DNA of 64,000 nucleotides, taken from assembly GCF_016735595.1 (NCBI RefSeq), contig NZ_JAERRB010000003.1:1-64000 (forward strand), in the 5' to 3' direction. This stretch comes from Chryseolinea lacunae (lineage in GTDB: Bacteria; Bacteroidota; Bacteroidia; Cytophagales; Cyclobacteriaceae). The stretch's first letter is position 1. Each line of letters opens with the position of its first letter. Shown piece after piece: positions 1 through 64,000 of the stretch. Made by a program: the position numbers and the translations under genes. The notes beneath the pieces were generated by a model. That model worked only from the letters and a program-made list of their open reading frames with translations. It was not told where the DNA came from and did no database searches.

Positions 1-168
1 TGATGCGTTTGAGTTGGCTCGCCTCAAGTCCGCCATACTTCGCTTTCCAATTGTAAAGTGTTGCAGTACTGATGCCGTGCTCACGGCAAAGATCCGCGGC
101 GGAGGTTCCTCCATCATACTGTTGAGAATTGACACAATCTGTGTCTCTGTGAATCGACTTTTTTTCAT
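1..168 (-). pseudogene. IS3-family transposase OrfA, 5' part, frameshifted, cut by window edge
   Basis: On the minus strand an ATG at 168 opens with MKKSRFTETQIVSIL, the usual start of the helix-turn-helix OrfA protein of IS3-type elements. After about 15 codons the frame breaks: one A appears to be missing in the 'CTCAACAG' stretch. In the next frame the expected sequence resumes (DGGTSAADLCREHGIS, then TATLYNWKAKYGG) and runs off the left edge. The helix-turn-helix would bind the element's ends. With the frameshift it cannot make full-length OrfA unless programmed slippage rescues it. The rest of the element is outside the window. Confidence 0.8.
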
Positions 169-268
169 GTTCCCTAAAGTTAAAAATTCCTACTTTTGAA
201 TTCTTCGCTTTTTAGGGAAGCTTACGAGTGTACAAAACAGCGTTTTTACCCCTTAAAATTGAAGGATT

Positions 269-601
269 ATGACTTTTGGAGAGAAGTTAGCGTATAGCAG
301 AAAACAGAAAAAGGCTTCCCAGCAGGAGCTTGGCAAGCTCTCCGGCATTTCCGGGGATATTATTGGCAAGTATGAACGCGACGAGATGAAGCCCTCTATT
401 GAGACTGCCAAGAAGCTGGCGGATGCCCTGGCAGTTTCGCTCGACTACCTGGTGGGTGATGCTGAACTTAAAGTGCTCGATAAGAAAACGCTGCAGCGCA
501 TTGAGGAGATCGAGAAGCTGCCCGAAGAAGAACGCAAGGTGATTTACAAGGTCATTGATTCGCTCTTGCGCGATACCAAGGCTAACCAGGCTTATTCTTA
601 G
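269..601 (+). CDS. XRE-family HTH transcriptional regulator
   Basis: A 110-aa protein with an N-terminal Cro/CI-type helix-turn-helix at about residues 4-64: GEKLAYSRKQKKASQQELGK, then SGDIIGKYERDEMKPSIETA and ALAVSLDYLVG. The C-terminal ~45 residues are charged and helical (KKTLQRIEEIEKLPEEERKV), typical of a dimerisation tail. It should bind an operator as a dimer; its target is unknown. An AAGGATT sequence precedes the ATG at 269. It stands alone between the IS3 remnant and the convergent toxin locus, so a role in regulating that locus is possible but not shown. Confidence 0.85.
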   Translation: MTFGEKLAYSRKQKKASQQELGKLSGISGDIIGKYERDEMKPSIETAKKLADALAVSLDYLVGDAELKVLDKKTLQRIEEIEKLPEEERKVIYKVIDSLLRDTKANQAYS

Positions 602-664
602 AAAAAACTAATCCCTAAATAGAGATCAAACAAGCTATCTCGATGAAGACTCGACACATATCAC

Positions 665-883
665 ATGGATGATTATTCAAATCAAATAAATGAACCTTCC
701 GAGGAAGTAAAAAAGGAAGCCCTAAAATATCCCAATGGATATATTTATATTCTAGAAAAAGAGTACCAGGGCAAAGATGACGTTCCTGCAGATAAAATAT
801 TAGGGGCTTGGAAGGTAAACGAAACAGGAGTAATTGTCGGCCCTTTCATTCTTAATCCTAACTATAAACACAAACTATCTTAG
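665..883 (+). CDS. Small conserved hypothetical protein
   Basis: A 72-aa acidic protein without a signal peptide or membrane segment. The pattern YPNGYIYILE...VPADKILGAWKV followed by GVIVGPFILNPNY matches small proteins I recall across many bacteria, often beside toxin genes, with a shared 'IVGAWKVD..G.IVG.FIPNPNY' core. No biochemical role is known to me. Its 3' end overlaps by 9 bp the 3' end of the convergent gene at 875-1279. Its place beside an RHS toxin locus suggests, but does not show, a role as an accessory or orphan immunity protein. The ribosome-binding site is weak. Confidence 0.6.
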   Translation: MDDYSNQINEPSEEVKKEALKYPNGYIYILEKEYQGKDDVPADKILGAWKVNETGVIVGPFILNPNYKHKLS

Positions 884-1279
884 ACTGTCTAGCCAGGCAT
901 TGTAGTAATTTCTTTGCTGTTGTACAGTGCCAATTTTATCAAGATCAGCGGGCTCAAATATATCAACCAAATTTTCTTCTAAAGCCTGCTTACCAATAAT
1001 CAACACGTAGGCATTAGTCCCTTTGCCCATTAGTCTTGACATTCGAGATGGATAAACATCGTACCTTGCCCCATTGCAAAGAATCTTCGTATTATCCTTT
1101 TCAAAAATTTCTCTTATTTGAAGTAAGCAAGCAAAATAGTCTTCTCCTACAACAACTCCGCTAAGTTCTGATTGATTGATTGACCACGAAACACTAACTG
1201 TTGCACCATCCATTTTCCCAAGCGCAAACATTATGCTTGTTATTGACCCATCTGCCCTTCTTATCTGTATCGTTTTCAA
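875..1279 (-). CDS. Candidate immunity protein for the adjacent RHS ADP-ribosyltransferase toxin
   Basis: A 134-aa soluble protein with no signal peptide, starting only 8 bp after the stop of the large RHS toxin gene and on the same strand. In polymorphic-toxin loci this position is normally held by the cognate immunity gene, which neutralises the toxin in the producer cell. I recognise no family in the sequence, which starts MKTIQIRRADGSITSIMFAL and ends YYNAWLDSLR. It looks like a mixed alpha/beta cytoplasmic protein, as expected if it must block a cytosolic ADP-ribosyltransferase. The immunity assignment rests on position only. Confidence 0.6.
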   Translation of the reverse strand: MKTIQIRRADGSITSIMFALGKMDGATVSVSWSINQSELSGVVVGEDYFACLLQIREIFEKDNTKILCNGARYDVYPSRMSRLMGKGTNAYVLIIGKQALEENLVDIFEPADLDKIGTVQQQRNYYNAWLDSLR

Positions 1280-1287
1280 AACAGAAT

Positions 1288-4200
1288 CTATCGTTTAAAG
1301 AGATTATTAGGAATGTACGGACCTGTGAATGTGAGGTTGGGGCCTATTTTTCGTGCACCTGCAATTTTTGAAGCTGGGATAGCCAAAGGCACAGCTACCT
1401 CTAACTCATTAGGGAAAGGAGCCTTGGCCCCCAAAGCGGCGTTTACATCAACAGACCCCACTGGCGTTCCTATAGTATATACATATCCTCCCTCTCCTGC
1501 AAATCGTCTTGCTGTCCTTGGTGATTTTGATGTTGGGATATAACCACTATTTATTGGATTTCCCATTGCATGCTCTAGTAAATCCATATTGGTACCTCTC
1601 GCTGTAAATCCGCCTTCAGCAAAAATTTGAGATGGCGGTCGAGTATCGCCTCTAAACACATATGAAATCGGTTTTATTGCTGAGGCTCCTTCCGCAACGT
1701 CGTCGACCTTGCTCGCAATCGCGGTTTCGCTAGATTCACCAGCCTCCATAACCATCTGCTCAGCCTCCATTGGAGCGGTTGCCATTTGCGCCATGAACAT
1801 AAGACCCGTCTCCAGATTCTCCTGGTCACTCGCATCTTTATTACCAGTAAGGTTATTAATATTAGATCCTACTCCTGAAAAAAACGAATACAATCCCTGT
1901 ACAAATTTATCCAAAAGGGTAGGCTCTTTATTTTGATCGGGATTGGTTTGGTCTTTCGGCCCCATTCCATCGGGATCAATAAATCGTACAGGATTGTCAA
2001 AGGCGTAATTATATGGACTAAACCGCCTCATCTTATCTGCTAACGGATCAACAACACCCCAACGACCAATGTCACTCATGTACATCCTGGCGCCGTAGTC
2101 ATTCCAATTAAGGCCAAGGGCATCTTGCAACTCCTTGCCGTTATATTGATAGCGATTAGGTACTGAGTATTCTCTACGATGTGAGTTGTAAGTAAGCCCA
2201 AAGGGATAATAATCATCCTGCTGCACTACGGGGCTTTTGATCTGCTCCACCCTAAAATCATCAAAGAACACCTCAACCTCTTCCCCATCGAAGCTGTCGT
2301 TGCTCAAATATACAAAAACATAGCCAGGCTGCTTGATCTCAAATGAAGCCTCGATCTTCTGGTGGCTAACGTTTGTGCCATCCTCTTTTCCCGCATCTGC
2401 CACCATCTGAATGGCTCCCCCGTCCAGGAAATGGTCTTCGCGGTCAAAAATAATCCAGTTCAAATAACCTCGAGGTGCCTCGGTCGATTCGTCTCCTTTT
2501 TGAACGAGACCGTCATACGGAAACACATAGATACCAAGGCTCCCTTGGGCTCCACCATCAATCACAGGGCTACCTGCGCCACCCTGGGCGATGGCGCTCA
2601 TCAAATTGGTCAGGGCCGACTGCCAGTTGGAATGACTGGGGTCCACATACTTTGCATACACCTCGGCATGAATCACGTCGCCGGGCATCACGCTGAGCGA
2701 GCGGGCCAAACCGGTTCGTTCGTTGGCAAAACCACTGAGGCGGGTTGAATATTTTGTTGTGCTGTTGGGTGTGTGGTTGAACAACTCGCTGTTCACCTTC
2801 ACCGCTTCGTCCACAAAAAGGAATTTTGACTTTTCTTCAGCTTCTTTTGCCGGTTCCAGGGTTGCTGTTCCTGCGTCCGTTTCTGGTTTGGTGGTGAACG
2901 TCAACCTCACGTTGCCCAAATGATCCTTCAAATGATATTGATATTCATTTGTCTCCTCTTTTGTCTTTGCGGGTATGATGCGCCCTTCGCCGTGGTTCAC
3001 AAATTTCAACGTATCGTTCTCCAGGAACAATGGACCAATATAGTCGCTCCGCTTCGTCATCGCGTTCTGGGCATCAAACACCTGCTGGGTTAGTTTGCGG
3101 CCGGTGGCATCGTAGATGTACTTCACATACTCGCCATTGGTTTTGTTCACGCGGGCTGGTAAGTTGAGGTGGTTATAGACTATGCTCTGAACGTCTTTGT
3201 TCAGGTCACTCACCATGTTGCCGTTGGGGTCGTAGCTGTAGTCTAACGCGGTGTTGGCGCCGTCCTTAAATCCTTCGGTATTCACCGAAGCATCGCTTAC
3301 CGACATCAGTTTGTTAGACCGCAGCAAGTCTGCGCCATAGTTATAGGTGAGATTGTCAATTTGTCCATTCTTGCCGGTGCGCTCCAGGCCACGAATGTTC
3401 CCGTTCAAATCATAGCTGGTAATGGCCTCTTTAAATGAGGGAACTGCTGCCCACGTCAGGTTTTGTTCAAGATGTTCGGCACTGTTGAGGCGGTTCATCG
3501 CGTCGTAGCTATAGCGGTAGGCTCTTTGGGTGGGGTTGTTCAATCCGCCCAGACCCAGGTTATTGCTCCAGCGCGTGGCCGAGATGTTTCCGTTGTAGGC
3601 AACATCGTCTATGCTGGTGACGCTTGCCATGGGTTTCTCGTAGCCCAACTCCATTCCGAAAAGGTCTTTCACGTTGTCCTTGTCATCGGCCGAAAGATCG
3701 CTTTTGTTGATGCGTGTGAGCCAGCCACGAATGTTGTAGCGGTAGTCTACCGACTGTTTGAATTGGCGGGATGTGTTTGGTGGACCTGCAATAGGGTCGG
3801 CAGGATCGGTGTTGTGGAGTTTCTTGGTGATGAGTTGGCCCAACTCATTGTAGTCGTTGGCCACCAACAATATTTCATTTGCATCGCCGCTGGTCTTTTG
3901 CCAGGTTTTGGTCAGGCGGCCGGCGTGATCGTAGTCGAGGCGATTAAAGATATCAATCTTCTGTTCTGTGAGCGGCACCGGGAATGAAACGCTCAGTTCA
4001 CCGATGGTCGATGATTTTGTGTTGAGCACGGCCTGGGCACGATAGCTCTTCGTTGGCAATGTAGCTGAGCGCACGCTAAACCCTCCTGTTTTCGAGTATG
4101 TCAACACCAGATGACCGTTCTCCAGGGTGGTTTCAATCCTGAAGACATCATTGACGGCGTAGGTTCCCGACGCAACAGTTTGGCTTCCTTCCACCACATC

Positions 4201-7200
4201 GAATGTTCCGCCTACTTTTAGATAGAATCCAAAATCCAATTGATTAGGCACTGAAATGGGTGAAGATGATGCCAAACCTGCCGCGCGTGCGGTGGTGGTT
4301 TCCAGTGCTTTGAATTGCATCCAGCCTGTGCCCGACAGCACATTCAACGTTCCTGCAGCACCACTCCAGACGTTGCTTGTGGCTGTCTTTGTGATTGTTC
4401 CGTTGACCAGAGAAACCGTGGCAGAGTATCCCCACTGTAATGTATTTGCCAATGACTTGTCTGCACCGAATGACGCACGTGCAGTATGGATCGATCCAGA
4501 CGTCAATGACATGTCGACGATGAGTGGCGTTACAGACGTGCTTGGGAAGAGATGACGTACTTCTCCGTTGACCTTTACGTACACCCGTGTCGCTATCCGC
4601 TCTACACGAATCACATCCCCCTTTTTTATGTCTCCCAAAAATCCGGTTTGAGTTCCACTCGCGTAGGCATAGAGTTTTGACAGGGAAGTAGTGTAGGCTG
4701 CAAACAGAATCTTGGTATATCCTGCATCTGCATCAACGTCGGTCAGTCCCATCATCACAACCGACGTGCCGTCGTAGACGCTTTCCACCCATCCGTTTTG
4801 CGAAGCTGCCAACACCTGGCTCGACGACGCGCCAGCACCCCATGATTGCGTGCCGTTGTAGGTCACTTTGTTGGTTTCGTTATCCAACATGCAGTTGGCC
4901 AGGCGGGCCCAGACCACATCATAGCTTTGATGAGCCGTGGTTTGTGTTTTCGTGACTTTCCCGACAAAATCATACTGCGAGGTCGTTCGGGATACTTTTC
5001 CTTCATGATCTTCTGCCACAGTCTGAATGACGCGATATTTGTCGTCGTAGTAGCTCACCGAACGCATCCACGATGTGGCATCGTTCAGACTCCTCACGCT
5101 GGTGCCGGTTATTTGCCCTTTAACGTTGGCAGATTCTTGAGGACTATAAGCGGACAAGTGATTGGATACAAGATCAAAACGAGGATCGGCATACAAGGTC
5201 TTGAACTGATAGTCATCGTAGTAGGTCACGATGAGTGGTGTGACCAATCCAACGGTAGTAACGTCGGCAACATCTGGAAAGGTTCTGTTGGTGTAGCCAA
5301 AGTTTGTGGCCGAGCCATCGTAGGTTTCATAGTACTTATCGTAGCTATCTATTTTTGAATTTACAAAGGCCTGCATACTGACAGCGTCGACCACGGTATT
5401 GTTTTGACATTTGTAGAGGCCCGTCATCACGGGGCGGTTCAGTATGTCGTATTTCGTGAAGCTCCACTCGTTTGTTGGGCGTTGATTGGCGTCTTGGGTC
5501 AACACCAGCCTGTCGCGGTTGTCGTATATCATATAGGTCCACTCCGCTCCCGGTGCCTTTTTGGCAATCATGCGCTTCCGGGCGTCGTAGCGATACTCGA
5601 AGGCCCAGTTGTTGCGTATGGTTTGGTCGACTGTTACAATACTTTGTTCGAAGTCGCCTGCCACCGAAGGAACTGCACCGCTCGCCGAATACATCGAAAC
5701 ATCGGCATATAGATCTTTGGCAAGCGTTGTGGTCGTAGACCACTTTTGCAATCCATTTATGTAGTAGTTCATTTTCGTGACACCACCTGCCGTTTCACGG
5801 CGTATCTCAAACACATCGCCAGGTTGCACATAGCCGACATATTGCTTTACACTTTTCTCAAATATGGAGATAGCTCCCGTGGGGTAGACAATGTAGAATC
5901 CGAATTCCGTGTCGGCACCAGAAACGGCGGTGTTGGTGCTGGCTAATCCTAAAACATAGGAGGCAAACACCGTGGGTGCTACAAACTGTATCGCGCCATT
6001 TTTGCCTGCAGCAATTTTGTTGCGCGAAAAAGCACCTGCGTTAGAAGCGTTGGTGGTGCCGGTCTTTTTGATGTCATAATTTTTGTCGCGCACCATGTTA
6101 GACAGCGATCCCCATTGTGCCGGGTAGCCTATGGTGTAGGTATGGGTGGCGGTGCGGCCCGAAGCATCTGTAACCGTTGCCACTACCGAAGTGCCTGCCT
6201 GCTTTCCGCTCAACACCACTCCTGTTTCGCCCGTAGACCAGCTCACAGCATAGGGAGCCTTGCCACCGGATATGGACATGGTGATGCCCGCATTTTTTCC
6301 ATTGGCATCGGGTGCTTTGAAAACCGGCGTCATGACCAACGGAGAATCGAATGAGCTATAGATAACCGGGGTCGCGCCCTGATAGATTGAAGCCTCTATG
6401 ATTTGCTGCTGACTGGCGTTTATGGCTACCGAACGGACGGATACTCCATTGCGGTAGAAATTCAGATAGCCCCCTTCGCGCGCGATGCGATAAACATCAC
6501 CCACTCGGAGTAGGGCCACGACACCTTGTGGCAGATCTTTTTGATACGCTATGACGCTGCCGCTACCGTTGCATACAAGCCCATTTTCAATACTGCTGCT
6601 GGAGCCGTCGATGTCCTGCACAGAAAGGCCGATATCATAATAATCACCAGCGGGTCTACCGATTTCAAATTCAATCCAACCATCCGCGCCAGGCATGAGC
6701 ATATTCAGACTGCTTGCTCCATACCATGTATTTACAGCGGCATATCTAACCAACGAATTGTCTTCCAGTATGTCCAGTCTACTGCTAACTTGTGTCCAAT
6801 CAACTTTATAGCCAAGACCGATTTGGGTTGATGCACTTCGCCCCTCCGCATCGGTCACCGTCACGGCATACGTGCCTACAGGTTTGTTTTCTATTTTATT
6901 CGTTGTGCCCCCTGCTCCCCAATTGTAAGAATATGGTGGTGTTCCACCGACAGGAGAAAGAAGTATGCTGCCACCGTGCGTCGCGTCTTCTACAGGTGCG
7001 ATTTTTTTCCGGATCTGAATTTGAGAATCAAATGTCGGAATCACCGTGGGAACAACAGCGCCATCGTGATAGACCGAGACGTCGATCATAAAATCCGCGC
7101 CAAATGCTGTATAGGCAACCGTTCGCAACAACATGCCGTTGTGATAGTATTTAATTGACGGTCCCGACTTTTCGATGCGAAAAACATCACCCACCGCAGC

Positions 7201-8259
7201 ACGACCAAAATTACCCGTTCCCGAAACGTTAGCACCTGATTCTAAGATCGTGATGTCCCCGTTCGCGACGTAAATACTATATTCAATGCTTGTGTATGAA
7301 GCATCCAGGTTCCTTCTCGACAATCCGATCTCATAGGCCATAGAACTGGTCCAGGCAAACTCGATTGAACCGTCCGTATCGGCCCGAAGCACATTAGTCG
7401 AAGCAGCGCCAGCATCCCAGGCATTGTTGCCCGTCTTTGTTAAACGATTAGTTGCATCCACCGCTACACCACCTACCAAATCTGTCCACGATGATTTATA
7501 GCCCAGCGTTACGGTCTTTGCGCCTGTCCGACCTGACGCATCCGATACCGTAACCGTGTAGGTACCCGCCACTTTGTTAGTAATGCCGGACGTGGCTTCT
7601 CCACTGCTCCACAAATAGGTATAGGGAGGAGTTCCCTGACTAACAGACACCGCAATGCTACCCCCTGTGCCACCATAGCCTACGGGTGTTACCGTATGCG
7701 CAATATTCAGCGAAGCATCGAAGCTCGCCTGAACGATAGGCGTCGTTCCGCTATACAGGGAAGCATCTACCATAAAGTTGCTATTATACGTATTGGGCAA
7801 CGTGAGGTTCCGCAGTTCGGTTGCTCCGCGAAAATACTGAAGCACATTGTTCGTACGAACGATTTTAAAGACATCGTTCACTGCCGCCGTCACCCCTGTG
7901 GAAATTGGCGTTCCTGATTCGTAGATAGTAACAACACCACTGCTAACCGCGATTGCATAGTCGATAGTTGTGAAATTGACATCCTTATCCGTTTTCGACA
8001 ATCCAAACATATAGGCACCCGTGACGCTAGTGATTGTAAATTGAATCGAACCGTCTACGCCAGCTTTCAAAAGGTTAGTCGATGCTGCACCACTGGTCCA
8101 ACCGTTGGCTCCTACTTTTGTGAGCGACTGGTTGGCGCTCACAGTTATTCCAACAACGTTTGTCCATTGAATCGGGTAGAGCGACTGGGCTTTCAGAAAA
8201 CCAGAAAGTCCTATGTGTAAAATTGTCAGTAATAGAAATATTCTTTTTTGCATCGACAT
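1288..8259 (-). CDS. Secreted RHS-repeat polymorphic toxin with C-terminal cholera-toxin-like ADP-ribosyltransferase domain
   Basis: About 2,320 aa, with a signal peptide at residues 1-26 (KRIFLLLTILHIGLSGF...AQS). Residues ~27-880 hold four ~160-aa lectin/SPRY-like units separated by SprB-like repeats (GGTGGSIAVSVSQGTPPYTY; TYTVTVSDASGRTG). The RHS/YD core starts near residue 885 (FEYRYDARKRMIAKKAPG), carries two more lectin-like units, and ends in the RHS core-terminal signature (GRWGVVDPLADKMRRFSPYN, DNPVRFIDPDGM, ~2070-2105). Past this conserved junction comes a variable tip. It has the three marks of cholera/pertussis-type ADP-ribosyltransferases: YVFRGDTRPPSQIF (Arg ~2204), GYIPTSKS (STS-like, ~2241) and NELEVAVPLAIPASKI with an ExE pair (Glu 2286/2288). 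These would bind NAD and transfer ADP-ribose to a host or rival protein. The start is ATG 8259 or 8253; an in-frame TTG lies at 8262. Confidence 0.9.
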   Translation of the reverse strand: MSMQKRIFLLLTILHIGLSGFLKAQSLYPIQWTNVVGITVSANQSLTKVGANGWTSGAASTNLLKAGVDGSIQFTITSVTGAYMFGLSKTDKDVNFTTIDYAIAVSSGVVTIYESGTPISTGVTAAVNDVFKIVRTNNVLQYFRGATELRNLTLPNTYNSNFMVDASLYSGTTPIVQASFDASLNIAHTVTPVGYGGTGGSIAVSVSQGTPPYTYLWSSGEATSGITNKVAGTYTVTVSDASGRTGAKTVTLGYKSSWTDLVGGVAVDATNRLTKTGNNAWDAGAASTNVLRADTDGSIEFAWTSSMAYEIGLSRRNLDASYTSIEYSIYVANGDITILESGANVSGTGNFGRAAVGDVFRIEKSGPSIKYYHNGMLLRTVAYTAFGADFMIDVSVYHDGAVVPTVIPTFDSQIQIRKKIAPVEDATHGGSILLSPVGGTPPYSYNWGAGGTTNKIENKPVGTYAVTVTDAEGRSASTQIGLGYKVDWTQVSSRLDILEDNSLVRYAAVNTWYGASSLNMLMPGADGWIEFEIGRPAGDYYDIGLSVQDIDGSSSSIENGLVCNGSGSVIAYQKDLPQGVVALLRVGDVYRIAREGGYLNFYRNGVSVRSVAINASQQQIIEASIYQGATPVIYSSFDSPLVMTPVFKAPDANGKNAGITMSISGGKAPYAVSWSTGETGVVLSGKQAGTSVVATVTDASGRTATHTYTIGYPAQWGSLSNMVRDKNYDIKKTGTTNASNAGAFSRNKIAAGKNGAIQFVAPTVFASYVLGLASTNTAVSGADTEFGFYIVYPTGAISIFEKSVKQYVGYVQPGDVFEIRRETAGGVTKMNYYINGLQKWSTTTTLAKDLYADVSMYSASGAVPSVAGDFEQSIVTVDQTIRNNWAFEYRYDARKRMIAKKAPGAEWTYMIYDNRDRLVLTQDANQRPTNEWSFTKYDILNRPVMTGLYKCQNNTVVDAVSMQAFVNSKIDSYDKYYETYDGSATNFGYTNRTFPDVADVTTVGLVTPLIVTYYDDYQFKTLYADPRFDLVSNHLSAYSPQESANVKGQITGTSVRSLNDATSWMRSVSYYDDKYRVIQTVAEDHEGKVSRTTSQYDFVGKVTKTQTTAHQSYDVVWARLANCMLDNETNKVTYNGTQSWGAGASSSQVLAASQNGWVESVYDGTSVVMMGLTDVDADAGYTKILFAAYTTSLSKLYAYASGTQTGFLGDIKKGDVIRVERIATRVYVKVNGEVRHLFPSTSVTPLIVDMSLTSGSIHTARASFGADKSLANTLQWGYSATVSLVNGTITKTATSNVWSGAAGTLNVLSGTGWMQFKALETTTARAAGLASSSPISVPNQLDFGFYLKVGGTFDVVEGSQTVASGTYAVNDVFRIETTLENGHLVLTYSKTGGFSVRSATLPTKSYRAQAVLNTKSSTIGELSVSFPVPLTEQKIDIFNRLDYDHAGRLTKTWQKTSGDANEILLVANDYNELGQLITKKLHNTDPADPIAGPPNTSRQFKQSVDYRYNIRGWLTRINKSDLSADDKDNVKDLFGMELGYEKPMASVTSIDDVAYNGNISATRWSNNLGLGGLNNPTQRAYRYSYDAMNRLNSAEHLEQNLTWAAVPSFKEAITSYDLNGNIRGLERTGKNGQIDNLTYNYGADLLRSNKLMSVSDASVNTEGFKDGANTALDYSYDPNGNMVSDLNKDVQSIVYNHLNLPARVNKTNGEYVKYIYDATGRKLTQQVFDAQNAMTKRSDYIGPLFLENDTLKFVNHGEGRIIPAKTKEETNEYQYHLKDHLGNVRLTFTTKPETDAGTATLEPAKEAEEKSKFLFVDEAVKVNSELFNHTPNSTTKYSTRLSGFANERTGLARSLSVMPGDVIHAEVYAKYVDPSHSNWQSALTNLMSAIAQGGAGSPVIDGGAQGSLGIYVFPYDGLVQKGDESTEAPRGYLNWIIFDREDHFLDGGAIQMVADAGKEDGTNVSHQKIEASFEIKQPGYVFVYLSNDSFDGEEVEVFFDDFRVEQIKSPVVQQDDYYPFGLTYNSHRREYSVPNRYQYNGKELQDALGLNWNDYGARMYMSDIGRWGVVDPLADKMRRFSPYNYAFDNPVRFIDPDGMGPKDQTNPDQNKEPTLLDKFVQGLYSFFSGVGSNINNLTGNKDASDQENLETGLMFMAQMATAPMEAEQMVMEAGESSETAIASKVDDVAEGASAIKPISYVFRGDTRPPSQIFAEGGFTARGTNMDLLEHAMGNPINSGYIPTSKSPRTARRFAGEGGYVYTIGTPVGSVDVNAALGAKAPFPNELEVAVPLAIPASKIAGARKIGPNLTFTGPYIPNNLFKR

Positions 8260-8383
8260 CAAGTATTAACGGTGTGTTGAATTTCAAAATTGGCCTCAGC
8301 TATCAGAGATGGAATCAACATATCTTTGCCATCAAATTAAATTTCATAACAATGAGAAGGGAGTAAGACAAGAAAATATCATG

Positions 8384-9565
8384 CTAAAGTCCGTTGCGTT
8401 CCTTGATTTCTTTAATTGCCTCTGGAGGTAACACGATAATTAGTTTATCAAAGTCATCGTAGATATAGTAGGTTTCTGCGAATAGGATATTATTGGTGCT
8501 GACCTCAACACCGTATTGAACTCGCTTAAGCACAGTCTTCCCATCGTTGTCAACGTATTCGACTACTTGATTCCCTTGTTCATCCACTGTTCCATTGGCA
8601 TACAATTTATTTGATGGATAGTAGTCACCAGTCGTAAGAACGTTAGTATCGGTATTATAAAAAAACTCAAGCACATCATTCTCACCATTCATTTCGTAAA
8701 GCTTATGGATCGAGTGATTATGAGTTGGATCAATATTGGGGTACCAGGTTTCGCCAGGTTGTCCTATCCTTTCAGGTCTATTTAATGGACTTGATTCAAA
8801 AACGGTTTCAGCATAAGGTCTAGCATCATCGGCCACGTCATCCGTTGCATTGTTATAAAAATTCGCCGAGGTACCAGTATAATTTCCATTTGCATCAATG
8901 AGATTAGGTTTATACCAACCCGGTCTTCCTTGCTCCGCCACGGTCACAGGCAAATATTTACGGTACTCTCGGCCATAGCCATCATACACCACAGGCTGAA
9001 CAACATCATTATATTCTGGAGAGGCCTTCGTTGACACCGTTTGCATAGGCCGCCCCAACCCATCAAAATATTGTATAATTTGGCTCACTGACTCAACGGT
9101 TAGAGCACTAACATCGTCAGAATTTGTTACTCCAGGCTTTAAGATTGTATTGGAAATAACATAGCTATAATTATTATATGAGAACGGGGCAGAGACGGCA
9201 GTACCCGCTACACCCGCTGCCGTAACGGTCACGGTATATAAACCCGTCTCCACAATAGATACAGTTCTATCAGTGCCAATAACCACATCTCCTTTTTTCC
9301 ACACATAGGTTGAATATTCGCCCGTTTCCAAAGTAACAGAACCAAAAACACCAGTATTTGTCTTCGTAGTAATCACTGGTGTCGTCGGTACATTTGTAGT
9401 GCTAGCTCCCGGACCAGAAAAAAAAGACTCCGACAAAGTCAGCAACAAGAAGTTAACATTCGCACTACAGACCGGTCTGTTCGCAACTATGTTCCGTCCT
9501 TGAGCATAGCTAATAATGAAGAGTAAGGAGGTAATTCCAACTCGTAAACAAAATTTATTTTTCAT
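8384..9565 (-). CDS. Secreted DUF6443-domain protein, N-terminal partner of the RHS toxin
   Basis: A 393-aa protein. I choose ATG 9565 because AAAGGTGA lies about 11 nt upstream; an in-frame TTG at 9592 is less likely. Signal peptide MKNKFCLRVGITSLLFIISY, then an Ig/PKD-like segment (YVWKKGDVVIGTDRTVSIVE), then the DUF6443 region (QIIQYFDGLGRPMQTVSTKA, VQPVVYDGYGREYRKYLPV, NRPERIGQPGETWY). It stops at VLPPEAIKEIKERNGL. In single-chain Bacteroidota RHS proteins this is where DUF6443 passes into the YD-repeat core, and that core (FEYRYDARKRM) is found in the next gene. The two genes therefore look like the halves of one ancestral RHS protein, split by a 124-bp gap and a new signal peptide. Confidence 0.8.
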   Translation of the reverse strand: MKNKFCLRVGITSLLFIISYAQGRNIVANRPVCSANVNFLLLTLSESFFSGPGASTTNVPTTPVITTKTNTGVFGSVTLETGEYSTYVWKKGDVVIGTDRTVSIVETGLYTVTVTAAGVAGTAVSAPFSYNNYSYVISNTILKPGVTNSDDVSALTVESVSQIIQYFDGLGRPMQTVSTKASPEYNDVVQPVVYDGYGREYRKYLPVTVAEQGRPGWYKPNLIDANGNYTGTSANFYNNATDDVADDARPYAETVFESSPLNRPERIGQPGETWYPNIDPTHNHSIHKLYEMNGENDVLEFFYNTDTNVLTTGDYYPSNKLYANGTVDEQGNQVVEYVDNDGKTVLKRVQYGVEVSTNNILFAETYYIYDDFDKLIIVLPPEAIKEIKERNGL

Positions 9566-9647
9566 TGTTATATATTTCACCTTTTTCAGCAATCAGTGAA
9601 AAGTTTAAGGTCATTATTTCATAACGCTTCTACGCTTTGACGGCTCA

Positions 9648-12600
9648 TCATTTCGATTGCCAATACTTATACTCAAATTCTTTAATGATATTTCGTTTTT
9701 CGTCCCGCATCAATTTAAGCCTCATCAGTGAGTCATATTCATAATATGTGACTTTGTTATTCGCATCACTTTGACTTGTCAATCCTATTAACGGATCATA
9801 CGTATAGGTTGTCATTTGCGCACTCTTAGGAAAAAACCGAATATCGTCATACTGACCGGAACCCAGGTTTATAGAATAACTCCCATTTGTCACAACTACA
9901 TTTTGCTCTGTCAGAATCCAATCAATTCCTGATTTCATCCAATAGCTGAGAATATAATCACCATTGCTCAGGGAGACTAAATTCTTTGAGTAACTACCTG
10001 TAAAGCTGTGGTGGCCAGTCTTAGAATTATCAATTGAGCCGTTTCCATTGCCCTCTTCAAAATTCTCAAGAAAAACATCTCCCACCGACGAATTCGCGAT
10101 TTCTGCAATAAGGAACTGCTGATCATAGCCCCATTTATATGCAGTGGAATAATTCTGTTCAAGTGACTGCTGCAGCAACCTTCCTTTTTCGTCATAGTTA
10201 GTAAACCGGACTCGTGTTGTATACCGAGGGTCCTTTAGAAACTGACCATTTACTATAGTAGAAAAACTAAAGGAATTCATCGGAGACTGAGATTCAATAG
10301 CCATCACCTGATTTAACGTTGGGAGGACTTGATTAAAAGTATTTAATAGACCGCCAACATATTTTCGGGTATTTGGCGTCCGTACTGGTATTATTTCTTT
10401 GTAAGATTCAACTGGAATTACAATGTGTCTATTTTGTAGGTTTAAAATTCCCATTGCGATACCATCAAGATTTGATTGATCTTGCAATCCAGTGTAATCC
10501 TGGGGAAATTTATAATATAGATTATTAGTATCGCCATTGGATGCCGTGACCGACTTAGCTATCATTTGAAAATGGCCGTTGACGACATCATAGGTGTATT
10601 TTTCCGAAAAGGTCAACGATTCATTTCCAAGATTATCGTACTGGTAGTGATCTTTCCGATCCAGAGTATTTCGATTTACCGGAATAGCAAAATGATGCGC
10701 ATTTATCTTAAAATATCGCTCAGAATTATACCCACCTCCAATGGGTGCCGCCAACCCCTGATCAAAAAGCATTTGCCAAACTTTGGTTGAATTGTTCGCT
10801 GTGTAAATATATTGATCACGTGAAATGGGGGCCATAACATTGTTGGTCCACTTAAAATATCTCTCCTCCAGTAAATCACCTCTTCCTCTTGTAATTGCTG
10901 GAATTGGCGTGATGATAGGATTCACAACATCCAATCCTATTTGATTTGAATAATAAAGCATCGTATTCACATTAATACTGCCTGAATTATTATAATAATA
11001 TTCAGTCATCCCATTCGGAATATTGTCAGCATCCAGATCTGAAATTTGCACTCTGCCATATCCAAAATAGGGCGCATCTCTTCCGTCTGAAAACTCATAG
11101 ATAGACTGCCCATACCGGTAACGAAAAGGGTTGTCATAGTAAACCGGAGTTCCACCACTAACAATTGAATAATAATCATGTCCCACCGGCGACACGTAGA
11201 TCGGTATATCATCGGCAGTTCCATCTAAGTATGTATATTTTCGGTTAGTCGACTTGAGTGTTATAGGGTCAAGCGTACTAATATTGCCAACTCTCAAGCC
11301 ACCAAGGTAGCGTGTAACCATTTCAAGTGATGAAGTGCTCGACGCCTTTGGCACATAAACTGTCCGACGTATTTCGCAACTGTTGAAAAAATCTACCGTA
11401 GTTGGATCAAAAGAGATGTTATAAGAGCTTCCGCCTTGAATGACGATTGACGAATCTTGAACGGCCGTTCCACTTAGTGTGTTTATTCTCTTTAAGAAGT
11501 TACCGTCTTTTTTTATAACGATATCTAAAAAGTATGTACCTAAAGGGTATAGATTATTGTCACGATATACCAGACAATAAATCTTCAATTTCTTTCCGTT
11601 CCACGCGGTTGCGGCCGTGAAATTTCCATTTGCATCAACGAAACCCGAGCTATTGACTACTGACGAAGCGTCATCCTTAAAAAGACTACTTGTTTCATCG
11701 CTATAGTGAATAACGGTTTCTTGCCGCGTATATTGATTATTCGCATAAGAGAAACCAACCTTTACACCAGTGGGGTATTGGATTGAAGTCAAAATATTTG
11801 CTTGCGAAAATGCCGGATTCGCATTTCTATTGGCACCGGGCAAAAATTCGGTTGCCTGCGATGGTAACGTGATCGTAGCTGGAGGAACCAATTGCTGATT
11901 CTGTGCCCCATTGAAAAAGCCCCAATGATCAACCGCAAGAGAAAGTTTCCCCGGTAAATTAAGTTGTTCATTGTAGGTGAAGATATATTTACTATCGACT
12001 TCATTCGACACCAAATTTATCTCACTTGTTCCTTTTAGTTTTAGTCTTTTATTATGATTGTCTGACGTGTAATTAGTTAAGCTATTGACCACGAAATTGA
12101 TTTCAGGGATGCCAGAGTAATAACCTTGATTTGCTATAAAATAGTCATTATTATCAAGGTTCGTTTTCTTCACAAGTCTATTTTCCTTGTCCCTCACCTC
12201 TACAGAAAATAAACGTCTTCCCCCTTGCAGATCAGCACGTTGATCATCATACAAAAACTTAACATAACCCGAAGAGAATTGAATATTATCTATATTAAGC
12301 TGATGATACATTGTAAAGTGAGGAGTAACCAACTCAAAGTTTTGCTGGATATTAGGCGAAGAATTTCCAACGCGATACGTTTCGGAAATGCTAGGTAACG
12401 GATGAACAAAAGATTGAGTAGAGTATAGATAATTGAAATTAATTTCTCCATATGTAGCAGACCTTATCTTGGTCAGATGCCACGTGCTTAATGAGGATGC
12501 CGTCCCTGTGGTTAATGCAGGATCGACGCTATTGCTATATGAAAACTGCCGTTGAGTAAAGTAGTAAATTGTTCCTGACTCATCGGTAACCTTCCAATCA

Positions 12601-13319
12601 GGATAAGTTCCATTTGGGATAAGTTCTATTTTTAAAGCCCCATCGCCTAAGACAGTAGGCTTAAAATTATTGTCAAAAATAAATTTACAACTTCTATTGC
12701 CGAAGTTTAAAACATAGAGATCTGACGCAAAGTCCGGTGCAGTGCCTTCATTACCAACCTCAAAGTAATTGAAGTATTCCTTTGCAGTATTTGCATGTGG
12801 CAAATTTAGCCCAGAGAACAAGATGCCTGAGTAGTTACTGGATGTAAATTGATGAGAATCACTTCCCCAGGCATAATACCATTGATCAATACTGGTTATC
12901 GGCTGTCGGGAAGTTGAAAGAATCGTAGTCGGAGCGTCCGGCATGTCGACATAAGTATCCGCAAAACCACCTTGAAAATCTGGCCGGCCTCGTGTTATTG
13001 CTGTGATCGAACCGCCAGCGCTAAGAGCCCACCCTAGGCCCACTTCACTGGCATCCTCCTTCACCTTGATTCCTCCGGCGTGATACTGAATCGAGATGGG
13101 AAATGCTACAGTTCCCTCATTGATAGTATAGATAGGGACCGAAATATTGGGAATACCTGTAAAATTGCTCACCGGTACCTGGCCAAACTTGGTAAGGGCG
13201 CTAACATCAGGTGGTGGCGGATTTACAATATTTAGCGATGGGCCCGTCTGGCATTTGGCATCCAACTGACATGCAAGTAATAACGCTAGTGCAAAAAGCC
13301 AGCTTAGTTTATTAATCAT
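9648..13319 (-). CDS. Large secreted YD/RHS-type protein
   Basis: A 1223-aa protein. ATG 13319 places a signal peptide at the start (MINKLSWLFALALLLACQLDA); an in-frame start 10 codons earlier would spoil it. The N-terminal part (PPPPDVSALTKFGQVPVSNF, GIPNISVPIY, YHAGGIKVKEDASEVGLGW) is the beta-rich region usual at the start of Bacteroidota RHS-associated proteins. The long middle is beta-rich with NG/YY-rich stretches. The C-terminus has YD-like repeats (TTYTYDPLIGLTSQSDANNK, YYEYDSLMRLKLMRDEKRN). It is the first gene of a four-gene minus-strand set with the DUF6443 protein, the RHS toxin and the immunity candidate. The likely role is part of the RHS shell or delivery apparatus outside the cell; this is inferred. 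Confidence 0.8.
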   Translation of the reverse strand: MINKLSWLFALALLLACQLDAKCQTGPSLNIVNPPPPDVSALTKFGQVPVSNFTGIPNISVPIYTINEGTVAFPISIQYHAGGIKVKEDASEVGLGWALSAGGSITAITRGRPDFQGGFADTYVDMPDAPTTILSTSRQPITSIDQWYYAWGSDSHQFTSSNYSGILFSGLNLPHANTAKEYFNYFEVGNEGTAPDFASDLYVLNFGNRSCKFIFDNNFKPTVLGDGALKIELIPNGTYPDWKVTDESGTIYYFTQRQFSYSNSVDPALTTGTASSLSTWHLTKIRSATYGEINFNYLYSTQSFVHPLPSISETYRVGNSSPNIQQNFELVTPHFTMYHQLNIDNIQFSSGYVKFLYDDQRADLQGGRRLFSVEVRDKENRLVKKTNLDNNDYFIANQGYYSGIPEINFVVNSLTNYTSDNHNKRLKLKGTSEINLVSNEVDSKYIFTYNEQLNLPGKLSLAVDHWGFFNGAQNQQLVPPATITLPSQATEFLPGANRNANPAFSQANILTSIQYPTGVKVGFSYANNQYTRQETVIHYSDETSSLFKDDASSVVNSSGFVDANGNFTAATAWNGKKLKIYCLVYRDNNLYPLGTYFLDIVIKKDGNFLKRINTLSGTAVQDSSIVIQGGSSYNISFDPTTVDFFNSCEIRRTVYVPKASSTSSLEMVTRYLGGLRVGNISTLDPITLKSTNRKYTYLDGTADDIPIYVSPVGHDYYSIVSGGTPVYYDNPFRYRYGQSIYEFSDGRDAPYFGYGRVQISDLDADNIPNGMTEYYYNNSGSINVNTMLYYSNQIGLDVVNPIITPIPAITRGRGDLLEERYFKWTNNVMAPISRDQYIYTANNSTKVWQMLFDQGLAAPIGGGYNSERYFKINAHHFAIPVNRNTLDRKDHYQYDNLGNESLTFSEKYTYDVVNGHFQMIAKSVTASNGDTNNLYYKFPQDYTGLQDQSNLDGIAMGILNLQNRHIVIPVESYKEIIPVRTPNTRKYVGGLLNTFNQVLPTLNQVMAIESQSPMNSFSFSTIVNGQFLKDPRYTTRVRFTNYDEKGRLLQQSLEQNYSTAYKWGYDQQFLIAEIANSSVGDVFLENFEEGNGNGSIDNSKTGHHSFTGSYSKNLVSLSNGDYILSYWMKSGIDWILTEQNVVVTNGSYSINLGSGQYDDIRFFPKSAQMTTYTYDPLIGLTSQSDANNKVTYYEYDSLMRLKLMRDEKRNIIKEFEYKYWQSK

Positions 13320-13600
13320 AGAAAATTCATCAAATAACAATAGACACAAAATGCTCCTCCGTATTTCTATTGCAATAGAAACGATACGGCTTACTCAACA
13401 TATTAAAATCCAGAAAAGTGTGATAATAGAATATCAATCAGAACTTCACAAATAGCCGCAGCACTAAACTAACACACAATTTTTTACTTGCTCCAATGGA
13501 TGTAAACTTAAACGTTTTATTTTATATGCAAAACCTACTTTTAAAAAATTTCTTTCGCTGCTTTGGATTCCATCCATTGACGATACTTACTCAATGTATT

Positions 13601-13815
13601 GGAAAATCCGAAGTGGCTGACCATCTTTTTCCGTTTTGCCCTGACCATCAATTTTTAGATAACGTGACCATCCAATTCCCCCACCATTTGACCAGAAACG
13701 AGTCTAGCAATCAAGGGCTTCGAAAGCTAGAGGATATTCAAGCCTTCAGCTAACTTTAGCTGGTCAAGCCGTCCTAAAACAGAGTGGTCAATGGGTGGGG
13801 ATCTCCACCAGGGCT
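13601..13815. repeat. Dispersed ~215-bp repeat, copy A (probable IS21-like terminus)
   Basis: Shares a long block with copies at 18655-18880 and 20585-20808: TCCGAAGTGGCTGACCATC, TTTTGCCCTGACCATCAATT, ACGTGACCATCCAATTC, ACCAGAAACGAGTCTAGCAA, TAACTTTAGCTGGTCA and a final GTCAATGGG-like segment. TGACCA recurs four times with 23-24 bp spacing. Multiple short terminal repeats of this kind are typical of IS21-family ends. No transposase is present. The rest of the 840-bp stretch between 13320 and 14160 holds no convincing gene. Confidence 0.75.
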
Positions 13816-13908
13816 CCCCTCATCTTTGTATCTAATTTGCGGCCTAACGAATAGCCTTTCCTGATAATTGAAGTCCCATTTTCCTACATGAATTTTGACT
13901 TTGCGTGA

Positions 13909-13970
13909 AGGTGGAGAATCGGTGCACTGAAATTTCCAAGCAGCCCAATGAATTGAAAATCAAAGAATAA
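13909..13970. repeat. Short dispersed repeat, copy 1 (GGTGGAGAATCGGTGCAC type)
   Basis: The segment AGGTGGAGAATCGGTGCACT, followed by a CCAA...AATTGAAAAT tail, recurs with changes at 19777-19850 and 28731-28790. It lies about 95 bp from repeat copy A, so it may be another part of the same element or its opposite end. No coding potential is seen. Confidence 0.5.
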
Positions 13971-14159
13971 AAAATTTGGAACGACTCCCTCTTGGCACTG
14001 TTGACTAAATATCCATCAACCATACCGGATGGAAATAGTCTGACCCTTTCGTAGTTCCATAAGTTAATAATTCTCTACCTTCTAATCTCCTCTTGAGAAG
14101 CATCAGGATCGAATTGGCTATCTTTAGTTTATCCTCATACTATTTGCTAAATCATTTAA

Positions 14160-16892
14160 ATGACGATTTCTATGGCCGCAAAGGGAAACGAATTTGAACT
14201 TCAGGTTTTGCAGTACCTGCGCAGTCTGTTTGGCGAGTTAGAATTTCCAATTATCGAAGCACGCAGGCAGAAAGCCGGCACGCAAAATGGTTTCGATATT
14301 AGGATTGGATTTTTAGATCAAAATGGGCGAGAGCGCAAATTCTATTTTGAATGCAAGGAATATAAAACGAGTATTAGCTGGAATGAAATATCCGTAAAAC
14401 TTCAAGAACTATATGCCTCCAATCATCAAGCAGACGGATATATCGCGTTATCCCCGTACGTCGATTTTTCCAACATCCAAATAAATATTATTGATTCCCT
14501 TCAGCGTACACTAAAATGCCCGATTAAATACTGGACGCCAGAAAATAATGTAAAGGAATACTTTTCTCTGAGCGACGACCTTTATTTCAAGCTGTATGGC
14601 GAACGTGTTTCTTTGAGTGATATTGACAGAACCCATATCAGGCACAAACTGAGAGCATATGTGTTAAATATTCTAAGAGAAAGAGATGAATTGGTGACTA
14701 ATTCATCGACTAACAAAATACCCCGGGAACTCACACTCAAAATCCCCAGGATTCACGAGGATGACATCATAGGTAGGACTAGGGAATTGCAGGAGATACA
14801 TACTCTGTTATTTAGAAATAGACGCACGGTATTAATTAACGGCCTTGGTGGAATAGGAAAAACTACCATAGCACAGGGGTACGTGAGTAAATACTATAAC
14901 GAGTATGAGCATATCGCTTGGGTCTCACAACTTACGGGGGATATTGTCGATGATTTAATAAATACAGAAGGCCTCTTGAAAAATCTATCGATATTAAAAT
15001 CGGGCAAAGATATCATGCCACTTTTTTACGAGCTCATGGGTAAACTAAAATCGATCCCTGAAAAGCCAAATTTGTTAATTCTGGACAGCGTGGATGAGAC
15101 GCTGACGGACTTTAAGGATATTTTGCCTGGGCAGCCTACCTGGCATGTACTTCTTACTTCGAGAGAAACTGTGCCTGGCTTTTTTTCAAGGGAACTTGGC
15201 TTTTTAGAACCTAAAGAGGCTGTCGCTTTGTTTCAAAAACATTGCCAGTTGATCAGGGATGAAGCGGAAATTTTGAGCATTCTAGGCGTCGTTGATTACC
15301 ACACGCTTACAATAGAAATTCTTTCGAAGACGGCCCAATTTCAAAGGACCGATGTTTACGCTTTGAAAAATGCGATAGAGGCTGACCTTCAGGCCAACGT
15401 ATATATTGATCATAAGGGAGGTAGAATAGATCGCGTTCAATCGTATCTCATCTCTATTTTTAACCTGAGCAAATTAAGTGAAGATGAGTTATGGGTGATG
15501 AAGCAATTTGCATGTTTACCTACAAATTTTCATGCTTATAATTTAGTCCATAAACTAATCAGCCCAGGATTTGACCGAAGAACGATGCTGTCGGAAGCAC
15601 TAAATCGGTTGGCGCAATTGGGATGGATTCTGCACAATAAGGAGGGTGACGCTTATAAAATGCACGTGGTGATAAAAGGCGTTGTCATTAAGAAGTTGTC
15701 AATACTATTGCATGACGTTGCTGGGCTGATGACTGTCATTTCTTATAACTTGGAAATACAAGGTTACGAGGATCCTACCGAAAAATTTGTTTGGATCCCT
15801 TTCGGTCAATCCATTCTTCGTCCATTTGAGAATGATACCTCCGCAGTAGTTGCGCTGTTACAAAACCGGCTTGCTCTCATTCTGAATGTTCGAGGAAAAT
15901 TTCCCGAGGCGAAGGAAATATTGGAGAAGGCACGGCATTCAGATGAACAGCGTCACGATCTTGGTGCCGCTGCATTCACATACTCAAATCTTGGATTGGT
16001 TTACCAATCGTTGGGGGACTACCGGAATGCGCGAAGGCTTCTGAAGCAAGCTGTAGACGAAAGCGTTAGGCTCTTTGGGGCCGACGATCCGATAACGCTT
16101 TCCAGGAGCCAGAATTTAGCAGGTGTCCTTATTGAATCCGGAGATCTTATGCAGGGGCGATCGTTGTTGGAAAATGTTATAAAGTCGAACGAGAAGCGCC
16201 TTGGCATCGACCATCCTGACACAACCAATGCATATGCTAGTCTGGGCGCAGTGCTTTATAGTATTGGAGAATACTCCAATGCACAAGCGATGCTAGAGCG
16301 AGCTATTCGGCTATTGGAAGATAATTTTGGTCCGGACCATTCAAATTTAGCTCAGGCTTGGTCGCATCTTGCATTGGTGCTTCTGGCTCTCGATAAAAAT
16401 GCAGAGGCCGTATCTCTTTTTGAAAAAGTCAGCAATGCAGTTGAGAAGAAATTTGGATCTGACCACCCGAAAAATATTACAAGTTGGAGTAATCTTGCTG
16501 TTGCTTTAACACAAATCGGCAACTATTCACGCGCACGATTCCTTGTAGAGAATGCCCTAAAATTGGCGCAACAAGTGCTCGGTCCCAATCATCCGGACAT
16601 CTCTGCAATTTATTTAAGTATTGCTAATGTAATGAAGGCCCAAGGGGACTTTGCGGGAGCACGACCGCTTCTTGAAAAGGCTGTTGAGCTGGATGAATTG
16701 AATTTTGGGTTGAATCATTTGAATACTGCGATAAATTATGCCAACCTGGCGATAGTACTCAAAAGGCTTGGAGAATTTGTTACTGCTCGCGAGTTCTCTA
16801 CAAAAAGCCTTGCAATTATGGAAGCTACGTTGCCGGAAGGCCATCCGTACATTGATAAGGTTCGGAGGACCAACGAATCTCTACACTCCTAG
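14160..16892 (+). CDS. STAND NTPase: PD-(D/E)XK (Mrr-like) nuclease - NB-ARC - TPR; candidate anti-phage defence protein
   Basis: A 910-aa cytosolic protein with three parts. Residues ~5-125 form a restriction-endonuclease-like PD-(D/E)XK domain: Asp46 in NGFDIRIGF and Glu64-x-Lys66 in FYFECKEYK. Residues ~200-520 form an NB-ARC/STAND ATPase: Walker A GLGGIGKTT (228-236), Walker B LLILDSVDE (305-313) and sensor LLTSRE (331-336). Residues ~570-905 are tetratricopeptide repeats of ~42 aa with the 'FGxDHP' motif (e.g. LFGADDPITLSRSQNLAGVL, LGIDHPDTTNAYASLGAVLY). In known STAND defence proteins the repeat arm senses a trigger, the ATPase oligomerises, and the N-terminal effector cuts nucleic acid. 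By analogy this should be a trigger-activated nuclease. It is flanked by mobile-element repeats. Confidence 0.9.
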   Translation: MTISMAAKGNEFELQVLQYLRSLFGELEFPIIEARRQKAGTQNGFDIRIGFLDQNGRERKFYFECKEYKTSISWNEISVKLQELYASNHQADGYIALSPYVDFSNIQINIIDSLQRTLKCPIKYWTPENNVKEYFSLSDDLYFKLYGERVSLSDIDRTHIRHKLRAYVLNILRERDELVTNSSTNKIPRELTLKIPRIHEDDIIGRTRELQEIHTLLFRNRRTVLINGLGGIGKTTIAQGYVSKYYNEYEHIAWVSQLTGDIVDDLINTEGLLKNLSILKSGKDIMPLFYELMGKLKSIPEKPNLLILDSVDETLTDFKDILPGQPTWHVLLTSRETVPGFFSRELGFLEPKEAVALFQKHCQLIRDEAEILSILGVVDYHTLTIEILSKTAQFQRTDVYALKNAIEADLQANVYIDHKGGRIDRVQSYLISIFNLSKLSEDELWVMKQFACLPTNFHAYNLVHKLISPGFDRRTMLSEALNRLAQLGWILHNKEGDAYKMHVVIKGVVIKKLSILLHDVAGLMTVISYNLEIQGYEDPTEKFVWIPFGQSILRPFENDTSAVVALLQNRLALILNVRGKFPEAKEILEKARHSDEQRHDLGAAAFTYSNLGLVYQSLGDYRNARRLLKQAVDESVRLFGADDPITLSRSQNLAGVLIESGDLMQGRSLLENVIKSNEKRLGIDHPDTTNAYASLGAVLYSIGEYSNAQAMLERAIRLLEDNFGPDHSNLAQAWSHLALVLLALDKNAEAVSLFEKVSNAVEKKFGSDHPKNITSWSNLAVALTQIGNYSRARFLVENALKLAQQVLGPNHPDISAIYLSIANVMKAQGDFAGARPLLEKAVELDELNFGLNHLNTAINYANLAIVLKRLGEFVTAREFSTKSLAIMEATLPEGHPYIDKVRRTNESLHS

Positions 16893-17128
16893 CCGTTCAT
16901 TTTCCCAGTCGGCACACGAGCACCCATTACGGGCCGGTGATTCTCAACAAAGTGTTGAGTCGAGAATTGGGCCCACCTATATGGCAATCACAACTACCCC
17001 TACCGAATTGGCTCCCGTACTATTTCAATATAAGAAAATCGCGTTCCGTTCTACATCTTGTTAACCGAAACAATTCACCCAATGGGTTTTGGAACTATTT
17101 TAATACATTTTTCATTGCTGTAACAATT

Positions 17129-17881
17129 ATGCAACTGAAAAACCTGATCACCGATGCCAACCGGGAACTTTATAAACGAGTGACCGAGAATCTTCCTATT
17201 CAATTTAAGAAATCAAATAACAATTCTTGGGGATCGAACAAAGAAGAAAAAAGAATCATCATCAGTCACTGTGAAACAAATCATCCTGAGGCTTCTTTTA
17301 CCCATGAACTGCTTCACATTGACACTCAAATGCAAGGCTACCGTCGACTTAGGTCTGGCCTTTCCCTAAACAGCGCAGTATTGGAACAGTTACCCTTTCT
17401 CTGTGAAATGATCGACAACGAATTCCAGCATCACAAGATGTATTCGAAGTTTCTTCAATTAGGATATCCTCCCCACGAATTCTATAACGACGCGGACGCC
17501 CAGGCTGATCAATATGTCTCAAATGGAATAGAAGCCAAAGGGCAATCCCTGACTTCCATTACGAGTATCTACTTTACGCTAATTGCACCAGGTGGGTCCA
17601 TTCCGAGTGAAAGAATAGCTACGTTGAAGAATGAATTCAGGAAGTATGATCAAGGGGCGTTCCGCGAACGCTTCGACGATATTGATAAGATCATCCATGC
17701 ATGGACGGTTGATTCAACGTATCATGCCGAGCGACATATTATTGATGTGCTCAATGTACTTGGATGCGGAGACACATGGGTTAGTTATTTTCACAATGCA
17801 GAGAACTTCCCTCAAGACGGATTTTTTACAACGCGAACATTTACCATTGATGATATCAACAAAGCCTATGCGTCCAAGTGA
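17129..17881 (+). CDS. HExxH-motif putative zinc metallopeptidase-like protein
   Basis: A 250-aa protein. I choose the ATG at 17129 (MQLKNLITDANRELYKRV); the 64 codons upstream in frame look non-coding. The motif FTHELLHIDTQMQGY (His59-Glu60-x-x-His63) is a zincin-type HExxH, and acidic/His-rich helices follow (LCEMIDNEFQHHKMYSKF). No signal peptide or membrane segment is seen, so it should be cytoplasmic. I do not recognise the family. It lies 236 bp after the STAND gene on the same strand and could be co-expressed with it. A protease paired with a STAND sensor is plausible but unproven. Confidence 0.65.
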   Translation: MQLKNLITDANRELYKRVTENLPIQFKKSNNNSWGSNKEEKRIIISHCETNHPEASFTHELLHIDTQMQGYRRLRSGLSLNSAVLEQLPFLCEMIDNEFQHHKMYSKFLQLGYPPHEFYNDADAQADQYVSNGIEAKGQSLTSITSIYFTLIAPGGSIPSERIATLKNEFRKYDQGAFRERFDDIDKIIHAWTVDSTYHAERHIIDVLNVLGCGDTWVSYFHNAENFPQDGFFTTRTFTIDDINKAYASK

Positions 17882-17990
17882 CCAATAATTTCAGCTATTA
17901 TAAACGTGATGAAAAGGTTAGAAGCTCTTGATAATTCTATTTGAATACTCGCTTTAAGAACCTACAATACAGCATATGTTTTATCCTTTG

Positions 17991-18500
17991 TTATGCACAG
18001 TTGCATACGCACTTACTCCAACCCAATTTTAGCATGTCTCCAAGTTCCACATCCGATACATTACTGTCCACCGATATAGGTTCTTCCTTTGTACCCATAA
18101 ACCCTCTATTCTTTCCTGTTGGTCCCCCATTAATTGTCGGAGCAAGTCTAATTTTGCCATCTTTTTCACTAATCATCAGATGAAGGGCATTTCTATAATG
18201 TTCCTTTCTGTTTTTGAATCCTGCTTTCTTCAAGTAGTCGGTATACTTGCCGTCAATATCTTTTGTCATTTTCAGGTCGTCTCTGCTCTGTCCAAGGTGA
18301 TGTCTTAGCGTTTGTCCGAGAAGAATTGAGTCCCCATCAGGGTGAAGTATTGTGAGATACGTAGATATGATACCATACGAGTCCTTTATTCGGTCAACCG
18401 TTTCAATGACTATTTTGTCAGGATACAACGTGGCACCCGCACCTAACACTTTCGGCTTGTGTTTCTTTTGCCCTAATTTAAATATCTCCAAAATGTTCAT
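17991..18500 (-). CDS. CdiI-like contact-dependent inhibition immunity protein
   Basis: A 169-aa protein. ATG 18500 is preferred over a TTG two codons upstream. The layout resembles CdiI immunity proteins once filed as DUF1436: a central LGQTLRHHLGQSR helix, YTDYLKKAGFKNRKEHYRNA, then IRLAPTINGGPTGKNRGFMG, and a C-terminal SDVELGDMLKLGWSKC helix. Such proteins bind and block a partner toxin nuclease. No matching toxin lies beside it, so it would be an orphan immunity gene. Short near-identical sequences (TGCAA-Y-TGTGCATAAC) flank it: one ends the gene and an inverted one lies at its start, next to an attC-like palindrome. That is a gene-cassette-like arrangement. Confidence 0.6.
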   Translation of the reverse strand: MNILEIFKLGQKKHKPKVLGAGATLYPDKIVIETVDRIKDSYGIISTYLTILHPDGDSILLGQTLRHHLGQSRDDLKMTKDIDGKYTDYLKKAGFKNRKEHYRNALHLMISEKDGKIRLAPTINGGPTGKNRGFMGTKEEPISVDSNVSDVELGDMLKLGWSKCVCNCA

Positions 18501-18510
18501 ATGCAATTGT

Positions 18511-18583
18511 GCATAACGTTTTGTGCATAAGCAGTGGCGCGAATTCGAAGCGCTTCACTGTCCCACGACACCAAACGTTATTT
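18511..18583. other. attC-like imperfect palindrome upstream of the CdiI-like gene
   Basis: The outer arms GCATAACGTTTTGTG and CACCAAACGTTATTTG pair, then CAGTG with CACTG and GCGC with GCGC around GAATTCGAA, with a few unpaired bases in the arms. Read on the minus strand, in the direction of the immunity gene, it ends in GTTATGC directly before the gene's leader. Nested arms ending in GTTRRRY-like bases are the layout of integron attC sites, though GTTATGC departs from the consensus. A half-site GCATAAC follows the gene's stop. No integrase is visible. Confidence 0.45.
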
Positions 18584-18654
18584 GAAAAACTAAACTACAA
18601 AATTACACTGAACCCCGCCATTGATTATGCACGTTGTTATAGCCTGTGCTTTTT

Positions 18655-18880
18655 GGAGAGTCCGAAGTGGCTCACCATCTTTTGCCGTTTTGCCCTGACC
18701 ATCAATTTTTAGATCACGTGACCACCCAATTCCGCCACCATTTGAACCAGAAACGAATCTAGCAATGAGGCGGCTCCAACCACCCTAACCCTAGGCCAAG
18801 TTCAAGCCCTCCGGTAACTTTAGCTGGTCACGCCCTCCTGAAACAAAATGTTCAATGGGGTCGAAATCTCGGCAAGGGCC
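18655..18880. repeat. Dispersed ~215-bp repeat, copy B (probable IS21-like terminus)
   Basis: Copy of the repeat at 13601 in the same orientation: TCCGAAGTGGCTCACCATC, TTTTGCCCTGACCATCAATT, GATCACGTGACCACCCAATT, TAACTTTAGCTGGTCACGCC. It has an extra ~25-bp insert in its middle compared with copies A and C. It fills most of the gap between the attC-like site and the gene at 18975. Confidence 0.75.
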
Positions 18881-18974
18881 GCAAGATTTCTAAATGGCAG
18901 AAAATATTTGAAAAAAGCCCAAAAAAGGCGAAATTTGACCAAACCAAAGTTCGTACGACTTTCGTTGAACGGAT

Positions 18975-19157
18975 ATGTATAAGGCCTACGTGTATCACAA
19001 TTTTGAAGAAAAAGAGGCTCTTGAAAAAGAGCTACTAGCCAAGATACCGGCCAAAAAAAGGAAAGCACTGTCAAAGGCACTAATGGACTTTTTTCACAGG
19101 CCTGTCGCAGAGGACAATTCTAATGTCCTCCCTCCATTGAAAAATAATAAAAAATGA
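18975..19157 (+). CDS. Small basic helical protein overlapping a nucleotidyltransferase-like gene
   Basis: A 60-aa, lysine-rich, predicted helical protein (MYKAYVYHNFEEKEALEKEL, AKKRKALSKALMDFFHRP). Its stop overlaps the ATG of the next gene by 4 bp (ATGA), the mark of translational coupling. Family not recognised. The small-gene-first layout with a minimal-nucleotidyltransferase-like partner recalls toxin-antitoxin pairs of the MNT type, but I see no HEPN motif here. It could also be only a DNA-binding or adaptor partner. Confidence 0.6.
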   Translation: MYKAYVYHNFEEKEALEKELLAKIPAKKRKALSKALMDFFHRPVAEDNSNVLPPLKNNKK

Positions 19158-19669
19158 TCAGTGAAGAAGGCCGTAGACATCTGATTCGAGTTTGCGACGT
19201 TCTGAACAAATATGACGTTGACTACCTAATCATCGGTGGCGCTGCGGTAAGCCACTATGGCTTTAGTCGCCCATCGGGTGTCGGCATAACAGGCGGCAAT
19301 AATATTGATCTTGATTTCTGGTACAATCCAACGAACGAGAACTATCTGAAACTCCTAAGCGCCCTTGACAAACTAGATGTGGAGACGACGTCACTGAGAG
19401 AGTTAGTCTTCGATTCTAAGAAAACGTATCTAAAAATAACACTCGACGAGTTTCATTTGGACTTCTTGCCCACAATGCAAGGATTAAAATCATTTAGAGA
19501 CAGCAAGGCAACGTCAGAGAAAACAAACTATGATGGAGCAGAGGTGAGATTCTTGTCCTATGATGACCTCATTTTAAATAAGAAGGCAATCAATCGAAAA
19601 ACAGATCAGTCGGATATTGAGGAGCTGGACAAGATTCGAAAGGGTAAAAAGCATAGTCGAGGAATATGA
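19154..19669 (+). CDS. Nucleotidyltransferase-like protein
   Basis: A 171-aa protein with marks of the minimal nucleotidyltransferase superfamily: the glycine-rich helix YLIIGGAAVSHYGF (~27-40) and an acidic strand NIDLDFWYNP (~54-63) that supplies Asp-x-Asp metal ligands. A third acidic strand may be FHLDFLP (~100). The end (VRFLSYDDLILNKKAINRKT) is the usual helical tail. Known relatives transfer nucleotides to proteins, RNA or drugs, and some are antitoxins or abortive-infection proteins. It is translationally coupled to the upstream 60-aa gene. Substrate unknown. Confidence 0.75.
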   Translation: MISEEGRRHLIRVCDVLNKYDVDYLIIGGAAVSHYGFSRPSGVGITGGNNIDLDFWYNPTNENYLKLLSALDKLDVETTSLRELVFDSKKTYLKITLDEFHLDFLPTMQGLKSFRDSKATSEKTNYDGAEVRFLSYDDLILNKKAINRKTDQSDIEELDKIRKGKKHSRGI

Positions 19670-19776
19670 TTGAGCCTCTGAGCTATTACATATTATACTC
19701 TTTATCCGTTGCTTTTCCCAGCTACGTCACCATGCATGATTTCAAGATGAGTGAGGATTTTGGTTTGTATTGCACC

Positions 19777-19850
19777 GGGTGGAGAATCGGTACACCGAAT
19801 ATAGCAATGGTTTGCAAATTTATTGAGCCCCACCAATTTGAAAATCCCCA
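19777..19850. repeat. Short dispersed repeat, copy 2 (GGTGGAGAATCGGTGCAC type)
   Basis: GGGTGGAGAATCGGTACACC followed by a CCACCAATTTGAAAATCC tail, matching 13909-13970 and 28731-28790. It falls inside an 86-codon frame (19666-19926) that overlaps the previous gene by 4 bp. I treat that frame as largely repeat-derived. Confidence 0.5.
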
Positions 19851-19958
19851 ACAATTCCCTTTTGCCCACTCCTACGATGTTGGACTATTGACCGATGGCG
19901 AGCAAAGACGCAAGGACAACATCTAGTTATTTAATTTTCCGTTACACTACACGAAACA

Positions 19959-20243
19959 TCATCCCCTACTTTCTTGCTTATCAGCTTTATCAGTATTAAC
20001 AATTCGTCCATAGTACTTATGCCAGACAATGCCTGCGTTTTTGGGAACTGTTATCTCAATCATGATCATACCTGGAAAGGTCACGCTATCTGTTTCAATC
20101 TTTAAGATAGGCACGCTAGCGCCGTCAATGAATAGTCGTTCATCAAGGTTCACATTTCCTTTCACGAGTGTTCCTGTCAGAATATTCCCTATTCCTGAAT
20201 GATCATGAAATCCGTTAGTCAATTTAATTGTAGCCATTGTCAT
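19959..20243 (-). CDS. Small hypothetical protein, beta-barrel-like
   Basis: A 94-aa protein (ATG 20243 or the second ATG at 20237). It has an alternating beta pattern with turns (IGNILTGTLVKGNVNLDERL, GASVPILKIETDSVTFPG, MIMIEITVPKNAGIVWHKYY). The outline resembles the second domain of translation factors, where a 'GTLVKGxVxxGD' turn opens a small barrel, but the match is too weak to name a function. Cytoplasmic, no signal peptide. Confidence 0.5.
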   Translation of the reverse strand: MTMATIKLTNGFHDHSGIGNILTGTLVKGNVNLDERLFIDGASVPILKIETDSVTFPGMIMIEITVPKNAGIVWHKYYGRIVNTDKADKQESRG

Positions 20244-20362
20244 TCTTTTTTGAAAACCCTACCTGAATCCCACCACTGTCCAGACGTGTCAAAATTGTAA
20301 CCTGCATTTTTTTGGCCCGTTGCCAGAACCACGTCGCCCCAAGCAGCTTCTCCCAATCTTGA

Positions 20363-20632
20363 TTACTTGTGACCAAAGGCGCAGCAAGGAAAATCAACGC
20401 GCCTGAGAGAAGTCTTCCCCATCGTCACTCCGTCAGCGCTATATATTACATTTATTCCAGATTGTCCCAATGAACTAGACACAAGGCCTATAATCAAGTT
20501 TTCTCCTTCTTCCTTAGTGAATTGAAAGCCCATTGGTATGAATCTAAATCTTATCCCAGTTGGGATAACTACAGGCCCACTGTTGGAGAATCCGAAGAGA
20601 CTGACTATCTTTTTCCGTTTTGCCCTGACCAT
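20363..20632 (-). pseudogene. Hypothetical gene fragment with its 5' end replaced by repeat copy C
   Basis: A 89-codon frame whose first ~16 codons are read through the dispersed repeat (20585-20808). The remainder (VVIPTGIRFRFIPMGFQFTK, GLVSSSLGQSGINVIYSADG) has normal protein-like composition but no family that I recognise. It is probably the 3' part of a gene cut by the repeat. Confidence 0.35.
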
Positions 20633-20808
20633 GAATTTTCAGATCACGTGACCACCCAATTCCGCCACCTTTGACCAGAAACAAGTCTAGCAATCAAGTG
20701 GTTCGAAACCTAGACGTAGTTCAAGTCCTCAGGTAACTTTAGCTTGGCACGCCATCCTGAAACAAGTAGTCAAAGGGTTCTGGATTCTCACCGACTATCG
20801 GGCAGGGA
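20585..20808. repeat. Dispersed ~215-bp repeat, copy C (probable IS21-like terminus)
   Basis: Third copy, same orientation as copies A and B: TCCGAAGAGACTGACTATC, TTTTGCCCTGACCATGAATT, GATCACGTGACCACCCAATT, ACCAGAAACAAGTCTAGCAA, TAACTTTAGCTTGGCACGCC. It marks the right border of the accessory region; ordinary lipoprotein genes begin just beyond. Confidence 0.75.
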
Positions 20809-20867
20809 AAATGGGACACATTACGGAAGTTGACTGCTAAGCAAGCAATAGTTTTCATATTAACCCG

Positions 20868-22691
20868 TCAATGCACCATCGCATTTGCCTGGAGTGCAAG
20901 CAAGTCTACCAGGTCCAGGAATGGCCGCCGGCAGTTCGTACACAAAAGTTCTTCCAGCTTGTCTTCGCGAAACGCCAGGTCGTTGAAGTGATGCATGATC
21001 AACGGCTGCACAGGGTCGGGCACGTCGATGCCGGTCAGAAATCCGGAGAGTACCGTGCCGAAGCCTACGCTGGGGCCGATGTGCCGGAAGTCGGGCGTGT
21101 TTGTTTCCTGCCGGTGACAGCCTGTGCATGTGTTCAGTGAAAAATGATGACGGGCTTCAGGCACCACACCCGGGGCATTCCATCTTCCGTTTTCAACGTT
21201 GGCCTTGGCGCCAAGGAATGGCACTTGGGTGTGGGTCATCTGGTCTTCCACCGTTAGGGGAACGCTATGTTTGTCGGCGATTACTTCGGCCTCGTGGGCG
21301 TTAATCCACGCTACCAGGTTATTCACATCCGGTGGTGTGTCTACGGCCGAGGCTTCGTTGAACTTCTCACTCGGTTCTTGCGCCGTGGTGGACAATACAA
21401 ATTGATGCGTGTCAGGATCTAATTTGAACTCGCGCATTTCCCAATGACCCTCGGTGTCAAGCCAAAATTCGTTGGTGCGCACTACTTTCAGAGCGCTGCC
21501 ATTGGTGCGCGAGGGGTCGGCATTGGCTGTTGCAAACACATCCGTTATTGCTTTCAAGGCGCTATTGTAAGCCGGAGAGCCAAGGGGTTGGTTTTTGAGA
21601 TCGTACCATCGTTGGGCATAATCTCTCAAATCGACACAGGTACGGATCGGAATGCTGTACTCAAAAATGAGGGTTCCCATGGTGTCGCCATTGGGAGCAA
21701 CCAACGCGAAGACAAAACGTCCTTCACCACTGTTGAGCTGTCCGTAGCCCATATTGCCCCGCAAGTCGAGCCGGTTCACAATGGCAACAAGCGGCGCCCT
21801 GAGTTTATAAGGATCGATTGGCATATTTTGCCAGTTGGAAAGATCCCAGGTAGTCGGATCAGGATGGCTGCTTTCTTCAACAAGATTAATGATCACCTGA
21901 ACAACGTGCCCCCGCGCAGCAGCCAGATCTGAATTGACCATCATATCGTGCTGGAAGATCAACAACAAGTTTTTCAGCAGCGTCGACGCACTCACGCCTG
22001 TAACGGCTTCGTTGGCTACGTTGTTCAGCAGGGTGCCGAACGTCCAGGCTCCCGTGTTTTGCGCTTCCGTGCTGCTCACTACGCCGGCATTAACCACCAT
22101 CAGCGAATGCTCCGGCGACACATCGAGCAGTGCTCTGCACAAACGGTTGGGTGGGGTAGGAATTCTTCTGCCCTTCCTGAAATCTTCGAGACGGATGTCT
22201 TTCAGGAACGACACGTCGCGCTGCACGACTTCGCGGCTGTTGAACCCAACCGCCATTTCTTTTTCCAACAGCCCGCGATTTTTCTCGACGGCAGCAATGT
22301 CTTGTTCCAGCGCATCGAGGTCGTCGTGCATGGCGATGGAGAACTTGCCGTCGTCGGCCTTCTCATCCACGCCCTTGCCATCGTCGCGCAGCACGACTTT
22401 GCCCGACGCCAGTTCGATGGCGTGATAGCGCGATTTGAGAATACCTTTACCGAAGTCGGCGATCACCAGCAAGTTGTTCACTTTGTCGTCGAGCTTTTGA
22501 ATGACGATGTTTTTGGCGATTGGCGGATTCATTTCAAAGGCAGGATTCACTTCCTGGTCTTGCGACAAGTCAACACCACGCATGCCCACGTCCGGTCGCA
22601 CTTCGATCTTTTTGCAGGAGACCGGAACTAAGGTGAGCAACAATAGAAGTGAACCCAGCAAGCTGAGTTTTTGAACGAGAGGGGTTTTCAT
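20868..22691 (-). CDS. Large lipoprotein with a CxxCH motif
   Basis: A 607-aa protein with a lipoprotein signal peptide (LLLTLVPVSCKK, Cys ~26). It should be exported and anchored in a membrane facing the periplasm or surface. Early residues include an Ig-like acidic turn (VLRDDGKGVDEKADDGKFSI). The C-terminal part carries a single heme-c-type motif, NTCTGCHRQET (~520), followed by FRHIGP, and then a second cysteine pair LLCTNCRRPF (~588) without the His. One CxxCH could bind heme covalently, but a structural cysteine pair is also possible. The family is unnamed to me. The ATG at 22691 is preceded by CCTCTCTT, not a strong ribosome-binding site. Confidence 0.75.
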   Translation of the reverse strand: MKTPLVQKLSLLGSLLLLLTLVPVSCKKIEVRPDVGMRGVDLSQDQEVNPAFEMNPPIAKNIVIQKLDDKVNNLLVIADFGKGILKSRYHAIELASGKVVLRDDGKGVDEKADDGKFSIAMHDDLDALEQDIAAVEKNRGLLEKEMAVGFNSREVVQRDVSFLKDIRLEDFRKGRRIPTPPNRLCRALLDVSPEHSLMVVNAGVVSSTEAQNTGAWTFGTLLNNVANEAVTGVSASTLLKNLLLIFQHDMMVNSDLAAARGHVVQVIINLVEESSHPDPTTWDLSNWQNMPIDPYKLRAPLVAIVNRLDLRGNMGYGQLNSGEGRFVFALVAPNGDTMGTLIFEYSIPIRTCVDLRDYAQRWYDLKNQPLGSPAYNSALKAITDVFATANADPSRTNGSALKVVRTNEFWLDTEGHWEMREFKLDPDTHQFVLSTTAQEPSEKFNEASAVDTPPDVNNLVAWINAHEAEVIADKHSVPLTVEDQMTHTQVPFLGAKANVENGRWNAPGVVPEARHHFSLNTCTGCHRQETNTPDFRHIGPSVGFGTVLSGFLTGIDVPDPVQPLIMHHFNDLAFREDKLEELLCTNCRRPFLDLVDLLALQANAMVH

Positions 22692-22779
22692 AAGAGAGGG
22701 TTATGATTTAATCTTTGATCAAACGGTATGGTATATATCAAACTATCCGCCAGCTTCGCCTTATCAGGCGCCAACCGGA

Positions 22780-23712
22780 TTAATAATACGAAAACTGATA
22801 CGTCCCCAGGTTCTGCTGGCTGTTGCCATGCACCTCGTCAATAGTAGCCTGAACAATGCTCACTTTGGTGGGATAACTCAGCACATCATAGGTGTACGTA
22901 AACGTAGACGTGATCGTCACAAAGCTGTTGGCCGTATCGGTGCCCTTAAATACTATAGACGTGGGATTGTTCTGATCTCTGCAGATCGTCTCGTAAAATT
23001 CTTCATCCGGATACGAGGTAAGTGACAAGTAATACAGGATACCACCTTGAATGTTGAACGGGTTGTTACGATTGTCAAAAACGTTGGTAAGATTATACCC
23101 GGCCTGTTCCTTCCACGTCACCACTTTCGTGATGTTGCTGCCTGTGTACGTGTACGAATTTTTGTTTCCGTACGGCTCCGGATACACAAGAATGCCATAG
23201 TCGGTGCCGTTGCGTGTCAGTACCTGCCCAGACGCATTGTTCGTATAATCAATGTCGGCAGTCTTGTCCACCACCAGGAAATTCTCATCGGGATAGAACG
23301 CCAGGTGCTTGTTGATGATGCCCGATGCGCTGTATGTGAAGAAGCCTTTCTCCACTGACACCGGTGCTTCCATGGCATATGTCTTTGCCTCATAGGACGA
23401 AGGCAGGCAGTCGCCACCATAATAAACCTTGAGGCGCGTAACAGTACTGTCACCGCGCGACGCCGCGTCGGCATAGCTCACTTTGACAATACTGTCGATC
23501 AGATTGTTCTGGTAAAAGAATCTGAACCGCTCTTTTACAATAAGGGCCGCGTCGGTGTGAGTGATTTGTTTCACCTTTCGCTGGCGTGCGAATGCGGCAT
23601 CGCATCTCTTGCAAGGAGTGTTGTCTTCGCACCCGGAAAATATAATGGAAGATAACGCCAGGCAGATTATCAAGCTGCCTGAGTGGAGAGGGTTTTTGAA
23701 GGCCTTTTTCAT
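22780..23712 (-). CDS. Hypothetical lipoprotein
   Basis: A 310-aa protein with a clear lipoprotein signal peptide (LIICLALSSIIFSGCED, Cys ~28) and then NTPCKRCDAAF, a free CxxC. The rest is beta-rich with repeated short strands ending in Y/F (RFFYQNNLIDSIVKVSY; STFTYTYDVLSYPTKVSIV; GTYQFSYY). This resembles the YD-like lipoproteins of Bacteroidota (DUF4595 type). It is likely a periplasmic or surface protein of unknown role, and has the same orientation as the 607-aa lipoprotein 88 bp downstream. Confidence 0.7.
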   Translation of the reverse strand: MKKAFKNPLHSGSLIICLALSSIIFSGCEDNTPCKRCDAAFARQRKVKQITHTDAALIVKERFRFFYQNNLIDSIVKVSYADAASRGDSTVTRLKVYYGGDCLPSSYEAKTYAMEAPVSVEKGFFTYSASGIINKHLAFYPDENFLVVDKTADIDYTNNASGQVLTRNGTDYGILVYPEPYGNKNSYTYTGSNITKVVTWKEQAGYNLTNVFDNRNNPFNIQGGILYYLSLTSYPDEEFYETICRDQNNPTSIVFKGTDTANSFVTITSTFTYTYDVLSYPTKVSIVQATIDEVHGNSQQNLGTYQFSYY

Positions 23713-24036
23713 TTTTCTACATATTAAATGAATTTATTTTTAATGTATCTTAAGATAACAAGACCCATTCAAAGTAAAAATCCCGGATTGACCTTTTTCC
23801 AGTGAGTCAGATTTTACCCAGGTGTCCAAATAGGAACTTCATCGATGTGCGGTTCGCCACCGAAGCCAGTGTACCATCTGCTTTCGAATCTTATTTTTCC
23901 GAATAAAGAGAAGTTTTCAATTCTGTTAATAATGACAACAACATTTGAGATGATTTCAGACGATAGAAAAATTCTCTCGAAAGGCAGAGGCGCTTCGTAA
24001 ACTTTTCTTTCACTTCAGAGAGTAGTTCCGACGTGA
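23713..24036. other. Intergenic region, no gene seen
   Basis: 324 bp of AT-rich sequence upstream of the 310-aa lipoprotein. I see no protein-coding frame, clear hairpin terminator or repeat. It presumably carries the promoter of the minus-strand gene, but no good TANNTTTG match was found. Confidence 0.5.
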
Positions 24037-24300
24037 TCAAATTGACGCATAGAACATTTCCTTTGGATCAGTCGAAAAATAAAAGACCCTCCTTCCAAAT
24101 AGCCATATTGCTGTATGCACCTTAGTCGAATGTCTTTCCATTCTTCTGACAATAGCTTGAACTAATCTATCAAGTTTTCGCTCCACATCGCCTTTAGGTG
24201 ACGAAATGGTCCAAGTGACATAACTACTCAATCCCCCGTTCATTATTTCGCAAGATGTCGATGTAAGGAAAATAACTGCAATTAATATCCACGTCCTCAT
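24037..24300 (-). CDS. Small putative lipoprotein
   Basis: An 87-aa frame beginning MRTWILIAVIFLTSTSCEIM, a good lipoprotein signal with Cys at ~17. The rest (KGDVERKLDRLVQAIVRRME, TAIWLFGRRVFYFSTDPKEM) is a plausible small periplasmic protein. No family recognised. The signal peptide is the main reason to call it real. Confidence 0.5.
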   Translation of the reverse strand: MRTWILIAVIFLTSTSCEIMNGGLSSYVTWTISSPKGDVERKLDRLVQAIVRRMERHSTKVHTAIWLFGRRVFYFSTDPKEMFYASI

Positions 24301-24388
24301 GAGATGTTCATGGTCAAGTAAAACAAAATAAATAACACAATTTTACTGGCTGCGCATTGCATTAGCGACCAAGTCACAACTAACTACC

Positions 24389-24712
24389 TGGATCTGCGAG
24401 TACAATGAGCAGCGGACACACACCGGGAAGTATTGCTACGGAAGGACGCCTTGGGAAACCTTTACCGCCACAAAGGAAATCGCCCTTGCTAAAATGGCTG
24501 ACCAAAGTTATCAATCAGCATGAATACACTTTTTCATTTTCTCGTGGGCCGTAAACAGCCGCAAGCGGAAAAGAAGTCAAGGGTGGCTTTGGACGTGCGA
24601 AGGGTTTTGCGCGGCCACTCGCGAAGCCCTTGACTTATTTGGAGCGGTGGCTACCTTTGCCTAGAAGGAAGGAATGCCTAGCTCAATTGTCAGATCAAGT
24701 ACTAGCTATCAC
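24389..24712 (+). mobile_element. Solo 3' end of an IS481-type element
   Basis: Bases 24389-24523 encode, in one open frame, the last ~44 codons of the transposase (EYNEQRTHTGKYCYGRTPWE; ends DQSYQSA, stop). The following ~190 bp match the downstream part of the element at 31.3-32.6 kb: GTAAACAGCCGCAAGCGGAA, a GTCAAGGG...CCCTTGAC hairpin, and the end TGTCAGATCAAGTACTAGCT. Everything upstream of codon WICEYN is missing. The fragment keeps the frame that is broken at the same place in the longer copy. Confidence 0.8.
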
Positions 24713-24947
24713 ACATAAACCGGTGTTGTTCAAGCTTCAAATGGTTTAGAGGTTTCTATTTCCCGATACAAAATGTGCTCACTACAGAATGTCAACACGT
24801 TAGGTGGCGCGCGGAACGACCACTTTGACAAAATCCTCATCCCTGAATCTTCAATTTCAATCACAAATTCTGCTCTGTTAAAAGAACTGACAAGTTTTTA
24901 TTTCTATGAAATTATTGTACAGATTGAGGATGCCCACATTATCGGAT

Positions 24948-25346
24948 TTAGGCTGCCTCGCAAATGGCTTTTAGTCCAGCAGGCTCAAAGGGTTTAGTGA
25001 TAAATCCAGAAACCCATTTGTGGGCAAAGGCTCGATCCTTGTCGGCCTGTGCTACAGAGGAGGTAACAATGTATAACTTTAAGCCATTCAAACGCTGCGA
25101 CCATTTTTGTTCCACAATTTCAAGAAAACTCCATCCATCCATAATTGGCATTTGTAAATCCAGAAAAATAACATCCGGTAAAAGGTCTGGCATATGCACT
25201 GCCTTCATTAACTGTTCTAATGCTTCCCATCCATTTTTAAAATAGGAAATAGACGACACACTTTCCATTTTACCTAAAATTCTCGCCATGAGAAAACGTT
25301 GAATGTCATCGTCATCTACTACCCATACTTTTTTTTGATGGATCAT
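24948..25346 (-). CDS. Receiver-only response regulator
   Basis: A 132-aa single CheY-like receiver domain: acidic pocket VWVVDDDD (residues 11-14), phospho-acceptor Asp63 in IFLDLQMPIMDG, switch Thr95 in IVTSS and Lys118 in ITKPF. There is no output domain, so it must act by protein contact or phosphotransfer. Its ATG overlaps the stop of the upstream PAS/GAF sensor gene by 4 bp, so the two are translationally coupled and should act in one pathway. Confidence 0.92.
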   Translation of the reverse strand: MIHQKKVWVVDDDDIQRFLMARILGKMESVSSISYFKNGWEALEQLMKAVHMPDLLPDVIFLDLQMPIMDGWSFLEIVEQKWSQRLNGLKLYIVTSSVAQADKDRAFAHKWVSGFITKPFEPAGLKAICEAA

Positions 25347-27364
25347 ACGTGTGCCAATTGAAGTTCATGTGATTTTATATTTTTATCCAACAATCCAAGC
25401 GCAAGTAATTGATCATAAAAAAGCTTTTCGCCCAAAACATCGTTTTCGATGACATACCGAACACCAATATATTTTATGGGTTTACGCTCATCATCCAACA
25501 CTGGTGATATAATGGCATCTACCCAATAATGACTTCCATCTTTTTTTCTGTTCTTCACGATGCCGCGGAAGACCTTTCCTGCCTTAATCGTTTCCCACAT
25601 CAGCTTAAAGACTTCTTTAGGCATATGTTCATGGCGCACAACTTTATGAGGTTTGCCAATTAATTCTTCGCGACTGTACTGAGATACTTCACAAAATTTA
25701 TCGTTCACATATAAAATATTACCGTACAAATCTGATTCGGACATAATGGTGCTGGTGTTTAGCGCAGCTACTCGTGCGTCTAGTTCGCGGTTTAGTTTTG
25801 CGGTCTCTAACATCTGCCTCTGAATTTCCTCCTGCGTTGCCTGAAGCTCTTCCATGTTTTGCTTGAGCTCTTCTTCCTGAGCGCGTAATTCTTCAATGTA
25901 TTGCAACTGATTGTTTTCTGCCTTGATTCGCTCGCTGATATCTCGCAATATACCCGTGAAGATTTTCTTACCGCCAATATTGGCCACGTTGACAGCCAAT
26001 TCAATGGGTAATGAACTTCCTGATTTTCGAACAGCTACCATTTTACAGGTTTGTCCAATGCAGTTTGTGATGGCAATTTCAAAATTATTGACCCTGAATT
26101 GATCATGGATATCTTGCTGCGATTGTTTAACAATGGCATTTATATTTTTTCCGATGATTTCATTTTCAGCGTAACCAAACAATTCAATACCGGCACGATT
26201 GATCGAGTCGATTTGGCCATCCTCGTTTAGCGTTATGATGGTATCTACAGCCGATTCCAGGATTGCATTAAGTTTGGTATTGTGTATCATTGCCTCCCGT
26301 GATTTCCGCTCCACTGCTTCCTGAGTAGCATTAATTTCTTCCAGGTTTTGCCGCAATTCTTCTTCCTGTGCGCGCAATTGTTCTGCTTGCTCACGACTAT
26401 CGGCCAGTAGTTTTTTTGTTACCTCATTTACTTTTATTCCACTGATTGCCGAGCCTAGAATTTCTCCCACCCTTGACAAGAAATCCATTTCGTGTTTTTT
26501 CCAAACTTCAAACGTTGCTACCTCGATAATGCCTTCAATCGTATCGTGATTTTTCAGTGGCACGAGTATAACACACCGGGGAGTGGCTTCTCCCAAGCCG
26601 GATGTAATGCTCACATAGTTTTTGGGAACGTCTGTCAGGTAGATAGTATCTCCTTCGATATACGCCTGGCCCACCAAACCTTCACCCGGTGTGATGGTTC
26701 GTTCAATAAATTTCCTTCTTCCATAGGCATAACAACCTCTTAATTCGAGGACAATATTTTTTGGATCTTCATCATCGACAATAAAAATTCCGCCTTGGTT
26801 AGCACCCATATACTTGACCAGTTCACTGATGAATTGATTTAATACATCATCGATTAGTTTGTTTTGTTGACGAACAATTTCCGAAAAGCGAGCCAGGCCA
26901 GTAGCAACCCAGGTCCGTTGCCGTTCTTCTTCGGCTACATGCTGCATTTGTCTTTTCATATGCAACAGCTCGCCCGACAGGTTGTTTTGATTCAGTTCAT
27001 TTAGCTCAAGTGTCATTCCTGCGTAATCTGTGTCAAATTTTCCTTCGCCAATATCTTTTATGAATCTGGTGGCTTTCTTTAATTCGGACTCAAGATCTTC
27101 TAATGCGGTTTCTGTTCTATTTTTTCCGCGATTGAATAAAAAGGAAGAAACAAGATCCTCAACGGTTTGGAATGCCTGAAGTAATTGTTTTTCGTTCTTT
27201 ATTTTTTGATGAAGGCACAAGGCTACCATACTGACAACAACAATAGCAGAAGAGCTCATTAACCAAGGCGAATTAAAGTTGCCCAATGACTCCGTTGCAA
27301 GCAAACACAATACGATAACGGATAGTAGTATTGGTGGTAATGTTTTTTTGATGTGAGTTTTCAT
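25343..27364 (-). CDS. Membrane GAF-PAS-PAS sensor protein without a kinase domain
   Basis: A 673-aa protein. Two hydrophobic segments lie at ~10-52, then a HAMP-like linker (IKDIGEGKFDTDY) and a GAF domain at ~165-315 (GGIFIVDDEDPKNIVLELRG; TPGEGLVGQAYIEGDTIYLT; SALISGIKV-like end). Coiled coils of the AQEEELRQNLEEI type follow (~325-365 and again ~490-530). PAS 1 covers ~370-485 (DTIITLNEDGQIDSINRAGI) and PAS 2 ~530-650 (NTSTIMSESDLYGNILYVND; KNRKKDGSHYWVDAIISPV). No HisKA or HATPase domain is present, so it is a sensor that needs another kinase or works by contact. It is coupled to the receiver gene. Confidence 0.88.
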   Translation of the reverse strand: MKTHIKKTLPPILLSVIVLCLLATESLGNFNSPWLMSSSAIVVVSMVALCLHQKIKNEKQLLQAFQTVEDLVSSFLFNRGKNRTETALEDLESELKKATRFIKDIGEGKFDTDYAGMTLELNELNQNNLSGELLHMKRQMQHVAEEERQRTWVATGLARFSEIVRQQNKLIDDVLNQFISELVKYMGANQGGIFIVDDEDPKNIVLELRGCYAYGRRKFIERTITPGEGLVGQAYIEGDTIYLTDVPKNYVSITSGLGEATPRCVILVPLKNHDTIEGIIEVATFEVWKKHEMDFLSRVGEILGSAISGIKVNEVTKKLLADSREQAEQLRAQEEELRQNLEEINATQEAVERKSREAMIHNTKLNAILESAVDTIITLNEDGQIDSINRAGIELFGYAENEIIGKNINAIVKQSQQDIHDQFRVNNFEIAITNCIGQTCKMVAVRKSGSSLPIELAVNVANIGGKKIFTGILRDISERIKAENNQLQYIEELRAQEEELKQNMEELQATQEEIQRQMLETAKLNRELDARVAALNTSTIMSESDLYGNILYVNDKFCEVSQYSREELIGKPHKVVRHEHMPKEVFKLMWETIKAGKVFRGIVKNRKKDGSHYWVDAIISPVLDDERKPIKYIGVRYVIENDVLGEKLFYDQLLALGLLDKNIKSHELQLAHV

Positions 27365-27498
27365 AAGGATTTTGTTTTCAACAAAAATGCAGCGACTGGC
27401 TGAATAGGAAGTATGACTAAAGTCAGTTTTAGGAAAAATCAGGAAAAGCCTGATAGTAAGGAAGGGGTTCCCTTAGTAAATAAATCCGGCACGACCTG

Positions 27499-27529
27499 AT
27501 TGCCTGATCTTAGCCGACGGCTAGTTTTG
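27499..27529 (+). promoter_or_regulatory. Bacteroidota-type promoter for the PAS/H-box gene
   Basis: ATTG (27499-27502), then exactly 19 bp, then TAGTTTTG (27522-27529). This fits the Bacteroidota housekeeping consensus TTTG-N19-TANNTTTG with one mismatch in the upstream box. The start codon follows 20 bp downstream, giving a short leader. Confidence 0.65.
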
Positions 27530-27549
27530 TGTAGCAAAAAAATAACAAA

Positions 27550-28248
27550 ATGTTGAACGAACATGAAAATCTGGAACATGCGTTATCGGCATCTTCTATT
27601 TTATCGCGAACTAATTCAAAGGGGATAATTACAAGCGTTAATGCAAACTTTGTTAAAATAAGTGGCTATTCCGAAACGGAATTAATCGGCAGCAGCCACA
27701 ATATCGTGAACTCAAACTACCATCCGAAGCAGTTCTGGGTAGACATGTGGAAGACCATTAGTATGGGAATTAGTTGGAGAGGTGAGGTTCGCAACAGGGC
27801 GAAGAATGGAAGTTTCTATTGGGTTGATACCTTTATATATCCTTTTATTTCCAAATCAGGAAAGCCTTTGGAATATTTTTCCGTGAGAAATGATATTACA
27901 GAAAAGAAAGGATACGAGTCAGATATACTTCAGCAAAATAAATTGCTTGCTGAAATTACATGGAAGCAATCTCATGAAATGAGAAGACCCGTTGCCAGTA
28001 TCTTGGGTTTGTTGCAACTCATACAGAGTGAATCAAGTTTGTGTAAAAATCAAAAAGAAATTATAGACCGATTAAAATCTTCTGTTGATGAACTGGACCT
28101 ACAGATAAAATCAATCGTTCGGCAAGCGGAAAAGGGAGAGTTAAAATCGATGAAGAATTATTTCGTAGCGTGTCCTCTATGGAGCAGATCTCATGATCTG
28201 TACTCCAAGAATGACGGTGTACTTCTTCAGCAGCGACAGCAGGCGTAG
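27550..28248 (+). CDS. PAS protein with H-box-like segment, no ATPase domain
   Basis: A 232-aa cytoplasmic protein. A PAS domain spans ~10-125 (TNSKGIITSVNANFVKISGY; KNGSFYWVDTFIYPFISKSG; FSVRNDITEKK). A helical H-box-like segment follows, KQSHEMRRPVASILGLLQL (~145-165), with a second helix to ~200. Bacteroidota carry a known type of short PAS protein that stops after this helical hairpin and lacks HATPase. The last ~30 residues (MKNYFVACPLWSRSHDLYSK...) look unlike the family and may result from a changed 3' end. It is divergent from the sensor/receiver pair, with the two starts facing each other across ~185 bp, so joint regulation is likely. Confidence 0.7.
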   Translation: MLNEHENLEHALSASSILSRTNSKGIITSVNANFVKISGYSETELIGSSHNIVNSNYHPKQFWVDMWKTISMGISWRGEVRNRAKNGSFYWVDTFIYPFISKSGKPLEYFSVRNDITEKKGYESDILQQNKLLAEITWKQSHEMRRPVASILGLLQLIQSESSLCKNQKEIIDRLKSSVDELDLQIKSIVRQAEKGELKSMKNYFVACPLWSRSHDLYSKNDGVLLQQRQQA

Positions 28249-28476
28249 CAAAGCACAAATTGAATTTCTCCTGACCGGAATGAAGGTTAAGGTTTACAAG
28301 ACGAAGGGACGTCTTGATCGCGTGTCATTTCACATGAAAACTTCATGACGATGGGGGCTGATTCAAACCCCGGAAAGGATTTCCGCCACGCCTCGAAGTG
28401 GAAGCCATGAACGCCTATATGCCACCGCTTGCTCGCCTGAACTTTCCCGACCAGGGCCAACGCGAATGGGTGGGGT

Positions 28477-28647
28477 GTGTTTGTGGGCGCGAAAAAAGAA
28501 TATCGCTTCATCAAGAATATGAAGGGCATGGCAATCATTATGTTGCGCACGTTTGATAAGCAGCACAAGAGTCCCTATGGCGATGTGCTGAATGTGCAGT
28601 TTGGATTTGAGTTTCCTATAAAGAAGAAAGTGAAGAATAATGTTTAG
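28477..28647 (+). pseudogene. C-terminal fragment of an outer-membrane-type protein
   Basis: 57 codons from GTG 28477 to TAG 28647 read VFVGAKKEYRFIKNMKGMAI...LRTFDKQHKSPYGDVLNV, then QFGFEFPIKKK. The pattern of alternating strands ending in FGFEFPxKKK looks like the last strands of an exported or outer-membrane protein. The upstream sequence has no continuous frame; a related-looking frame (AYMPPLARLNF) lies out of phase. Probably what is left of a longer gene. No other gene is seen between 28249 and 29078. Confidence 0.5.
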
Positions 28648-28730
28648 TGCCTGTACAAGCAGTTCAGCGACTGAACATGTCTAAAAAATTTGCTACCTTT
28701 ATTCCTATTACGAGTTGAACTAACAGTGAA

Positions 28731-28790
28731 AGGTGGAAATTCGGTGCACCAAGATTTTTGGCGCCTTCGAACAAATTGAAATACAAGAGG
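28731..28790. repeat. Short dispersed repeat, copy 3 (GGTGGAGAATCGGTGCAC type)
   Basis: AGGTGGAAATTCGGTGCACC followed by AAATTGAAATACAAG; matches 13909-13970 and 19777-19850. It lies in a gene-poor stretch with other debris, and no 215-bp repeat is beside it here. Confidence 0.45.
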
Positions 28791-28842
28791 TTTGATGAAG
28801 CCAAAAACTCCCTCCTCCTCTGCAACAACAAAAACTGAAAAG

Positions 28843-28864
28843 CCCCGACCAGGTCGGGGTTTTT
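28843..28864 (+). terminator. Rho-independent terminator hairpin
   Basis: CCCCGAC-CAG-GTCGGGG (28843-28859) followed by five T, preceded by an A-rich run, so it could work in both directions. No intact gene lies directly upstream on the plus strand; it may have served the decayed gene at 28477-28647. Confidence 0.75.
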
Positions 28865-28927
28865 CGTTTTGTGCCCGCCCCGAATGAAGCGCCTCGCTTC
28901 CATGAGGAGCGGGCACAAAACGAAAAA
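28860..28927. repeat. Perfect 19-bp inverted repeat enclosing an inner hairpin
   Basis: TTTTTCGTTTTGTGCCCGC (28860-28878) and its exact complement GCGGGCACAAAACGAAAAA (28909-28927) enclose a 30-bp loop with a further GAAGCG...CGCTTC stem. It starts within the T-tract of the terminator hairpin at 28843. The perfect arms suggest a recent insertion or conserved structured element rather than chance. Confidence 0.7.
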
Positions 28928-29077
28928 TGAGCGCAGCGAACTTTTCAATTTTGTTGTTGACACGCCCCCAAAGGGATCATGTCCTACATAATCCCCCACG
29001 AACTAAAATCGACATTCAATAAGACCAGCGTTTTGACAATTCCCGACAAAACACTTCCCGGGCGACAAGTCACATCG

Positions 29078-29560
29078 CTACTTCCCTGCCAGGCAATTTA
29101 TAACTCTAACACCATGTATCGCAATCGGCAATACATTGTATTTAAACGCAATGCTGTCGCCTCTGATTGATTTACCAAATTTAAAAATTGACGACTCTGC
29201 AATTCTACTCTCATTGATTTCGTACTCGAGTTCGACGGGCGCAATTTTCAATGAAGACATATACGACGGATATCCTGGACCGACGTTGTCAACTAACATG
29301 GTGTCAAGGGCATCTGTAACGATCGAAATGTTTTCAAAATGAGGGTTAAACTGTATCGCTTCATTGAAATTGGCTTTGGCAAAATTTCCATTACAATTCC
29401 TTTCATCAAATGATTTTGTCGGCACGAAGTACCAATGATCTGGATCCGTAAACAGAATAAATCCTTTCTCCAGTTTGTGCCCAATATTCCTTTTCGACGA
29501 ACAACTAGTCAATGCTTCAGAAATGACTGCCAACAAAACAATACAGAAAATTCTTTTCAT
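29078..29560 (-). CDS. Hypothetical lipoprotein
   Basis: A 160-aa protein with a lipoprotein signal (IFCIVLLAVISEALTSCSS, Cys ~20). The mature part is mixed alpha/beta (EKGFILFTDPDHWYFVPTKS; FNEAIQFNPHFENISIVTDA; SIAFKYNVLPIAIHGVRVIN). No recognised family. It should be anchored in a membrane on the periplasmic or outer side. It ends in gene-poor debris, and a divergent TlpA-like gene starts 258 bp away. Confidence 0.65.
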   Translation of the reverse strand: MKRIFCIVLLAVISEALTSCSSKRNIGHKLEKGFILFTDPDHWYFVPTKSFDERNCNGNFAKANFNEAIQFNPHFENISIVTDALDTMLVDNVGPGYPSYMSSLKIAPVELEYEINESRIAESSIFKFGKSIRGDSIAFKYNVLPIAIHGVRVINCLAGK

Positions 29561-29818
29561 TATTTCTCGCTGTTATCTTCAATCAACGTTTAGATGGAAC
29601 CAAAATAAAGTCAACGAATTTACATCGACAAATTGCTTATAAACACAACTCTTGAGAATTTACTCAACAGAATTGATCCATTGTCTTATTACTAAGTATG
29701 CTTTGCATTCCGAAACGTACAATTTTTTATGACCGCAGAAATGTTTCTTTACTATTGAGAAATCAGCCATTTACAGCGGCTCTCGGTAGCTAATCATACT
29801 ATAAAAAATAGGAGCCAG

Positions 29819-31264
29819 ATGCATTTAAGAACAATTTTCGTGGTAGTTAGCCTGGCAGTAGCAGCATTGAATGCCTCTGGCCAAAGCTTCGATCTGGACG
29901 GAACAACCATGATAAAACTCACCATCAGTCACCCTACCGGAGTTGTCCCAATTTCCTTTTTCACCTGTCATACTTTTCCCGTATTTGATTGTGCCGAAGT
30001 CAGGGACACGATTTCTATGGACCAAAAATCCGTAAGCGTAAACGTGCCGGTTCGTAGTTTACAAGAAGGTGATCTTACAGTGGGCGATAAACGCCTTCAT
30101 CTTTTAATGATTCCAGGTGACACTATAGTCATCAAGTTGACCAATTCGACACGAGACGCTATGGTAGACTATGTGGGAAAAACAAAAGATGTGCAGCTCT
30201 ACTATCTTTACAAGGCCCGCCAATTCCCAGTTTCTGTTGCGCAACAAATGATGAATGCAAGCGCCAGCACAACGACCCTGGTCGATTTCAAAGCAAAGGC
30301 CGATATTTTATATCTTCAGGAGGAGAAATTTTGGAAGTCGGCAAATGATAATACAATAACGATTGAAGGCAAGACCGTGCAGACGAAACAAAGTTTGCCC
30401 TCCTGGTTCATCAGATATGAAAATGACGCGATGCGATACAACAATGCCATGAATCGTGTGTATGCCATCGGATATCAGGAATTTATTATGAAAAAGAAGA
30501 TGGATATCCCAGAAGGATATTTCGATTTCCTTAAATCAATTTCGTTGAGCAACGAGTTAGCTGTGCACGACGGCGCTTATGAAATGTTCCTGCTTCAATA
30601 TTTTGGCTTTAAGTCTGCTCGTGGCAAGGGCAACTATGGTCATCATAAGGAATTTCAATTGGCCGACGAAGCATTGAGTGAAAGGGTGGCCGGCTTTTAT
30701 AAGTTATCGTCCATCAGCACATCGTTGGGAGACTCGCCATCTAATGTCATTCAGGACCTGGACAGCATAAAACTCCTAGCAACCTTTCAACACCTGGCAG
30801 ACTACTTACGCAAAACAGCTGAGGCGAAGGTGTTGGCGTTGAGTGCACACGACAATGCTCCGGACTTCTTCTTAGAAGATGAGATTGACTCTCTTGTATC
30901 ATTAAGCCAGTATAAAGGCGAAGTTGTTTATCTATCGTTTTGGTTCGCCGGCTGCAAACCTTGCGTTGAAGAATTTCCTTTTGAGAACGACTTAGTGAAA
31001 AAATTCGAAGGGAAGCCCGTAAAGATCATTAGCATTTGCACGTACACCAACAAGGCAAAATGGCTAGAGATGATCAAAACCCACAAATTGAGAATGGTGA
31101 ATCTTTTTGCAAACAAAGCCTGGGGAAACAAAATTAAACAGAGCTACAAGATTGGTTCATATCCACACTACGTCCTGATTGGCAGGAATGGCCACGTCAT
31201 TCAGAATTTTGCCAAACGTCCAAGAGAGATTTCAAATGAAATCCAAAAAGCCCTGGATCAATAA
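29819..31264 (+). CDS. TlpA-family thioredoxin-like protein, exported
   Basis: A 481-aa protein with a signal peptide (MHLRTIFVVVSLAVAALNAS...GQ). The first ~340 residues form the beta-rich/helical N-terminal region common in Bacteroidota TlpA-like proteins. A thioredoxin fold follows from ~345 (NAPDFFLEDEIDSLVSLSQY; VVYLSFWFAGCKPCVEEFPF; SYPHYVLIGRNGHVI with the cis-Pro). The redox pair is Cys-Lys-Pro-Cys, and the helix and cis-Pro are intact. It should reduce or isomerise disulfides in the periplasm. An AGGAG-like site precedes the ATG. The gene stands alone, directly upstream of the IS481 insertion. Confidence 0.88.
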   Translation: MHLRTIFVVVSLAVAALNASGQSFDLDGTTMIKLTISHPTGVVPISFFTCHTFPVFDCAEVRDTISMDQKSVSVNVPVRSLQEGDLTVGDKRLHLLMIPGDTIVIKLTNSTRDAMVDYVGKTKDVQLYYLYKARQFPVSVAQQMMNASASTTTLVDFKAKADILYLQEEKFWKSANDNTITIEGKTVQTKQSLPSWFIRYENDAMRYNNAMNRVYAIGYQEFIMKKKMDIPEGYFDFLKSISLSNELAVHDGAYEMFLLQYFGFKSARGKGNYGHHKEFQLADEALSERVAGFYKLSSISTSLGDSPSNVIQDLDSIKLLATFQHLADYLRKTAEAKVLALSAHDNAPDFFLEDEIDSLVSLSQYKGEVVYLSFWFAGCKPCVEEFPFENDLVKKFEGKPVKIISICTYTNKAKWLEMIKTHKLRMVNLFANKAWGNKIKQSYKIGSYPHYVLIGRNGHVIQNFAKRPREISNEIQKALDQ

Positions 31265-31286
31265 GGCTACTGGCGCTTTATTTGTA

Positions 31287-32606
31287 GTAGTTCCGACTTA
31301 ATCTGACCGTTGGGTTAACTTAGAAGTGCAAACTATCTAAAGTCAAACCCTTTAAACTGTCAGAAAATGAGAACAGAATCTAAGTAATCAAAACGAAATT
31401 AGGTCTTATAAATCTGGCTGAACATTTAGGTAATGTCAGCCAGGCATGTCGAATGATGGGTTATTCCCGCGACAGCTTTTACAGAACCAAAGAACTCTAT
31501 GATACGGGTGGAGAACTGGCTTTGAAGGAAGTCAGTCGAAGAAAGGCTATTCCCGAAAATCGAGTCGAACCAGAAATCGAAGACGCGGTTGTTCAGATCG
31601 CTATCGAGCAACCGGCGCTGGGGCAAGTACGTGTTGCTAACGAGCTTAGAAAGCGAGGTGTATTCATTTCTCCGTGCGGAGTTCGTTGTGTATGGCAGCG
31701 TCATGATATGGAGACATTTGCCAAGCGTTTAGCTGCACTGGAGGGTAAGGTTGCTCAGGAAGGACTTATCCTCACAGAAGCTCAAATGATTGCCATGGAA
31801 CGCAAGCGAGAGAAACGCGAAGCCTTCGGGGAGATCGAGACAGAGCATCCAGGTTAACTTAGGCGCTCAGGATACTTATTATGTTGGCAACATTAAAGGC
31901 GTTGGCCGAATCTATCAGCAGACCTTCATTGACACTTACACCAAGGTGGCATTTGCCAAGCTCTATGATCGTAAGAATGCTATCACTACAACGGACATGC
32001 TCAACGACAAGGTGATGCCATTCTTCGAGGAGCAACAAATTCCTTTATTGCGCATGCTCACAGATCGAGGTACGAAGTATTGTGGCAAGGCCGAGCATCA
32101 CGAGTATGAACCCTATCTGAGAATCGAAAACGTAGAGCATTCCAAAACAAAAGTTAAGAGTCCGCAAAAGCAATGGAATCTGTGAACGTTTCCACAGGAC
32201 CATCCAAGATGAATTCTATGCCTTTGCTTTCAGAAGGAAGCTTTACAATTCGTTAGAATCGCTCCAGACAGATCTTGATCAATGGATCAGCGAGTACAAT
32301 GAGCAACGGACACACACCGGGAAAGTATTGCTATGGAAGAACGCCTTGGGAAACCTTTATCGCCACAAAGGAAATCGTTCTTGCCAAAATGGTTGATCAA
32401 AGTTATCAATCAGCATAAGTACACTTTTTTATTTCTTCCTCGTAGGCCGTAAACAGCCGCAAGCGGAAAATAAGTCAAGGGTGGCGTTGGGCGCGCGAAG
32501 GATTTTGCGCGGCCACTCGCGAAGCCCTTGACTTATTTGGAGCGGTGGCTACCTTTGTCTAGGAGGAAGGAATGCCTACCTCAACTGTCAGGTCAAGTAC
32601 TAGCTA
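31287..32606 (+). mobile_element. Decayed IS481-family insertion sequence
   Basis: The left end near 31302 reads CTGACCGTTGGGTTAAC. The right end, read on the complementary strand, begins CTAGTACTTGACCTGACAGTTGAGGT. The shared CTGACNGTTGNGKTA indicates terminal inverted repeats. Inside lie the broken transposase gene and a downstream ~190-bp tail with a GTCAAGGG...CCCTTGAC hairpin. A second solo copy of the 3' part is at 24389-24712. Exact ends and any target duplication were not fixed. Confidence 0.75.
31367..32418 (+). pseudogene. IS481-family transposase, at least three frame breaks
   Basis: Joined across frames, this is a DDE transposase of the IS481 type. The N-terminal helix-turn-helix reads [20 protein letters not shown] and [20 protein letters not shown]. 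The catalytic core reads DTYYVGNIKGVGRIYQQTFI with DTYTKVAF and ending LTDRGTKYCGKAEHHEYEPY. The C-terminus reads ERFHRTIQDEFYAFAFRRKL and SEYNEQRTHTG. A stop interrupts codon ~7, the frame changes near 31850 (between GEIETEHPG and NLGAQDTYY) and again near 32165 (AKSPQ/NGICERF), and an extra A in GGGAAAGTATTG shifts the tail. It cannot make an active enzyme. Confidence 0.88.
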
Positions 32607-32853
32607 TTAAAGTTAATTGGCCAAGAATTCTCGCCGCTCACATTTGAACGCTACACCACTTCCAACTAAGATGCAACGCAGACCACCAAAACCCATTCTT
32701 GGTGAAAAACAATGCCACACTTGTTCCAATTTTCGATTTTTTAGCAATTCATTTATAACATGATACATGGCTAAGCTATTAGCTTACTTCAAGCCTTTCA
32801 ATTTGTTTTAGTAGTCACCTTGTTTTCCGTAAGCTCAATCACCTTTGCAGCTT

Positions 32854-33249
32854 TTATTGTGCCTTTTTTAAAGGCAGTTTTTCAGACCAATAGGTATCGA
32901 GATTTATTCTCGGACTTGGTTCGAAGTTTCGCGAAATTATCAGATATTTTTTTGGCTGGTAGTCTGGATTAAATGTTCCGACTTCCTCGTAGCGCAGACC
33001 AAAACGCGACCTTCTGTATATTAAGAATTCAACTGTATAACCATCCTTTATCCACGTCGTATCCCTTGGCACTTTGAAAACATGATGCGCAGCCTTATTT
33101 GCTTTAAACGCCAACAACAATTTCCCATGCCAATACACTCTGTATCGCTCACCACTCATGTTTCCTTTGAAAATGACAGTCGCCGAATCCAATTGCGCGA
33201 AGCAGGGCAAGGAGACAAAAAGCGCAACAGTAATAATTGTCAGCTTCAT
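32854..33249 (-). CDS. Small exported protein, candidate immunity protein for the metzincin RHS tip
   Basis: A 131-aa protein. The preferred start ATG 33249 gives a signal peptide (MKLTIITVALFVSLPCFAQ). The mature part is small and beta-rich (ATVIFKGNMSGERYRVYWHG; VEFLIYRRSRFGLRYEEVGT; KKYLIISRNFEPSPRINLDT). It starts 33 bp after the RHS module whose tip carries an HExxH motif. Immunity proteins lie in this position, and an exported one would suit a toxin active in the periplasm. The start codon is the last unit of an (AT)9 tract. An in-frame upstream ATG at 33279 reads through this tract (YIYIY), so repeat-length change could affect expression. Confidence 0.6.
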   Translation of the reverse strand: MKLTIITVALFVSLPCFAQLDSATVIFKGNMSGERYRVYWHGKLLLAFKANKAAHHVFKVPRDTTWIKDGYTVEFLIYRRSRFGLRYEEVGTFNPDYQPKKYLIISRNFEPSPRINLDTYWSEKLPLKKAQ

Positions 33250-33265
33250 ATATATATATATATAT
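33248..33265. repeat. (AT)9 dinucleotide tract at a start codon
   Basis: Eighteen bases of pure AT repeat on the plus strand, whose minus-strand copy runs into the ATG of the small exported gene. Such tracts slip during replication, and this one sits where the ribosome-binding site should be. Confidence 0.8.
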
Positions 33266-33281
33266 GGTTTAACGTTCAAAT

Positions 33282-35360
33282 CTATCTACCTCTATAAAAA
33301 TTCCACCTATCAGAAAAAAGCGGCCTCCCCTGATTACGATCCATGAGACCTCCTTTTCCATACCTGTCACCTAAATTACCGTTATGACCCAGTTCATGAG
33401 AAGCGACTCGTCCTCCACTTGGATTATCCTCTCCGCCGTATTTGTTTAAATCAACTGGTTTGCCTCGTTCGGAAAGAGGCTTAAACTGGTCAGCATCGGC
33501 ATCATTCCGATCCATTATTTCACCTAGGTAACTATAACTAAAATCAACATTTATTTTATTGCTACCTTTTTGTGCCTCACCTTCTTGACCAAGTTTGTCA
33601 CTATCTGAGTTAATCACCATCAAAAATTCCGACGGCTTTACGGCCCTTTCGTCATCAACTACAGTAATTTCCCCGGTGAATTCGACTTTCGTTGAAACAA
33701 CACGTCCTTTTTTATCAGTTTCAGTTTTGTTCCATGTGTCTTTCATTTCCCTGGCCATCGTTTCCCCAGCTTCTTTTACTTCAGCTTTCGTACCCATCCT
33801 TCCCTGATTGTCTCCAGAAGATTTATCAACAATTTTTGCGTTATGAATTGTTACTGTCGTTTCGATTCTAACGGCCCTTCTAAAAGAAATTTGATTTAAT
33901 TGTCGACCATTTTTATCAAACCTTTTCCTGTCAACATATACCCCATCCGCTGGCACCATTCCATCCGGATCTGAGAATCGCATCGGATTATCAAACGCGT
34001 AGCAGTAAGGACTGTACCTGCGCATTATATCCGCCGCAGGATCTATTGACATAAAACGGCCTACCGACGGATTATATTGTCTAGTTTGAAAATCGTAGAT
34101 ATCCAGTTCCAAATCACCTCGTTTTTCTTTACCTCCAAAGAGGTAGTTATTTTCAAGTGTATTGCTTTGCTGATATGAATTTGCCGTCAAACCGAAGGGA
34201 TAAAAATCCGATGAACTTACCACATTCGATTTTAAATGCTCCACTTTAAAATCGTCAAAAAACACATCAACCGGTGTATCATTTTCATTGCTAAGATAAA
34301 TATAAGCATAGCCTGGTTCCTTCACCACGATCTGATCTGTTCCGTCAAACGCCAATCTTTCGTGCGGTACATCTGCTCCAGTCTCTTTTGCAATTGTTGA
34401 AATTTGGCGTGAGCCAAATCCATTTGGAATTGGGACCATGTCCTTATCGAAAAGAATATAGTTCAAGTAGGCTTTCGGTGGCGCGCTCACCTGCTCGGCA
34501 TGGTTGGTCGGTATAAACGGATATGTGCCACCACCAATGCTCCCCACATTTCCGCCGTCAATTAACGCTCCTGTAGGAGCCGTGCCCAAAGCCAAATTGC
34601 TTACTAAAGCTGCCAGTGCCGGCGTCCAGTTATTGCTATTCGAGTCTATGTATTTAACCCATACCTCGACATTGACTACATCGCCGGGACTAACACTGAG
34701 TGAACGTGCCAAACCATAGCGTTCGTTGGGGGTGCCCGCCAGACGTGTGGAATAGGACGTTAAACTGGCGTTTACACTCACCACGGATTGGGCACTGAAA
34801 TTCCCATCGATGCTCGTGGCCGTTATTGTTACGGCTCCTGTGGTTAGCGCCGTCACCAATCCTTTGCTGTCGACTGTGGCCACTTTGCATCGCTTGTTGT
34901 CCACTTAACATTTTGCTCAGAGGCTGTGGTGGGTGTGATGGACTTTGAAAGTTGACCAGTCTGTCCAGCAACAAGCGACAATCGCGAAGGCGAAATGATC
35001 AAGCTAGTCGCAGCAACCCAACCTGTTGTTACGTCTTTCACAGTAACTTTGTCAATCCAAACATCGATGTTTACTCCTTTTGCCAAATAAAAAGATAGTA
35101 CAGAATTTATTTCATCTCGTACGGCGGCATTGGAACTCACAAATTGAAACGGTCCAAAGGTTTGGACGGTGGTTGTCAAACTCACTGTGCTTGTCCAGAA
35201 GTCCGTGTTCGACGTTGTGCCGTTGACTGCTGCTGTGAGTGTTCTTGCTGATTGGGCTTTTGCCATGAAACTGATTTCGTAGGTTTTTCCCGTTTCGATT
35301 CGGAATGGCAAGGCACTTGACGCTTCAATGTAGTGTTGCCGTTGGATGAGACAAATTGAA
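33282..35360 (-). pseudogene. Truncated, frameshifted RHS module with metzincin-like peptidase tip
   Basis: The 5' part (35311-34853 and a bit upstream) encodes a carbohydrate-binding-like domain (RIETGKTYEISFMAKAQSAR) and the start of a Big_2-like domain (LIISPSRLSLVAGQTGQLSK). A missing A in SDAKVATVDSKG near 34890 shifts the frame, and a second shift lies near 35326. No signal peptide or upstream RHS core remains. The 540-codon 3' frame (34904-33282) is intact. It has a region homologous to the large RHS toxin (STRLAGTPNERYGLARSLSV; DVFFDDFKVEHLKS; SVGRFMSIDPAADIMRRYSP; DNPMRFSDPDGM), then a new tip ending in ASHELGHNGNLGDRY (His503, Glu504, His507, Asp513) and GLMDRN, a metzincin-like zinc site with Met-turn. 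This looks like an orphan tip cassette. Confidence 0.8.
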
Positions 35361-35418
35361 TTTTTCAGTCTTGTAAAATGAGTTTGACCTTTCCGCGGTG
35401 AAAAGGTAAGGGCGATAG

Positions 35419-35958
35419 CTAACCTCGTGGCGGAGGCGAGAGCACAGAATGATTGCGCTGGAGTAGCGAATACTCTTTTTCAACAAATGAAAGCAAGATA
35501 CACCAACCTGCGTCGGCCGATACAGACGTCGATTCTACAGAAGAGCAGTTCTTAAATAGTTTTGCGAATAAATCTAAGGTATGCTGCGCGCTTGCTGGTA
35601 AGTTATTGGTGAGGTTGGCATACTCGTGAAGTACATTGACCAGTTTCTTCTTTTTATGATCTTTGATGCACACCATAAACAGTGTGTCATTTTCGAGGCG
35701 CTGCTTTACAAGATGATAGTATTCGCCCCGGTGTTCAAATTCACCGTCCACCCTTTCGTAATCTTTTTGTTGTAAAGGATAGGGAAGCGAGATAGGCACC
35801 GAGATAACCACGAGGTCGTTTGACGAATAGTTGTCTGCATCCAAGCGAACCAGAATGTCTTTCTTCGCCCGTGATTTGGCCACCCAATAAACCAGGTAGT
35901 AACCGCCCATGTTAAACAGGAAGATCGAAAGGAAGAATATGGCAAATGCCTTTTTCAG
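35419..35958 (-). CDS. Conserved membrane-anchored hypothetical protein, start codon CTG or lost
   Basis: From ATG 35910 the protein has 163 aa. The 16 codons upstream in frame, back to CTG 35958, read as the missing part of an N-terminal membrane anchor (KKAFAIFFLSIFLFN, then MGGYYLVYWVAKSRAKKDIL). The expected start is therefore an ATG changed to CTG at 35958. The rest (LVVISVPISLPYPLQQKDYE, EFEHRGEYYHLVKQRLENDT) matches a Bacteroidota family I remember only as hypothetical membrane proteins. It may still be translated weakly from CTG or from the internal ATG. The upstream gap to 36414 holds no convincing gene. Confidence 0.65.
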   Translation of the reverse strand: MKKAFAIFFLSIFLFNMGGYYLVYWVAKSRAKKDILVRLDADNYSSNDLVVISVPISLPYPLQQKDYERVDGEFEHRGEYYHLVKQRLENDTLFMVCIKDHKKKKLVNVLHEYANLTNNLPASAQHTLDLFAKLFKNCSSVESTSVSADAGWCILLSFVEKEYSLLQRNHSVLSPPPRG

Positions 35959-36413
35959 AGGTTCAGGGTTTCTTGGATATAACTAGTTACGAATAATCTA
36001 CGGAGACGACAAAAAACATCAGGCCGTTTGTTGTCTCTATTGAAATAATTTGAAAATTAAGCCACCAAAATCGTCAAATCCTAAATAGTCTTTCAGATTT
36101 GGGCCCGATGATCAACCGCACCCGAAATCTGGCGGTCAGGCGTCTGCAAAACTATGGGCCAATACAAACCGAAATGTGATTGTCTGTCATCTCAGAATTT
36201 CCTGGCCATGGAATATCGCAATAGCTACAAAATATTTTTTACTCTTCTACAGCGCAATCCATCGTTGATATACAAGGTCATTAAGATGAAGGCCATCTAC
36301 CGCATAGTGAGCGTCCAAGTCAAACGAAACCTCCCCTACCGAAGGTTAAGGTATTTAGTTCACGCCGCAGAACTTCAAATACAAATCCCCGTTACACTGA
36401 ATTTAATCTACCC
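35959..36413. other. Intergenic region with one hairpin, no gene
   Basis: 455 bp. A frame of 87 codons (36154-36417) looks unlike a protein and overlaps the next gene's start. CAGATTTGGG (36097) and CCCGAAATCTG (36121) can form a stem around a GATGATCAACC loop; there is no T-run, so a terminator role is doubtful. Confidence 0.4.
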
Positions 36414-37253
36414 ATGAAAGCAACCCCACAAATCAATTCCATTCCCATTCCGTACAGGGGAAAAACATTCCAAATCGAATACTTCCACCGCACCGGAAAC
36501 AAAGAGACCGTTCTATTTATACATGGCTTGGGTGGAGCGAAAGAGAATTACTGGGAAGCGTGCAAAGCAGATATATTAAAAGATCATACCCTCATTTGTT
36601 TCGACAACCCCGGCACGGGAAACTCAACCTATTTCGACGACCTTCTTTTAAACATTGACGATCTTGTCGAGATAACAAGCCTATTCATCGATGCGCTCGA
36701 GATCAATAATTTCATTCTGGTTGGCACAAGCATGGGAGGTTTAACCACCTTGCTTTATCTGCAACGGGGAGGAAGTTCAAAGGCAAAAGCCTACATTAAC
36801 ATAGAGGGGAACCTAATGCCCGAAGACTGCATGTTTTCAAGCCAGGTAGTGAGTCATGACTATGAAAGCTTCCACAACATTGTTTATCCCAGGACAATCG
36901 TCGACATGAAGAAAAAAGGCAACACGGGCTACCACATCATTGCCAACAACCTTCAGCTCAACACGAACATACTGTCCTATTACAACTACAGCTTTCAAAC
37001 CGTTAGCTATTCGGCCAGCGGCGATCTGCTACGGCAATACATAAACCTGGACATGCCCCGGCTATTTATCTACGGTTCGGAAAACAGGAACCTGTCTTAT
37101 CTACCTGAGCTTCAAGAAAAGGGAATGGCCACGAAGGAAATTTCAGACAGCAATCACTTTGTGTTTTATGATAACCCAAAAGAAATGTACGACGTGATTG
37201 GTGAATTTATTCATGCATTGGAGCGTACACTCACCACCAATTCCACACCATAA
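36414..37253 (+). CDS. Alpha/beta-hydrolase
   Basis: A 279-aa cytosolic protein with the alpha/beta-hydrolase fold: oxyanion HGLGG (37-41), nucleophile elbow GTSMGG (Ser106), and a C-terminal His in SDSNHFVFYD (~247). The acid residue is probably in FIYGSENRN (~218-226). Pro/Gly patterns (FDNPGTGNS) match the usual start of strand 4 in epoxide-hydrolase/esterase-like members. Substrate not predictable. The gene has no close partner, and the convergent TPR gene ends 19 bp past its stop. Confidence 0.85.
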   Translation: MKATPQINSIPIPYRGKTFQIEYFHRTGNKETVLFIHGLGGAKENYWEACKADILKDHTLICFDNPGTGNSTYFDDLLLNIDDLVEITSLFIDALEINNFILVGTSMGGLTTLLYLQRGGSSKAKAYINIEGNLMPEDCMFSSQVVSHDYESFHNIVYPRTIVDMKKKGNTGYHIIANNLQLNTNILSYYNYSFQTVSYSASGDLLRQYINLDMPRLFIYGSENRNLSYLPELQEKGMATKEISDSNHFVFYDNPKEMYDVIGEFIHALERTLTTNSTP

Positions 37254-37271
37254 GTCTTCTGAGATAAAGCT

Positions 37272-37823
37272 CTATATCAAAAATTTACACAAGGGCTGAA
37301 ATATTGTCCCTACGCCTTTCTTCAAATTAGCTTCAAACTCTTCCAGATATTTAGCTGATTTTTTGGGGTCGGTTTCAAAGTACAGTCTGTACAACTCAAA
37401 TTTTGCATCATTAACTAATTCTTTCGCAAACGCCTTTCCTCTCGAATATTCTTGTCTCGCGATCGCATTTACTCCAAGTTTAATAATCCTTTTAAAGCAA
37501 TATATGGCAATATCAGTTTGACTACTTAACTTTCTTATCTTCCCCATAGTGTATAGTGTCTCTGCATTGTCATCTTCAATACTAAAGGCTCTAATAATAT
37601 ATTTCTCGGCCATTCTCCATTTTCGAAGATTTATTTCCTTGCGCATTTTATTGCTGCCATCTTCAAATAGACTTTCATCCAGATAAGTCTGAGCAATGCA
37701 TTGAAGCAGATAAAAATTATTCCCATAATCCAACTGCATTATGCGTGCCCTTGCTTTAACCGAATCAAATGCGACTAGCGCTCGATACTTAGCCATCATT
37801 AAATCAAACCTGTCCTTTTCCAC
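37272..37823 (-). CDS. TPR-like hypothetical protein
   Basis: A 183-aa all-helical protein with two or three degenerate tetratricopeptide-like units (WRMAEKYIIRAFSIEDDNAE, LYTMGKIRKLSSQTDIAIYC, FKRIIKLGVNAIARQEYSRG). It would act as a protein-binding scaffold. No signal peptide. The strand is set by continuous coding quality. An upstream stretch to 38032 holds a C/A-rich region without a convincing gene. In Bacteroidota such TPR segments often form the C-terminal half of STAND proteins, but no partner ATPase is near. Confidence 0.65.
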   Translation of the reverse strand: MEKDRFDLMMAKYRALVAFDSVKARARIMQLDYGNNFYLLQCIAQTYLDESLFEDGSNKMRKEINLRKWRMAEKYIIRAFSIEDDNAETLYTMGKIRKLSSQTDIAIYCFKRIIKLGVNAIARQEYSRGKAFAKELVNDAKFELYRLYFETDPKKSAKYLEEFEANLKKGVGTIFQPLCKFLI

Positions 37824-38031
37824 ACTAAACCTTTTTGATTCTTCCTTCTTTTTTTCTGCTTTTGCCTACTTCGCTTTTCTTTGGGCATGCACGCGAAATT
37901 TACCAACAATTCCACTTCCGCCCACCTCCATCCCAAATTTCACCCCACCCATACAGCTTTCACCCCAAAATCACCATCCACGCCCAAAACCGAACTTCAT
38001 CCCGTATTTTAGATCTTCACACATCTGAACT

Positions 38032-39168
38032 ATGCTAAAAGAAACACAAGTCCTCATCATCGGCGCAAGCATCTCCGGGATGGCAAGTGCGGCCTCGCTC
38101 AAAAAAAGAGGAATAGCCTATAACATCATCGAGAAGCAACAACACACCGCCCCAACATGGAAGAATCACTATGATCGGTTGCATCTGCACACCAGCAAAA
38201 AACTGTCCGGGCTACCCTATAAGTCTTTCGACAAATCGGTTCCACTGTATCCGTCCAGGCAACAGGTTGTCGACTACTTAGCCGACTATCAAAAGGAGTT
38301 TGATATCAATCCCGATTTCAACACCGAGGCGCTATCGGTCAAAAAGCACGATCACCATTGGCTCACCGAAACATCGGGCCACACCTACAAATCAAAATAT
38401 GTTATCGTGGCCACAGGTCCGTTTGGAAAGCCCAAGCCCGTCCAATTCAAAGGAATGGAAACCTTCCCCGGAAAAATCCTACACAGCTATGGCTACAAAA
38501 CCGGCAAGGACTTTAAAGGCCAGAAAGTATTGGTAGTGGGGTTTGGCAATTCGGCCTGCGAAATTGCCATAGACCTATTCGAACAAGGCGCAACGCCATC
38601 CATGTCCGTCCGGTCGGCCGTGAATGTGGTGCCGCGCGACATCTTTGGCATTCCCATTCTGCAACTGGCGTTGCTCATGAACTTCATCCCCGCGAAGCTG
38701 GCCGACAAAATGAATGCACCTTTAATCAGGCTATTGGTGGGCGACATCACGGGGCTGGGTCTCAAAAAACTTCCCTATGGTCCGCTTGAGCAAATTGAAA
38801 AACACGGATCCGTGCCATTGCTCGACATCGGCACCATTGCACACATCCGAAAGGGCCACATCGCCATACGCAGCAACATCGACCACATCCAGCACAACAC
38901 CGTTCACTTTCAAGACGGCAGCCACGACAACTTTGATGCTATCGTCGCCGGCATTGGCTACTATAGAGACTATGCAGAAATCATCGAAGTGGATCACACC
39001 CGGTTCCTCGATCTGAACGTGAGCGTCGACAAACAAAAACACTTTGGCAAAGACGGCCTATACTTTTGCGGGTTCTGGATTTCTCCCACAGGCCAGATAC
39101 GTGAGATCGCGCGCGACGCACAAAAAATAGCGCGAGACATCAGTCAGAAAATCACATCCAATCCCTGA
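38032..39168 (+). CDS. FAD/NADPH-dependent monooxygenase (flavin-containing monooxygenase-like)
   Basis: A 378-aa protein with two dinucleotide-binding Rossmann motifs: FAD site LIIGASISGMASAASL (~8-23, Ala in place of the first-Gly partner) and NADPH site VLVVGFGNSACEIAIDL (~165-181), plus the linking ATGPFGKPKPVQFKGM. The layout (HYDRLHLHTSKKLSGLPYKS; YPSRQQVVDYLADY) is that of class-B flavin monooxygenases of the YUCCA/CzcO type, which oxidise amines or small carbonyls. Cytosolic. It stands between a TPR gene and a convergent permease, with no evident operon. Confidence 0.85.
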   Translation: MLKETQVLIIGASISGMASAASLKKRGIAYNIIEKQQHTAPTWKNHYDRLHLHTSKKLSGLPYKSFDKSVPLYPSRQQVVDYLADYQKEFDINPDFNTEALSVKKHDHHWLTETSGHTYKSKYVIVATGPFGKPKPVQFKGMETFPGKILHSYGYKTGKDFKGQKVLVVGFGNSACEIAIDLFEQGATPSMSVRSAVNVVPRDIFGIPILQLALLMNFIPAKLADKMNAPLIRLLVGDITGLGLKKLPYGPLEQIEKHGSVPLLDIGTIAHIRKGHIAIRSNIDHIQHNTVHFQDGSHDNFDAIVAGIGYYRDYAEIIEVDHTRFLDLNVSVDKQKHFGKDGLYFCGFWISPTGQIREIARDAQKIARDISQKITSNP

Positions 39169-39187
39169 CAAAGCCATTGCTAAATCC

Positions 39188-41692
39188 TCACTCACTTCGA
39201 AGGGAGCCCACCGGGTTGGCCAGCGCTGTCTTCAAGGCAATGGACACAATCACACCAATAGAAATAAGCAATAGCAAAACAGGAGGCGCAACAAAAATAA
39301 TCCACTCCATGCCGATGTGAAACGCGAACGTCTGCAGCCACCAATCAGCGCCTAGCCAAATCACAGGCAACGCTAGGCCATACGCCAGCAGCACAATCTT
39401 CACCGAGTCGCGCGAAAAAAGAGCGAGAATGGAAATCACGGGGGCGCCAAGCACTTTTCGGATACCGATTTCTTTTATGCGCTGCGAAACCGAAAAAATG
39501 CCAAGTCCCAACAGACCCAGGCAAGAGATCAGAATGGCCAGCGCGGTCAGCACAGAGAAGACCTGCTGAAATTGATGTTCCGTTGTATACTGCTGGTTGA
39601 AGTAGTCGTCCAGGAAAAAATATTCAAATGCATTGCCGGGAAAGGCCGTGGCATAGTTGGCTTTAATCTTGGCGATGGTAGCCGGAAGGTCTTTTGTGCT
39701 CACGCGCAACGAAATGCTCGGCCATTGCTCATACGAACCAAAAACATACACGATCGGATCGTAGGTGTCTTTCAGCGAAGTCTGATGATAATTTTTTGTG
39801 ACCCCAATAATCTCTCCGGTAAATTCATCCCAAAGCGAAAACCGCACCTGCTGGTGAAGGGCATCTTCAGGATTTTCGAAGCCAAGATTTTTGGCAAGCA
39901 GTTCGTTGATAATAATTTTATTCTGTTCAGGTCTAAACGTCCGGTCACGGGGCGCTATGAGCGACGAGGCGTTGGGAAGATTTGGAAACGAGAAGCGATC
40001 GTCCTCCGTAAAATTCCGGCCCGCCACCAGCGGAATTTCATAGGTCGGAAAAAACTGATCATCCACGGTCTGGCTGTAGGCCGAAACCCGGTCAAGTAAA
40101 TCATGACCAAACAACCTGATGGAGTTAACATAAGGCAACGTGCGACCAGGCACGTTCGTAGAGCGCGCCATTCTTATCACCTCGGGCAGTCTGCCCTGCA
40201 GGTCCTTGAAGTGCGTAAACCTTCCGGCAAGCGTAGAGTCAACCGCCGAGGGACCTTTCACAATCAGCATCTGTTCCGAACGGTAGCCCAGGTCCTGTTC
40301 GTGCATAAAGTCAATCTGCCTCGAAACGGTGATCGTTCCGGCAATCAGCACAATGGAAAGCACATACTGAAATCCCACCAGGCCTCGTCTCAGCCGTATT
40401 CCCGCGGCCGATTTGGTAAATTTTCCTTTCAACACAAGCGCGGGCTTGAAAGACGAGAGGAGCAAGGAAGGATAAAGCCCCACCACCACAATGCCCACCA
40501 GTAGCGTCGCCACCGGCGCCATCCAAAACGAAACGTTCGATAGTTCATGGGTCGACATCAGAATACTGCCAATGGGTGAACCACTCAGTTGTTCAAAGGC
40601 CGGAAGCAGCATCGTCACCAGGCCGGTAGCAAGAAATATCGAAATCCCATTAATCAACAGGGCATCAACAAAAAACTGAGCAATCAGTTGTCCGCGGCTT
40701 GCACCCGAAACCTTGCGCATGCCAACTTCCTTGCCGCGCTCAATGGCTTTGGCCGTCGAAAGGTTAATGTAGTTGACCCACGCAATCACCAGAATAAAAA
40801 TACCCAGCAGGCCCACAAAATAAACGGTGCGCTCACTCCCGTTGCCGGCCATTTCATCTTGCAGGTGCGAGGTCAGGTGAATGGCCTCAATGGGTTGCAG
40901 ATCAACCACGGTGCCAAAGCCATATTCAAGTTTCTCCTTGGCAAAGAAGGGCTCCAGAAAAGGTTGAAATTTCTTTTCCAGCGCAAGTGGGTCCGTGCCG
41001 GGAGCCAGCCTTATGTAGGTAAGAAAATCGGGCCATGCCCACATGTCTGCTCCAAAATTTTTTACGGGATACGAAGCCAGCAAATCGAAATTGAGGTGGG
41101 TGTTAGGCGGCAAATCTTTCAACACGCCCGTCAGCGTATAGCCGGTGCCATTCAAGCGCACGGTTTTGCCCAGGGCCGGCGTGTTGCCAAAATATTTCGT
41201 CGCGGTCTTTTGGGTCATCACCAGCGAGAAGGGTTCCTTCAGGCAATTGCTTTTGTCGCCTTCCACCAGGGGCAGATCAAAAATGTCGAGCAGCTCGGGG
41301 TCAGCAAAAAACAGTTTTGTTTCATCAAAGTTCACGGGCAATGCTCCGGCGGGTTCATAAGCCACCGTGGTGGCCGGCTCAAAAACAGTAGACGCCGAAA
41401 TTCTGGCAGCCGCTTCAATTTCCGGAAAGCTGCCCTTCAGCGCAGGCGCCAGCGCCGGATGATTTCCTGCACCTGCCCTGTGCACCACACCGTTTTCTTC
41501 ATAGCTAATCGGCAGCCGATAGGTGCGCTCGCTGTGGGCATGAAACGAATCAAAACTATGTTCCGCCAGCACATAGAGGTAGATCAAAAACACCACCGTC
41601 ATGCCGGCGGTGAGCCCGGCGATGTTGATGAACGAAAACACCCGGTTGCGTAGCAGATTTCTCCAGGCTACCAGAAAATAAGACCTTAGCAT
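39188..41692 (-). CDS. MacB/FtsX-type ABC transporter permease
   Basis: An 834-aa protein with the duplicated layout usual in Bacteroidota: N-terminal membrane helix (NIAGLTAGMTVVFLIYLYVL, ~25-45), periplasmic MacB_PCD domain (~50-255), FtsX three-helix domain (~285-410, with ERGKEVGMRKVSGASRGQLI), a second periplasmic domain (~440-650), and a final FtsX domain (IKEIGIRKVLGAPVISILAL; ends LKTALANPVGSLRSE). It couples a cytosolic ATPase to efflux of lipoproteins, peptides or drugs across the inner membrane. The ATPase gene is not beside it. A decayed relative is at 60388-60700. Confidence 0.92.
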   Translation of the reverse strand: MLRSYFLVAWRNLLRNRVFSFINIAGLTAGMTVVFLIYLYVLAEHSFDSFHAHSERTYRLPISYEENGVVHRAGAGNHPALAPALKGSFPEIEAAARISASTVFEPATTVAYEPAGALPVNFDETKLFFADPELLDIFDLPLVEGDKSNCLKEPFSLVMTQKTATKYFGNTPALGKTVRLNGTGYTLTGVLKDLPPNTHLNFDLLASYPVKNFGADMWAWPDFLTYIRLAPGTDPLALEKKFQPFLEPFFAKEKLEYGFGTVVDLQPIEAIHLTSHLQDEMAGNGSERTVYFVGLLGIFILVIAWVNYINLSTAKAIERGKEVGMRKVSGASRGQLIAQFFVDALLINGISIFLATGLVTMLLPAFEQLSGSPIGSILMSTHELSNVSFWMAPVATLLVGIVVVGLYPSLLLSSFKPALVLKGKFTKSAAGIRLRRGLVGFQYVLSIVLIAGTITVSRQIDFMHEQDLGYRSEQMLIVKGPSAVDSTLAGRFTHFKDLQGRLPEVIRMARSTNVPGRTLPYVNSIRLFGHDLLDRVSAYSQTVDDQFFPTYEIPLVAGRNFTEDDRFSFPNLPNASSLIAPRDRTFRPEQNKIIINELLAKNLGFENPEDALHQQVRFSLWDEFTGEIIGVTKNYHQTSLKDTYDPIVYVFGSYEQWPSISLRVSTKDLPATIAKIKANYATAFPGNAFEYFFLDDYFNQQYTTEHQFQQVFSVLTALAILISCLGLLGLGIFSVSQRIKEIGIRKVLGAPVISILALFSRDSVKIVLLAYGLALPVIWLGADWWLQTFAFHIGMEWIIFVAPPVLLLLISIGVIVSIALKTALANPVGSLRSE

Positions 41693-41849
41693 ATCAAGAT
41701 TTGGATTGTTGGTGCTGTTGCCGTATTCCCAATATCTTGCCAGAAAAAAGGTGGTTGATTTGTGAAATTTGGTGGGGTGGTTGGGATGGGGCGTCCGTTA
41801 GTGAGCAATGTTGGTCGGGTAGATACATTCGTCCTTTGCTCATTCAACC

Positions 41850-42074
41850 TCAATGCCCTCCCGACAACTCATCAAGCCGTCGCCGCTCTTGTTCACTTAA
41901 ACTATCCATGCCGTTCGCGGCAATCTTGTCAAGCAGGCCGTCCAACTCTTTTTGTTTCTTAACGCGCTCCGCGTTGTAGCGCTCATCCTTGGTTTCATAA
42001 GACCCGGAACTAAAATACGTTCTGTACACATACACGCCAATGCCGGCAAGGGCGAGCATAAAAAGCAGATTCAT
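41850..42074 (-). CDS. Small membrane-anchored protein (DUF6576-like)
   Basis: A 74-aa protein: one N-terminal membrane helix (MNLLFMLALAGIGVYVYRTY), then a conserved helical hairpin (DERYNAERVKKQKELDGLLD; GMDSLSEQERRRLDELS). This hairpin is familiar from the ends of rhomboid-like proteins and as a standalone protein in Bacteroidota (DUF6576 type). Role unknown; likely an inner-membrane accessory. No promoter was recognised. Confidence 0.7.
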   Translation of the reverse strand: MNLLFMLALAGIGVYVYRTYFSSGSYETKDERYNAERVKKQKELDGLLDKIAANGMDSLSEQERRRLDELSGGH

Positions 42075-42468
42075 ACAATAACAATTTTAGTAAAGCTCTG
42101 TAGTAGTTTTTTTATGTAGTGTCTCAATTGGGCGACATTCTTCCAAAGCCCTTCATCCAAATAAAAATACTCAACCTCTTTTTAACTGCCAATCACCCAT
42201 TCATATTAAATCGCACAGCCCATGCAACCTTTCGCACCCCACAGAAGTCTTCTGGATTGTAGCTCCTTCTCCAGGGCTGCCGGGCCCTAACAGCACGTCA
42301 TTTCAAAACGCTGTCCGGATTCGCTCAACGCAATGTGGAATATGGACATCTCCGGAGAAACCCGGCCTGCACAGGATCGTTCAGGGCCGTTTTGAAGCGT
42401 GGCATATAGATTGGGTTAGTGCACACTGGATCGAAATCAACTAACAACACCTTACCCCCATAAACAAC
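42075..42468. other. Intergenic region, no gene recognised
   Basis: 394 bp. TTCAAAACG near 42301 and CGTTTTGAA near 42390 form a distant inverted pair around a GC-rich segment. It may be leader structure of the DUF4097-like gene or chance. No coding region seen. Confidence 0.4.
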
Positions 42469-43491
42469 ATGAAAAAAATACTTTTCCTTTTTGTCGCGCT
42501 CGCCGTTAGCCTGGCCGGCCTGGCGCAAAATAGTCCCTACCTAACAAAGTCGCTGGCAAACGAAAGCGTGAGCGAAGTCTATGCGCGCACATCGGGTGGC
42601 GGCATAACCGTTTCGGGAGTCAGTGTCAGCCAAACCCGTGTCGAGGTCTATGTTCAGGGAAACAACAACCTTGACCTTTCAAAAGACGAAATCAAAACAA
42701 AGCTCGAAGAAGACTACAACCTCAACGTGTCGGTGTCGGGCAACAAAGTAACGGCCGTTGCCGAACCCAAACATCAAAACATGAATTGGAAAAAGGGCCT
42801 CAGCATTTCTTTCAAAATCTATGTGCCTCAAAATGTATCCACCGACCTCAGCACCAGCGGTGGTGGCATCGACCTCACCAACCTGTCGGGCACACACAAT
42901 TTTTCAACCAGCGGCGGCGGCCTCGACCTCACAAAACTCACGGGCACAGTGCGCGGCAAAACGTCGGGTGGTGGCATCAACCTGGCCGACTCGGGTGGTG
43001 AAATTTCACTCTCCACCAGCGGCGGCGGCATCGAGGTCAGCAATAGCAGCGGTCAGATCCGCCTCAACACATCGGGCGGCGGCATCACCCTCAACCGACT
43101 CGACGGCACCATCGACGCTTCTACCAGTGGCGGCCCCGTGCGTGGCGACAACATCAAAGGCCAACTCACAGCCCACACGTCGGGAGGAGGCGTAACGTTG
43201 CGCGAACTGTCGTGCAGCGTAGATGCTTCAACCAGCGGCGGCAACATGGAAGTGGAGATTAGTCAACTCGGCAAGTTTGTCACCGTTTCCAACTCGGGCG
43301 GCAACATCAACTTATCATTGCCCGCCAACCACGGCCTCGACCTGAAGCTGCGCGGCAACAAAATCAAAACAAACAACCTCAGCAACTTCAGCGGCGAAAT
43401 GGACGACGACAACGTGAACGGAAAACTCAACGGCGGCGGCATCCCCGTCAACGTCCGCAGCAGTGGCCACGTAACCGTAGCCATCCGATAA
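42469..43491 (+). CDS. Exported DUF4097-like repeat protein
   Basis: A 340-aa protein with a signal peptide (KKILFLFVALAVSLAGLAQ). After ~110 residues it becomes a run of short beta-turn repeats of about 18 aa, each with T/S-SGGG-I/L (ARTSGGGITVSG; STSGGGIDLTNLSG; KTSGGGINLADSGG; NTSGGGITLNRLDG; HTSGGGVTLRELS). Such regular turns build a right-handed beta-helix, as in putative-adhesin DUF4097/DUF2807-type proteins. It is likely outside the cytosol, at the envelope. The repeats are shorter and more regular than usual. The gene stands alone. Confidence 0.8.
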   Translation: MKKILFLFVALAVSLAGLAQNSPYLTKSLANESVSEVYARTSGGGITVSGVSVSQTRVEVYVQGNNNLDLSKDEIKTKLEEDYNLNVSVSGNKVTAVAEPKHQNMNWKKGLSISFKIYVPQNVSTDLSTSGGGIDLTNLSGTHNFSTSGGGLDLTKLTGTVRGKTSGGGINLADSGGEISLSTSGGGIEVSNSSGQIRLNTSGGGITLNRLDGTIDASTSGGPVRGDNIKGQLTAHTSGGGVTLRELSCSVDASTSGGNMEVEISQLGKFVTVSNSGGNINLSLPANHGLDLKLRGNKIKTNNLSNFSGEMDDDNVNGKLNGGGIPVNVRSSGHVTVAIR

Positions 43492-43612
43492 ACCACCAGC
43501 ACGTTATTTTGAGTGTGAAGATTAAGACAAGATTAAACCACCAAACCGACATTTCTTTTCAAGGTGTCGCTTTGGTGGGTTAATAATGTCTAGGTTTGTG
43601 CAAACAACAACC

Positions 43613-44431
43613 ATGCACAAACTCATTCCATTTCTGGCAAGCCTGCTCTTCCTCCTCTCCTGCAATAGCAACGACGACTCAAAAGTTTCCTTTACCGAAA
43701 GTTTTGTCCAGTTAAGCACACATAAAATCACTACCTATTCCGTTGCGGCAAACAGCAACTATCTCGTTGTTTTCGAATCGGGCCTTGGCAACGATCACAC
43801 CGTGTGGCAAACCAAAAACGTAGCCGAAGCCATCAGTGCCAAAATGGATGTGGTGGTCTACGACCGGGCAGGCTATGGCACCTCCACCATCGACAACACG
43901 CCACGCGACATCAACAGACTCAGAATCGAACTCGAAGCAGTCGTAAGCAAATATGCCAACGGCCGAAAAGTAATATTGGTTGGTCATTCTTTGGGAGGCA
44001 TGATCATACGCGACTTTGCCGTCAAAAATCCCGACCTCGTTGCAGCCCTGCTGTTTGTCGACCCTTCGCACGAATACTACCTTCATCCCACACAAGCAGA
44101 AGAAGACGCGCTCTACAACTCAATTAACAGCAGCGCGGGTCCGGATTTTGGCGGAACAAGAGAAGCCCGGGAACTCATGGAAGACAGTCAATACACAGCC
44201 ACCCTGCCCAACCTGCCAAACATTCCGGTAGTAGTGCTCACCAGCATGCAACCCGATCCCACCCACACCACGGCCGACAAACAAAATCTGTACGATGCCC
44301 ACGAGCTGCTAAAAAGCGGCGTCACCGACTTCACACACATCGCCACCACCAACGCAGGCCATTTCATAATGGTAGACGAACCTGCCCTCGTGATCGACAA
44401 CTTCAATTTGCTGGTTCTCAAATTGCAATAG
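43613..44431 (+). CDS. Lipoprotein alpha/beta-hydrolase
   Basis: A 272-aa protein. I choose ATG 43613 because it gives a proper lipoprotein signal (KLIPFLASLLFLLSC, Cys17), and a TAGGTTTG promoter box at 43591-43598 would lie inside a longer gene. The hydrolase fold follows: strand 3 LVVFESGLGND, GY at VVYDRAGYGTST, nucleophile elbow GHSLGGM (Ser126), strand 6 VVVLTSMQPDPTH and catalytic His in TNAGHFIMVDEP (~253). Expected to hydrolyse esters at the periplasmic face. Substrate unknown. Confidence 0.82.
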   Translation: MHKLIPFLASLLFLLSCNSNDDSKVSFTESFVQLSTHKITTYSVAANSNYLVVFESGLGNDHTVWQTKNVAEAISAKMDVVVYDRAGYGTSTIDNTPRDINRLRIELEAVVSKYANGRKVILVGHSLGGMIIRDFAVKNPDLVAALLFVDPSHEYYLHPTQAEEDALYNSINSSAGPDFGGTREARELMEDSQYTATLPNLPNIPVVVLTSMQPDPTHTTADKQNLYDAHELLKSGVTDFTHIATTNAGHFIMVDEPALVIDNFNLLVLKLQ

Positions 44432-44604
44432 AACTGTTGCAAACACTCAACCTCATCTCCTACACACCGCGCTCGTGCAACGGTACGCTGGGCGTCGCCA
44501 GATTAACAAATTGTTAAGCCACCTACACTGGCGCGTTTTTTGAATAATTTGGACAAAAGATTCACCTCACTTCGTCTAGCCTTACCTTGAAAACCACACC
44601 TGTT

Positions 44605-45861
44605 ATGCGCAAGAAATTATCCCCACACAATCTCTATCGTCTGTTCACCTTTCTTATCATAAGCGCATGCCTTTCTGCCTGCTCCGAACCCGACAACAAC
44701 TTCGATAGATTGCTCACGCTCGATCCACAGGTCATTCCCTACGTCGCACAAAACCATTGGGTCTACGCTACCGATGTTGACGGCAACATTCTGGATGTGA
44801 AGAAAACAAACGGCCGCGAACAACTCACCCTCACCTCGGCAAGGCCTGTAGGCAAATTCAACCTCACCATTGTCAGCAGCAGTGTTCACACAGATGGAAT
44901 AACATACATTAATATAGAGACCTACGCCGATGTAGACAAAGGCTCAACATTCGCACCAATAGCTGGACTCGGTTTCTCCTGGAGTGACTCAAGTTCGGTA
45001 GACGTTAAACTCAACGGCTACGATGGACTGCCATTGGCAGTTTGGGCTGCCAACCGCAAGATCTGCTCCGTAAGGAAGCAAACCATCGTCGGCGGCACGT
45101 TCAACGCCAACCTTATCATGCGCGGCTCGCCTTCCGATCTATTGCTCATCAGCTATCGCAACGGAATTCCTGTTTACGCAAAGATGCCGGGTGCCAAAAA
45201 CGGCGACCAGATTGAACTTGACATGAACAACAACTTCACACCCTTCGAACATCAGCGCAAACTGGACTTCGAGGGATACGCCAACTACGGATCCATTGCA
45301 GGTGCCTACCTCGACAACGATGGAAAACTCGCCTCTTTATTTCTCAATTTCATCGACACTCACCGCCTGGGAGACCAAGCGGCAATGGAACAACCACGGA
45401 TTGGTTACATAGACGGTTTTGACACCTACATGTTGAACGTCACAAACGCCCAACCCTCGGGTTATGTAAGCTATCTCAAGCAAGGCGACATCGCCGCTTC
45501 ATTTGAGTCGTTCACCATGCCAACGTTCTCGTTTAAAGTCCTCAACACCAACCTCCCCGCATTCGCCTACCAATTCTCCGAAGATTTCACATACTACACC
45601 GCCAACTTCAAATACGAAACCAACACGCTTTCCATGCACTGGAAAATCTCTGCACCCCAAGGCAGACAAATAACGCTCGGCGACATTCCTGCCGAAATCG
45701 CGGCAGTCCATCCCCGGATCCGCCCCATATCTTTTGAGTATCACGACTGCACACTAACGAAAGTGATCAGTGGCGACTCGTACCAGGAAAGCATTCTTCG
45801 CCTCCAACGCGACCTGTCGCGTGACATTGAATTGTACACGTTCTTGCCGCTCAATAATTGA
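44605..45861 (+). CDS. Hypothetical lipoprotein
   Basis: A 418-aa protein. The ATG at 44605 (MRKKLSPHNLYRLFTFLIIS) gives a lipoprotein signal ending SACLSACSE. An upstream in-frame TTG at 44587 is unlikely. The mature protein is beta-rich (NHWVYATDVDGNILDVKKTN; FNLTIVSSSVHTDGITYINI; GYANYGSIAGAYLDNDGKLA) with no recognised family or catalytic motif. Probably an envelope protein of a Bacteroidota-specific family. Confidence 0.7.
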   Translation: MRKKLSPHNLYRLFTFLIISACLSACSEPDNNFDRLLTLDPQVIPYVAQNHWVYATDVDGNILDVKKTNGREQLTLTSARPVGKFNLTIVSSSVHTDGITYINIETYADVDKGSTFAPIAGLGFSWSDSSSVDVKLNGYDGLPLAVWAANRKICSVRKQTIVGGTFNANLIMRGSPSDLLLISYRNGIPVYAKMPGAKNGDQIELDMNNNFTPFEHQRKLDFEGYANYGSIAGAYLDNDGKLASLFLNFIDTHRLGDQAAMEQPRIGYIDGFDTYMLNVTNAQPSGYVSYLKQGDIAASFESFTMPTFSFKVLNTNLPAFAYQFSEDFTYYTANFKYETNTLSMHWKISAPQGRQITLGDIPAEIAAVHPRIRPISFEYHDCTLTKVISGDSYQESILRLQRDLSRDIELYTFLPLNN

Positions 45862-46084
45862 GGGATGCAATCACCACACACAATTGAGTAAGTCAGGCGG
45901 GATCCACGATTAAGCATGGCAGTTGAATCCGTTCAGCTTCTCCAGTTCAATTTTGTACTTCCTCAGAAAAACCTACGCATGTAAACTCGTTCATGCAATC
46001 AACCTTTGTCTACGGGGGTCGCATGCACTTCGCGTGGTACAATGTCAAAAAATATGAGATAACTTTCGGACCAGTATTGAATCG

Positions 46085-46771
46085 ATGAAACAAAAAATAT
46101 CACTCTACGGCCTACCCCTACTGATGATTGGCGCAGCCACATGGGGATTTACAAGCAACGTGTTGCCTCCGCTGGTGTGCGGTTTTATCGTGCTCTTCGC
46201 TATTTTTGCGTTCATACAAGAGTATCGAGACCAAAAGAGCGATCAGGAATTTGCTAATATTTCGGCGCTTGACTTGCCGGTCCGCGAATCCCTCACACTG
46301 AAACCTGACAGGGAAATCATCATTTTGAAGGGTTGGATGCTTCCATCGTTTGCTGTAGCCCTTGGCATATTCTTAAACTATCCGCTGAATCTTAACGACA
46401 TCAACATTATTGGAGCCATTTGTTTTGTGATAGGCCCCTATCTCCTCTACCATCTCGCTTTCGTTCAAGACAAAGTTTACTACACGCTAGACTCGCTCGG
46501 CGTTCACATCACAAGGCCACTACTGTTCTCGGCCCCCGTCACAAAAGTAATTCCCTATGGATCCATAACGGCCGTTTTGTTCACACAGTCGTTCTTTGAA
46601 GCACGCAAAAACATTGGAACAATTTGCATCGCCCACGAACACTCCGACACCGATGATGAATACTACGCCTGCAAGCTGGTCGGTGTGGCCAAGTATAAAG
46701 AGATTGCCAAACTAATTTTGGATCGTGCCAATCATGTGGCGACTAAACAGGCCGATCCATTGCAACAGTGA
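46085..46771 (+). CDS. Membrane protein with PH-like cytoplasmic domain, hypothetical
   Basis: A 228-aa protein with four hydrophobic segments: two at ~8-42 (LLMIGAATWGFTSNVLPPLV, then CGFIVLFAIFAFIQ) and two at ~85-125 (WMLPSFAVALGIFLNY; IIGAICFVIGPYLLYHLAFV). A soluble domain follows (YYTLDSLGVHITRPLLFSAP, TKVIPYGSITAVLF) resembling the bacterial PH domains that follow paired membrane helices. No enzymatic motif. It ends 38 bp before the convergent end of the RNA-repair operon. Confidence 0.65.
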   Translation: MKQKISLYGLPLLMIGAATWGFTSNVLPPLVCGFIVLFAIFAFIQEYRDQKSDQEFANISALDLPVRESLTLKPDREIIILKGWMLPSFAVALGIFLNYPLNLNDINIIGAICFVIGPYLLYHLAFVQDKVYYTLDSLGVHITRPLLFSAPVTKVIPYGSITAVLFTQSFFEARKNIGTICIAHEHSDTDDEYYACKLVGVAKYKEIAKLILDRANHVATKQADPLQQ

Positions 46772-46809
46772 TCAACGACTCAACCGCCATCCGGCAATGG
46801 ATGCGCACA

Positions 46810-49389
46810 CTACAACCTCGGATCCACCTCCTCACTCTCCAACGCCAACACACCAAACACACATTCATGCACTCGTCTCAGAGGCTCCTTCATCACAAAA
46901 CGCTCCAAGCCTTCCACGCCTAATGCAAACTCACGCAAAGCAAGCGAACGCTTTCCGGAGAGACTTCTGTTTCTTAACCTGTCGAGGTTTTCAGACGCTG
47001 TGTATTCAGGTCCGTAAATAATCCGGAGATATTCTCTACCCCTGCATTTAACAGCCGGCTGAACAAGGCCTTTCTTCCCAGCGGCCACAAAATCATAAGG
47101 CTTAATAACCATGCCTTCGCCACCTTGTTCCGTAAGCGCCGTCCACCAGGCAACAGCATCGTTCACTTCCACCTCATTGTTAACGTCCACTATCCTGTGG
47201 TTGGTCATCAGGAATAACCCCGGGTCAGCGTCGCAGATCGACTTGATGGTGTCCATGTGCCACACGTGGTTTTTGTCAACGTGCACCGATCCTTCTGTGG
47301 CCAGAATGTGAAAAGGTGCCAGCGTCAAATCATCAGCGCTGGTCACAGGCCAGCAGTAGTGCTGATAGGCCTTTGTATAGTCGGCCACCATCTCCTGTTT
47401 TGCACTAAATCTTTGAAGCAAGTGCGCCATGCCCTCGATATTCCGTTTTGCTGTTTCGTCCAGCACCGACACCACATCGTCAAGCGCGATCTTTGCAGCC
47501 GTGCCTACGGATGCATACTGATCTTTCAACAAGGCCTGAGCCTTCACCGACCAGGGCATGAGTTCAGCATCCATACAAACCCAACCGGTATTCAGAGTTT
47601 CCCAAAAGCCCGATTGTGTGAGAGCCTCATGCACGCTGGCTATGAATTGTTTTTTAAGAGCGGTATCGTTAAAGAAATTTCGACCGGTGCGGGTGTAGCA
47701 TACGCCTAAACCTTCACCGTCAATTCCAAAACGTGTGCGAATCGTTTCCTCATCTTTTCCAATAACAATCACGGCCCTCGACCCCATGTGTTTTTCTTCA
47801 CAAACAACCTTCTCTATCCCCTGGCTGCGGAAATAGTTGAAGGCCTCGGCTGGATGTTCGAGATATCCTTCTGCCTTGCTCGTCTCGGAGGGCGACATGG
47901 TGGGGGGAAGATAGACAAGCCATTTCGGATTCAAAGCAAAACGACTCATCACCTCCAGGGCTGCTATTGAGTTTTCTTCCTTGATGGTGACGCTGTTCCT
48001 TAGTCTGGTGGTCACAATTCGTTTGCCCGTCACATCGTCAATGTCGAGCAAGTCGTCGTGTTCGTGCTGATGGGTTAACCCATTTTGTTGCGTCTCAAAA
48101 TCAATCGGTCTCGCAGGGATCTGATAAACCGCTTTGGCTTTAACAGAAACGAGCTCCTCTTCGGGATATCGCAAGGCTGTTAACTTGCCGCCAAACACAC
48201 AGCCCGTGTCGATGTCAATCGTCCTGTTCAGCCATTGTGCTTCGGGCACAGGTGTGTGGCCATACACAACCTTGGCTTTTCCGCGATATTCCAGCGCCCA
48301 GTTGTAGCGCACCGGCAAACCAAACTCGTCGATCTCGCCGGTGGTTTCGCCATACATACAAAACGATCGCACAGCGCCACTTCCCCTTCCCTGCATCTCT
48401 TCTCTCAACCCCGCGTGTGCCACAACCAGCTTGCCGTTGTCGAACACATAGTGACTCACCAGTCCGTGCAAAAAGTCCTTCAGCTCATTTTTAAATTGCT
48501 CGCTTTCACCACTAAGTTGCTCAACCGTTTTTTCCAAGCCGTGATTGACCAGCACGTTTTTTCCGTTCAGGTATCTCAGCAACTTTGCGTCGTGATTGCC
48601 GGGCACGCAAAAGGCCACACCCGACTTCACCATGCTCATCACCAACTTCAAAACGCCGGGCGAGTCGGGGCCTCTGTCAACCAGATCGCCAACAAACACG
48701 GCCCTCCTTCCTTTTGGATGCGTCACTTCAAATCGCAGGTTGCCCTCCGCTTCAGTCCTCACCACATAGCCTAACGTGCCGAGCAATTCGAACAGTTCTA
48801 TAAAACACCCGTGCACATCGCCGATGATGTCGAGCGGACCAGTCACTTCTTTTTTGTCGTTGTAAAGTTTCTCTCTTTCGATCTTTTCGATGCTTTCTAT
48901 TTCCTCAACAGAGCGCAACACGTGAATATGCCTAAACCCCTCGTCTTTTAACTTTCTGATAGAACGTTTCAACTGAGCGCGTTGCTGGGAGATCACATGG
49001 CTTCCAAAATCCCTGTCGGAGCGTTTTTTGTTTCTGTCTTCGCATATGCGTTCGGGCACATCCAGCACAATCGCCACCGGAATGCAATGAAACTGTCGGG
49101 CCAGTTCAGTCAGCGATGCTCTCGATTCCGACTGCACGTTTGTGGCGTCGATCACCGTCAGCAATCCACTCTTCAATCTCTTCGATGCAATGAAGTGCAG
49201 TAAATCGAACGCATCGCCGGTAGCCGCCTGATTATTTTCATCGTCCGACACCATGGCGCGACAACGATCAGACGATACGACCTCGGTGTCTTTGAAGTGC
49301 TTTCTGGCAAATGTAGATTTTCCGGAGCCACTGATTCCGATCAGTGCAACAAGAGAAAGCTCCGGTATGTTAAGTTCGTTGTTCTTCAT
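46810..49389 (-). CDS. pnkp: Polynucleotide kinase-phosphatase-ligase of bacterial RNA repair
   Basis: An 859-aa three-part enzyme. The kinase (1-170) has P-loop GISGSGKST (18-26), SSDRCRAM and a lid Arg region (EDRNKKRSDRDFG). The phosphatase (~180-420) is a calcineurin-type metallo-enzyme: GDVHG (190-194), GDLVDRG (234-240), GNHD (264-267) and VYGHTPVPE. The ligase/adenylyl-transferase region (~490-860) has the nucleotidyl lysine in CEEKHMGSRA (Lys533) and KCRGREYLRIIYGPEY near the end. Bacterial Pnkp heals and seals ends of RNA cut by ribotoxins, with Hen1 methylating the 3' end. It follows hen1 with 1 bp between stop and start, so the two are one operon. Confidence 0.95.
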   Translation of the reverse strand: MKNNELNIPELSLVALIGISGSGKSTFARKHFKDTEVVSSDRCRAMVSDDENNQAATGDAFDLLHFIASKRLKSGLLTVIDATNVQSESRASLTELARQFHCIPVAIVLDVPERICEDRNKKRSDRDFGSHVISQQRAQLKRSIRKLKDEGFRHIHVLRSVEEIESIEKIEREKLYNDKKEVTGPLDIIGDVHGCFIELFELLGTLGYVVRTEAEGNLRFEVTHPKGRRAVFVGDLVDRGPDSPGVLKLVMSMVKSGVAFCVPGNHDAKLLRYLNGKNVLVNHGLEKTVEQLSGESEQFKNELKDFLHGLVSHYVFDNGKLVVAHAGLREEMQGRGSGAVRSFCMYGETTGEIDEFGLPVRYNWALEYRGKAKVVYGHTPVPEAQWLNRTIDIDTGCVFGGKLTALRYPEEELVSVKAKAVYQIPARPIDFETQQNGLTHQHEHDDLLDIDDVTGKRIVTTRLRNSVTIKEENSIAALEVMSRFALNPKWLVYLPPTMSPSETSKAEGYLEHPAEAFNYFRSQGIEKVVCEEKHMGSRAVIVIGKDEETIRTRFGIDGEGLGVCYTRTGRNFFNDTALKKQFIASVHEALTQSGFWETLNTGWVCMDAELMPWSVKAQALLKDQYASVGTAAKIALDDVVSVLDETAKRNIEGMAHLLQRFSAKQEMVADYTKAYQHYCWPVTSADDLTLAPFHILATEGSVHVDKNHVWHMDTIKSICDADPGLFLMTNHRIVDVNNEVEVNDAVAWWTALTEQGGEGMVIKPYDFVAAGKKGLVQPAVKCRGREYLRIIYGPEYTASENLDRLRNRSLSGKRSLALREFALGVEGLERFVMKEPLRRVHECVFGVLALESEEVDPRL

Positions 49390-49390
49390 T

Positions 49391-50779
49391 TCAAATCAAT
49401 TTAAAAACTGCCATTTGCGATGGTCCACCCACGCCCTCCACAACATCGCCAAGAGGCTTTGTCTGCACCTCATATCTATTGCGGTCGCACACACCATTTG
49501 CCCAGGCTTCGAATTCGTGGCGCGTCCATTCAAACCGGTGATCGGTGTGTCGCATGTCGCCAGCTTTCAGGGTCTCAAACAGCGCGTTGTATTCGCGGTT
49601 TGGCGTTGTGACTACAACCGTTTTGGGGCGGGCAAATTCAAACACAACACGCTCAAACGTTTTGAGGCGATTCAGATCCAAATGCTCGATCACTTCCACA
49701 ACGGCGGCGGCGTCAAACCCATCAAATCGCCTGTCGCGATAGGTTAGCGCACCTTGCATCAACGAGATGCGCTCTTTCTGCATGGGCGCCAGGTCATAGA
49801 AGTTGATGCGCTGCATCGCCTTTTCAAGTGTTCGATGCGAAACATCGGTTCCAACAATGCGAACAAATTGCTTTTCTTTCAAAAGCATCTTCAGCAGTTT
49901 GCCTTCGCCACAGCCGAGGTCGATAACCGTTTTGGCTCCCGATGCCATCAATTCACCCAGAACTGCCTTGAGTCTTTTCGTGTGGAGCTTTTCCTTTTCA
50001 ACATCAACCTCGTCATTTTCTTCATTCGTCGGTGCGTCATCGCCTTCAACAAGTCTACTCAAGGCATTTCGTGTCAGACCGGCAATGTTTCGCAGATAAC
50101 GTTTTGTGATTTGCTCTTTTTCAGGGTGATCGCCCAACCAACCCTGGCCCTTTTCAAGCAACTTTTCAACTTCGTGTTGGCTAACCCAATAATGCTTCTC
50201 GTTGTCGAGCACGGGTATCAAGACATACAGATGCGAGAGCAGGTCTTTCAGCTTCGTTGTGGCTTTCAGTTGCACCGTAAAATATTTGCTTTGCCCCCAT
50301 TCAGAAAACTGAGCATCCAACGTGTGGCCCTGAACAGTCACTGCATATCCCAACGGCTCAAACAATTTCCGTATCAACAACTCCCCACCCTTTGGCGCCG
50401 ACACTACCGAAATGTTCACCTCAAAGGGCATCAGCACATCTACTAGCTCTGGTCTGTTTGCACATTTGCCATTCATGGCCGTCGAAAAAGCTTTCGACAG
50501 CGCTACACTCATAAAAGAAGATGCAACATAAGGTCTGTCGTTCACGTATTGCCCCAGCGAAAATGATTCGGAGCCGCGGTCGCCTCCGTTTCGCACCAGG
50601 CCAATAGCATCAATGTCGAGCAGAATCGCCGCCGTGCATCTATCTTCCTGCGCCTGCGGATAGAACACATGGGCGTGTCCGTGCGACAATTCAATAGACT
50701 GCAGTTTGTCAGGATGCTTGTGGAGCAAAAAACCTAAGTCTGTTGCGGGTGAGTGGGTTGTAGTGATTGTTAGTAACAT
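49391..50779 (-). CDS. hen1: Hen1 3'-terminal RNA ribose 2'-O-methyltransferase
   Basis: A 462-aa protein. The N-terminal half (~1-250) is the bacterial Hen1 ligase-activating domain (HAHVFYPQAQEDRCTAAILL; VDVLMPFEVNISVVSAPKGG). The C-terminal half is the methyltransferase: SAM motif VIDLGCGEGKLLKML (~285), GTDVSHRTLEKA, and the metal-binding signature VEVIEHLDLNRLKTFERVVF with a downstream DMRHTDHRFEW. The Mg/Mn site formed by the E..EH..H residues is the mark of Hen1. It methylates the 2'-OH at the broken 3' end before Pnkp seals it, which protects the RNA from being cut again. First gene of the hen1-pnkp operon; a TATTTTTG box precedes the start by only a few bases. Confidence 0.95.
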   Translation of the reverse strand: MLLTITTTHSPATDLGFLLHKHPDKLQSIELSHGHAHVFYPQAQEDRCTAAILLDIDAIGLVRNGGDRGSESFSLGQYVNDRPYVASSFMSVALSKAFSTAMNGKCANRPELVDVLMPFEVNISVVSAPKGGELLIRKLFEPLGYAVTVQGHTLDAQFSEWGQSKYFTVQLKATTKLKDLLSHLYVLIPVLDNEKHYWVSQHEVEKLLEKGQGWLGDHPEKEQITKRYLRNIAGLTRNALSRLVEGDDAPTNEENDEVDVEKEKLHTKRLKAVLGELMASGAKTVIDLGCGEGKLLKMLLKEKQFVRIVGTDVSHRTLEKAMQRINFYDLAPMQKERISLMQGALTYRDRRFDGFDAAAVVEVIEHLDLNRLKTFERVVFEFARPKTVVVTTPNREYNALFETLKAGDMRHTDHRFEWTRHEFEAWANGVCDRNRYEVQTKPLGDVVEGVGGPSQMAVFKLI

Positions 50780-50858
50780 ATCTCAAAAATAAAAGAAGCG
50801 CGCATGTCCTGAACGCATCACTAAAAAAAAAGGGTTAATCAGTTTCTTTCACAAGCTA

Positions 50859-51428
50859 TCATCTCCAAAATTTCCACCACTGCTTCGGAACCGGTTCCGT
50901 TTGGAGCGTCTCTTCTTTTGGCTTATGCCTGTCAAAATCAGAAAGTTTAAAATTGGGTGTTGCATCCTCCGCCCTTTTTATATCGCGCAAAAGACTGGCC
51001 GCATCGTCTTTCAAATTTTGGATAACTGATTTTAGATCAAGGCCATTATAGCCAATATTATCAATATCATGCTTGTAGTAACCCATGTGTAATAGAAATT
51101 CGCATTTATCATCGTTCAAGCCCAGGCTATAAAAATCATCGAGAATGCGGTCGCGTGTTTCGCGCTCGTCCACAAGGTCCTGGAGATTGGCTTTCACTTT
51201 CCAAAGGAGAAATTCATCCTCGTCAAAATATTTCAGAAGCGCTTTTTTGAATTCATATCTTGCCCTGCGTTGGTTGTAGTTAAACGAAAACAAATCCAAA
51301 ATAAGGGCTTCTCCCATCCGTTCTGATAGTTCTACAGATCCATAAAGCCAATGCTCGAACACTTTAATGGGAAGTTGTTCCTCAATAACCTTGAAAATAT
51401 TCTGCTTAAGTTCTTCGGGTAGAGTCAT
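50859..51428 (-). CDS. Hypothetical cytoplasmic protein
   Basis: A 189-aa, mostly helical, charged protein (NIFKVIEEQLPIKVFEHWLY, YNQRRARYEFKKALLKYFDE, YYKHDIDNIGYNGLDLKSVI). It has a Trp-rich end (VPKQWWKFWR). No signal peptide, membrane segment or known family. It has the same strand as hen1 and ends 80 bp before the hen1 start, so it could be the upstream gene of the RNA-repair operon, but this is inference. Confidence 0.6.
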   Translation of the reverse strand: MTLPEELKQNIFKVIEEQLPIKVFEHWLYGSVELSERMGEALILDLFSFNYNQRRARYEFKKALLKYFDEDEFLLWKVKANLQDLVDERETRDRILDDFYSLGLNDDKCEFLLHMGYYKHDIDNIGYNGLDLKSVIQNLKDDAASLLRDIKRAEDATPNFKLSDFDRHKPKEETLQTEPVPKQWWKFWR

Positions 51429-51620
51429 CTTGAAAATAGATTACGATACAAATATCAACATCAACTGCGCAGTCTTTTTGCGTAGCGTGTCAATTCCACC
51501 GTTTTAGCCGCAAGAAAATATCAAAACAGTCGGGCAAAAGTGCGCATTTGTAACAAAAGGAAGCCTTCGATTTGATGAAGTGGAGGAGGTGCTATCTTCA
51601 TTAAGTCTAGAAAATACGTT

Positions 51621-51965
51621 CTATGGCCGCCTTTCCGCCTTCATTTTTTTCTTTGCCTCAACTAATTCATAATACGCCCTTAGCGTCTGCTTCATCACTG
51701 CGTCGTTATCAGCTTCAATCTTTTTGCCTCTTCTTTCAAGTATTTCGGAATAGATGGCAAACTCATCATCCGAGAGGTCATCCAAACCGAGTTCCTTTAA
51801 TATTAGAGAGTCCAGATGAGGCAGGAAGTAGCAATCGTCAAAGTCAACTTTGTGCAACGCGTGGAAGAGTTTGCGACTTTTTAGCTCCTCCCTGATAAGA
51901 AATAGGGTTGATTGAGTGTCCTCCGACAGCCTTACTAATGGATACCTAAGATTTTTGGATGGCAT
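51621..51965 (-). CDS. Hypothetical protein divergent from an XRE gene
   Basis: A 114-aa protein. I use ATG 51965 (MPSKNLRYPLVRLSEDTQST); the 16 codons upstream run through the palindromic operator and are improbable. The content is helical and acidic/basic (FLIREELKSRKLFHALHKVD, DDLSDDEFAIYSEILERRGK, RAYYELVEAKKKMKAERRP). No family recognised. It shares the operator region with the divergent regulator gene at 52041. Confidence 0.55.
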   Translation of the reverse strand: MPSKNLRYPLVRLSEDTQSTLFLIREELKSRKLFHALHKVDFDDCYFLPHLDSLILKELGLDDLSDDEFAIYSEILERRGKKIEADNDAVMKQTLRAYYELVEAKKKMKAERRP

Positions 51966-51996
51966 AAATACATGGTTTATATACCAATATACCCAT

Positions 51997-52014
51997 TTTG
52001 GACATATGTCCAAA
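51997..52014. promoter_or_regulatory. Perfect 18-bp palindrome, likely operator of the adjacent XRE regulator
   Basis: TTTGGACATATGTCCAAA is a perfect palindrome centred between the divergent starts at 51965 and 52041. XRE dimers bind palindromes of this size, and the regulator's own gene begins 27 bp away. Repression of both genes by this site is the simplest reading. Confidence 0.7.
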
Positions 52015-52040
52015 GTGGTTGTATGGTCATATTTGTTTGA

Positions 52041-52262
52041 ATGGCCAAACGCAAATCAAAAACTGAAAAGCCTGTCTACAATAGGATCAAAGAAGTTTTG
52101 GAAGATCTTAACAAGTCTCAAACTTGGTTAGCCGAACAGCTTGACGTAGACTTTCAAACCGTTACCCGGTATGCCAATAACCACCGTCAGCCAACAATTG
52201 AGAAACTATTTAAGATAGCAGCTATTCTGAAAATCAATCCTCGTGAGCTTTTGAATAGCTAA
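52041..52262 (+). CDS. XRE-family HTH regulator
   Basis: A 73-aa single-domain Cro/CI-type repressor: the helix-turn-helix falls at ~21-45 (SQTWLAEQLDVDFQTVTRYA) with the closing IAAILKINPRELL helix. No extra domain, so it probably binds as a simple dimer. It faces the hypothetical gene at 51965 and is separated from it by the palindrome at 51997. Likely autoregulated. The convergent PepSY gene ends 25 bp past its stop. Confidence 0.85.
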   Translation: MAKRKSKTEKPVYNRIKEVLEDLNKSQTWLAEQLDVDFQTVTRYANNHRQPTIEKLFKIAAILKINPRELLNS

Positions 52263-52287
52263 ACTTTTCAAGGCATAGCCACTGGCG

Positions 52288-53880
52288 TCACCCAACGCTC
52301 ACTTCTACCATTTCAACAACGGCCTTCGTGCGTTTCTTTTTTATCTGCCACAGCGCCAGGAAGCTGAACAGCGAAAGCGTAATCCAAAGAAAATCCACTA
52401 CAAAAAAATCAATCCTTCCATCAAACACGCACAACCAAAACCAGTTGCCCGTAACAACACCATTCACCACCGGAACAAACAATCCCAGCACTGCACCACT
52501 CCACAACGTCACACTGTTGGTTCTGGCATTATTGCGCCACCCGCTGCACACCACAGCAAGCACAAGCCACACAATAAAATACACGGAATACAGCAGGGTT
52601 TGTCGCTCTGCATCAAACTCACTCGGAACGAGCTTCGTCACAATAAACGACAGCGCCGTTACCGGATACATCGCCAAACAAATGCTGAGGAAAATGTGGC
52701 CGACCATGCGGTTAAATTTCTTTTGCTTTTCGGGAATGCTTTTTTTGTTGCGAGCCTCCAGCCACACCAGGATGCCGGTAATCACCACAAAGCACGACAG
52801 CAACCCAAGCCAGAAACTGACATAGCGCAACCCTGTGCCCGCATAGTCGCCATAGTGAAGGCTGTATAACAAATGTTTCACCTTCTCCACATACGAGGCC
52901 CCTTCGTGCGGGTCGCGGCGATGCACAATTTGGTTGCTGGCCACGTTCAGGATCAGTTCGCCCTGGCTGGTCAGCTGCACGTTGTTGGCCAGGTGGCCTT
53001 CGGCCAGCACATGCATGCCTTCGTCGCCATAGTTGTGCACAATAATTTCGGCAACATGATAGTCGTTCCACTCGTGGTGCGCGCGATCCATGAAGGCGTT
53101 GATGTGGACCGGAGCTGCCAGCGGCTTGTGTTTGAATTCGAATTGCTGGTGGTTGTAGCCAAGGTCGTCATAGACCTTAGCATCGTCGCCGTTGTAGAGC
53201 ACAAGGGCATTGGGAATGAGCAACAAAATGTTGATCATAAAAAACGCACCCGTCACGGCATAGATGGCCTGAAACGGCAGGCCTATAGTGCCCAGCACGG
53301 TGTGGGCGTCGGTCCAAACGGTTTTCAGTTTTTCGCGTGGGCGGAAAAGATAAAAGTTGGTCACAATCTTTTTCCAATGCACCAGCACGCCCGTGAGCAC
53401 GGCAAAAAACAAAAACAGCGCTGTGAAGCCCGAAAGAAAATATCCGGTCGGGTAAGGCACCTGCGCAAAGAAGTGAAGACGGTAGAGGAACTCGCCCAGC
53501 GTATAGGAGTTTTCGTACGAATAGGTTTTAAACGTCTCGGAGTCGAGGTAAAGAAAGTCGCCTTCGCGCCCTTGCTTGTTCAGCAGGGTGTCTTTGGAGG
53601 GCGTGAGGTAGACCGACACGCGGCGCTCGTCGTTGGGTCGGGTAATGGTGATGTCGCGACCGTAGAGGTTATATTCTTTGTGAAGGGTGTCGAGAGCCTG
53701 GTCCAGGTCGAGGTCAATGGAGGTGCGCACGTTCACCACATCGCCGCGTTCCCAGTTAATAATCTCGTTGCGAAAAAATGCGAAAGAGCCGGCGAAAAAA
53801 ATAACGTAAACCAGCACACTGATCACGATGCCGCTCACGGTGTGCAGGTCGAAAAAAATATTATACGATCGTTTCTCCAT
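52288..53880 (-). CDS. PepSY-associated membrane protein, siderophore-uptake accessory
   Basis: A 530-aa inner-membrane protein: first helix IFFDLHTVSGIVISVLVYVI with a conserved His (~13), a periplasmic PepSY-like domain (ALDTLHKEYNLYGRDITITR), a second helix with His (GFTALFLFFAVLTGVLVHWK), HTVLGTIGLPFQAIYAVTGA, and four further helices near the C-terminus. Such PepSY_TM proteins accompany TonB siderophore receptors and are thought to reduce or release iron from imported siderophores. It is the last gene of the operon after the receptor and two small membrane proteins. Confidence 0.88.
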   Translation of the reverse strand: MEKRSYNIFFDLHTVSGIVISVLVYVIFFAGSFAFFRNEIINWERGDVVNVRTSIDLDLDQALDTLHKEYNLYGRDITITRPNDERRVSVYLTPSKDTLLNKQGREGDFLYLDSETFKTYSYENSYTLGEFLYRLHFFAQVPYPTGYFLSGFTALFLFFAVLTGVLVHWKKIVTNFYLFRPREKLKTVWTDAHTVLGTIGLPFQAIYAVTGAFFMINILLLIPNALVLYNGDDAKVYDDLGYNHQQFEFKHKPLAAPVHINAFMDRAHHEWNDYHVAEIIVHNYGDEGMHVLAEGHLANNVQLTSQGELILNVASNQIVHRRDPHEGASYVEKVKHLLYSLHYGDYAGTGLRYVSFWLGLLSCFVVITGILVWLEARNKKSIPEKQKKFNRMVGHIFLSICLAMYPVTALSFIVTKLVPSEFDAERQTLLYSVYFIVWLVLAVVCSGWRNNARTNSVTLWSGAVLGLFVPVVNGVVTGNWFWLCVFDGRIDFFVVDFLWITLSLFSFLALWQIKKKRTKAVVEMVEVSVG

Positions 53881-53896
53881 CGCCTGTGTTGAAATG

Positions 53897-54211
53897 TTAG
53901 TGGTGAACCACCATGAACCCGGGGTTGTATGTTTTGCCGAGATAGATCACCACGGCACACAGCGCGGTGAGTAAAATATAAAGGCCCCACACCTTCCAGC
54001 CGTTGCGCGCCAGAAACGCCAGCACCATCAACACCGCCCAGAGAATGAAAGCCGTGAACGTAGCGGTGATGATAACGTTCACATGGTTGAGCCACGACGC
54101 CAACGCCAGGTGCACCGCCATAGACAGCATGTAGCCACCCAGAATGGCCGCCGTAATTTTGGCAAAGCGCTGGCTGCGCGATGCGGTGAGGTGTTTTGGA
54201 TTGGCCGGCAT
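53897..54211 (-). CDS. Small membrane protein of siderophore operon (DUF3649-like)
   Basis: A 104-aa protein with three predicted helices (ITAAILGGYMLSMAVHLALA, IITATFTAFILWAVLMVLAF, GWKVWGLYILLTALCAVVIY). Its ATG overlaps the previous gene's stop by 1 base and the next gene starts 16 bp after its stop, so it is part of the same transcript. Small proteins of this size between receptor and PepSY proteins are usual in iron operons; the exact family is my best guess. Confidence 0.7.
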   Translation of the reverse strand: MPANPKHLTASRSQRFAKITAAILGGYMLSMAVHLALASWLNHVNVIITATFTAFILWAVLMVLAFLARNGWKVWGLYILLTALCAVVIYLGKTYNPGFMVVHH

Positions 54212-54486
54212 TAGTGCGCGCGGGGATTAAGCGGACAAAGAAGAACCATCGTGCTGCCCACCACCATCAACACCACCACAGCTTCCATAATGCCCGCACC
54301 CAACCCATCGCGCATAGCAAAGAGCGCAAACGATGCGAGCAAAAAGGCAACGCCACACACTTTGGCAAGTGTGCGGCGTGCTTGAAACCAGCGGCTGATG
54401 GCGTCGCTCCAGACCCGCGCGCGTTGAGAACTGTTATACAACAGATAGAATCCCAACACCTGCAGTCCTATATACAGAACGATCAT
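54211..54486 (-). CDS. Small membrane protein of siderophore operon (DUF3325-like)
   Basis: A 91-aa protein with three hydrophobic segments (MIVLYIGLQVLGFYLLYNSS, KVCGVAFLLASFALFAMRDG, AGIMEAVVVLMVVGSTMVLL). It starts 11 bp after the TonB receptor's stop. DUF3325-type proteins of this length usually follow TonB siderophore receptors. Function unknown; probably part of the inner-membrane iron-release complex with the PepSY protein. Confidence 0.7.
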   Translation of the reverse strand: MIVLYIGLQVLGFYLLYNSSQRARVWSDAISRWFQARRTLAKVCGVAFLLASFALFAMRDGLGAGIMEAVVVLMVVGSTMVLLCPLNPRAH

Positions 54487-54497
54487 CGCCTGAAAAT

Positions 54498-56909
54498 TTA
54501 AAATTTATACACCAGGCTAAGCGTTGCATTGCGCGGCTTTTGTGGATTGATGGTTGAATAGCCGGTGTAGTAATACTTGTTTGTTATGTTGTTCAGGTTG
54601 AAGCCGATGCGATACTTGCTGGCGTTGAAAAACACCGAGGCATTGCCCACCACATACTCGGGCAAATAGAATGTGCCTGTCACCTGGCTGTCGAGAATGG
54701 CGAGCTGGCTCGAATAGTTTCCACCAATACCAAAACCAAGACCTTCGAGGCTGCCGGCCGTGAGCGTGTAGGTAGCCCACAGGTTCACCTGATTTGCCGG
54801 ACCGGAATAGATCGGACGACGTCCGGTTTCCAGCCAGATGTTTGCTTCGTCACCTCTCACCACTTTGCTGTCGTTGTGCGAGAAACCGGCCAGCAGGGCC
54901 AAACCTTTCACGGGGCTGGCGTTCACATCAAACTCAAAACCTTTGCTGCGCACTTGTCCGCCTTGCAGCGAAGGTGTTGTTGCCGTGCCGCCCGTCACCA
55001 CGTTGTCGAGCGTAATGTCGTAGTAGCTGATGGTACCATTGAGGCGCTCGGCCAACAGGCTCATCTTCACACCCGCTTCCCATTGGTTGGCATGTTCGGG
55101 CTTGAAGGTTTGCGTGATGCTCGGACCTTGACCATAGGTGCGCGAAGCCACGTTTTTGAAACCGTTGAGGTAGTTGGCAAACACCGAAAGGCGGTCGGGC
55201 AACACCTGGTAGATCAAACCAAACTTTGGCGACAAAGCCGTTTGTGTCTGGTCGTCTTCTTCTGTCAGGATGTCGCCTTCGTTGTCGAAGTAGTCAACGC
55301 GCAACGATGCCTGTGCCAGCAACTGCGGTGTGATGTTGATAACATCCGAGAAATAGGCGCTGTATTGACCATCGCGCGTATTGTTGGCGCTGGGCGTTGT
55401 GGTCGACAAAAGTTTGTCGATCGATGAGCGGGTCAGGTAAGTAGGCGCCATTTCGTCGCCAGTGTAGGGATAGATGTAGTTCACATCACCTTGCGCATTC
55501 ACGTTGTGCACCCACGACCAGCCCGAACCGTTGTCAACCAGGTTGCGACCATAATAGTCTAACCCCACCACCAGGCGGTTGCGCATGTTGCCGATCTTGA
55601 AATCGCCGATAAAATTTTGCTGAATGTCGGTCACCAGTGTTTGCGCCTGCATGTTGGTGATCCACAGGGCAAATTCGCGTTTCCCGTTTTCGGTGTCGTA
55701 GAGATACGAATAGTAGCCGGTCGATTTTGCCGAACCGCGCGAGATCACGGTCTGTGATGTCCACTGATCGGAAATTTTGTAGGTAGCAATAGCCTGCAGG
55801 TTGTAGCGCGGGTTCTTCATCGACAAGTCGTTGCTGGTGAGCGACAGCTTGCGGTTGTAGTTCAGGTCGTCGAGGTTTTTATATTGCAGCGGTGTGTCGC
55901 GACCCAGGAACAACATGGCCTGGTTTGTTTTTTCTTCCTGCATAAATTCCGTCACAAACGTGAACGACAACTTTTCGCTTGCCTTATAGGTAAGGGTTGG
56001 TGCAATGAAGAACGAATTGCGGAAGCCCGCATCCTGAAAACTATTTTCGGTTTGATAGGCCGTGTTCACACGCAGCAACACGTTGTCGTTGCCAAGCGGC
56101 GTGTTGATGTCGGCCGTGATGCGGTTCAGACCAAAGCTGCCGGCGATGTAGCCAACGGAGCCACCAAAACCATGATAAGGCTTTTTTGTAACGGTGTTGA
56201 TCAAACCACCATACGACACGAGACTGCTGCCAAACAATGTTCCCGAGGGGCCTTTCACCACTTCAATGCGTTCGATGTTCGAAGGATCGAGGCTGCCGTT
56301 TGTGAGACCGGGCAAGCCGTTAACAACCGTAGCTTGTGCTTCGAACCCGCGCAGGGCATAGTAGGACGCACCGTCGCCACCGCGACCAGTCGACTCCCAA
56401 AGTTTCTGAACACCGGGCACGTTGCGCAGCGCATCGTCAAAATTGGTAACAGCCTGTTGAATCAGGATGTTGTTTGGCACTGAATTGTAGACCTGTGAAT
56501 TCTCCAGATTTTTGAGTGGCATCTTCGACACATAGGGGCTCTCTGCCGAAAGTCTTCCTTCCGACACCACCACTTCCTGCAGTTCCGACGCGTCTTCGCT
56601 CAGCACAAAATCAGCAACGGTTGTTTCGCCCGCGCGAACTTCAACAGTTTGTTTTTGTGTTTCGAGGCCGATAAACGAAGCCACCAGCGTGTAGCTTCCG
56701 GGAGCAACGCGGTTGATGGTATACTTGCCATCGGCCCCGGCCGTAGAGCCCTTTGCGCCATTGCCTTCAATGCGAACGCTCACAAACTCTGCGGCTGTTC
56801 CGTCCGATGTCTTCACTGTGCCACGCACCGCCCCTGTTGTGGCCGTCTGCTGCGCACTTGCCGTGAGGGCAACGCAGAGCAAAAGGCACCACATGTATAG
56901 ATATTTCAT
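54498..56909 (-). CDS. TonB-dependent siderophore receptor
   Basis: An 803-aa outer-membrane receptor. Signal peptide (KYLYMWCLLLCVALTASAQ), then a carboxypeptidase-regulatory-like domain (~28-105, VRGTVKTSDGTAAEFVSVRI; APGSYTLVASFIGLETQKQT), then the plug (~120-240, NFDDALRNVPGVQKLWESTG; IERIEVVKGPSGTLFGSSLV), then the barrel ending in LSLVYKF with the terminal Phe usual for outer-membrane insertion. The plug pattern (RGFEAQATVVNGLPG) is that of siderophore receptors such as those for ferrichrome or hydroxamates. First gene of a four-gene iron operon with its own promoter at 56939-56970. Confidence 0.93.
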   Translation of the reverse strand: MKYLYMWCLLLCVALTASAQQTATTGAVRGTVKTSDGTAAEFVSVRIEGNGAKGSTAGADGKYTINRVAPGSYTLVASFIGLETQKQTVEVRAGETTVADFVLSEDASELQEVVVSEGRLSAESPYVSKMPLKNLENSQVYNSVPNNILIQQAVTNFDDALRNVPGVQKLWESTGRGGDGASYYALRGFEAQATVVNGLPGLTNGSLDPSNIERIEVVKGPSGTLFGSSLVSYGGLINTVTKKPYHGFGGSVGYIAGSFGLNRITADINTPLGNDNVLLRVNTAYQTENSFQDAGFRNSFFIAPTLTYKASEKLSFTFVTEFMQEEKTNQAMLFLGRDTPLQYKNLDDLNYNRKLSLTSNDLSMKNPRYNLQAIATYKISDQWTSQTVISRGSAKSTGYYSYLYDTENGKREFALWITNMQAQTLVTDIQQNFIGDFKIGNMRNRLVVGLDYYGRNLVDNGSGWSWVHNVNAQGDVNYIYPYTGDEMAPTYLTRSSIDKLLSTTTPSANNTRDGQYSAYFSDVINITPQLLAQASLRVDYFDNEGDILTEEDDQTQTALSPKFGLIYQVLPDRLSVFANYLNGFKNVASRTYGQGPSITQTFKPEHANQWEAGVKMSLLAERLNGTISYYDITLDNVVTGGTATTPSLQGGQVRSKGFEFDVNASPVKGLALLAGFSHNDSKVVRGDEANIWLETGRRPIYSGPANQVNLWATYTLTAGSLEGLGFGIGGNYSSQLAILDSQVTGTFYLPEYVVGNASVFFNASKYRIGFNLNNITNKYYYTGYSTINPQKPRNATLSLVYKF

Positions 56910-56938
56910 AATAGTAGTTGGATTTTTGAATTGAACCG

Positions 56939-56970
56939 CAAAAGTACCAGCAACCCCTGGCTACGTCAAT
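56939..56970 (-). promoter_or_regulatory. Bacteroidota-type promoter of the siderophore operon
   Basis: On the minus strand ATTG, 20 bp, then TACTTTTG, matching TTTG-N19/20-TANNTTTG with one upstream-box mismatch. The receptor's ATG follows 29 bp after the downstream box. No Fur-type box was recognised by eye. Confidence 0.6.
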
Positions 56971-57057
56971 CACCTCACAGAGCGTTTCGGCCTACCCTGT
57001 AGAGGGTAGGTGGTATCATGATTTTAGGGGAGGAGATCGGGAGGGCTGGGCCGTTTA

Positions 57058-57642
57058 TTAGGCTCCTTTCTGTTCAGCCACCACAAATTTTGTACAGTCG
57101 TTCTTGAATTCGTCATTATGATCAATCAATATGGCTGCCCCTGACCGGCCAATTTGTTTCCTTACCAGATTGAAAGCCTCTTGGCCGCCCATAGGATCAC
57201 TTCCCATTAAATCGAAAACAATTTTGTCTGTCCAGGAGAAGACAGACAGTAAGGACAGCATCTTTCGTGTTCCACCGGGCAATGTTGAAATGCACGTGTC
57301 CGGCCTTAGCCGTTCCGCTTCATAGATTTGTTGTGCAAGGTCACTGGTTGGGTTTGCCGATTTTTTTATATAACGCCCCACCGTGAGTGGATAAAAGAAT
57401 CTTGTCCAACCTTCTTCGATGATGTGATTTGCAAATTTCAATTTCGCCTGAACGGCCACGGCGTCGTGCTCTTCCGTTCCTGTGAAAAAATCCACCAGCC
57501 GAAAAAGTTGTCGGGAAAAATGAAACCCGCTAGGTAGTTGAATCACCACGATAGTGCCTCTTTCCAAGGTAAACGGCGGGATGTAAAGATTGTCTATTTG
57601 TATCCCATTCGAAACAAGAACGCTCTCTGAATTAATATCCAT
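57058..57642 (-). CDS. Degenerate ABC-type ATPase-like protein
   Basis: A 194-aa protein; ATG 57642 just follows the stop of the M28 peptidase. It keeps the downstream half of an ABC ATPase: a signature-like LPGGTRKMLSLL (~119-130), a Walker-B-like KIVFDLMGSDPMGG and a switch His in AILIDHND. The P-loop region (VVIQLPSGFHFSRQLF) lacks the Gly-Lys-Ser/Thr needed for normal ATP binding, and the Walker-B end has Asp where Glu is usual. A non-hydrolysing, regulatory ABC-like protein is likely. It is probably co-transcribed with the peptidase (5-bp gap). Confidence 0.6.
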   Translation of the reverse strand: MDINSESVLVSNGIQIDNLYIPPFTLERGTIVVIQLPSGFHFSRQLFRLVDFFTGTEEHDAVAVQAKLKFANHIIEEGWTRFFYPLTVGRYIKKSANPTSDLAQQIYEAERLRPDTCISTLPGGTRKMLSLLSVFSWTDKIVFDLMGSDPMGGQEAFNLVRKQIGRSGAAILIDHNDEFKNDCTKFVVAEQKGA

Positions 57643-57647
57643 CAGAC

Positions 57648-58457
57648 TTACACGTAGAGCGCTTGGGCACAACCCACCAACGTTTTCCAAACGGTCGTGG
57701 CGGACATCTCGATAGCTTTTTCGCTGAGGCGGTCGTAGGTGTCGGTTGGTTTGTGATAATGTTCAAAGATGGGTGCGCCCGAAAGAATTTCCGTCAACGT
57801 GTCGCCGCTAACATCAAACGCCAGGGCTTTATAGTAGTGTTCGGCCACTTTTTTGTCCTGTTCCGAAATGCAGGTGATCGTGAAAACATCTTCCAGTCCG
57901 GCTTTTCGAAAGGGAACGTGATCGGCCATGTTGGTCACAATCTGGTCGAAGCGGGCTGTGGCAATGTCGTCGCGCTGCGCCACGGCTTCAAAAGTCTCGA
58001 GTAACTTGCCGACTCGTGTGTTGGTCACAGGCCACAGCGCAAACTGATCGCCCTTGCCCACCAACTCCATGTTCAGCACGCCAAGCAGATCGGCCACACC
58101 GTGGGTCTTCACGTAGGCGCCCGACCCTTTCAGCCCGGTTTCTTCCTCATCAAAGAAAAACACACGCAACGGCCACTCCGCCTCCGGGCGACGGATGTGC
58201 CGTTCAATGATGGCCAGGCATACAGCAATAGCGGAACCGTTGTCATTGGCCCCTGCCGTGTCAACCACCCTGTCGAAATGAGACGCGATGGCCAATCGTT
58301 TTGTTCCCTTCCCCAGGTCAACAATGAGGTTGGTTCCCGTCGCATACGTCTCTTTGCGATAGGGCACATCCAACGATTCGAGGCGATCGATAATGATGTC
58401 GAGCCTTTCGTAGTTCATTTTGTTGTCGAGCGATTTGATCAGGTCGAGGTGCGTCAT
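57648..58457 (-). CDS. M28-family zinc aminopeptidase-like protein
   Basis: A 269-aa protein with the M28 ligands: His60-x-Asp62 (ASHFDRV), Asp72 (AGANDNGSA), the Glu pair 104/105 (FFFDEEETGLKGSGAY) and a C-terminal His in FEHYHKPTDTYDRL. Without a signal peptide it should be cytosolic, unlike many M28 enzymes, which are exported. It would cut N-terminal residues or act on small amide or dipeptide substrates. It is the first gene of a likely pair with the ABC-like gene. Confidence 0.85.
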   Translation of the reverse strand: MTHLDLIKSLDNKMNYERLDIIIDRLESLDVPYRKETYATGTNLIVDLGKGTKRLAIASHFDRVVDTAGANDNGSAIAVCLAIIERHIRRPEAEWPLRVFFFDEEETGLKGSGAYVKTHGVADLLGVLNMELVGKGDQFALWPVTNTRVGKLLETFEAVAQRDDIATARFDQIVTNMADHVPFRKAGLEDVFTITCISEQDKKVAEHYYKALAFDVSGDTLTEILSGAPIFEHYHKPTDTYDRLSEKAIEMSATTVWKTLVGCAQALYV

Positions 58458-58690
58458 GGAATTTCTGGATTTGATGTCTACAGTCTTACCGGAATGACTT
58501 GGGATGGCTTCATTTTTTTATGACCATCACAATGTGGCGAGAATACGGAACTAATCCATGTGTGATCGATTGAAAATTCTCACATTTTTTCAACAGTTCC
58601 ATTCACCTAAAAAACGTCACAACCACGCAACGCCTGTTAAGACAAAGCAATTTTGTCTATTATATACATGCTGAAAAGAGAACTTAAGTA

Positions 58691-58717
58691 AAAAAGCCGG
58701 AGAATGTCCGGCTTTCT
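58691..58717 (-). terminator. Rho-independent terminator
   Basis: AAGCCGG-AGAATGT-CCGGCTT stem; on the minus strand it is followed by a run of T (GGCTTTTTTAC). It lies 14 bp past the stop of the 74-aa gene at 58731-58955. Confidence 0.8.
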
Positions 58718-58730
58718 TGTTCGCACGCAT

Positions 58731-58955
58731 TTACAGGGCTTTCCATTTTGATTTCCTGAAGCGTTTCCAATTTTTCTGACAATTGTCAATCTTGGCGTTG
58801 GAAGTTTCGCATCCGTGGGGGAAACAATATGAGCATCCCCGTTCGTCACCATATGCGATTCGGGCAACCCGAACATTCGAAATCTTGATCGGCAGATCAA
58901 CAAGTCCGAATTCATTTACACCAAATGCATCGCGCATCTGTTTTTGTTTTTTCAT
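58731..58955 (-). CDS. Small cysteine-containing hypothetical protein
   Basis: A 74-aa protein with a middle cysteine cluster (GDERGCSYCFPHGCETSNAK, then NCQKNW) that could bind a metal, and a basic end (RFRKSKWKAL). The terminator that follows it supports a real transcript. I vaguely recall similar 'GCSYCFPHGCET' proteins in Bacteroidota but know no function. Confidence 0.6.
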   Translation of the reverse strand: MKKQKQMRDAFGVNEFGLVDLPIKISNVRVARIAYGDERGCSYCFPHGCETSNAKIDNCQKNWKRFRKSKWKAL

Positions 58956-59077
58956 AAAGAGCTTGATTAGGATTAACCTAATGCAATGCTCCTTTGAGGG
59001 TGGGTTTGAGGTTTTTCATCGTTGTTTATAAAAGTATCAATTGATTTTAGCGTCTGCAAATTTCATCATCCAACCTC

Positions 59078-60274
59078 CTAATCCTCCAGCGTAGTCTGAA
59101 TAACCAACGTCTGCACTCCAAAAATTCCTTCCACGCGATCATCAACCGGCCAGTAAGAAATTATTCTTGTATCAAAACTGAAGGTGGGCTCGAACACCGC
59201 CGTGGTCGAAAACAACCCTGCAATAGGTGAGCGTTTCACCCTAACATTTATTTCTCCCTTCTCTCCCGGAAGAACACCCACAGTGCCGCCGTTGGGGTTG
59301 TGTATGGACGTGGTCACAATGTTTGCATCGCCAGGGTAGTTGGGAATGGGATAAATTTTGTCTTTGTATTGCACCGGCGACATGCCCGTGATGGGATGAT
59401 TGCCCCGGTTTGTCCACGTGGCAATGGCGAAGAAATTCTCTACGGCTATGCCATCGCCCGTTTTCACGTTGGCCGTGGTGATGGGCGAATCAAAACGGAT
59501 AGGGTCCTTAATGTCTACAATCACATTGTAGTTCTTCGACTTTGTGCCCAGCGAGTTTTCGGCTTGCAGATAGAAGTGTTTGGGATAGCTAAAGTCGATG
59601 CTGGTGCCATTTGCAGGATACAAATCGAAACCGCTTCCGGTGGTGTAGAAAAGTTTTGCGGCATCATAGGTCACCGTCGGCGTCAGTTTGCTGAAGTCTG
59701 TTCCTTCGGGCACAATCACATAGATGGCGTTTTCAGAATAATTGTCATACTCCATTATTTTCACCGCGTCTATGGTGGCATCAAGGCCGGGGTTCTTACT
59801 TTTTTCGAATGCAAAGCCCGTCACTTTTGCGTTCACAAAAAACGGAGCGCCGCCATAAACAACATTCACATCATAGTGAACGACCTTTGTGGGTGAATTC
59901 GTAGCCGAAATAGTGTAGCGCACAGCGCCCTTCGAAAAATCCTTTTGCTCGCCCACAAAGGGAGAGACATTATATTTATTGTTGTCGAGATCTGCCTTCT
60001 TCAGGCTTAACATCAGGCTGGTTTGCGAACGGGGAATGGTGATTTCAATCTTTCCGGCTTTTGTTTCCACACCGTTCACCACCTCAGGATGCACGATGCT
60101 GATGTCGAGGTAAACCACCTCATTTAATGGAAAATCCTTGAGTCTTGCTTCTTCCCAAAAAACATCTGGCGCATTTTCCACGGGATCGTCAGAACTGCAA
60201 CGGCTGGCCAACACGACAATGCTGGCAAACACACCATACAAAAGAGCAACTTTGAGAGAGGATAATACATTCAT
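59078..60274 (-). CDS. DUF5018-like lipoprotein
   Basis: A 398-aa protein; ATG 60274 gives a signal peptide ending in ASRCSSDD, a lipoprotein site (Cys ~26). The mature part is made of Ig-like units with the 'FEKSKNPGLDATIDAVKI'-type phrases seen in Bacteroidota surface lipoproteins such as DUF5018 (PEGTDFSKLTPTVTYDAAKL; SYPKHFYLQAENSLGTKSKN). Likely a surface-exposed lipoprotein of unknown role. Upstream lies the decayed permease. Confidence 0.72.
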   Translation of the reverse strand: MNVLSSLKVALLYGVFASIVVLASRCSSDDPVENAPDVFWEEARLKDFPLNEVVYLDISIVHPEVVNGVETKAGKIEITIPRSQTSLMLSLKKADLDNNKYNVSPFVGEQKDFSKGAVRYTISATNSPTKVVHYDVNVVYGGAPFFVNAKVTGFAFEKSKNPGLDATIDAVKIMEYDNYSENAIYVIVPEGTDFSKLTPTVTYDAAKLFYTTGSGFDLYPANGTSIDFSYPKHFYLQAENSLGTKSKNYNVIVDIKDPIRFDSPITTANVKTGDGIAVENFFAIATWTNRGNHPITGMSPVQYKDKIYPIPNYPGDANIVTTSIHNPNGGTVGVLPGEKGEINVRVKRSPIAGLFSTTAVFEPTFSFDTRIISYWPVDDRVEGIFGVQTLVIQTTLED

Positions 60275-60387
60275 GGTATGCTTTATTGAAGATTGTTTCG
60301 TTACGGCTTTAAACTTAACCACTTTTATTTAAGCAGCATTACGTAAAACCGAGATCGTTGTTGTAAGAATTCAGGGATAAGTTTTTT

Positions 60388-60700
60388 TTACTCGCATCGT
60401 AGTGTATCCACCGGGTTGGATTTGAATGCCCGCAGCGTCTGCGAAAGGATAGTTCCCACGCCCAACACTACTAACATAATCATCGCATTCACCACACTGT
60501 CAAACACCCCGACCTCGATCTGATACTAATTGCTTTGCAAAAATGCTCTGTCAAAAAACAAAATATGTAACGGAATGGCCATGACAGCGCCAACAAACAT
60601 CAAACCCAAATATGCCTTCGAGCAACACGAGCTGAATTGTGGAAGCCATCGCCTTGCACACGCCGAGTTCCTTTGCGCGGGGTTTCGGCTTAAACTGGGT
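60388..60700 (-). pseudogene. Decayed MacB/FtsX-type permease, C-terminal piece
   Basis: Bases 60512-60388 (minus) read VVNAMIMLVVLGVGTILSQT, then LRAFKSNPVDTLRCE and stop, the final helix and tail of a two-lobed FtsX permease. Out of frame upstream (to ~60700) comes RAKELGVCKAMASTIQLVLL, the pre-helix motif of the same family (usually KEIGVRKVLGA...). Several shifts and a shortened distance show that it is broken. The rest of the gene is missing. Confidence 0.75.
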
Positions 60701-60963
60701 TGTGGCCTGATATGTCCTTATTTTGAGAAGAAGTACAAAACCACCCCAGAACAACGCTGGACTAGGTTGGGCCGGGCCGCGCCATACCCGAATTGACGCC
60801 TTAGCGGGTTTGCCGATACCACAAAAATCGCTACCTTAAACCTTTAATTATTTTTTAACATACACCCTAGTTTCGTCCAACGTGAAGACGATTTTTTTGC
60901 TGGGGAATTTGAGTACCAGATACGTGAGAAATGGGTGTTGCCTTTCGCGCAGATACCAGATAC

Positions 60964-63900
60964 ATGCATATGCCAACGCTTGACTTTGTGGTAAGGCAAA
61001 AAGCCTTTGTCCTGGGGATGTTCCTGATGCTGCTAAGCGCGGGCTATGCCTATGGCCAGAGTTGCAGCTGTCCGCCCATCGCCACGTGTGGCTGCAACGT
61101 GGGACTCACAAAACTGAAAGTTCAATTCAACGGCCTGCTCGGACTAACGGTGGATGTGCGCGACGCCGGCGGCAACCTATTCACCGGTCTTGTGTTGCTT
61201 CCCGGCAGCACGTTTGAAGTGGAAAGCTCGGCAGGAACCGGTCAGCCCTTTGTTGGCGACCTGGTGACCATCCGAACCACCTTGCTGGTGGTGGCACAAA
61301 TCAACACGTCGTGCACCACGCCCGTCACCATCGGCACAACGTTTGGAAGCTTCACGGTGATTGACGGCGAAAGCGTAGGAGCAAAACCCATTTGCTGCGA
61401 CGTAATGGAAACCACACCGCCCGTCATTTCGGGTTGCCCGGCAAACATCAATGTTCCGGCAAATGCAACGAGCTGTGGCGCGATCGTGAATTGGACAGCA
61501 CCGACCGTGAACGACAATTGCGCCATCGCCAGCTTCAGCAGCAATCACAATCCCGGCGCATTCTTCCCGGTTGGCATCACACCCGTGACCTATACGGCAA
61601 CCGACAACTATGGAAATGTTGCGACCTGCTCTTTCACGGTAACCGTAACCGACAATGCTATCCCCGTCTTCACGGGCTGCCCGGCCAACATGATTGTGCC
61701 CGTCGACGCTGCCACCTGCACCGCCGTGGCAACCTGGGTGGAGCCGACCGTTTCCGACAATTGCAACGCCACACCCTTCGTCGCACGATCGAACAGCCCC
61801 GGCGAAACGTTTGCGCTTGGTGTGCACACCATCACCTATGCTGCCGACGACACCAACGGAAATATTGGAATATGCTCGTTCACCGTAACGGTGGTTGATA
61901 ACACAAAGCCTGTGTTTGCCGGATGTCCATCAGACATCATCGTGCCCGTAACTCCGACCACCTGCAACGCCGTGGTGAACTGGGTTGAGCCGACCGCATC
62001 CGACCACTGCGACGCAACACCCACCCTTTCAAAATCAAATAGCCCCGGCGAAACCTTCACGGCCGGTGTGCACACCATCAACTATTTTGCAGTCGACGAC
62101 AGTGGCAACCAGCAAACCTGCTCGTTCACCATCACGGTGGTCGACGACACCAAACCTGTTTTTGCAGGGTGCCCTTCAAACATGATCGTGCCCGTGAACC
62201 CGGCCACCTGTGATGTGGTGGTGAATTGGGTTGAGCCAACTGCGTCAGACAACTGCGATACCACACCCACCCTTTCAAAATCAAATAGCCCCGGCGAAGC
62301 CTTTGCCCTTGGCGTGCACACTGTCAACTATTTTGCCGACGACGACAGTGGCAACCGCGAAACCTGCTCATTCACCATCACCGTGATAGACAACACCGCG
62401 CCTGTGTTCGCGGCGTGTCCCGGCAACATGATCGTGTCTGTCAATCCGCTCACGTGCGATGCCGTGGTGAACTGGATCGAGCCCACCGCCTCCGACAACT
62501 GCGACACAACGCCCACCGTGCTGAAGTCCAACAGTCCGGGCCAAACCTTTACGCTCGGCGTCCACACCGTCAACTACTTTGCTGACGATGACAGTGGCAA
62601 CCGCGGAACCTGTTCGTTCACCATTACGGTGATCGATGACACCCAGCCCACGTTCACGGGCTGCCCCGCCAACATCGTCGTATCTGCCGATCCCGTAACG
62701 TGCAACGCCGTGGTGAACTGGATATCCCCGACAGCAACCGACAACTGCGATGCAACACCAACGCTTAGCAGCACGCACAACCCTGGCGCAACATTCGCAC
62801 CGGGAGTCTATACCGTGAGCTATTTTGCCGACGACGACAGCGGAAACCGGGGAACTTGTTCGTTCACGGTGACGGTGACAGACGACACCGATCCCGTGTT
62901 TGCAAATTGTCCAACCAACCTCGTTGTGCCGGTCAACGCCGCCACCTGCGATGCCGTGGTGAATTGGGTCGAGCCCACCGCCACCGACAACTGCGACGCC
63001 ACACCCACCATCACGCGATCGAACAGTCCGGGAGAAACATTCGGTCTTGGCAGCCACACCATCACCTACTTTGCCGACGACGACAGTGGCAACCGTGCCA
63101 CATGCTCATTCACCATAACCATAATCGACACCACCAAGCCCGTGTTCAACAGTTGCCCTGCCAACATCATTGCATCAGTGAATCCGACAACGTGCAATGC
63201 TGTGGTGAACTGGACACTGCCAACAGCCGCCGACAAGTGCGACACATCGCCAACCGTCACCAGCATGAACAGTCCGGGCGAAACCTTCGCGCTGGGCATG
63301 CACACCATCACCTATGTGGCCACCGACGCCAGCGGCAACCAGGAAAGCTGTTCGTTCACCATCACCGTGATAGACGACACCAACCCCGTGTTCGCGGGTT
63401 GCCCAGCCAACATCATTGTGCCCGTGGATGCTGCCACATGCACGGCCGTGGCAACATGGATCGAACCCACAGCAACAGACAACTGCGACACCACGCCTAC
63501 ACTCACACGTTCCAACAACCCCGGCGCAACGTTCGCACTGGGCGCACACACCATCACCTATACCGCCGAAGATGACAGCGGAAACAAAAGCACGTGCTCA
63601 TTCACCGTAACCGTGATTGACAACACCAGTCCCGTGCTGGCAAACTGCCCTTCCGATTTCACGGTGTCGGTGAACCCGGCCACCTGCAACGCCATTGTGA
63701 ACTGGACCGCACCAACAGCAACCGACAACTGCGACACCACCCCCACCATCACCAGCTCCAACAACCCAGGCGCCACGCTGGCATTGGGCTCGCACACTAT
63801 AACGTATTCTGTTGAAGACGACAGCGGAAACAAAAACACATGCTCATTCATCGTGACCGTGATCGACGACACAGCGCCCACGCTCACCGGCTGTCCTGCA

Positions 63901-64000
63901 AACATTATGGTTTCTTCAGACCTGGCCTTGTGCGGCACGACGGTGACCTGGACACCGCCCACCGTGAGCGATAACTGCACAACGACAACAACCCTAACAA
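60964..64000 (+). CDS. Large exported HYR-repeat protein, 3' end beyond the window
   Basis: Open to the right edge (>=1012 codons). A signal peptide (VRQKAFVLGMFLMLLSAGYA...YGQ) follows ATG 60964 or 60970; an in-frame ATG at 60931 is less likely. A ~150-aa N-terminal part rich in cysteine (SCSCPPIATCGCNVGLTKLK) comes before tandem HYR domains of ~82 aa. Each repeat has the pattern VFAGCPxNMIVPVNPATCDA, VVNWVEPTASDNCDxTPTL, SNSPGETFALGVHTVNYFAD, DDSGNxxTCSFTITVIDDT. Eleven start in the window, near 61426, 61668, 61914, 62160, 62406, 62652, 62898, 63144, 63390, 63636 and 63882. HYR domains are Ig-like adhesion modules, so a surface adhesin or filament is likely. Bacteroidota members often end in a secretion signal, which would lie outside. 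Confidence 0.9.
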   Translation, partial: MHMPTLDFVVRQKAFVLGMFLMLLSAGYAYGQSCSCPPIATCGCNVGLTKLKVQFNGLLGLTVDVRDAGGNLFTGLVLLPGSTFEVESSAGTGQPFVGDLVTIRTTLLVVAQINTSCTTPVTIGTTFGSFTVIDGESVGAKPICCDVMETTPPVISGCPANINVPANATSCGAIVNWTAPTVNDNCAIASFSSNHNPGAFFPVGITPVTYTATDNYGNVATCSFTVTVTDNAIPVFTGCPANMIVPVDAATCTAVATWVEPTVSDNCNATPFVARSNSPGETFALGVHTITYAADDTNGNIGICSFTVTVVDNTKPVFAGCPSDIIVPVTPTTCNAVVNWVEPTASDHCDATPTLSKSNSPGETFTAGVHTINYFAVDDSGNQQTCSFTITVVDDTKPVFAGCPSNMIVPVNPATCDVVVNWVEPTASDNCDTTPTLSKSNSPGEAFALGVHTVNYFADDDSGNRETCSFTITVIDNTAPVFAACPGNMIVSVNPLTCDAVVNWIEPTASDNCDTTPTVLKSNSPGQTFTLGVHTVNYFADDDSGNRGTCSFTITVIDDTQPTFTGCPANIVVSADPVTCNAVVNWISPTATDNCDATPTLSSTHNPGATFAPGVYTVSYFADDDSGNRGTCSFTVTVTDDTDPVFANCPTNLVVPVNAATCDAVVNWVEPTATDNCDATPTITRSNSPGETFGLGSHTITYFADDDSGNRATCSFTITIIDTTKPVFNSCPANIIASVNPTTCNAVVNWTLPTAADKCDTSPTVTSMNSPGETFALGMHTITYVATDASGNQESCSFTITVIDDTNPVFAGCPANIIVPVDAATCTAVATWIEPTATDNCDTTPTLTRSNNPGATFALGAHTITYTAEDDSGNKSTCSFTVTVIDNTSPVLANCPSDFTVSVNPATCNAIVNWTAPTATDNCDTTPTITSSNNPGATLALGSHTITYSVEDDSGNKNTCSFIVTVIDDTAPTLTGCPANIMVSSDLALCGTTVTWTPPTVSDNCTTTTTLT

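Follow-up and report, generated by a model that had tools for sequence, protein, structure and literature searches.

An NB-ARC–TPR protein of Chryseolinea lacunae with a predicted Mrr-like nuclease domain: a putative STAND receptor

The gene and its surroundings

The window analysed here is a stretch of 64,000 nucleotides from Chryseolinea lacunae, in which a single open reading frame without internal stop encodes a protein of 910 aa. We show here that the predicted protein has a three-part architecture, with a nuclease-like N-terminus, an NB-ARC/STAND switch and a TPR sensor. The features of the locus are as follows.

13599..13795, + strand: dispersed genomic repeat upstream of the gene (repeat match)
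14160..16892, + strand: whole gene, 910 codons
14160..14609, + strand: predicted Mrr-like PD-(D/E)XK nuclease domain, putative effector, residues 1-150 (family-level Mrr_cat support)
14295..14297, + strand: Asp46, predicted catalytic
14349..14357, + strand: Glu64-Cys65-Lys66, predicted catalytic E-x-K
14610..14729, + strand: variable linker, residues 151-190 (25% identity to Chitinophaga rupis)
14730..15359, + strand: NB-ARC nucleotide-binding domain, residues 191-400
14841..14864, + strand: Walker A motif GLGGIGKT, residues 228-235, with Lys234
15360..15839, + strand: rest of the switch (presumed winged-helix/arm region), residues 401-560, with the YKMH motif
15972..16853, + strand: seven consecutive 42-residue KLC-type TPR units, putative sensor, residues 605-898 (Pfam TPRs, repeat units)
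18640..18860, + strand: dispersed genomic repeat downstream of the gene, in the same orientation as the upstream copy

Translation probably starts at Met5 (14172), because three orthologues begin MSLMAKG, MTKG and MAKG. Promoter and terminator scans remained at chance level (13 versus 13.6 expected and 4 versus 4.4 expected, respectively).

A preliminary description of this DNA placed the gene between mobile-element repeats. Copies of a ∼200 bp repeat do flank it in direct orientation, and this repeat has 28 matches in the 7.9 Mb genome, with partial ones and the query itself counted; a mobile-element nature is not confirmed, however, as neither a transposase nor a terminal repeat was seen by eye at the inspected copies. 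The gene is bracketed by large minus-strand ORFs, among them one carrying DUF6443, on one side and by a CdiI-like immunity gene on the other, and no gene is common to the flanks of related loci (blastp, 1e-5), leaving no conserved partner. Of the 33 ORFs in the window that reach 150 aa, the PADLOC scan covered 13 (the gene and 12 of the 32 others); it recognised no defence gene among the scanned neighbours, and its one match among the 12 others, mad2, lies ∼33 kb away. For the protein itself, which had been put forward as a candidate anti-phage system whose homologues were to be sought in DefenseFinder or PADLOC, the PADLOC search (E 0.01) gave no Avs or other full-length defence model, but a generic TPR match and two weak partial matches.

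Nuclease-like domain, switch and sensor

The Pfam Mrr_cat model scores 17.3-18.1 bits (E 0.003 at 18.1 bits) on the window protein alone, below its cut-off of 21, yet all seven aligned members of the nuclease set match it at E up to 0.1, the best at 8.3e-5. The residues Asp46, Glu64 and Lys66 are invariant in 7/7 of these members, giving the predicted catalytic D...(D/E)xK pattern; the preliminary description, which had singled out Asp46 and Lys66, would have been refuted by a lack of conservation among homologues and passes this check. Three of the seven rows (L208, L209 and L210) came from a search with nuclease profile A7 and are no orthologues of the NB-ARC-TPR type, and L209 reaches a contig end. 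In hhalign, a profile of the seven members matches one built from six Mrr N-termini, mostly of Mrr-nSTAND3 and Mrr-NACHT proteins, with 92.6% probability, and it is on this value that the assignment rests, the same comparison giving 18% for the window nuclease alone and 55% for three members, with 0.2% for two control profiles. Against solved structures the nuclease profiles found nothing beyond chance matches. The nuclease call is weak for the window protein alone and convincing with its relatives; from sequence, a putative PD-(D/E)XK fold is assigned to the domain. Between the window and C. rupis this is also the best conserved region (65% identity, compared with 61% in NB-ARC and 47% in the TPRs); its pN is 0.23 and its pS a near-saturated 0.85, and purifying selection has therefore acted on the domain.

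The switch is recognised by PF00931 (NB-ARC) at residues 210-362 with an E-value of 3.8e-8, above the Pfam cut-off. Residues G230, G231, G233, K234, T333 and R335, of the NB-ARC motif series, are invariant in an 11-row alignment of relatives, and His502 is invariant in 5/5 rows of alignment A6; we take the YKMH sequence around it to occupy an MHD-like place, and residues 401-560 to be a winged-helix/arm region. With an intact P-loop and the NB-ARC motif series, the protein is placed among the STAND NTPases of the NB-ARC clade. Among solved structures, the profile of the core finds plant NLRs, APAF-1 and PH0952, a STAND protein with TPRs, with AfsR also among the matches.

In the sensor, TPR_12 and TPR_10 score far above their Pfam cut-offs. 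The combination of Mrr-like nuclease, NB-ARC and TPR in one protein thus stands as the preliminary description had it, the nuclease through family evidence and the other two through Pfam, as does the intact P-loop ATPase. The KLC-like TPRs with FGxDHP motifs are borne out as well: the closest solved TPR relatives by sequence are kinesin light chains, and a degenerate FGxDHP-type motif ends most of the seven units. Mean identity between units is 44% in nucleotides and 29% in amino acids, and no 126-bp tandem array was detected in the window gene, whereas the C. rupis array, with 9.3 copies of 126 bp and 84% matches, is closer to homogenised. The window array is not homogenised and lacks the near-identical tandem repeats that mark receptors with high internal repeat conservation (HIC).

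Relatives and variation in their sensor arrays

The nuclease occurs with the same core at three further loci, in C. rupis, in the genome G1124 and in Parachryseolinea silvisoli, where it is an ORF separate from the core, with a single in-frame TAG between the two. These four nuclease-paired cores form one clade (support 97/97) among relatives that bear other N-termini. N-termini seen on relatives of the core are HNH, CHAT, EAD11 and, below cut-off, a Cap4-like domain; at locus L208 the same nuclease is joined to a different P-loop protein. Occurrence is rare and patchy. In the family of the window organism, 2 of 295 genomes gave matches, the window's own included, and in that of C. rupis 5 of 294, comprising strong full-length members in C. 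rupis and G1124, the L208 case and two weak matches. A single-protein scan of genome contigs gave no close homologue. Two scans of viral contigs (IMG/VR) gave none either, one with the single protein and one with the nuclease alignment, in which 58 stretches matched and none was confirmed. Searches of the plasmid and phage collections with the nuclease domain by itself found no homologue; distant relatives of the core lie on 17 plasmid records, none spanning 80% of the query. What emerges is a small, defined orthologue set made up of the window, C. rupis, G1124 and the two-ORF P. silvisoli locus.

A separate observation concerns related proteins with near-identical TPRs. In 31 of 31 such arrays amino-acid change is concentrated at the positions of the TPR unit, 2, 9, 12 and 13 among them, that we take to form the ligand groove, a set that was fixed after two arrays had been looked at. 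Selection for change at the groove is suggestive, not proved, because same-codon pN/pS in the groove stands at 1.28 (bootstrap range 0.97-1.72) for the 14 arrays of highest similarity, and choosing the five most variable positions on split halves gives 1.09 (0.91-1.29) over same-codon pS; over all-codon pS the split-half value is 1.33 (1.15-1.53). Groove-set pN exceeds pS in only 15 of the 31 arrays. Positions 5, 33 and 34 of the set are not hypervariable overall, and positions 3, 31 and 41 are, though outside it. The same pattern is seen in 4/4 arrays that have no in-frame P-loop, two of which (L165 and L198) also belong to the 31, and its specificity to receptors is therefore not established. 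We entertain as a tentative possibility, though we do not expect it, that bacterial NB-ARC-TPR receptors diversify themselves like fungal NLRs, in which case arrays would be renewed by tandem duplication and homogenisation, the groove would be under selection for change, interchangeable N-terminal effectors, here the Mrr-like nuclease, would do the killing and the window array would be old and diverged. The wider family offers a test of whether bacteria, like fungi, make new specificities by reshuffling near-identical sensor repeats.

Proposed function and comparison with known systems

We consider it probable that the protein is a stand-alone NLR-like (STAND) receptor, in which invader-sensing TPRs control an autoinhibited switch and an Mrr-like, DNA-cutting effector. 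In PH0952 the TPR sensor contacts the nucleotide-binding domain, and MalT, its homologue, is autoinhibited through contacts of a similar kind (PMC6468293, in excerpt). In the resting state, the NB-ARC switch would be kept closed around ADP by the TPRs and the arm. Autoinhibition would be lifted when a protein of the invader, most likely a phage protein, binds the concave face of the TPRs, and exchange for ATP would permit an oligomerisation that brings the N-terminal Mrr-like PD-(D/E)XK domains together. The assembled nuclease domains might then cut DNA and halt the infection, sacrificing either the cell or the genome of the invader. All of these steps, from autoinhibition and its trigger through oligomerisation and DNA cleavage to defence, we infer as plausible, and the anti-phage role is putative. 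In favour of a receptor we count the NB-ARC and TPR regions, the Mrr-like evidence, the varied N-termini, the single-gene locus, its rarity and the precedent in the excerpt of PMC9122126. Counted against it are the missing full-length PADLOC model, the lack of recognised defence genes among the neighbours scanned, of homologues in two IMG/VR scans and of nuclease-domain homologues in the plasmid and phage collections, the sub-cut-off Mrr_cat score, and the 18% and 55% of the smaller profile comparisons.

Recognition could also lie in the effector itself. Mrr restricts modified DNA, and the Mrr_cat similarity of the N-terminus would suit a type IV-like restriction enzyme whose Mrr-like domain recognises such DNA, with the NB-ARC-TPR part only regulating its amount or assembly; we judge this quite improbable, since the several unrelated N-termini on related cores point to sensing by the TPR arm, and within the first 190 residues Pfam finds no DNA-recognition domain apart from it. 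Least probable of all is a MalT/AfsR-type regulator of transcription or of a developmental programme. AfsR appears among the structural matches (the NCBIfam AfsR model scores far below cut-off) and MalT is itself a TPR-sensor STAND regulator (PMC6468293, in excerpt), but the Pfam matches include no DNA-binding domain and nuclease residues are conserved at the N-terminus.

Kin or non-self recognition coupled to regulated cell death, in which the TPRs would respond to a protein from a different strain or to one of the cell's own, as might happen after contact-dependent attack, has more to commend it but is still unlikely. The gene adjoins the DUF6443-containing group of large minus-strand ORFs and the CdiI-like immunity gene, and the homogenised, groove-variable TPR arrays of relatives resemble fungal receptor arrays; fungal NB-ARC-TPR receptors act in heterokaryon incompatibility, the patatin-NB-ARC-TPR protein PLP-1 recognising an incompatible SEC-9 variant (PMC12881547, in excerpt). 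Beyond the gene itself, however, the compared related loci have no gene in common with the window, and bacterial Avs and NACHT proteins protect against phages, according to the excerpts of PMC12931631 and PMC10907252.

A defence receptor of the kind we favour would have known counterparts. STANDs from P4-like satellites of E. coli, encoded in a phage-satellite anti-phage hotspot, have in common with the window protein an N-terminal Mrr-type nuclease, a STAND ATPase and C-terminal repeats, and their effector can be Mrr_cat or BpuSI_N (PMC9122126, in excerpt); the window protein is from Bacteroidota and has NB-ARC and 42-residue KLC-type TPRs, and the two are likened by their description. Avs1-Avs5 (AVAST) share the effector-STAND-repeat layout, with nuclease effectors in Avs1-4. 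The preliminary description held that Avs-type proteins use other repeat arms, which is contradicted by two of the three Avs5 sensors tested, as these contain TPR and Sel1-like repeats (PMC12931631, in excerpt), and by the choice of tetratricopeptide repeats to exemplify the sensors of antiviral STAND proteins that have been characterised by experiment (PMC10907252, in excerpt). These excerpts, together with that of PMC9122126, exclude the TPR arm as a novelty relative to Avs. The Avs5 switch is nSTAND3 (PMC12931631, in excerpt) whereas that of the window protein is NB-ARC, and the PADLOC Avs4 profile is 1570 positions long compared with 910 aa here; a relative, L207, gives a weak Avs4 match over its P-loop region (15.4 bits, E 5e-4).

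The PADLOC candidate PDC-S73 (Mrr-nSTAND3) likewise combines an N-terminal Mrr_cat with a STAND ATPase, and its profile is matched over almost the whole length by L105 and L108. The window protein, with its NB-ARC switch and KLC-type TPR sensor, was rejected as a member, matching weakly (15.1 bits) at residues 207-250 only. Its best NCBIfam match is NF040586, the FxSxx-COOH system TPR protein, mostly over the TPR region, and this assignment too was rejected, the score of 252.5 bits falling below the curated cut-off of 300 and a TIR match being absent; the excerpt of PMC7159879 describes that protein with an N-terminal TIR, in a peptide-processing locus.

The fungal NLRs PLP-1 and Pa_2_10340 resemble the window protein in joining NB-ARC and TPR to varied N-terminal effectors. 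In fungal NB-ARC-TPR NLRs variation lies on the TPR concave face, and the N-terminus of Pa_2_10340 is sesB-like (PMC4986451, in excerpt). Both have lipase-type N-termini (patatin in PLP-1; PMC12881547, in excerpt) and homogenised repeats, neither of which is found in the window protein, and the word nuclease is absent from the fungal NLR text PMC9815663. The locus enlarges the set of bacterial receptors akin to the NLRs of plants and animals by a rare branch that is nuclease-armed and encoded in a single gene. Its effector-switch-repeat design is already known from bacterial anti-phage proteins, to which the window protein adds a member, and it is therefore interesting, yet not of a new kind.

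Domain anatomy and orthologues of the receptor

The receptor gene (14160–16892, forward strand) is an intact open reading frame of 910 codons. The preliminary description had read its product as a P-loop NB-ARC ATPase joined to TPRs like those of kinesin light chains, and this anatomy is borne out by Pfam: NB-ARC occupies residues 210–362 (E 3.8e-8), with the Walker A motif GLGGIGKT at residues 228–235, and the C-terminal part matches TPR_12/TPR_10, all above cut-off. Seven 42-residue units make up residues 605–898, and kinesin light chains are the nearest solved structures by sequence. An in-frame ATG at 14172 follows the ATG at 14160; since three orthologues begin MSLMAKG, MTKG and MAKG, Met5 appears the likelier start of the two.

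The NB-ARC-TPR core was scanned against 84,980 species, each represented by a single genome; this matched 399 stretches and gave 172 relatives, of which the 80 best were kept, representing 77 loci. Among these best 80 are the cores of Chitinophaga rupis (58% identical to that of the window protein) and Parachryseolinea silvisoli (52%), both of which bear the same type of N-terminal nuclease domain. A profile of the three nuclease domains, A7, matches 2 of 295 genomes in the window's family, namely the window genome and one with the P. silvisoli coordinates, and 5 of 294 in the family to which C. rupis belongs. Besides C. rupis, these five are G1124 at 283 bits, G1296 at 74 bits and a weak pair at 26 and 21 bits. 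Among the loci fetched up to then, a profile search in all six frames found no further nuclease domain above 20 bits.

The 997-aa protein of C. rupis and the 826-aa protein of G1124 are full-length orthologues. The window and C. rupis proteins are 65% identical over the nuclease, 25% over the linker, 61% over residues 191–400, 54% over residues 401–560 and 47% over the TPRs; for the nuclease, pN of 0.23 against a near-saturated pS of 0.85 shows that this domain is under purifying selection. P. silvisoli encodes the nuclease as an ORF of its own, 172 aa long, whose in-frame TAG stop immediately precedes the NB-ARC-TPR frame, in the same reading frame (both lie within L123:5473–9510); the gene may be split or broken, or the TAG may be a sequencing error.

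The Mrr-like nuclease domain and its apparent exchange

The proposed PD-(D/E)XK/Mrr-like effector fares differently in the window protein and in its relatives. Taken by itself, the window protein gives little evidence: Mrr_cat reaches 18.1 bits (cut-off 21; E 0.003), and NOV_C and PDDEXK_15 also match the N-terminus, each below its own cut-off. The relatives alter this picture. All seven aligned nuclease members match Mrr_cat (E up to 0.1, best 8.3e-5), three of the seven having come from the A7 search and not being NB-ARC-TPR proteins. Residues K8, G9, E13, Q42, D46, E64, C65 and K66 are invariant in the seven-row alignment, so that the expected conservation of the nuclease residues D46 and K66 among homologues holds in every member. 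Profile comparison with six Mrr N-termini (three Mrr-nSTAND3, two Mrr-NACHT and one other Mrr_cat-hit protein) gave 92.6% probability for the family, and the control comparison with two unrelated profiles gave 0.2%.

A tree was built from 26 cores: those of the window protein, of G1124, of two relatives found earlier and of 22 among the 77 loci. The four cores paired with the nuclease form one group with support 97/97, nested among cores that have other N-termini; the tree has several long terminal branches, and of its 23 inner branches 10 are open. None of 500 label shuffles gave a value as low for this grouping. The other N-termini on related cores include HNH (L007), CHAT (L037), EAD11 (L039, L051), a Cap4-like domain below cut-off (L038) and, by eye, what looks like a DUF4062-like domain (L128). 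Conversely, G1296 carries the same Mrr-like nuclease, 29% identical to that of the window protein, joined to another P-loop protein (1390 aa; L208:4784–8953, minus strand), its P-loop being called by eye. It thus appears that effectors and switches have been swapped in both directions. Ten long proteins from other members of the phylum were scanned as well, and among them are fusions of Mrr_cat to nSTAND3 (L105, L107, L108) and to NACHT (L103, L111, L113).

Genomic setting

Compared by blastp (1e-5), the opening 30 kb of the window has no other gene in common with the loci from C. rupis, G1124, P. silvisoli and G1296, and the receptor therefore looks like a one-gene system. Features of its surroundings are as follows.

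1291–13349, minus strand: three large same-strand ORFs adjoining the receptor gene, one with DUF6443; possibly a polymorphic-toxin (RHS/YD) region
13599–13795: dispersed direct repeat of ~200 bp, member of a family with 28 matches in the genome
17991–18506, minus strand: CdiI-like immunity protein (PF07262, 31.2 bits, cut-off 25)
18640–18860: dispersed direct repeat of ~200 bp, same family
19154–19669: DUF2204 nucleotidyltransferase-like protein (PF09970, 23.1 bits, cut-off 20.3)
20583–20765: dispersed direct repeat of ~200 bp, same family
46813–51428, minus strand: ORFs resembling, by eye, a Pnkp/Hen1 RNA-repair pair
49394–50779: ORF within this minus-strand region, ~33 kb from the receptor gene, with a PADLOC mad2 match (E 1.5e-9)

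The repeats that had been ascribed to mobile elements are real as a dispersed family, some copies adjoining proteins that look RHS-like by eye, but a mobile element is not callable. PADLOC, suggested earlier as a source of homologues, returned just generic or weak partial matches to the receptor, and its scan of 13 of the 33 ORFs in the window that reach 150 aa revealed no defence island among those 13. Distant core relatives occur on 17 plasmid records, none spanning 80% of the query.

Groove variation in the TPR arrays and comparison with known receptors

Of 89 sequences scanned for tandem repeats, namely 88 loci plus the window region, 36 contain arrays of TPR-like period; some of these arrays fall outside the receptor ORF. 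The C. rupis array repeats a 126-bp unit 9.3 times (84% matches); the TPR units of the window protein average 44% nucleotide identity. Usable arrays, with at least three register-matched units of at least 75% identity to their consensus, were obtained in 31 of the 88 loci, corresponding to ~28 genomes because five loci share two assemblies. These homogenised 126-bp TPR arrays of NB-ARC-TPR relatives lie at L122:7150–8315 and 30 other loci.

We take the ligand groove of a TPR to comprise positions 2, 5, 9, 12, 13, 33 and 34. Amino-acid change in this set exceeds that at other surface positions in 31 of 31 arrays, the signal being carried by positions 2, 9 and 12, less by 13, and not by 5, 33 or 34; positions 3, 31 and 41 are variable too, though outside the set. 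The observed groove mean was reached by 174 of 20,000 random sets of seven non-structural positions, and the value for five helix-A positions in 17 of 20,000 draws. For positions 2, 9, 12 and 13 in the 14 most similar arrays, pN is 1.68 (1.34–2.10) times all-codon pS and 1.28 (0.97–1.72) times same-codon pS; a split-half test gave 1.33 (1.15–1.53) and 1.09 (0.91–1.29), respectively. Groove-set pN exceeds pS in 15 of the 31 arrays. The pattern is present in 4/4 arrays without a P-loop in frame, two of which also belong to the 31, compared with 32/32 with one. It is a pattern of the family, independent of the window protein itself.

Plant NLRs, APAF-1 and PH0952 are among the matches of the core profile. 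PH0952 is a STAND protein whose TPR sensor touches its nucleotide-binding domain, and similar contacts help autoinhibit its homologue MalT (PMC6468293); the nuclease effectors of Avs1–4 cut phage and host DNA once conserved phage proteins are sensed (PMC12931631). By analogy with these proteins, the window protein would be an autoinhibited receptor at rest, its TPR groove would bind a trigger, and oligomerisation would switch on the Mrr-like nuclease to cleave DNA, possibly in defence.

The layout itself has precedents: STAND proteins that end in C-terminal repeats, from an anti-phage hotspot, can have Mrr_cat instead of TIR (PMC9122126), and conflict systems include Mrr-like effectors and AP-ATPases with C-terminal TPRs (PMC7159879). 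The Mrr_cat-STAND-repeat arrangement is thus already published; a description of the exact bacterial combination of NB-ARC, TPR and Mrr/restriction endonuclease was not found in the full-text collection searched, most subscription papers lying outside it. Repeat turnover in bacterial TPR receptors is likewise not described among the matches listed for the NLR repeat-turnover literature, as far as their accessible text extends. High internal repeat conservation is, for WD40 proteins, reported as most frequent in fungal and bacterial genomes (PMC12222747). Fungal NB-ARC-TPR receptors combine such conservation with positive selection acting on the concave face of their TPRs (PMC4986451); the homogenised TPR arrays of the window-protein relatives vary mainly at the ligand-groove positions, as these fungal NLRs do.
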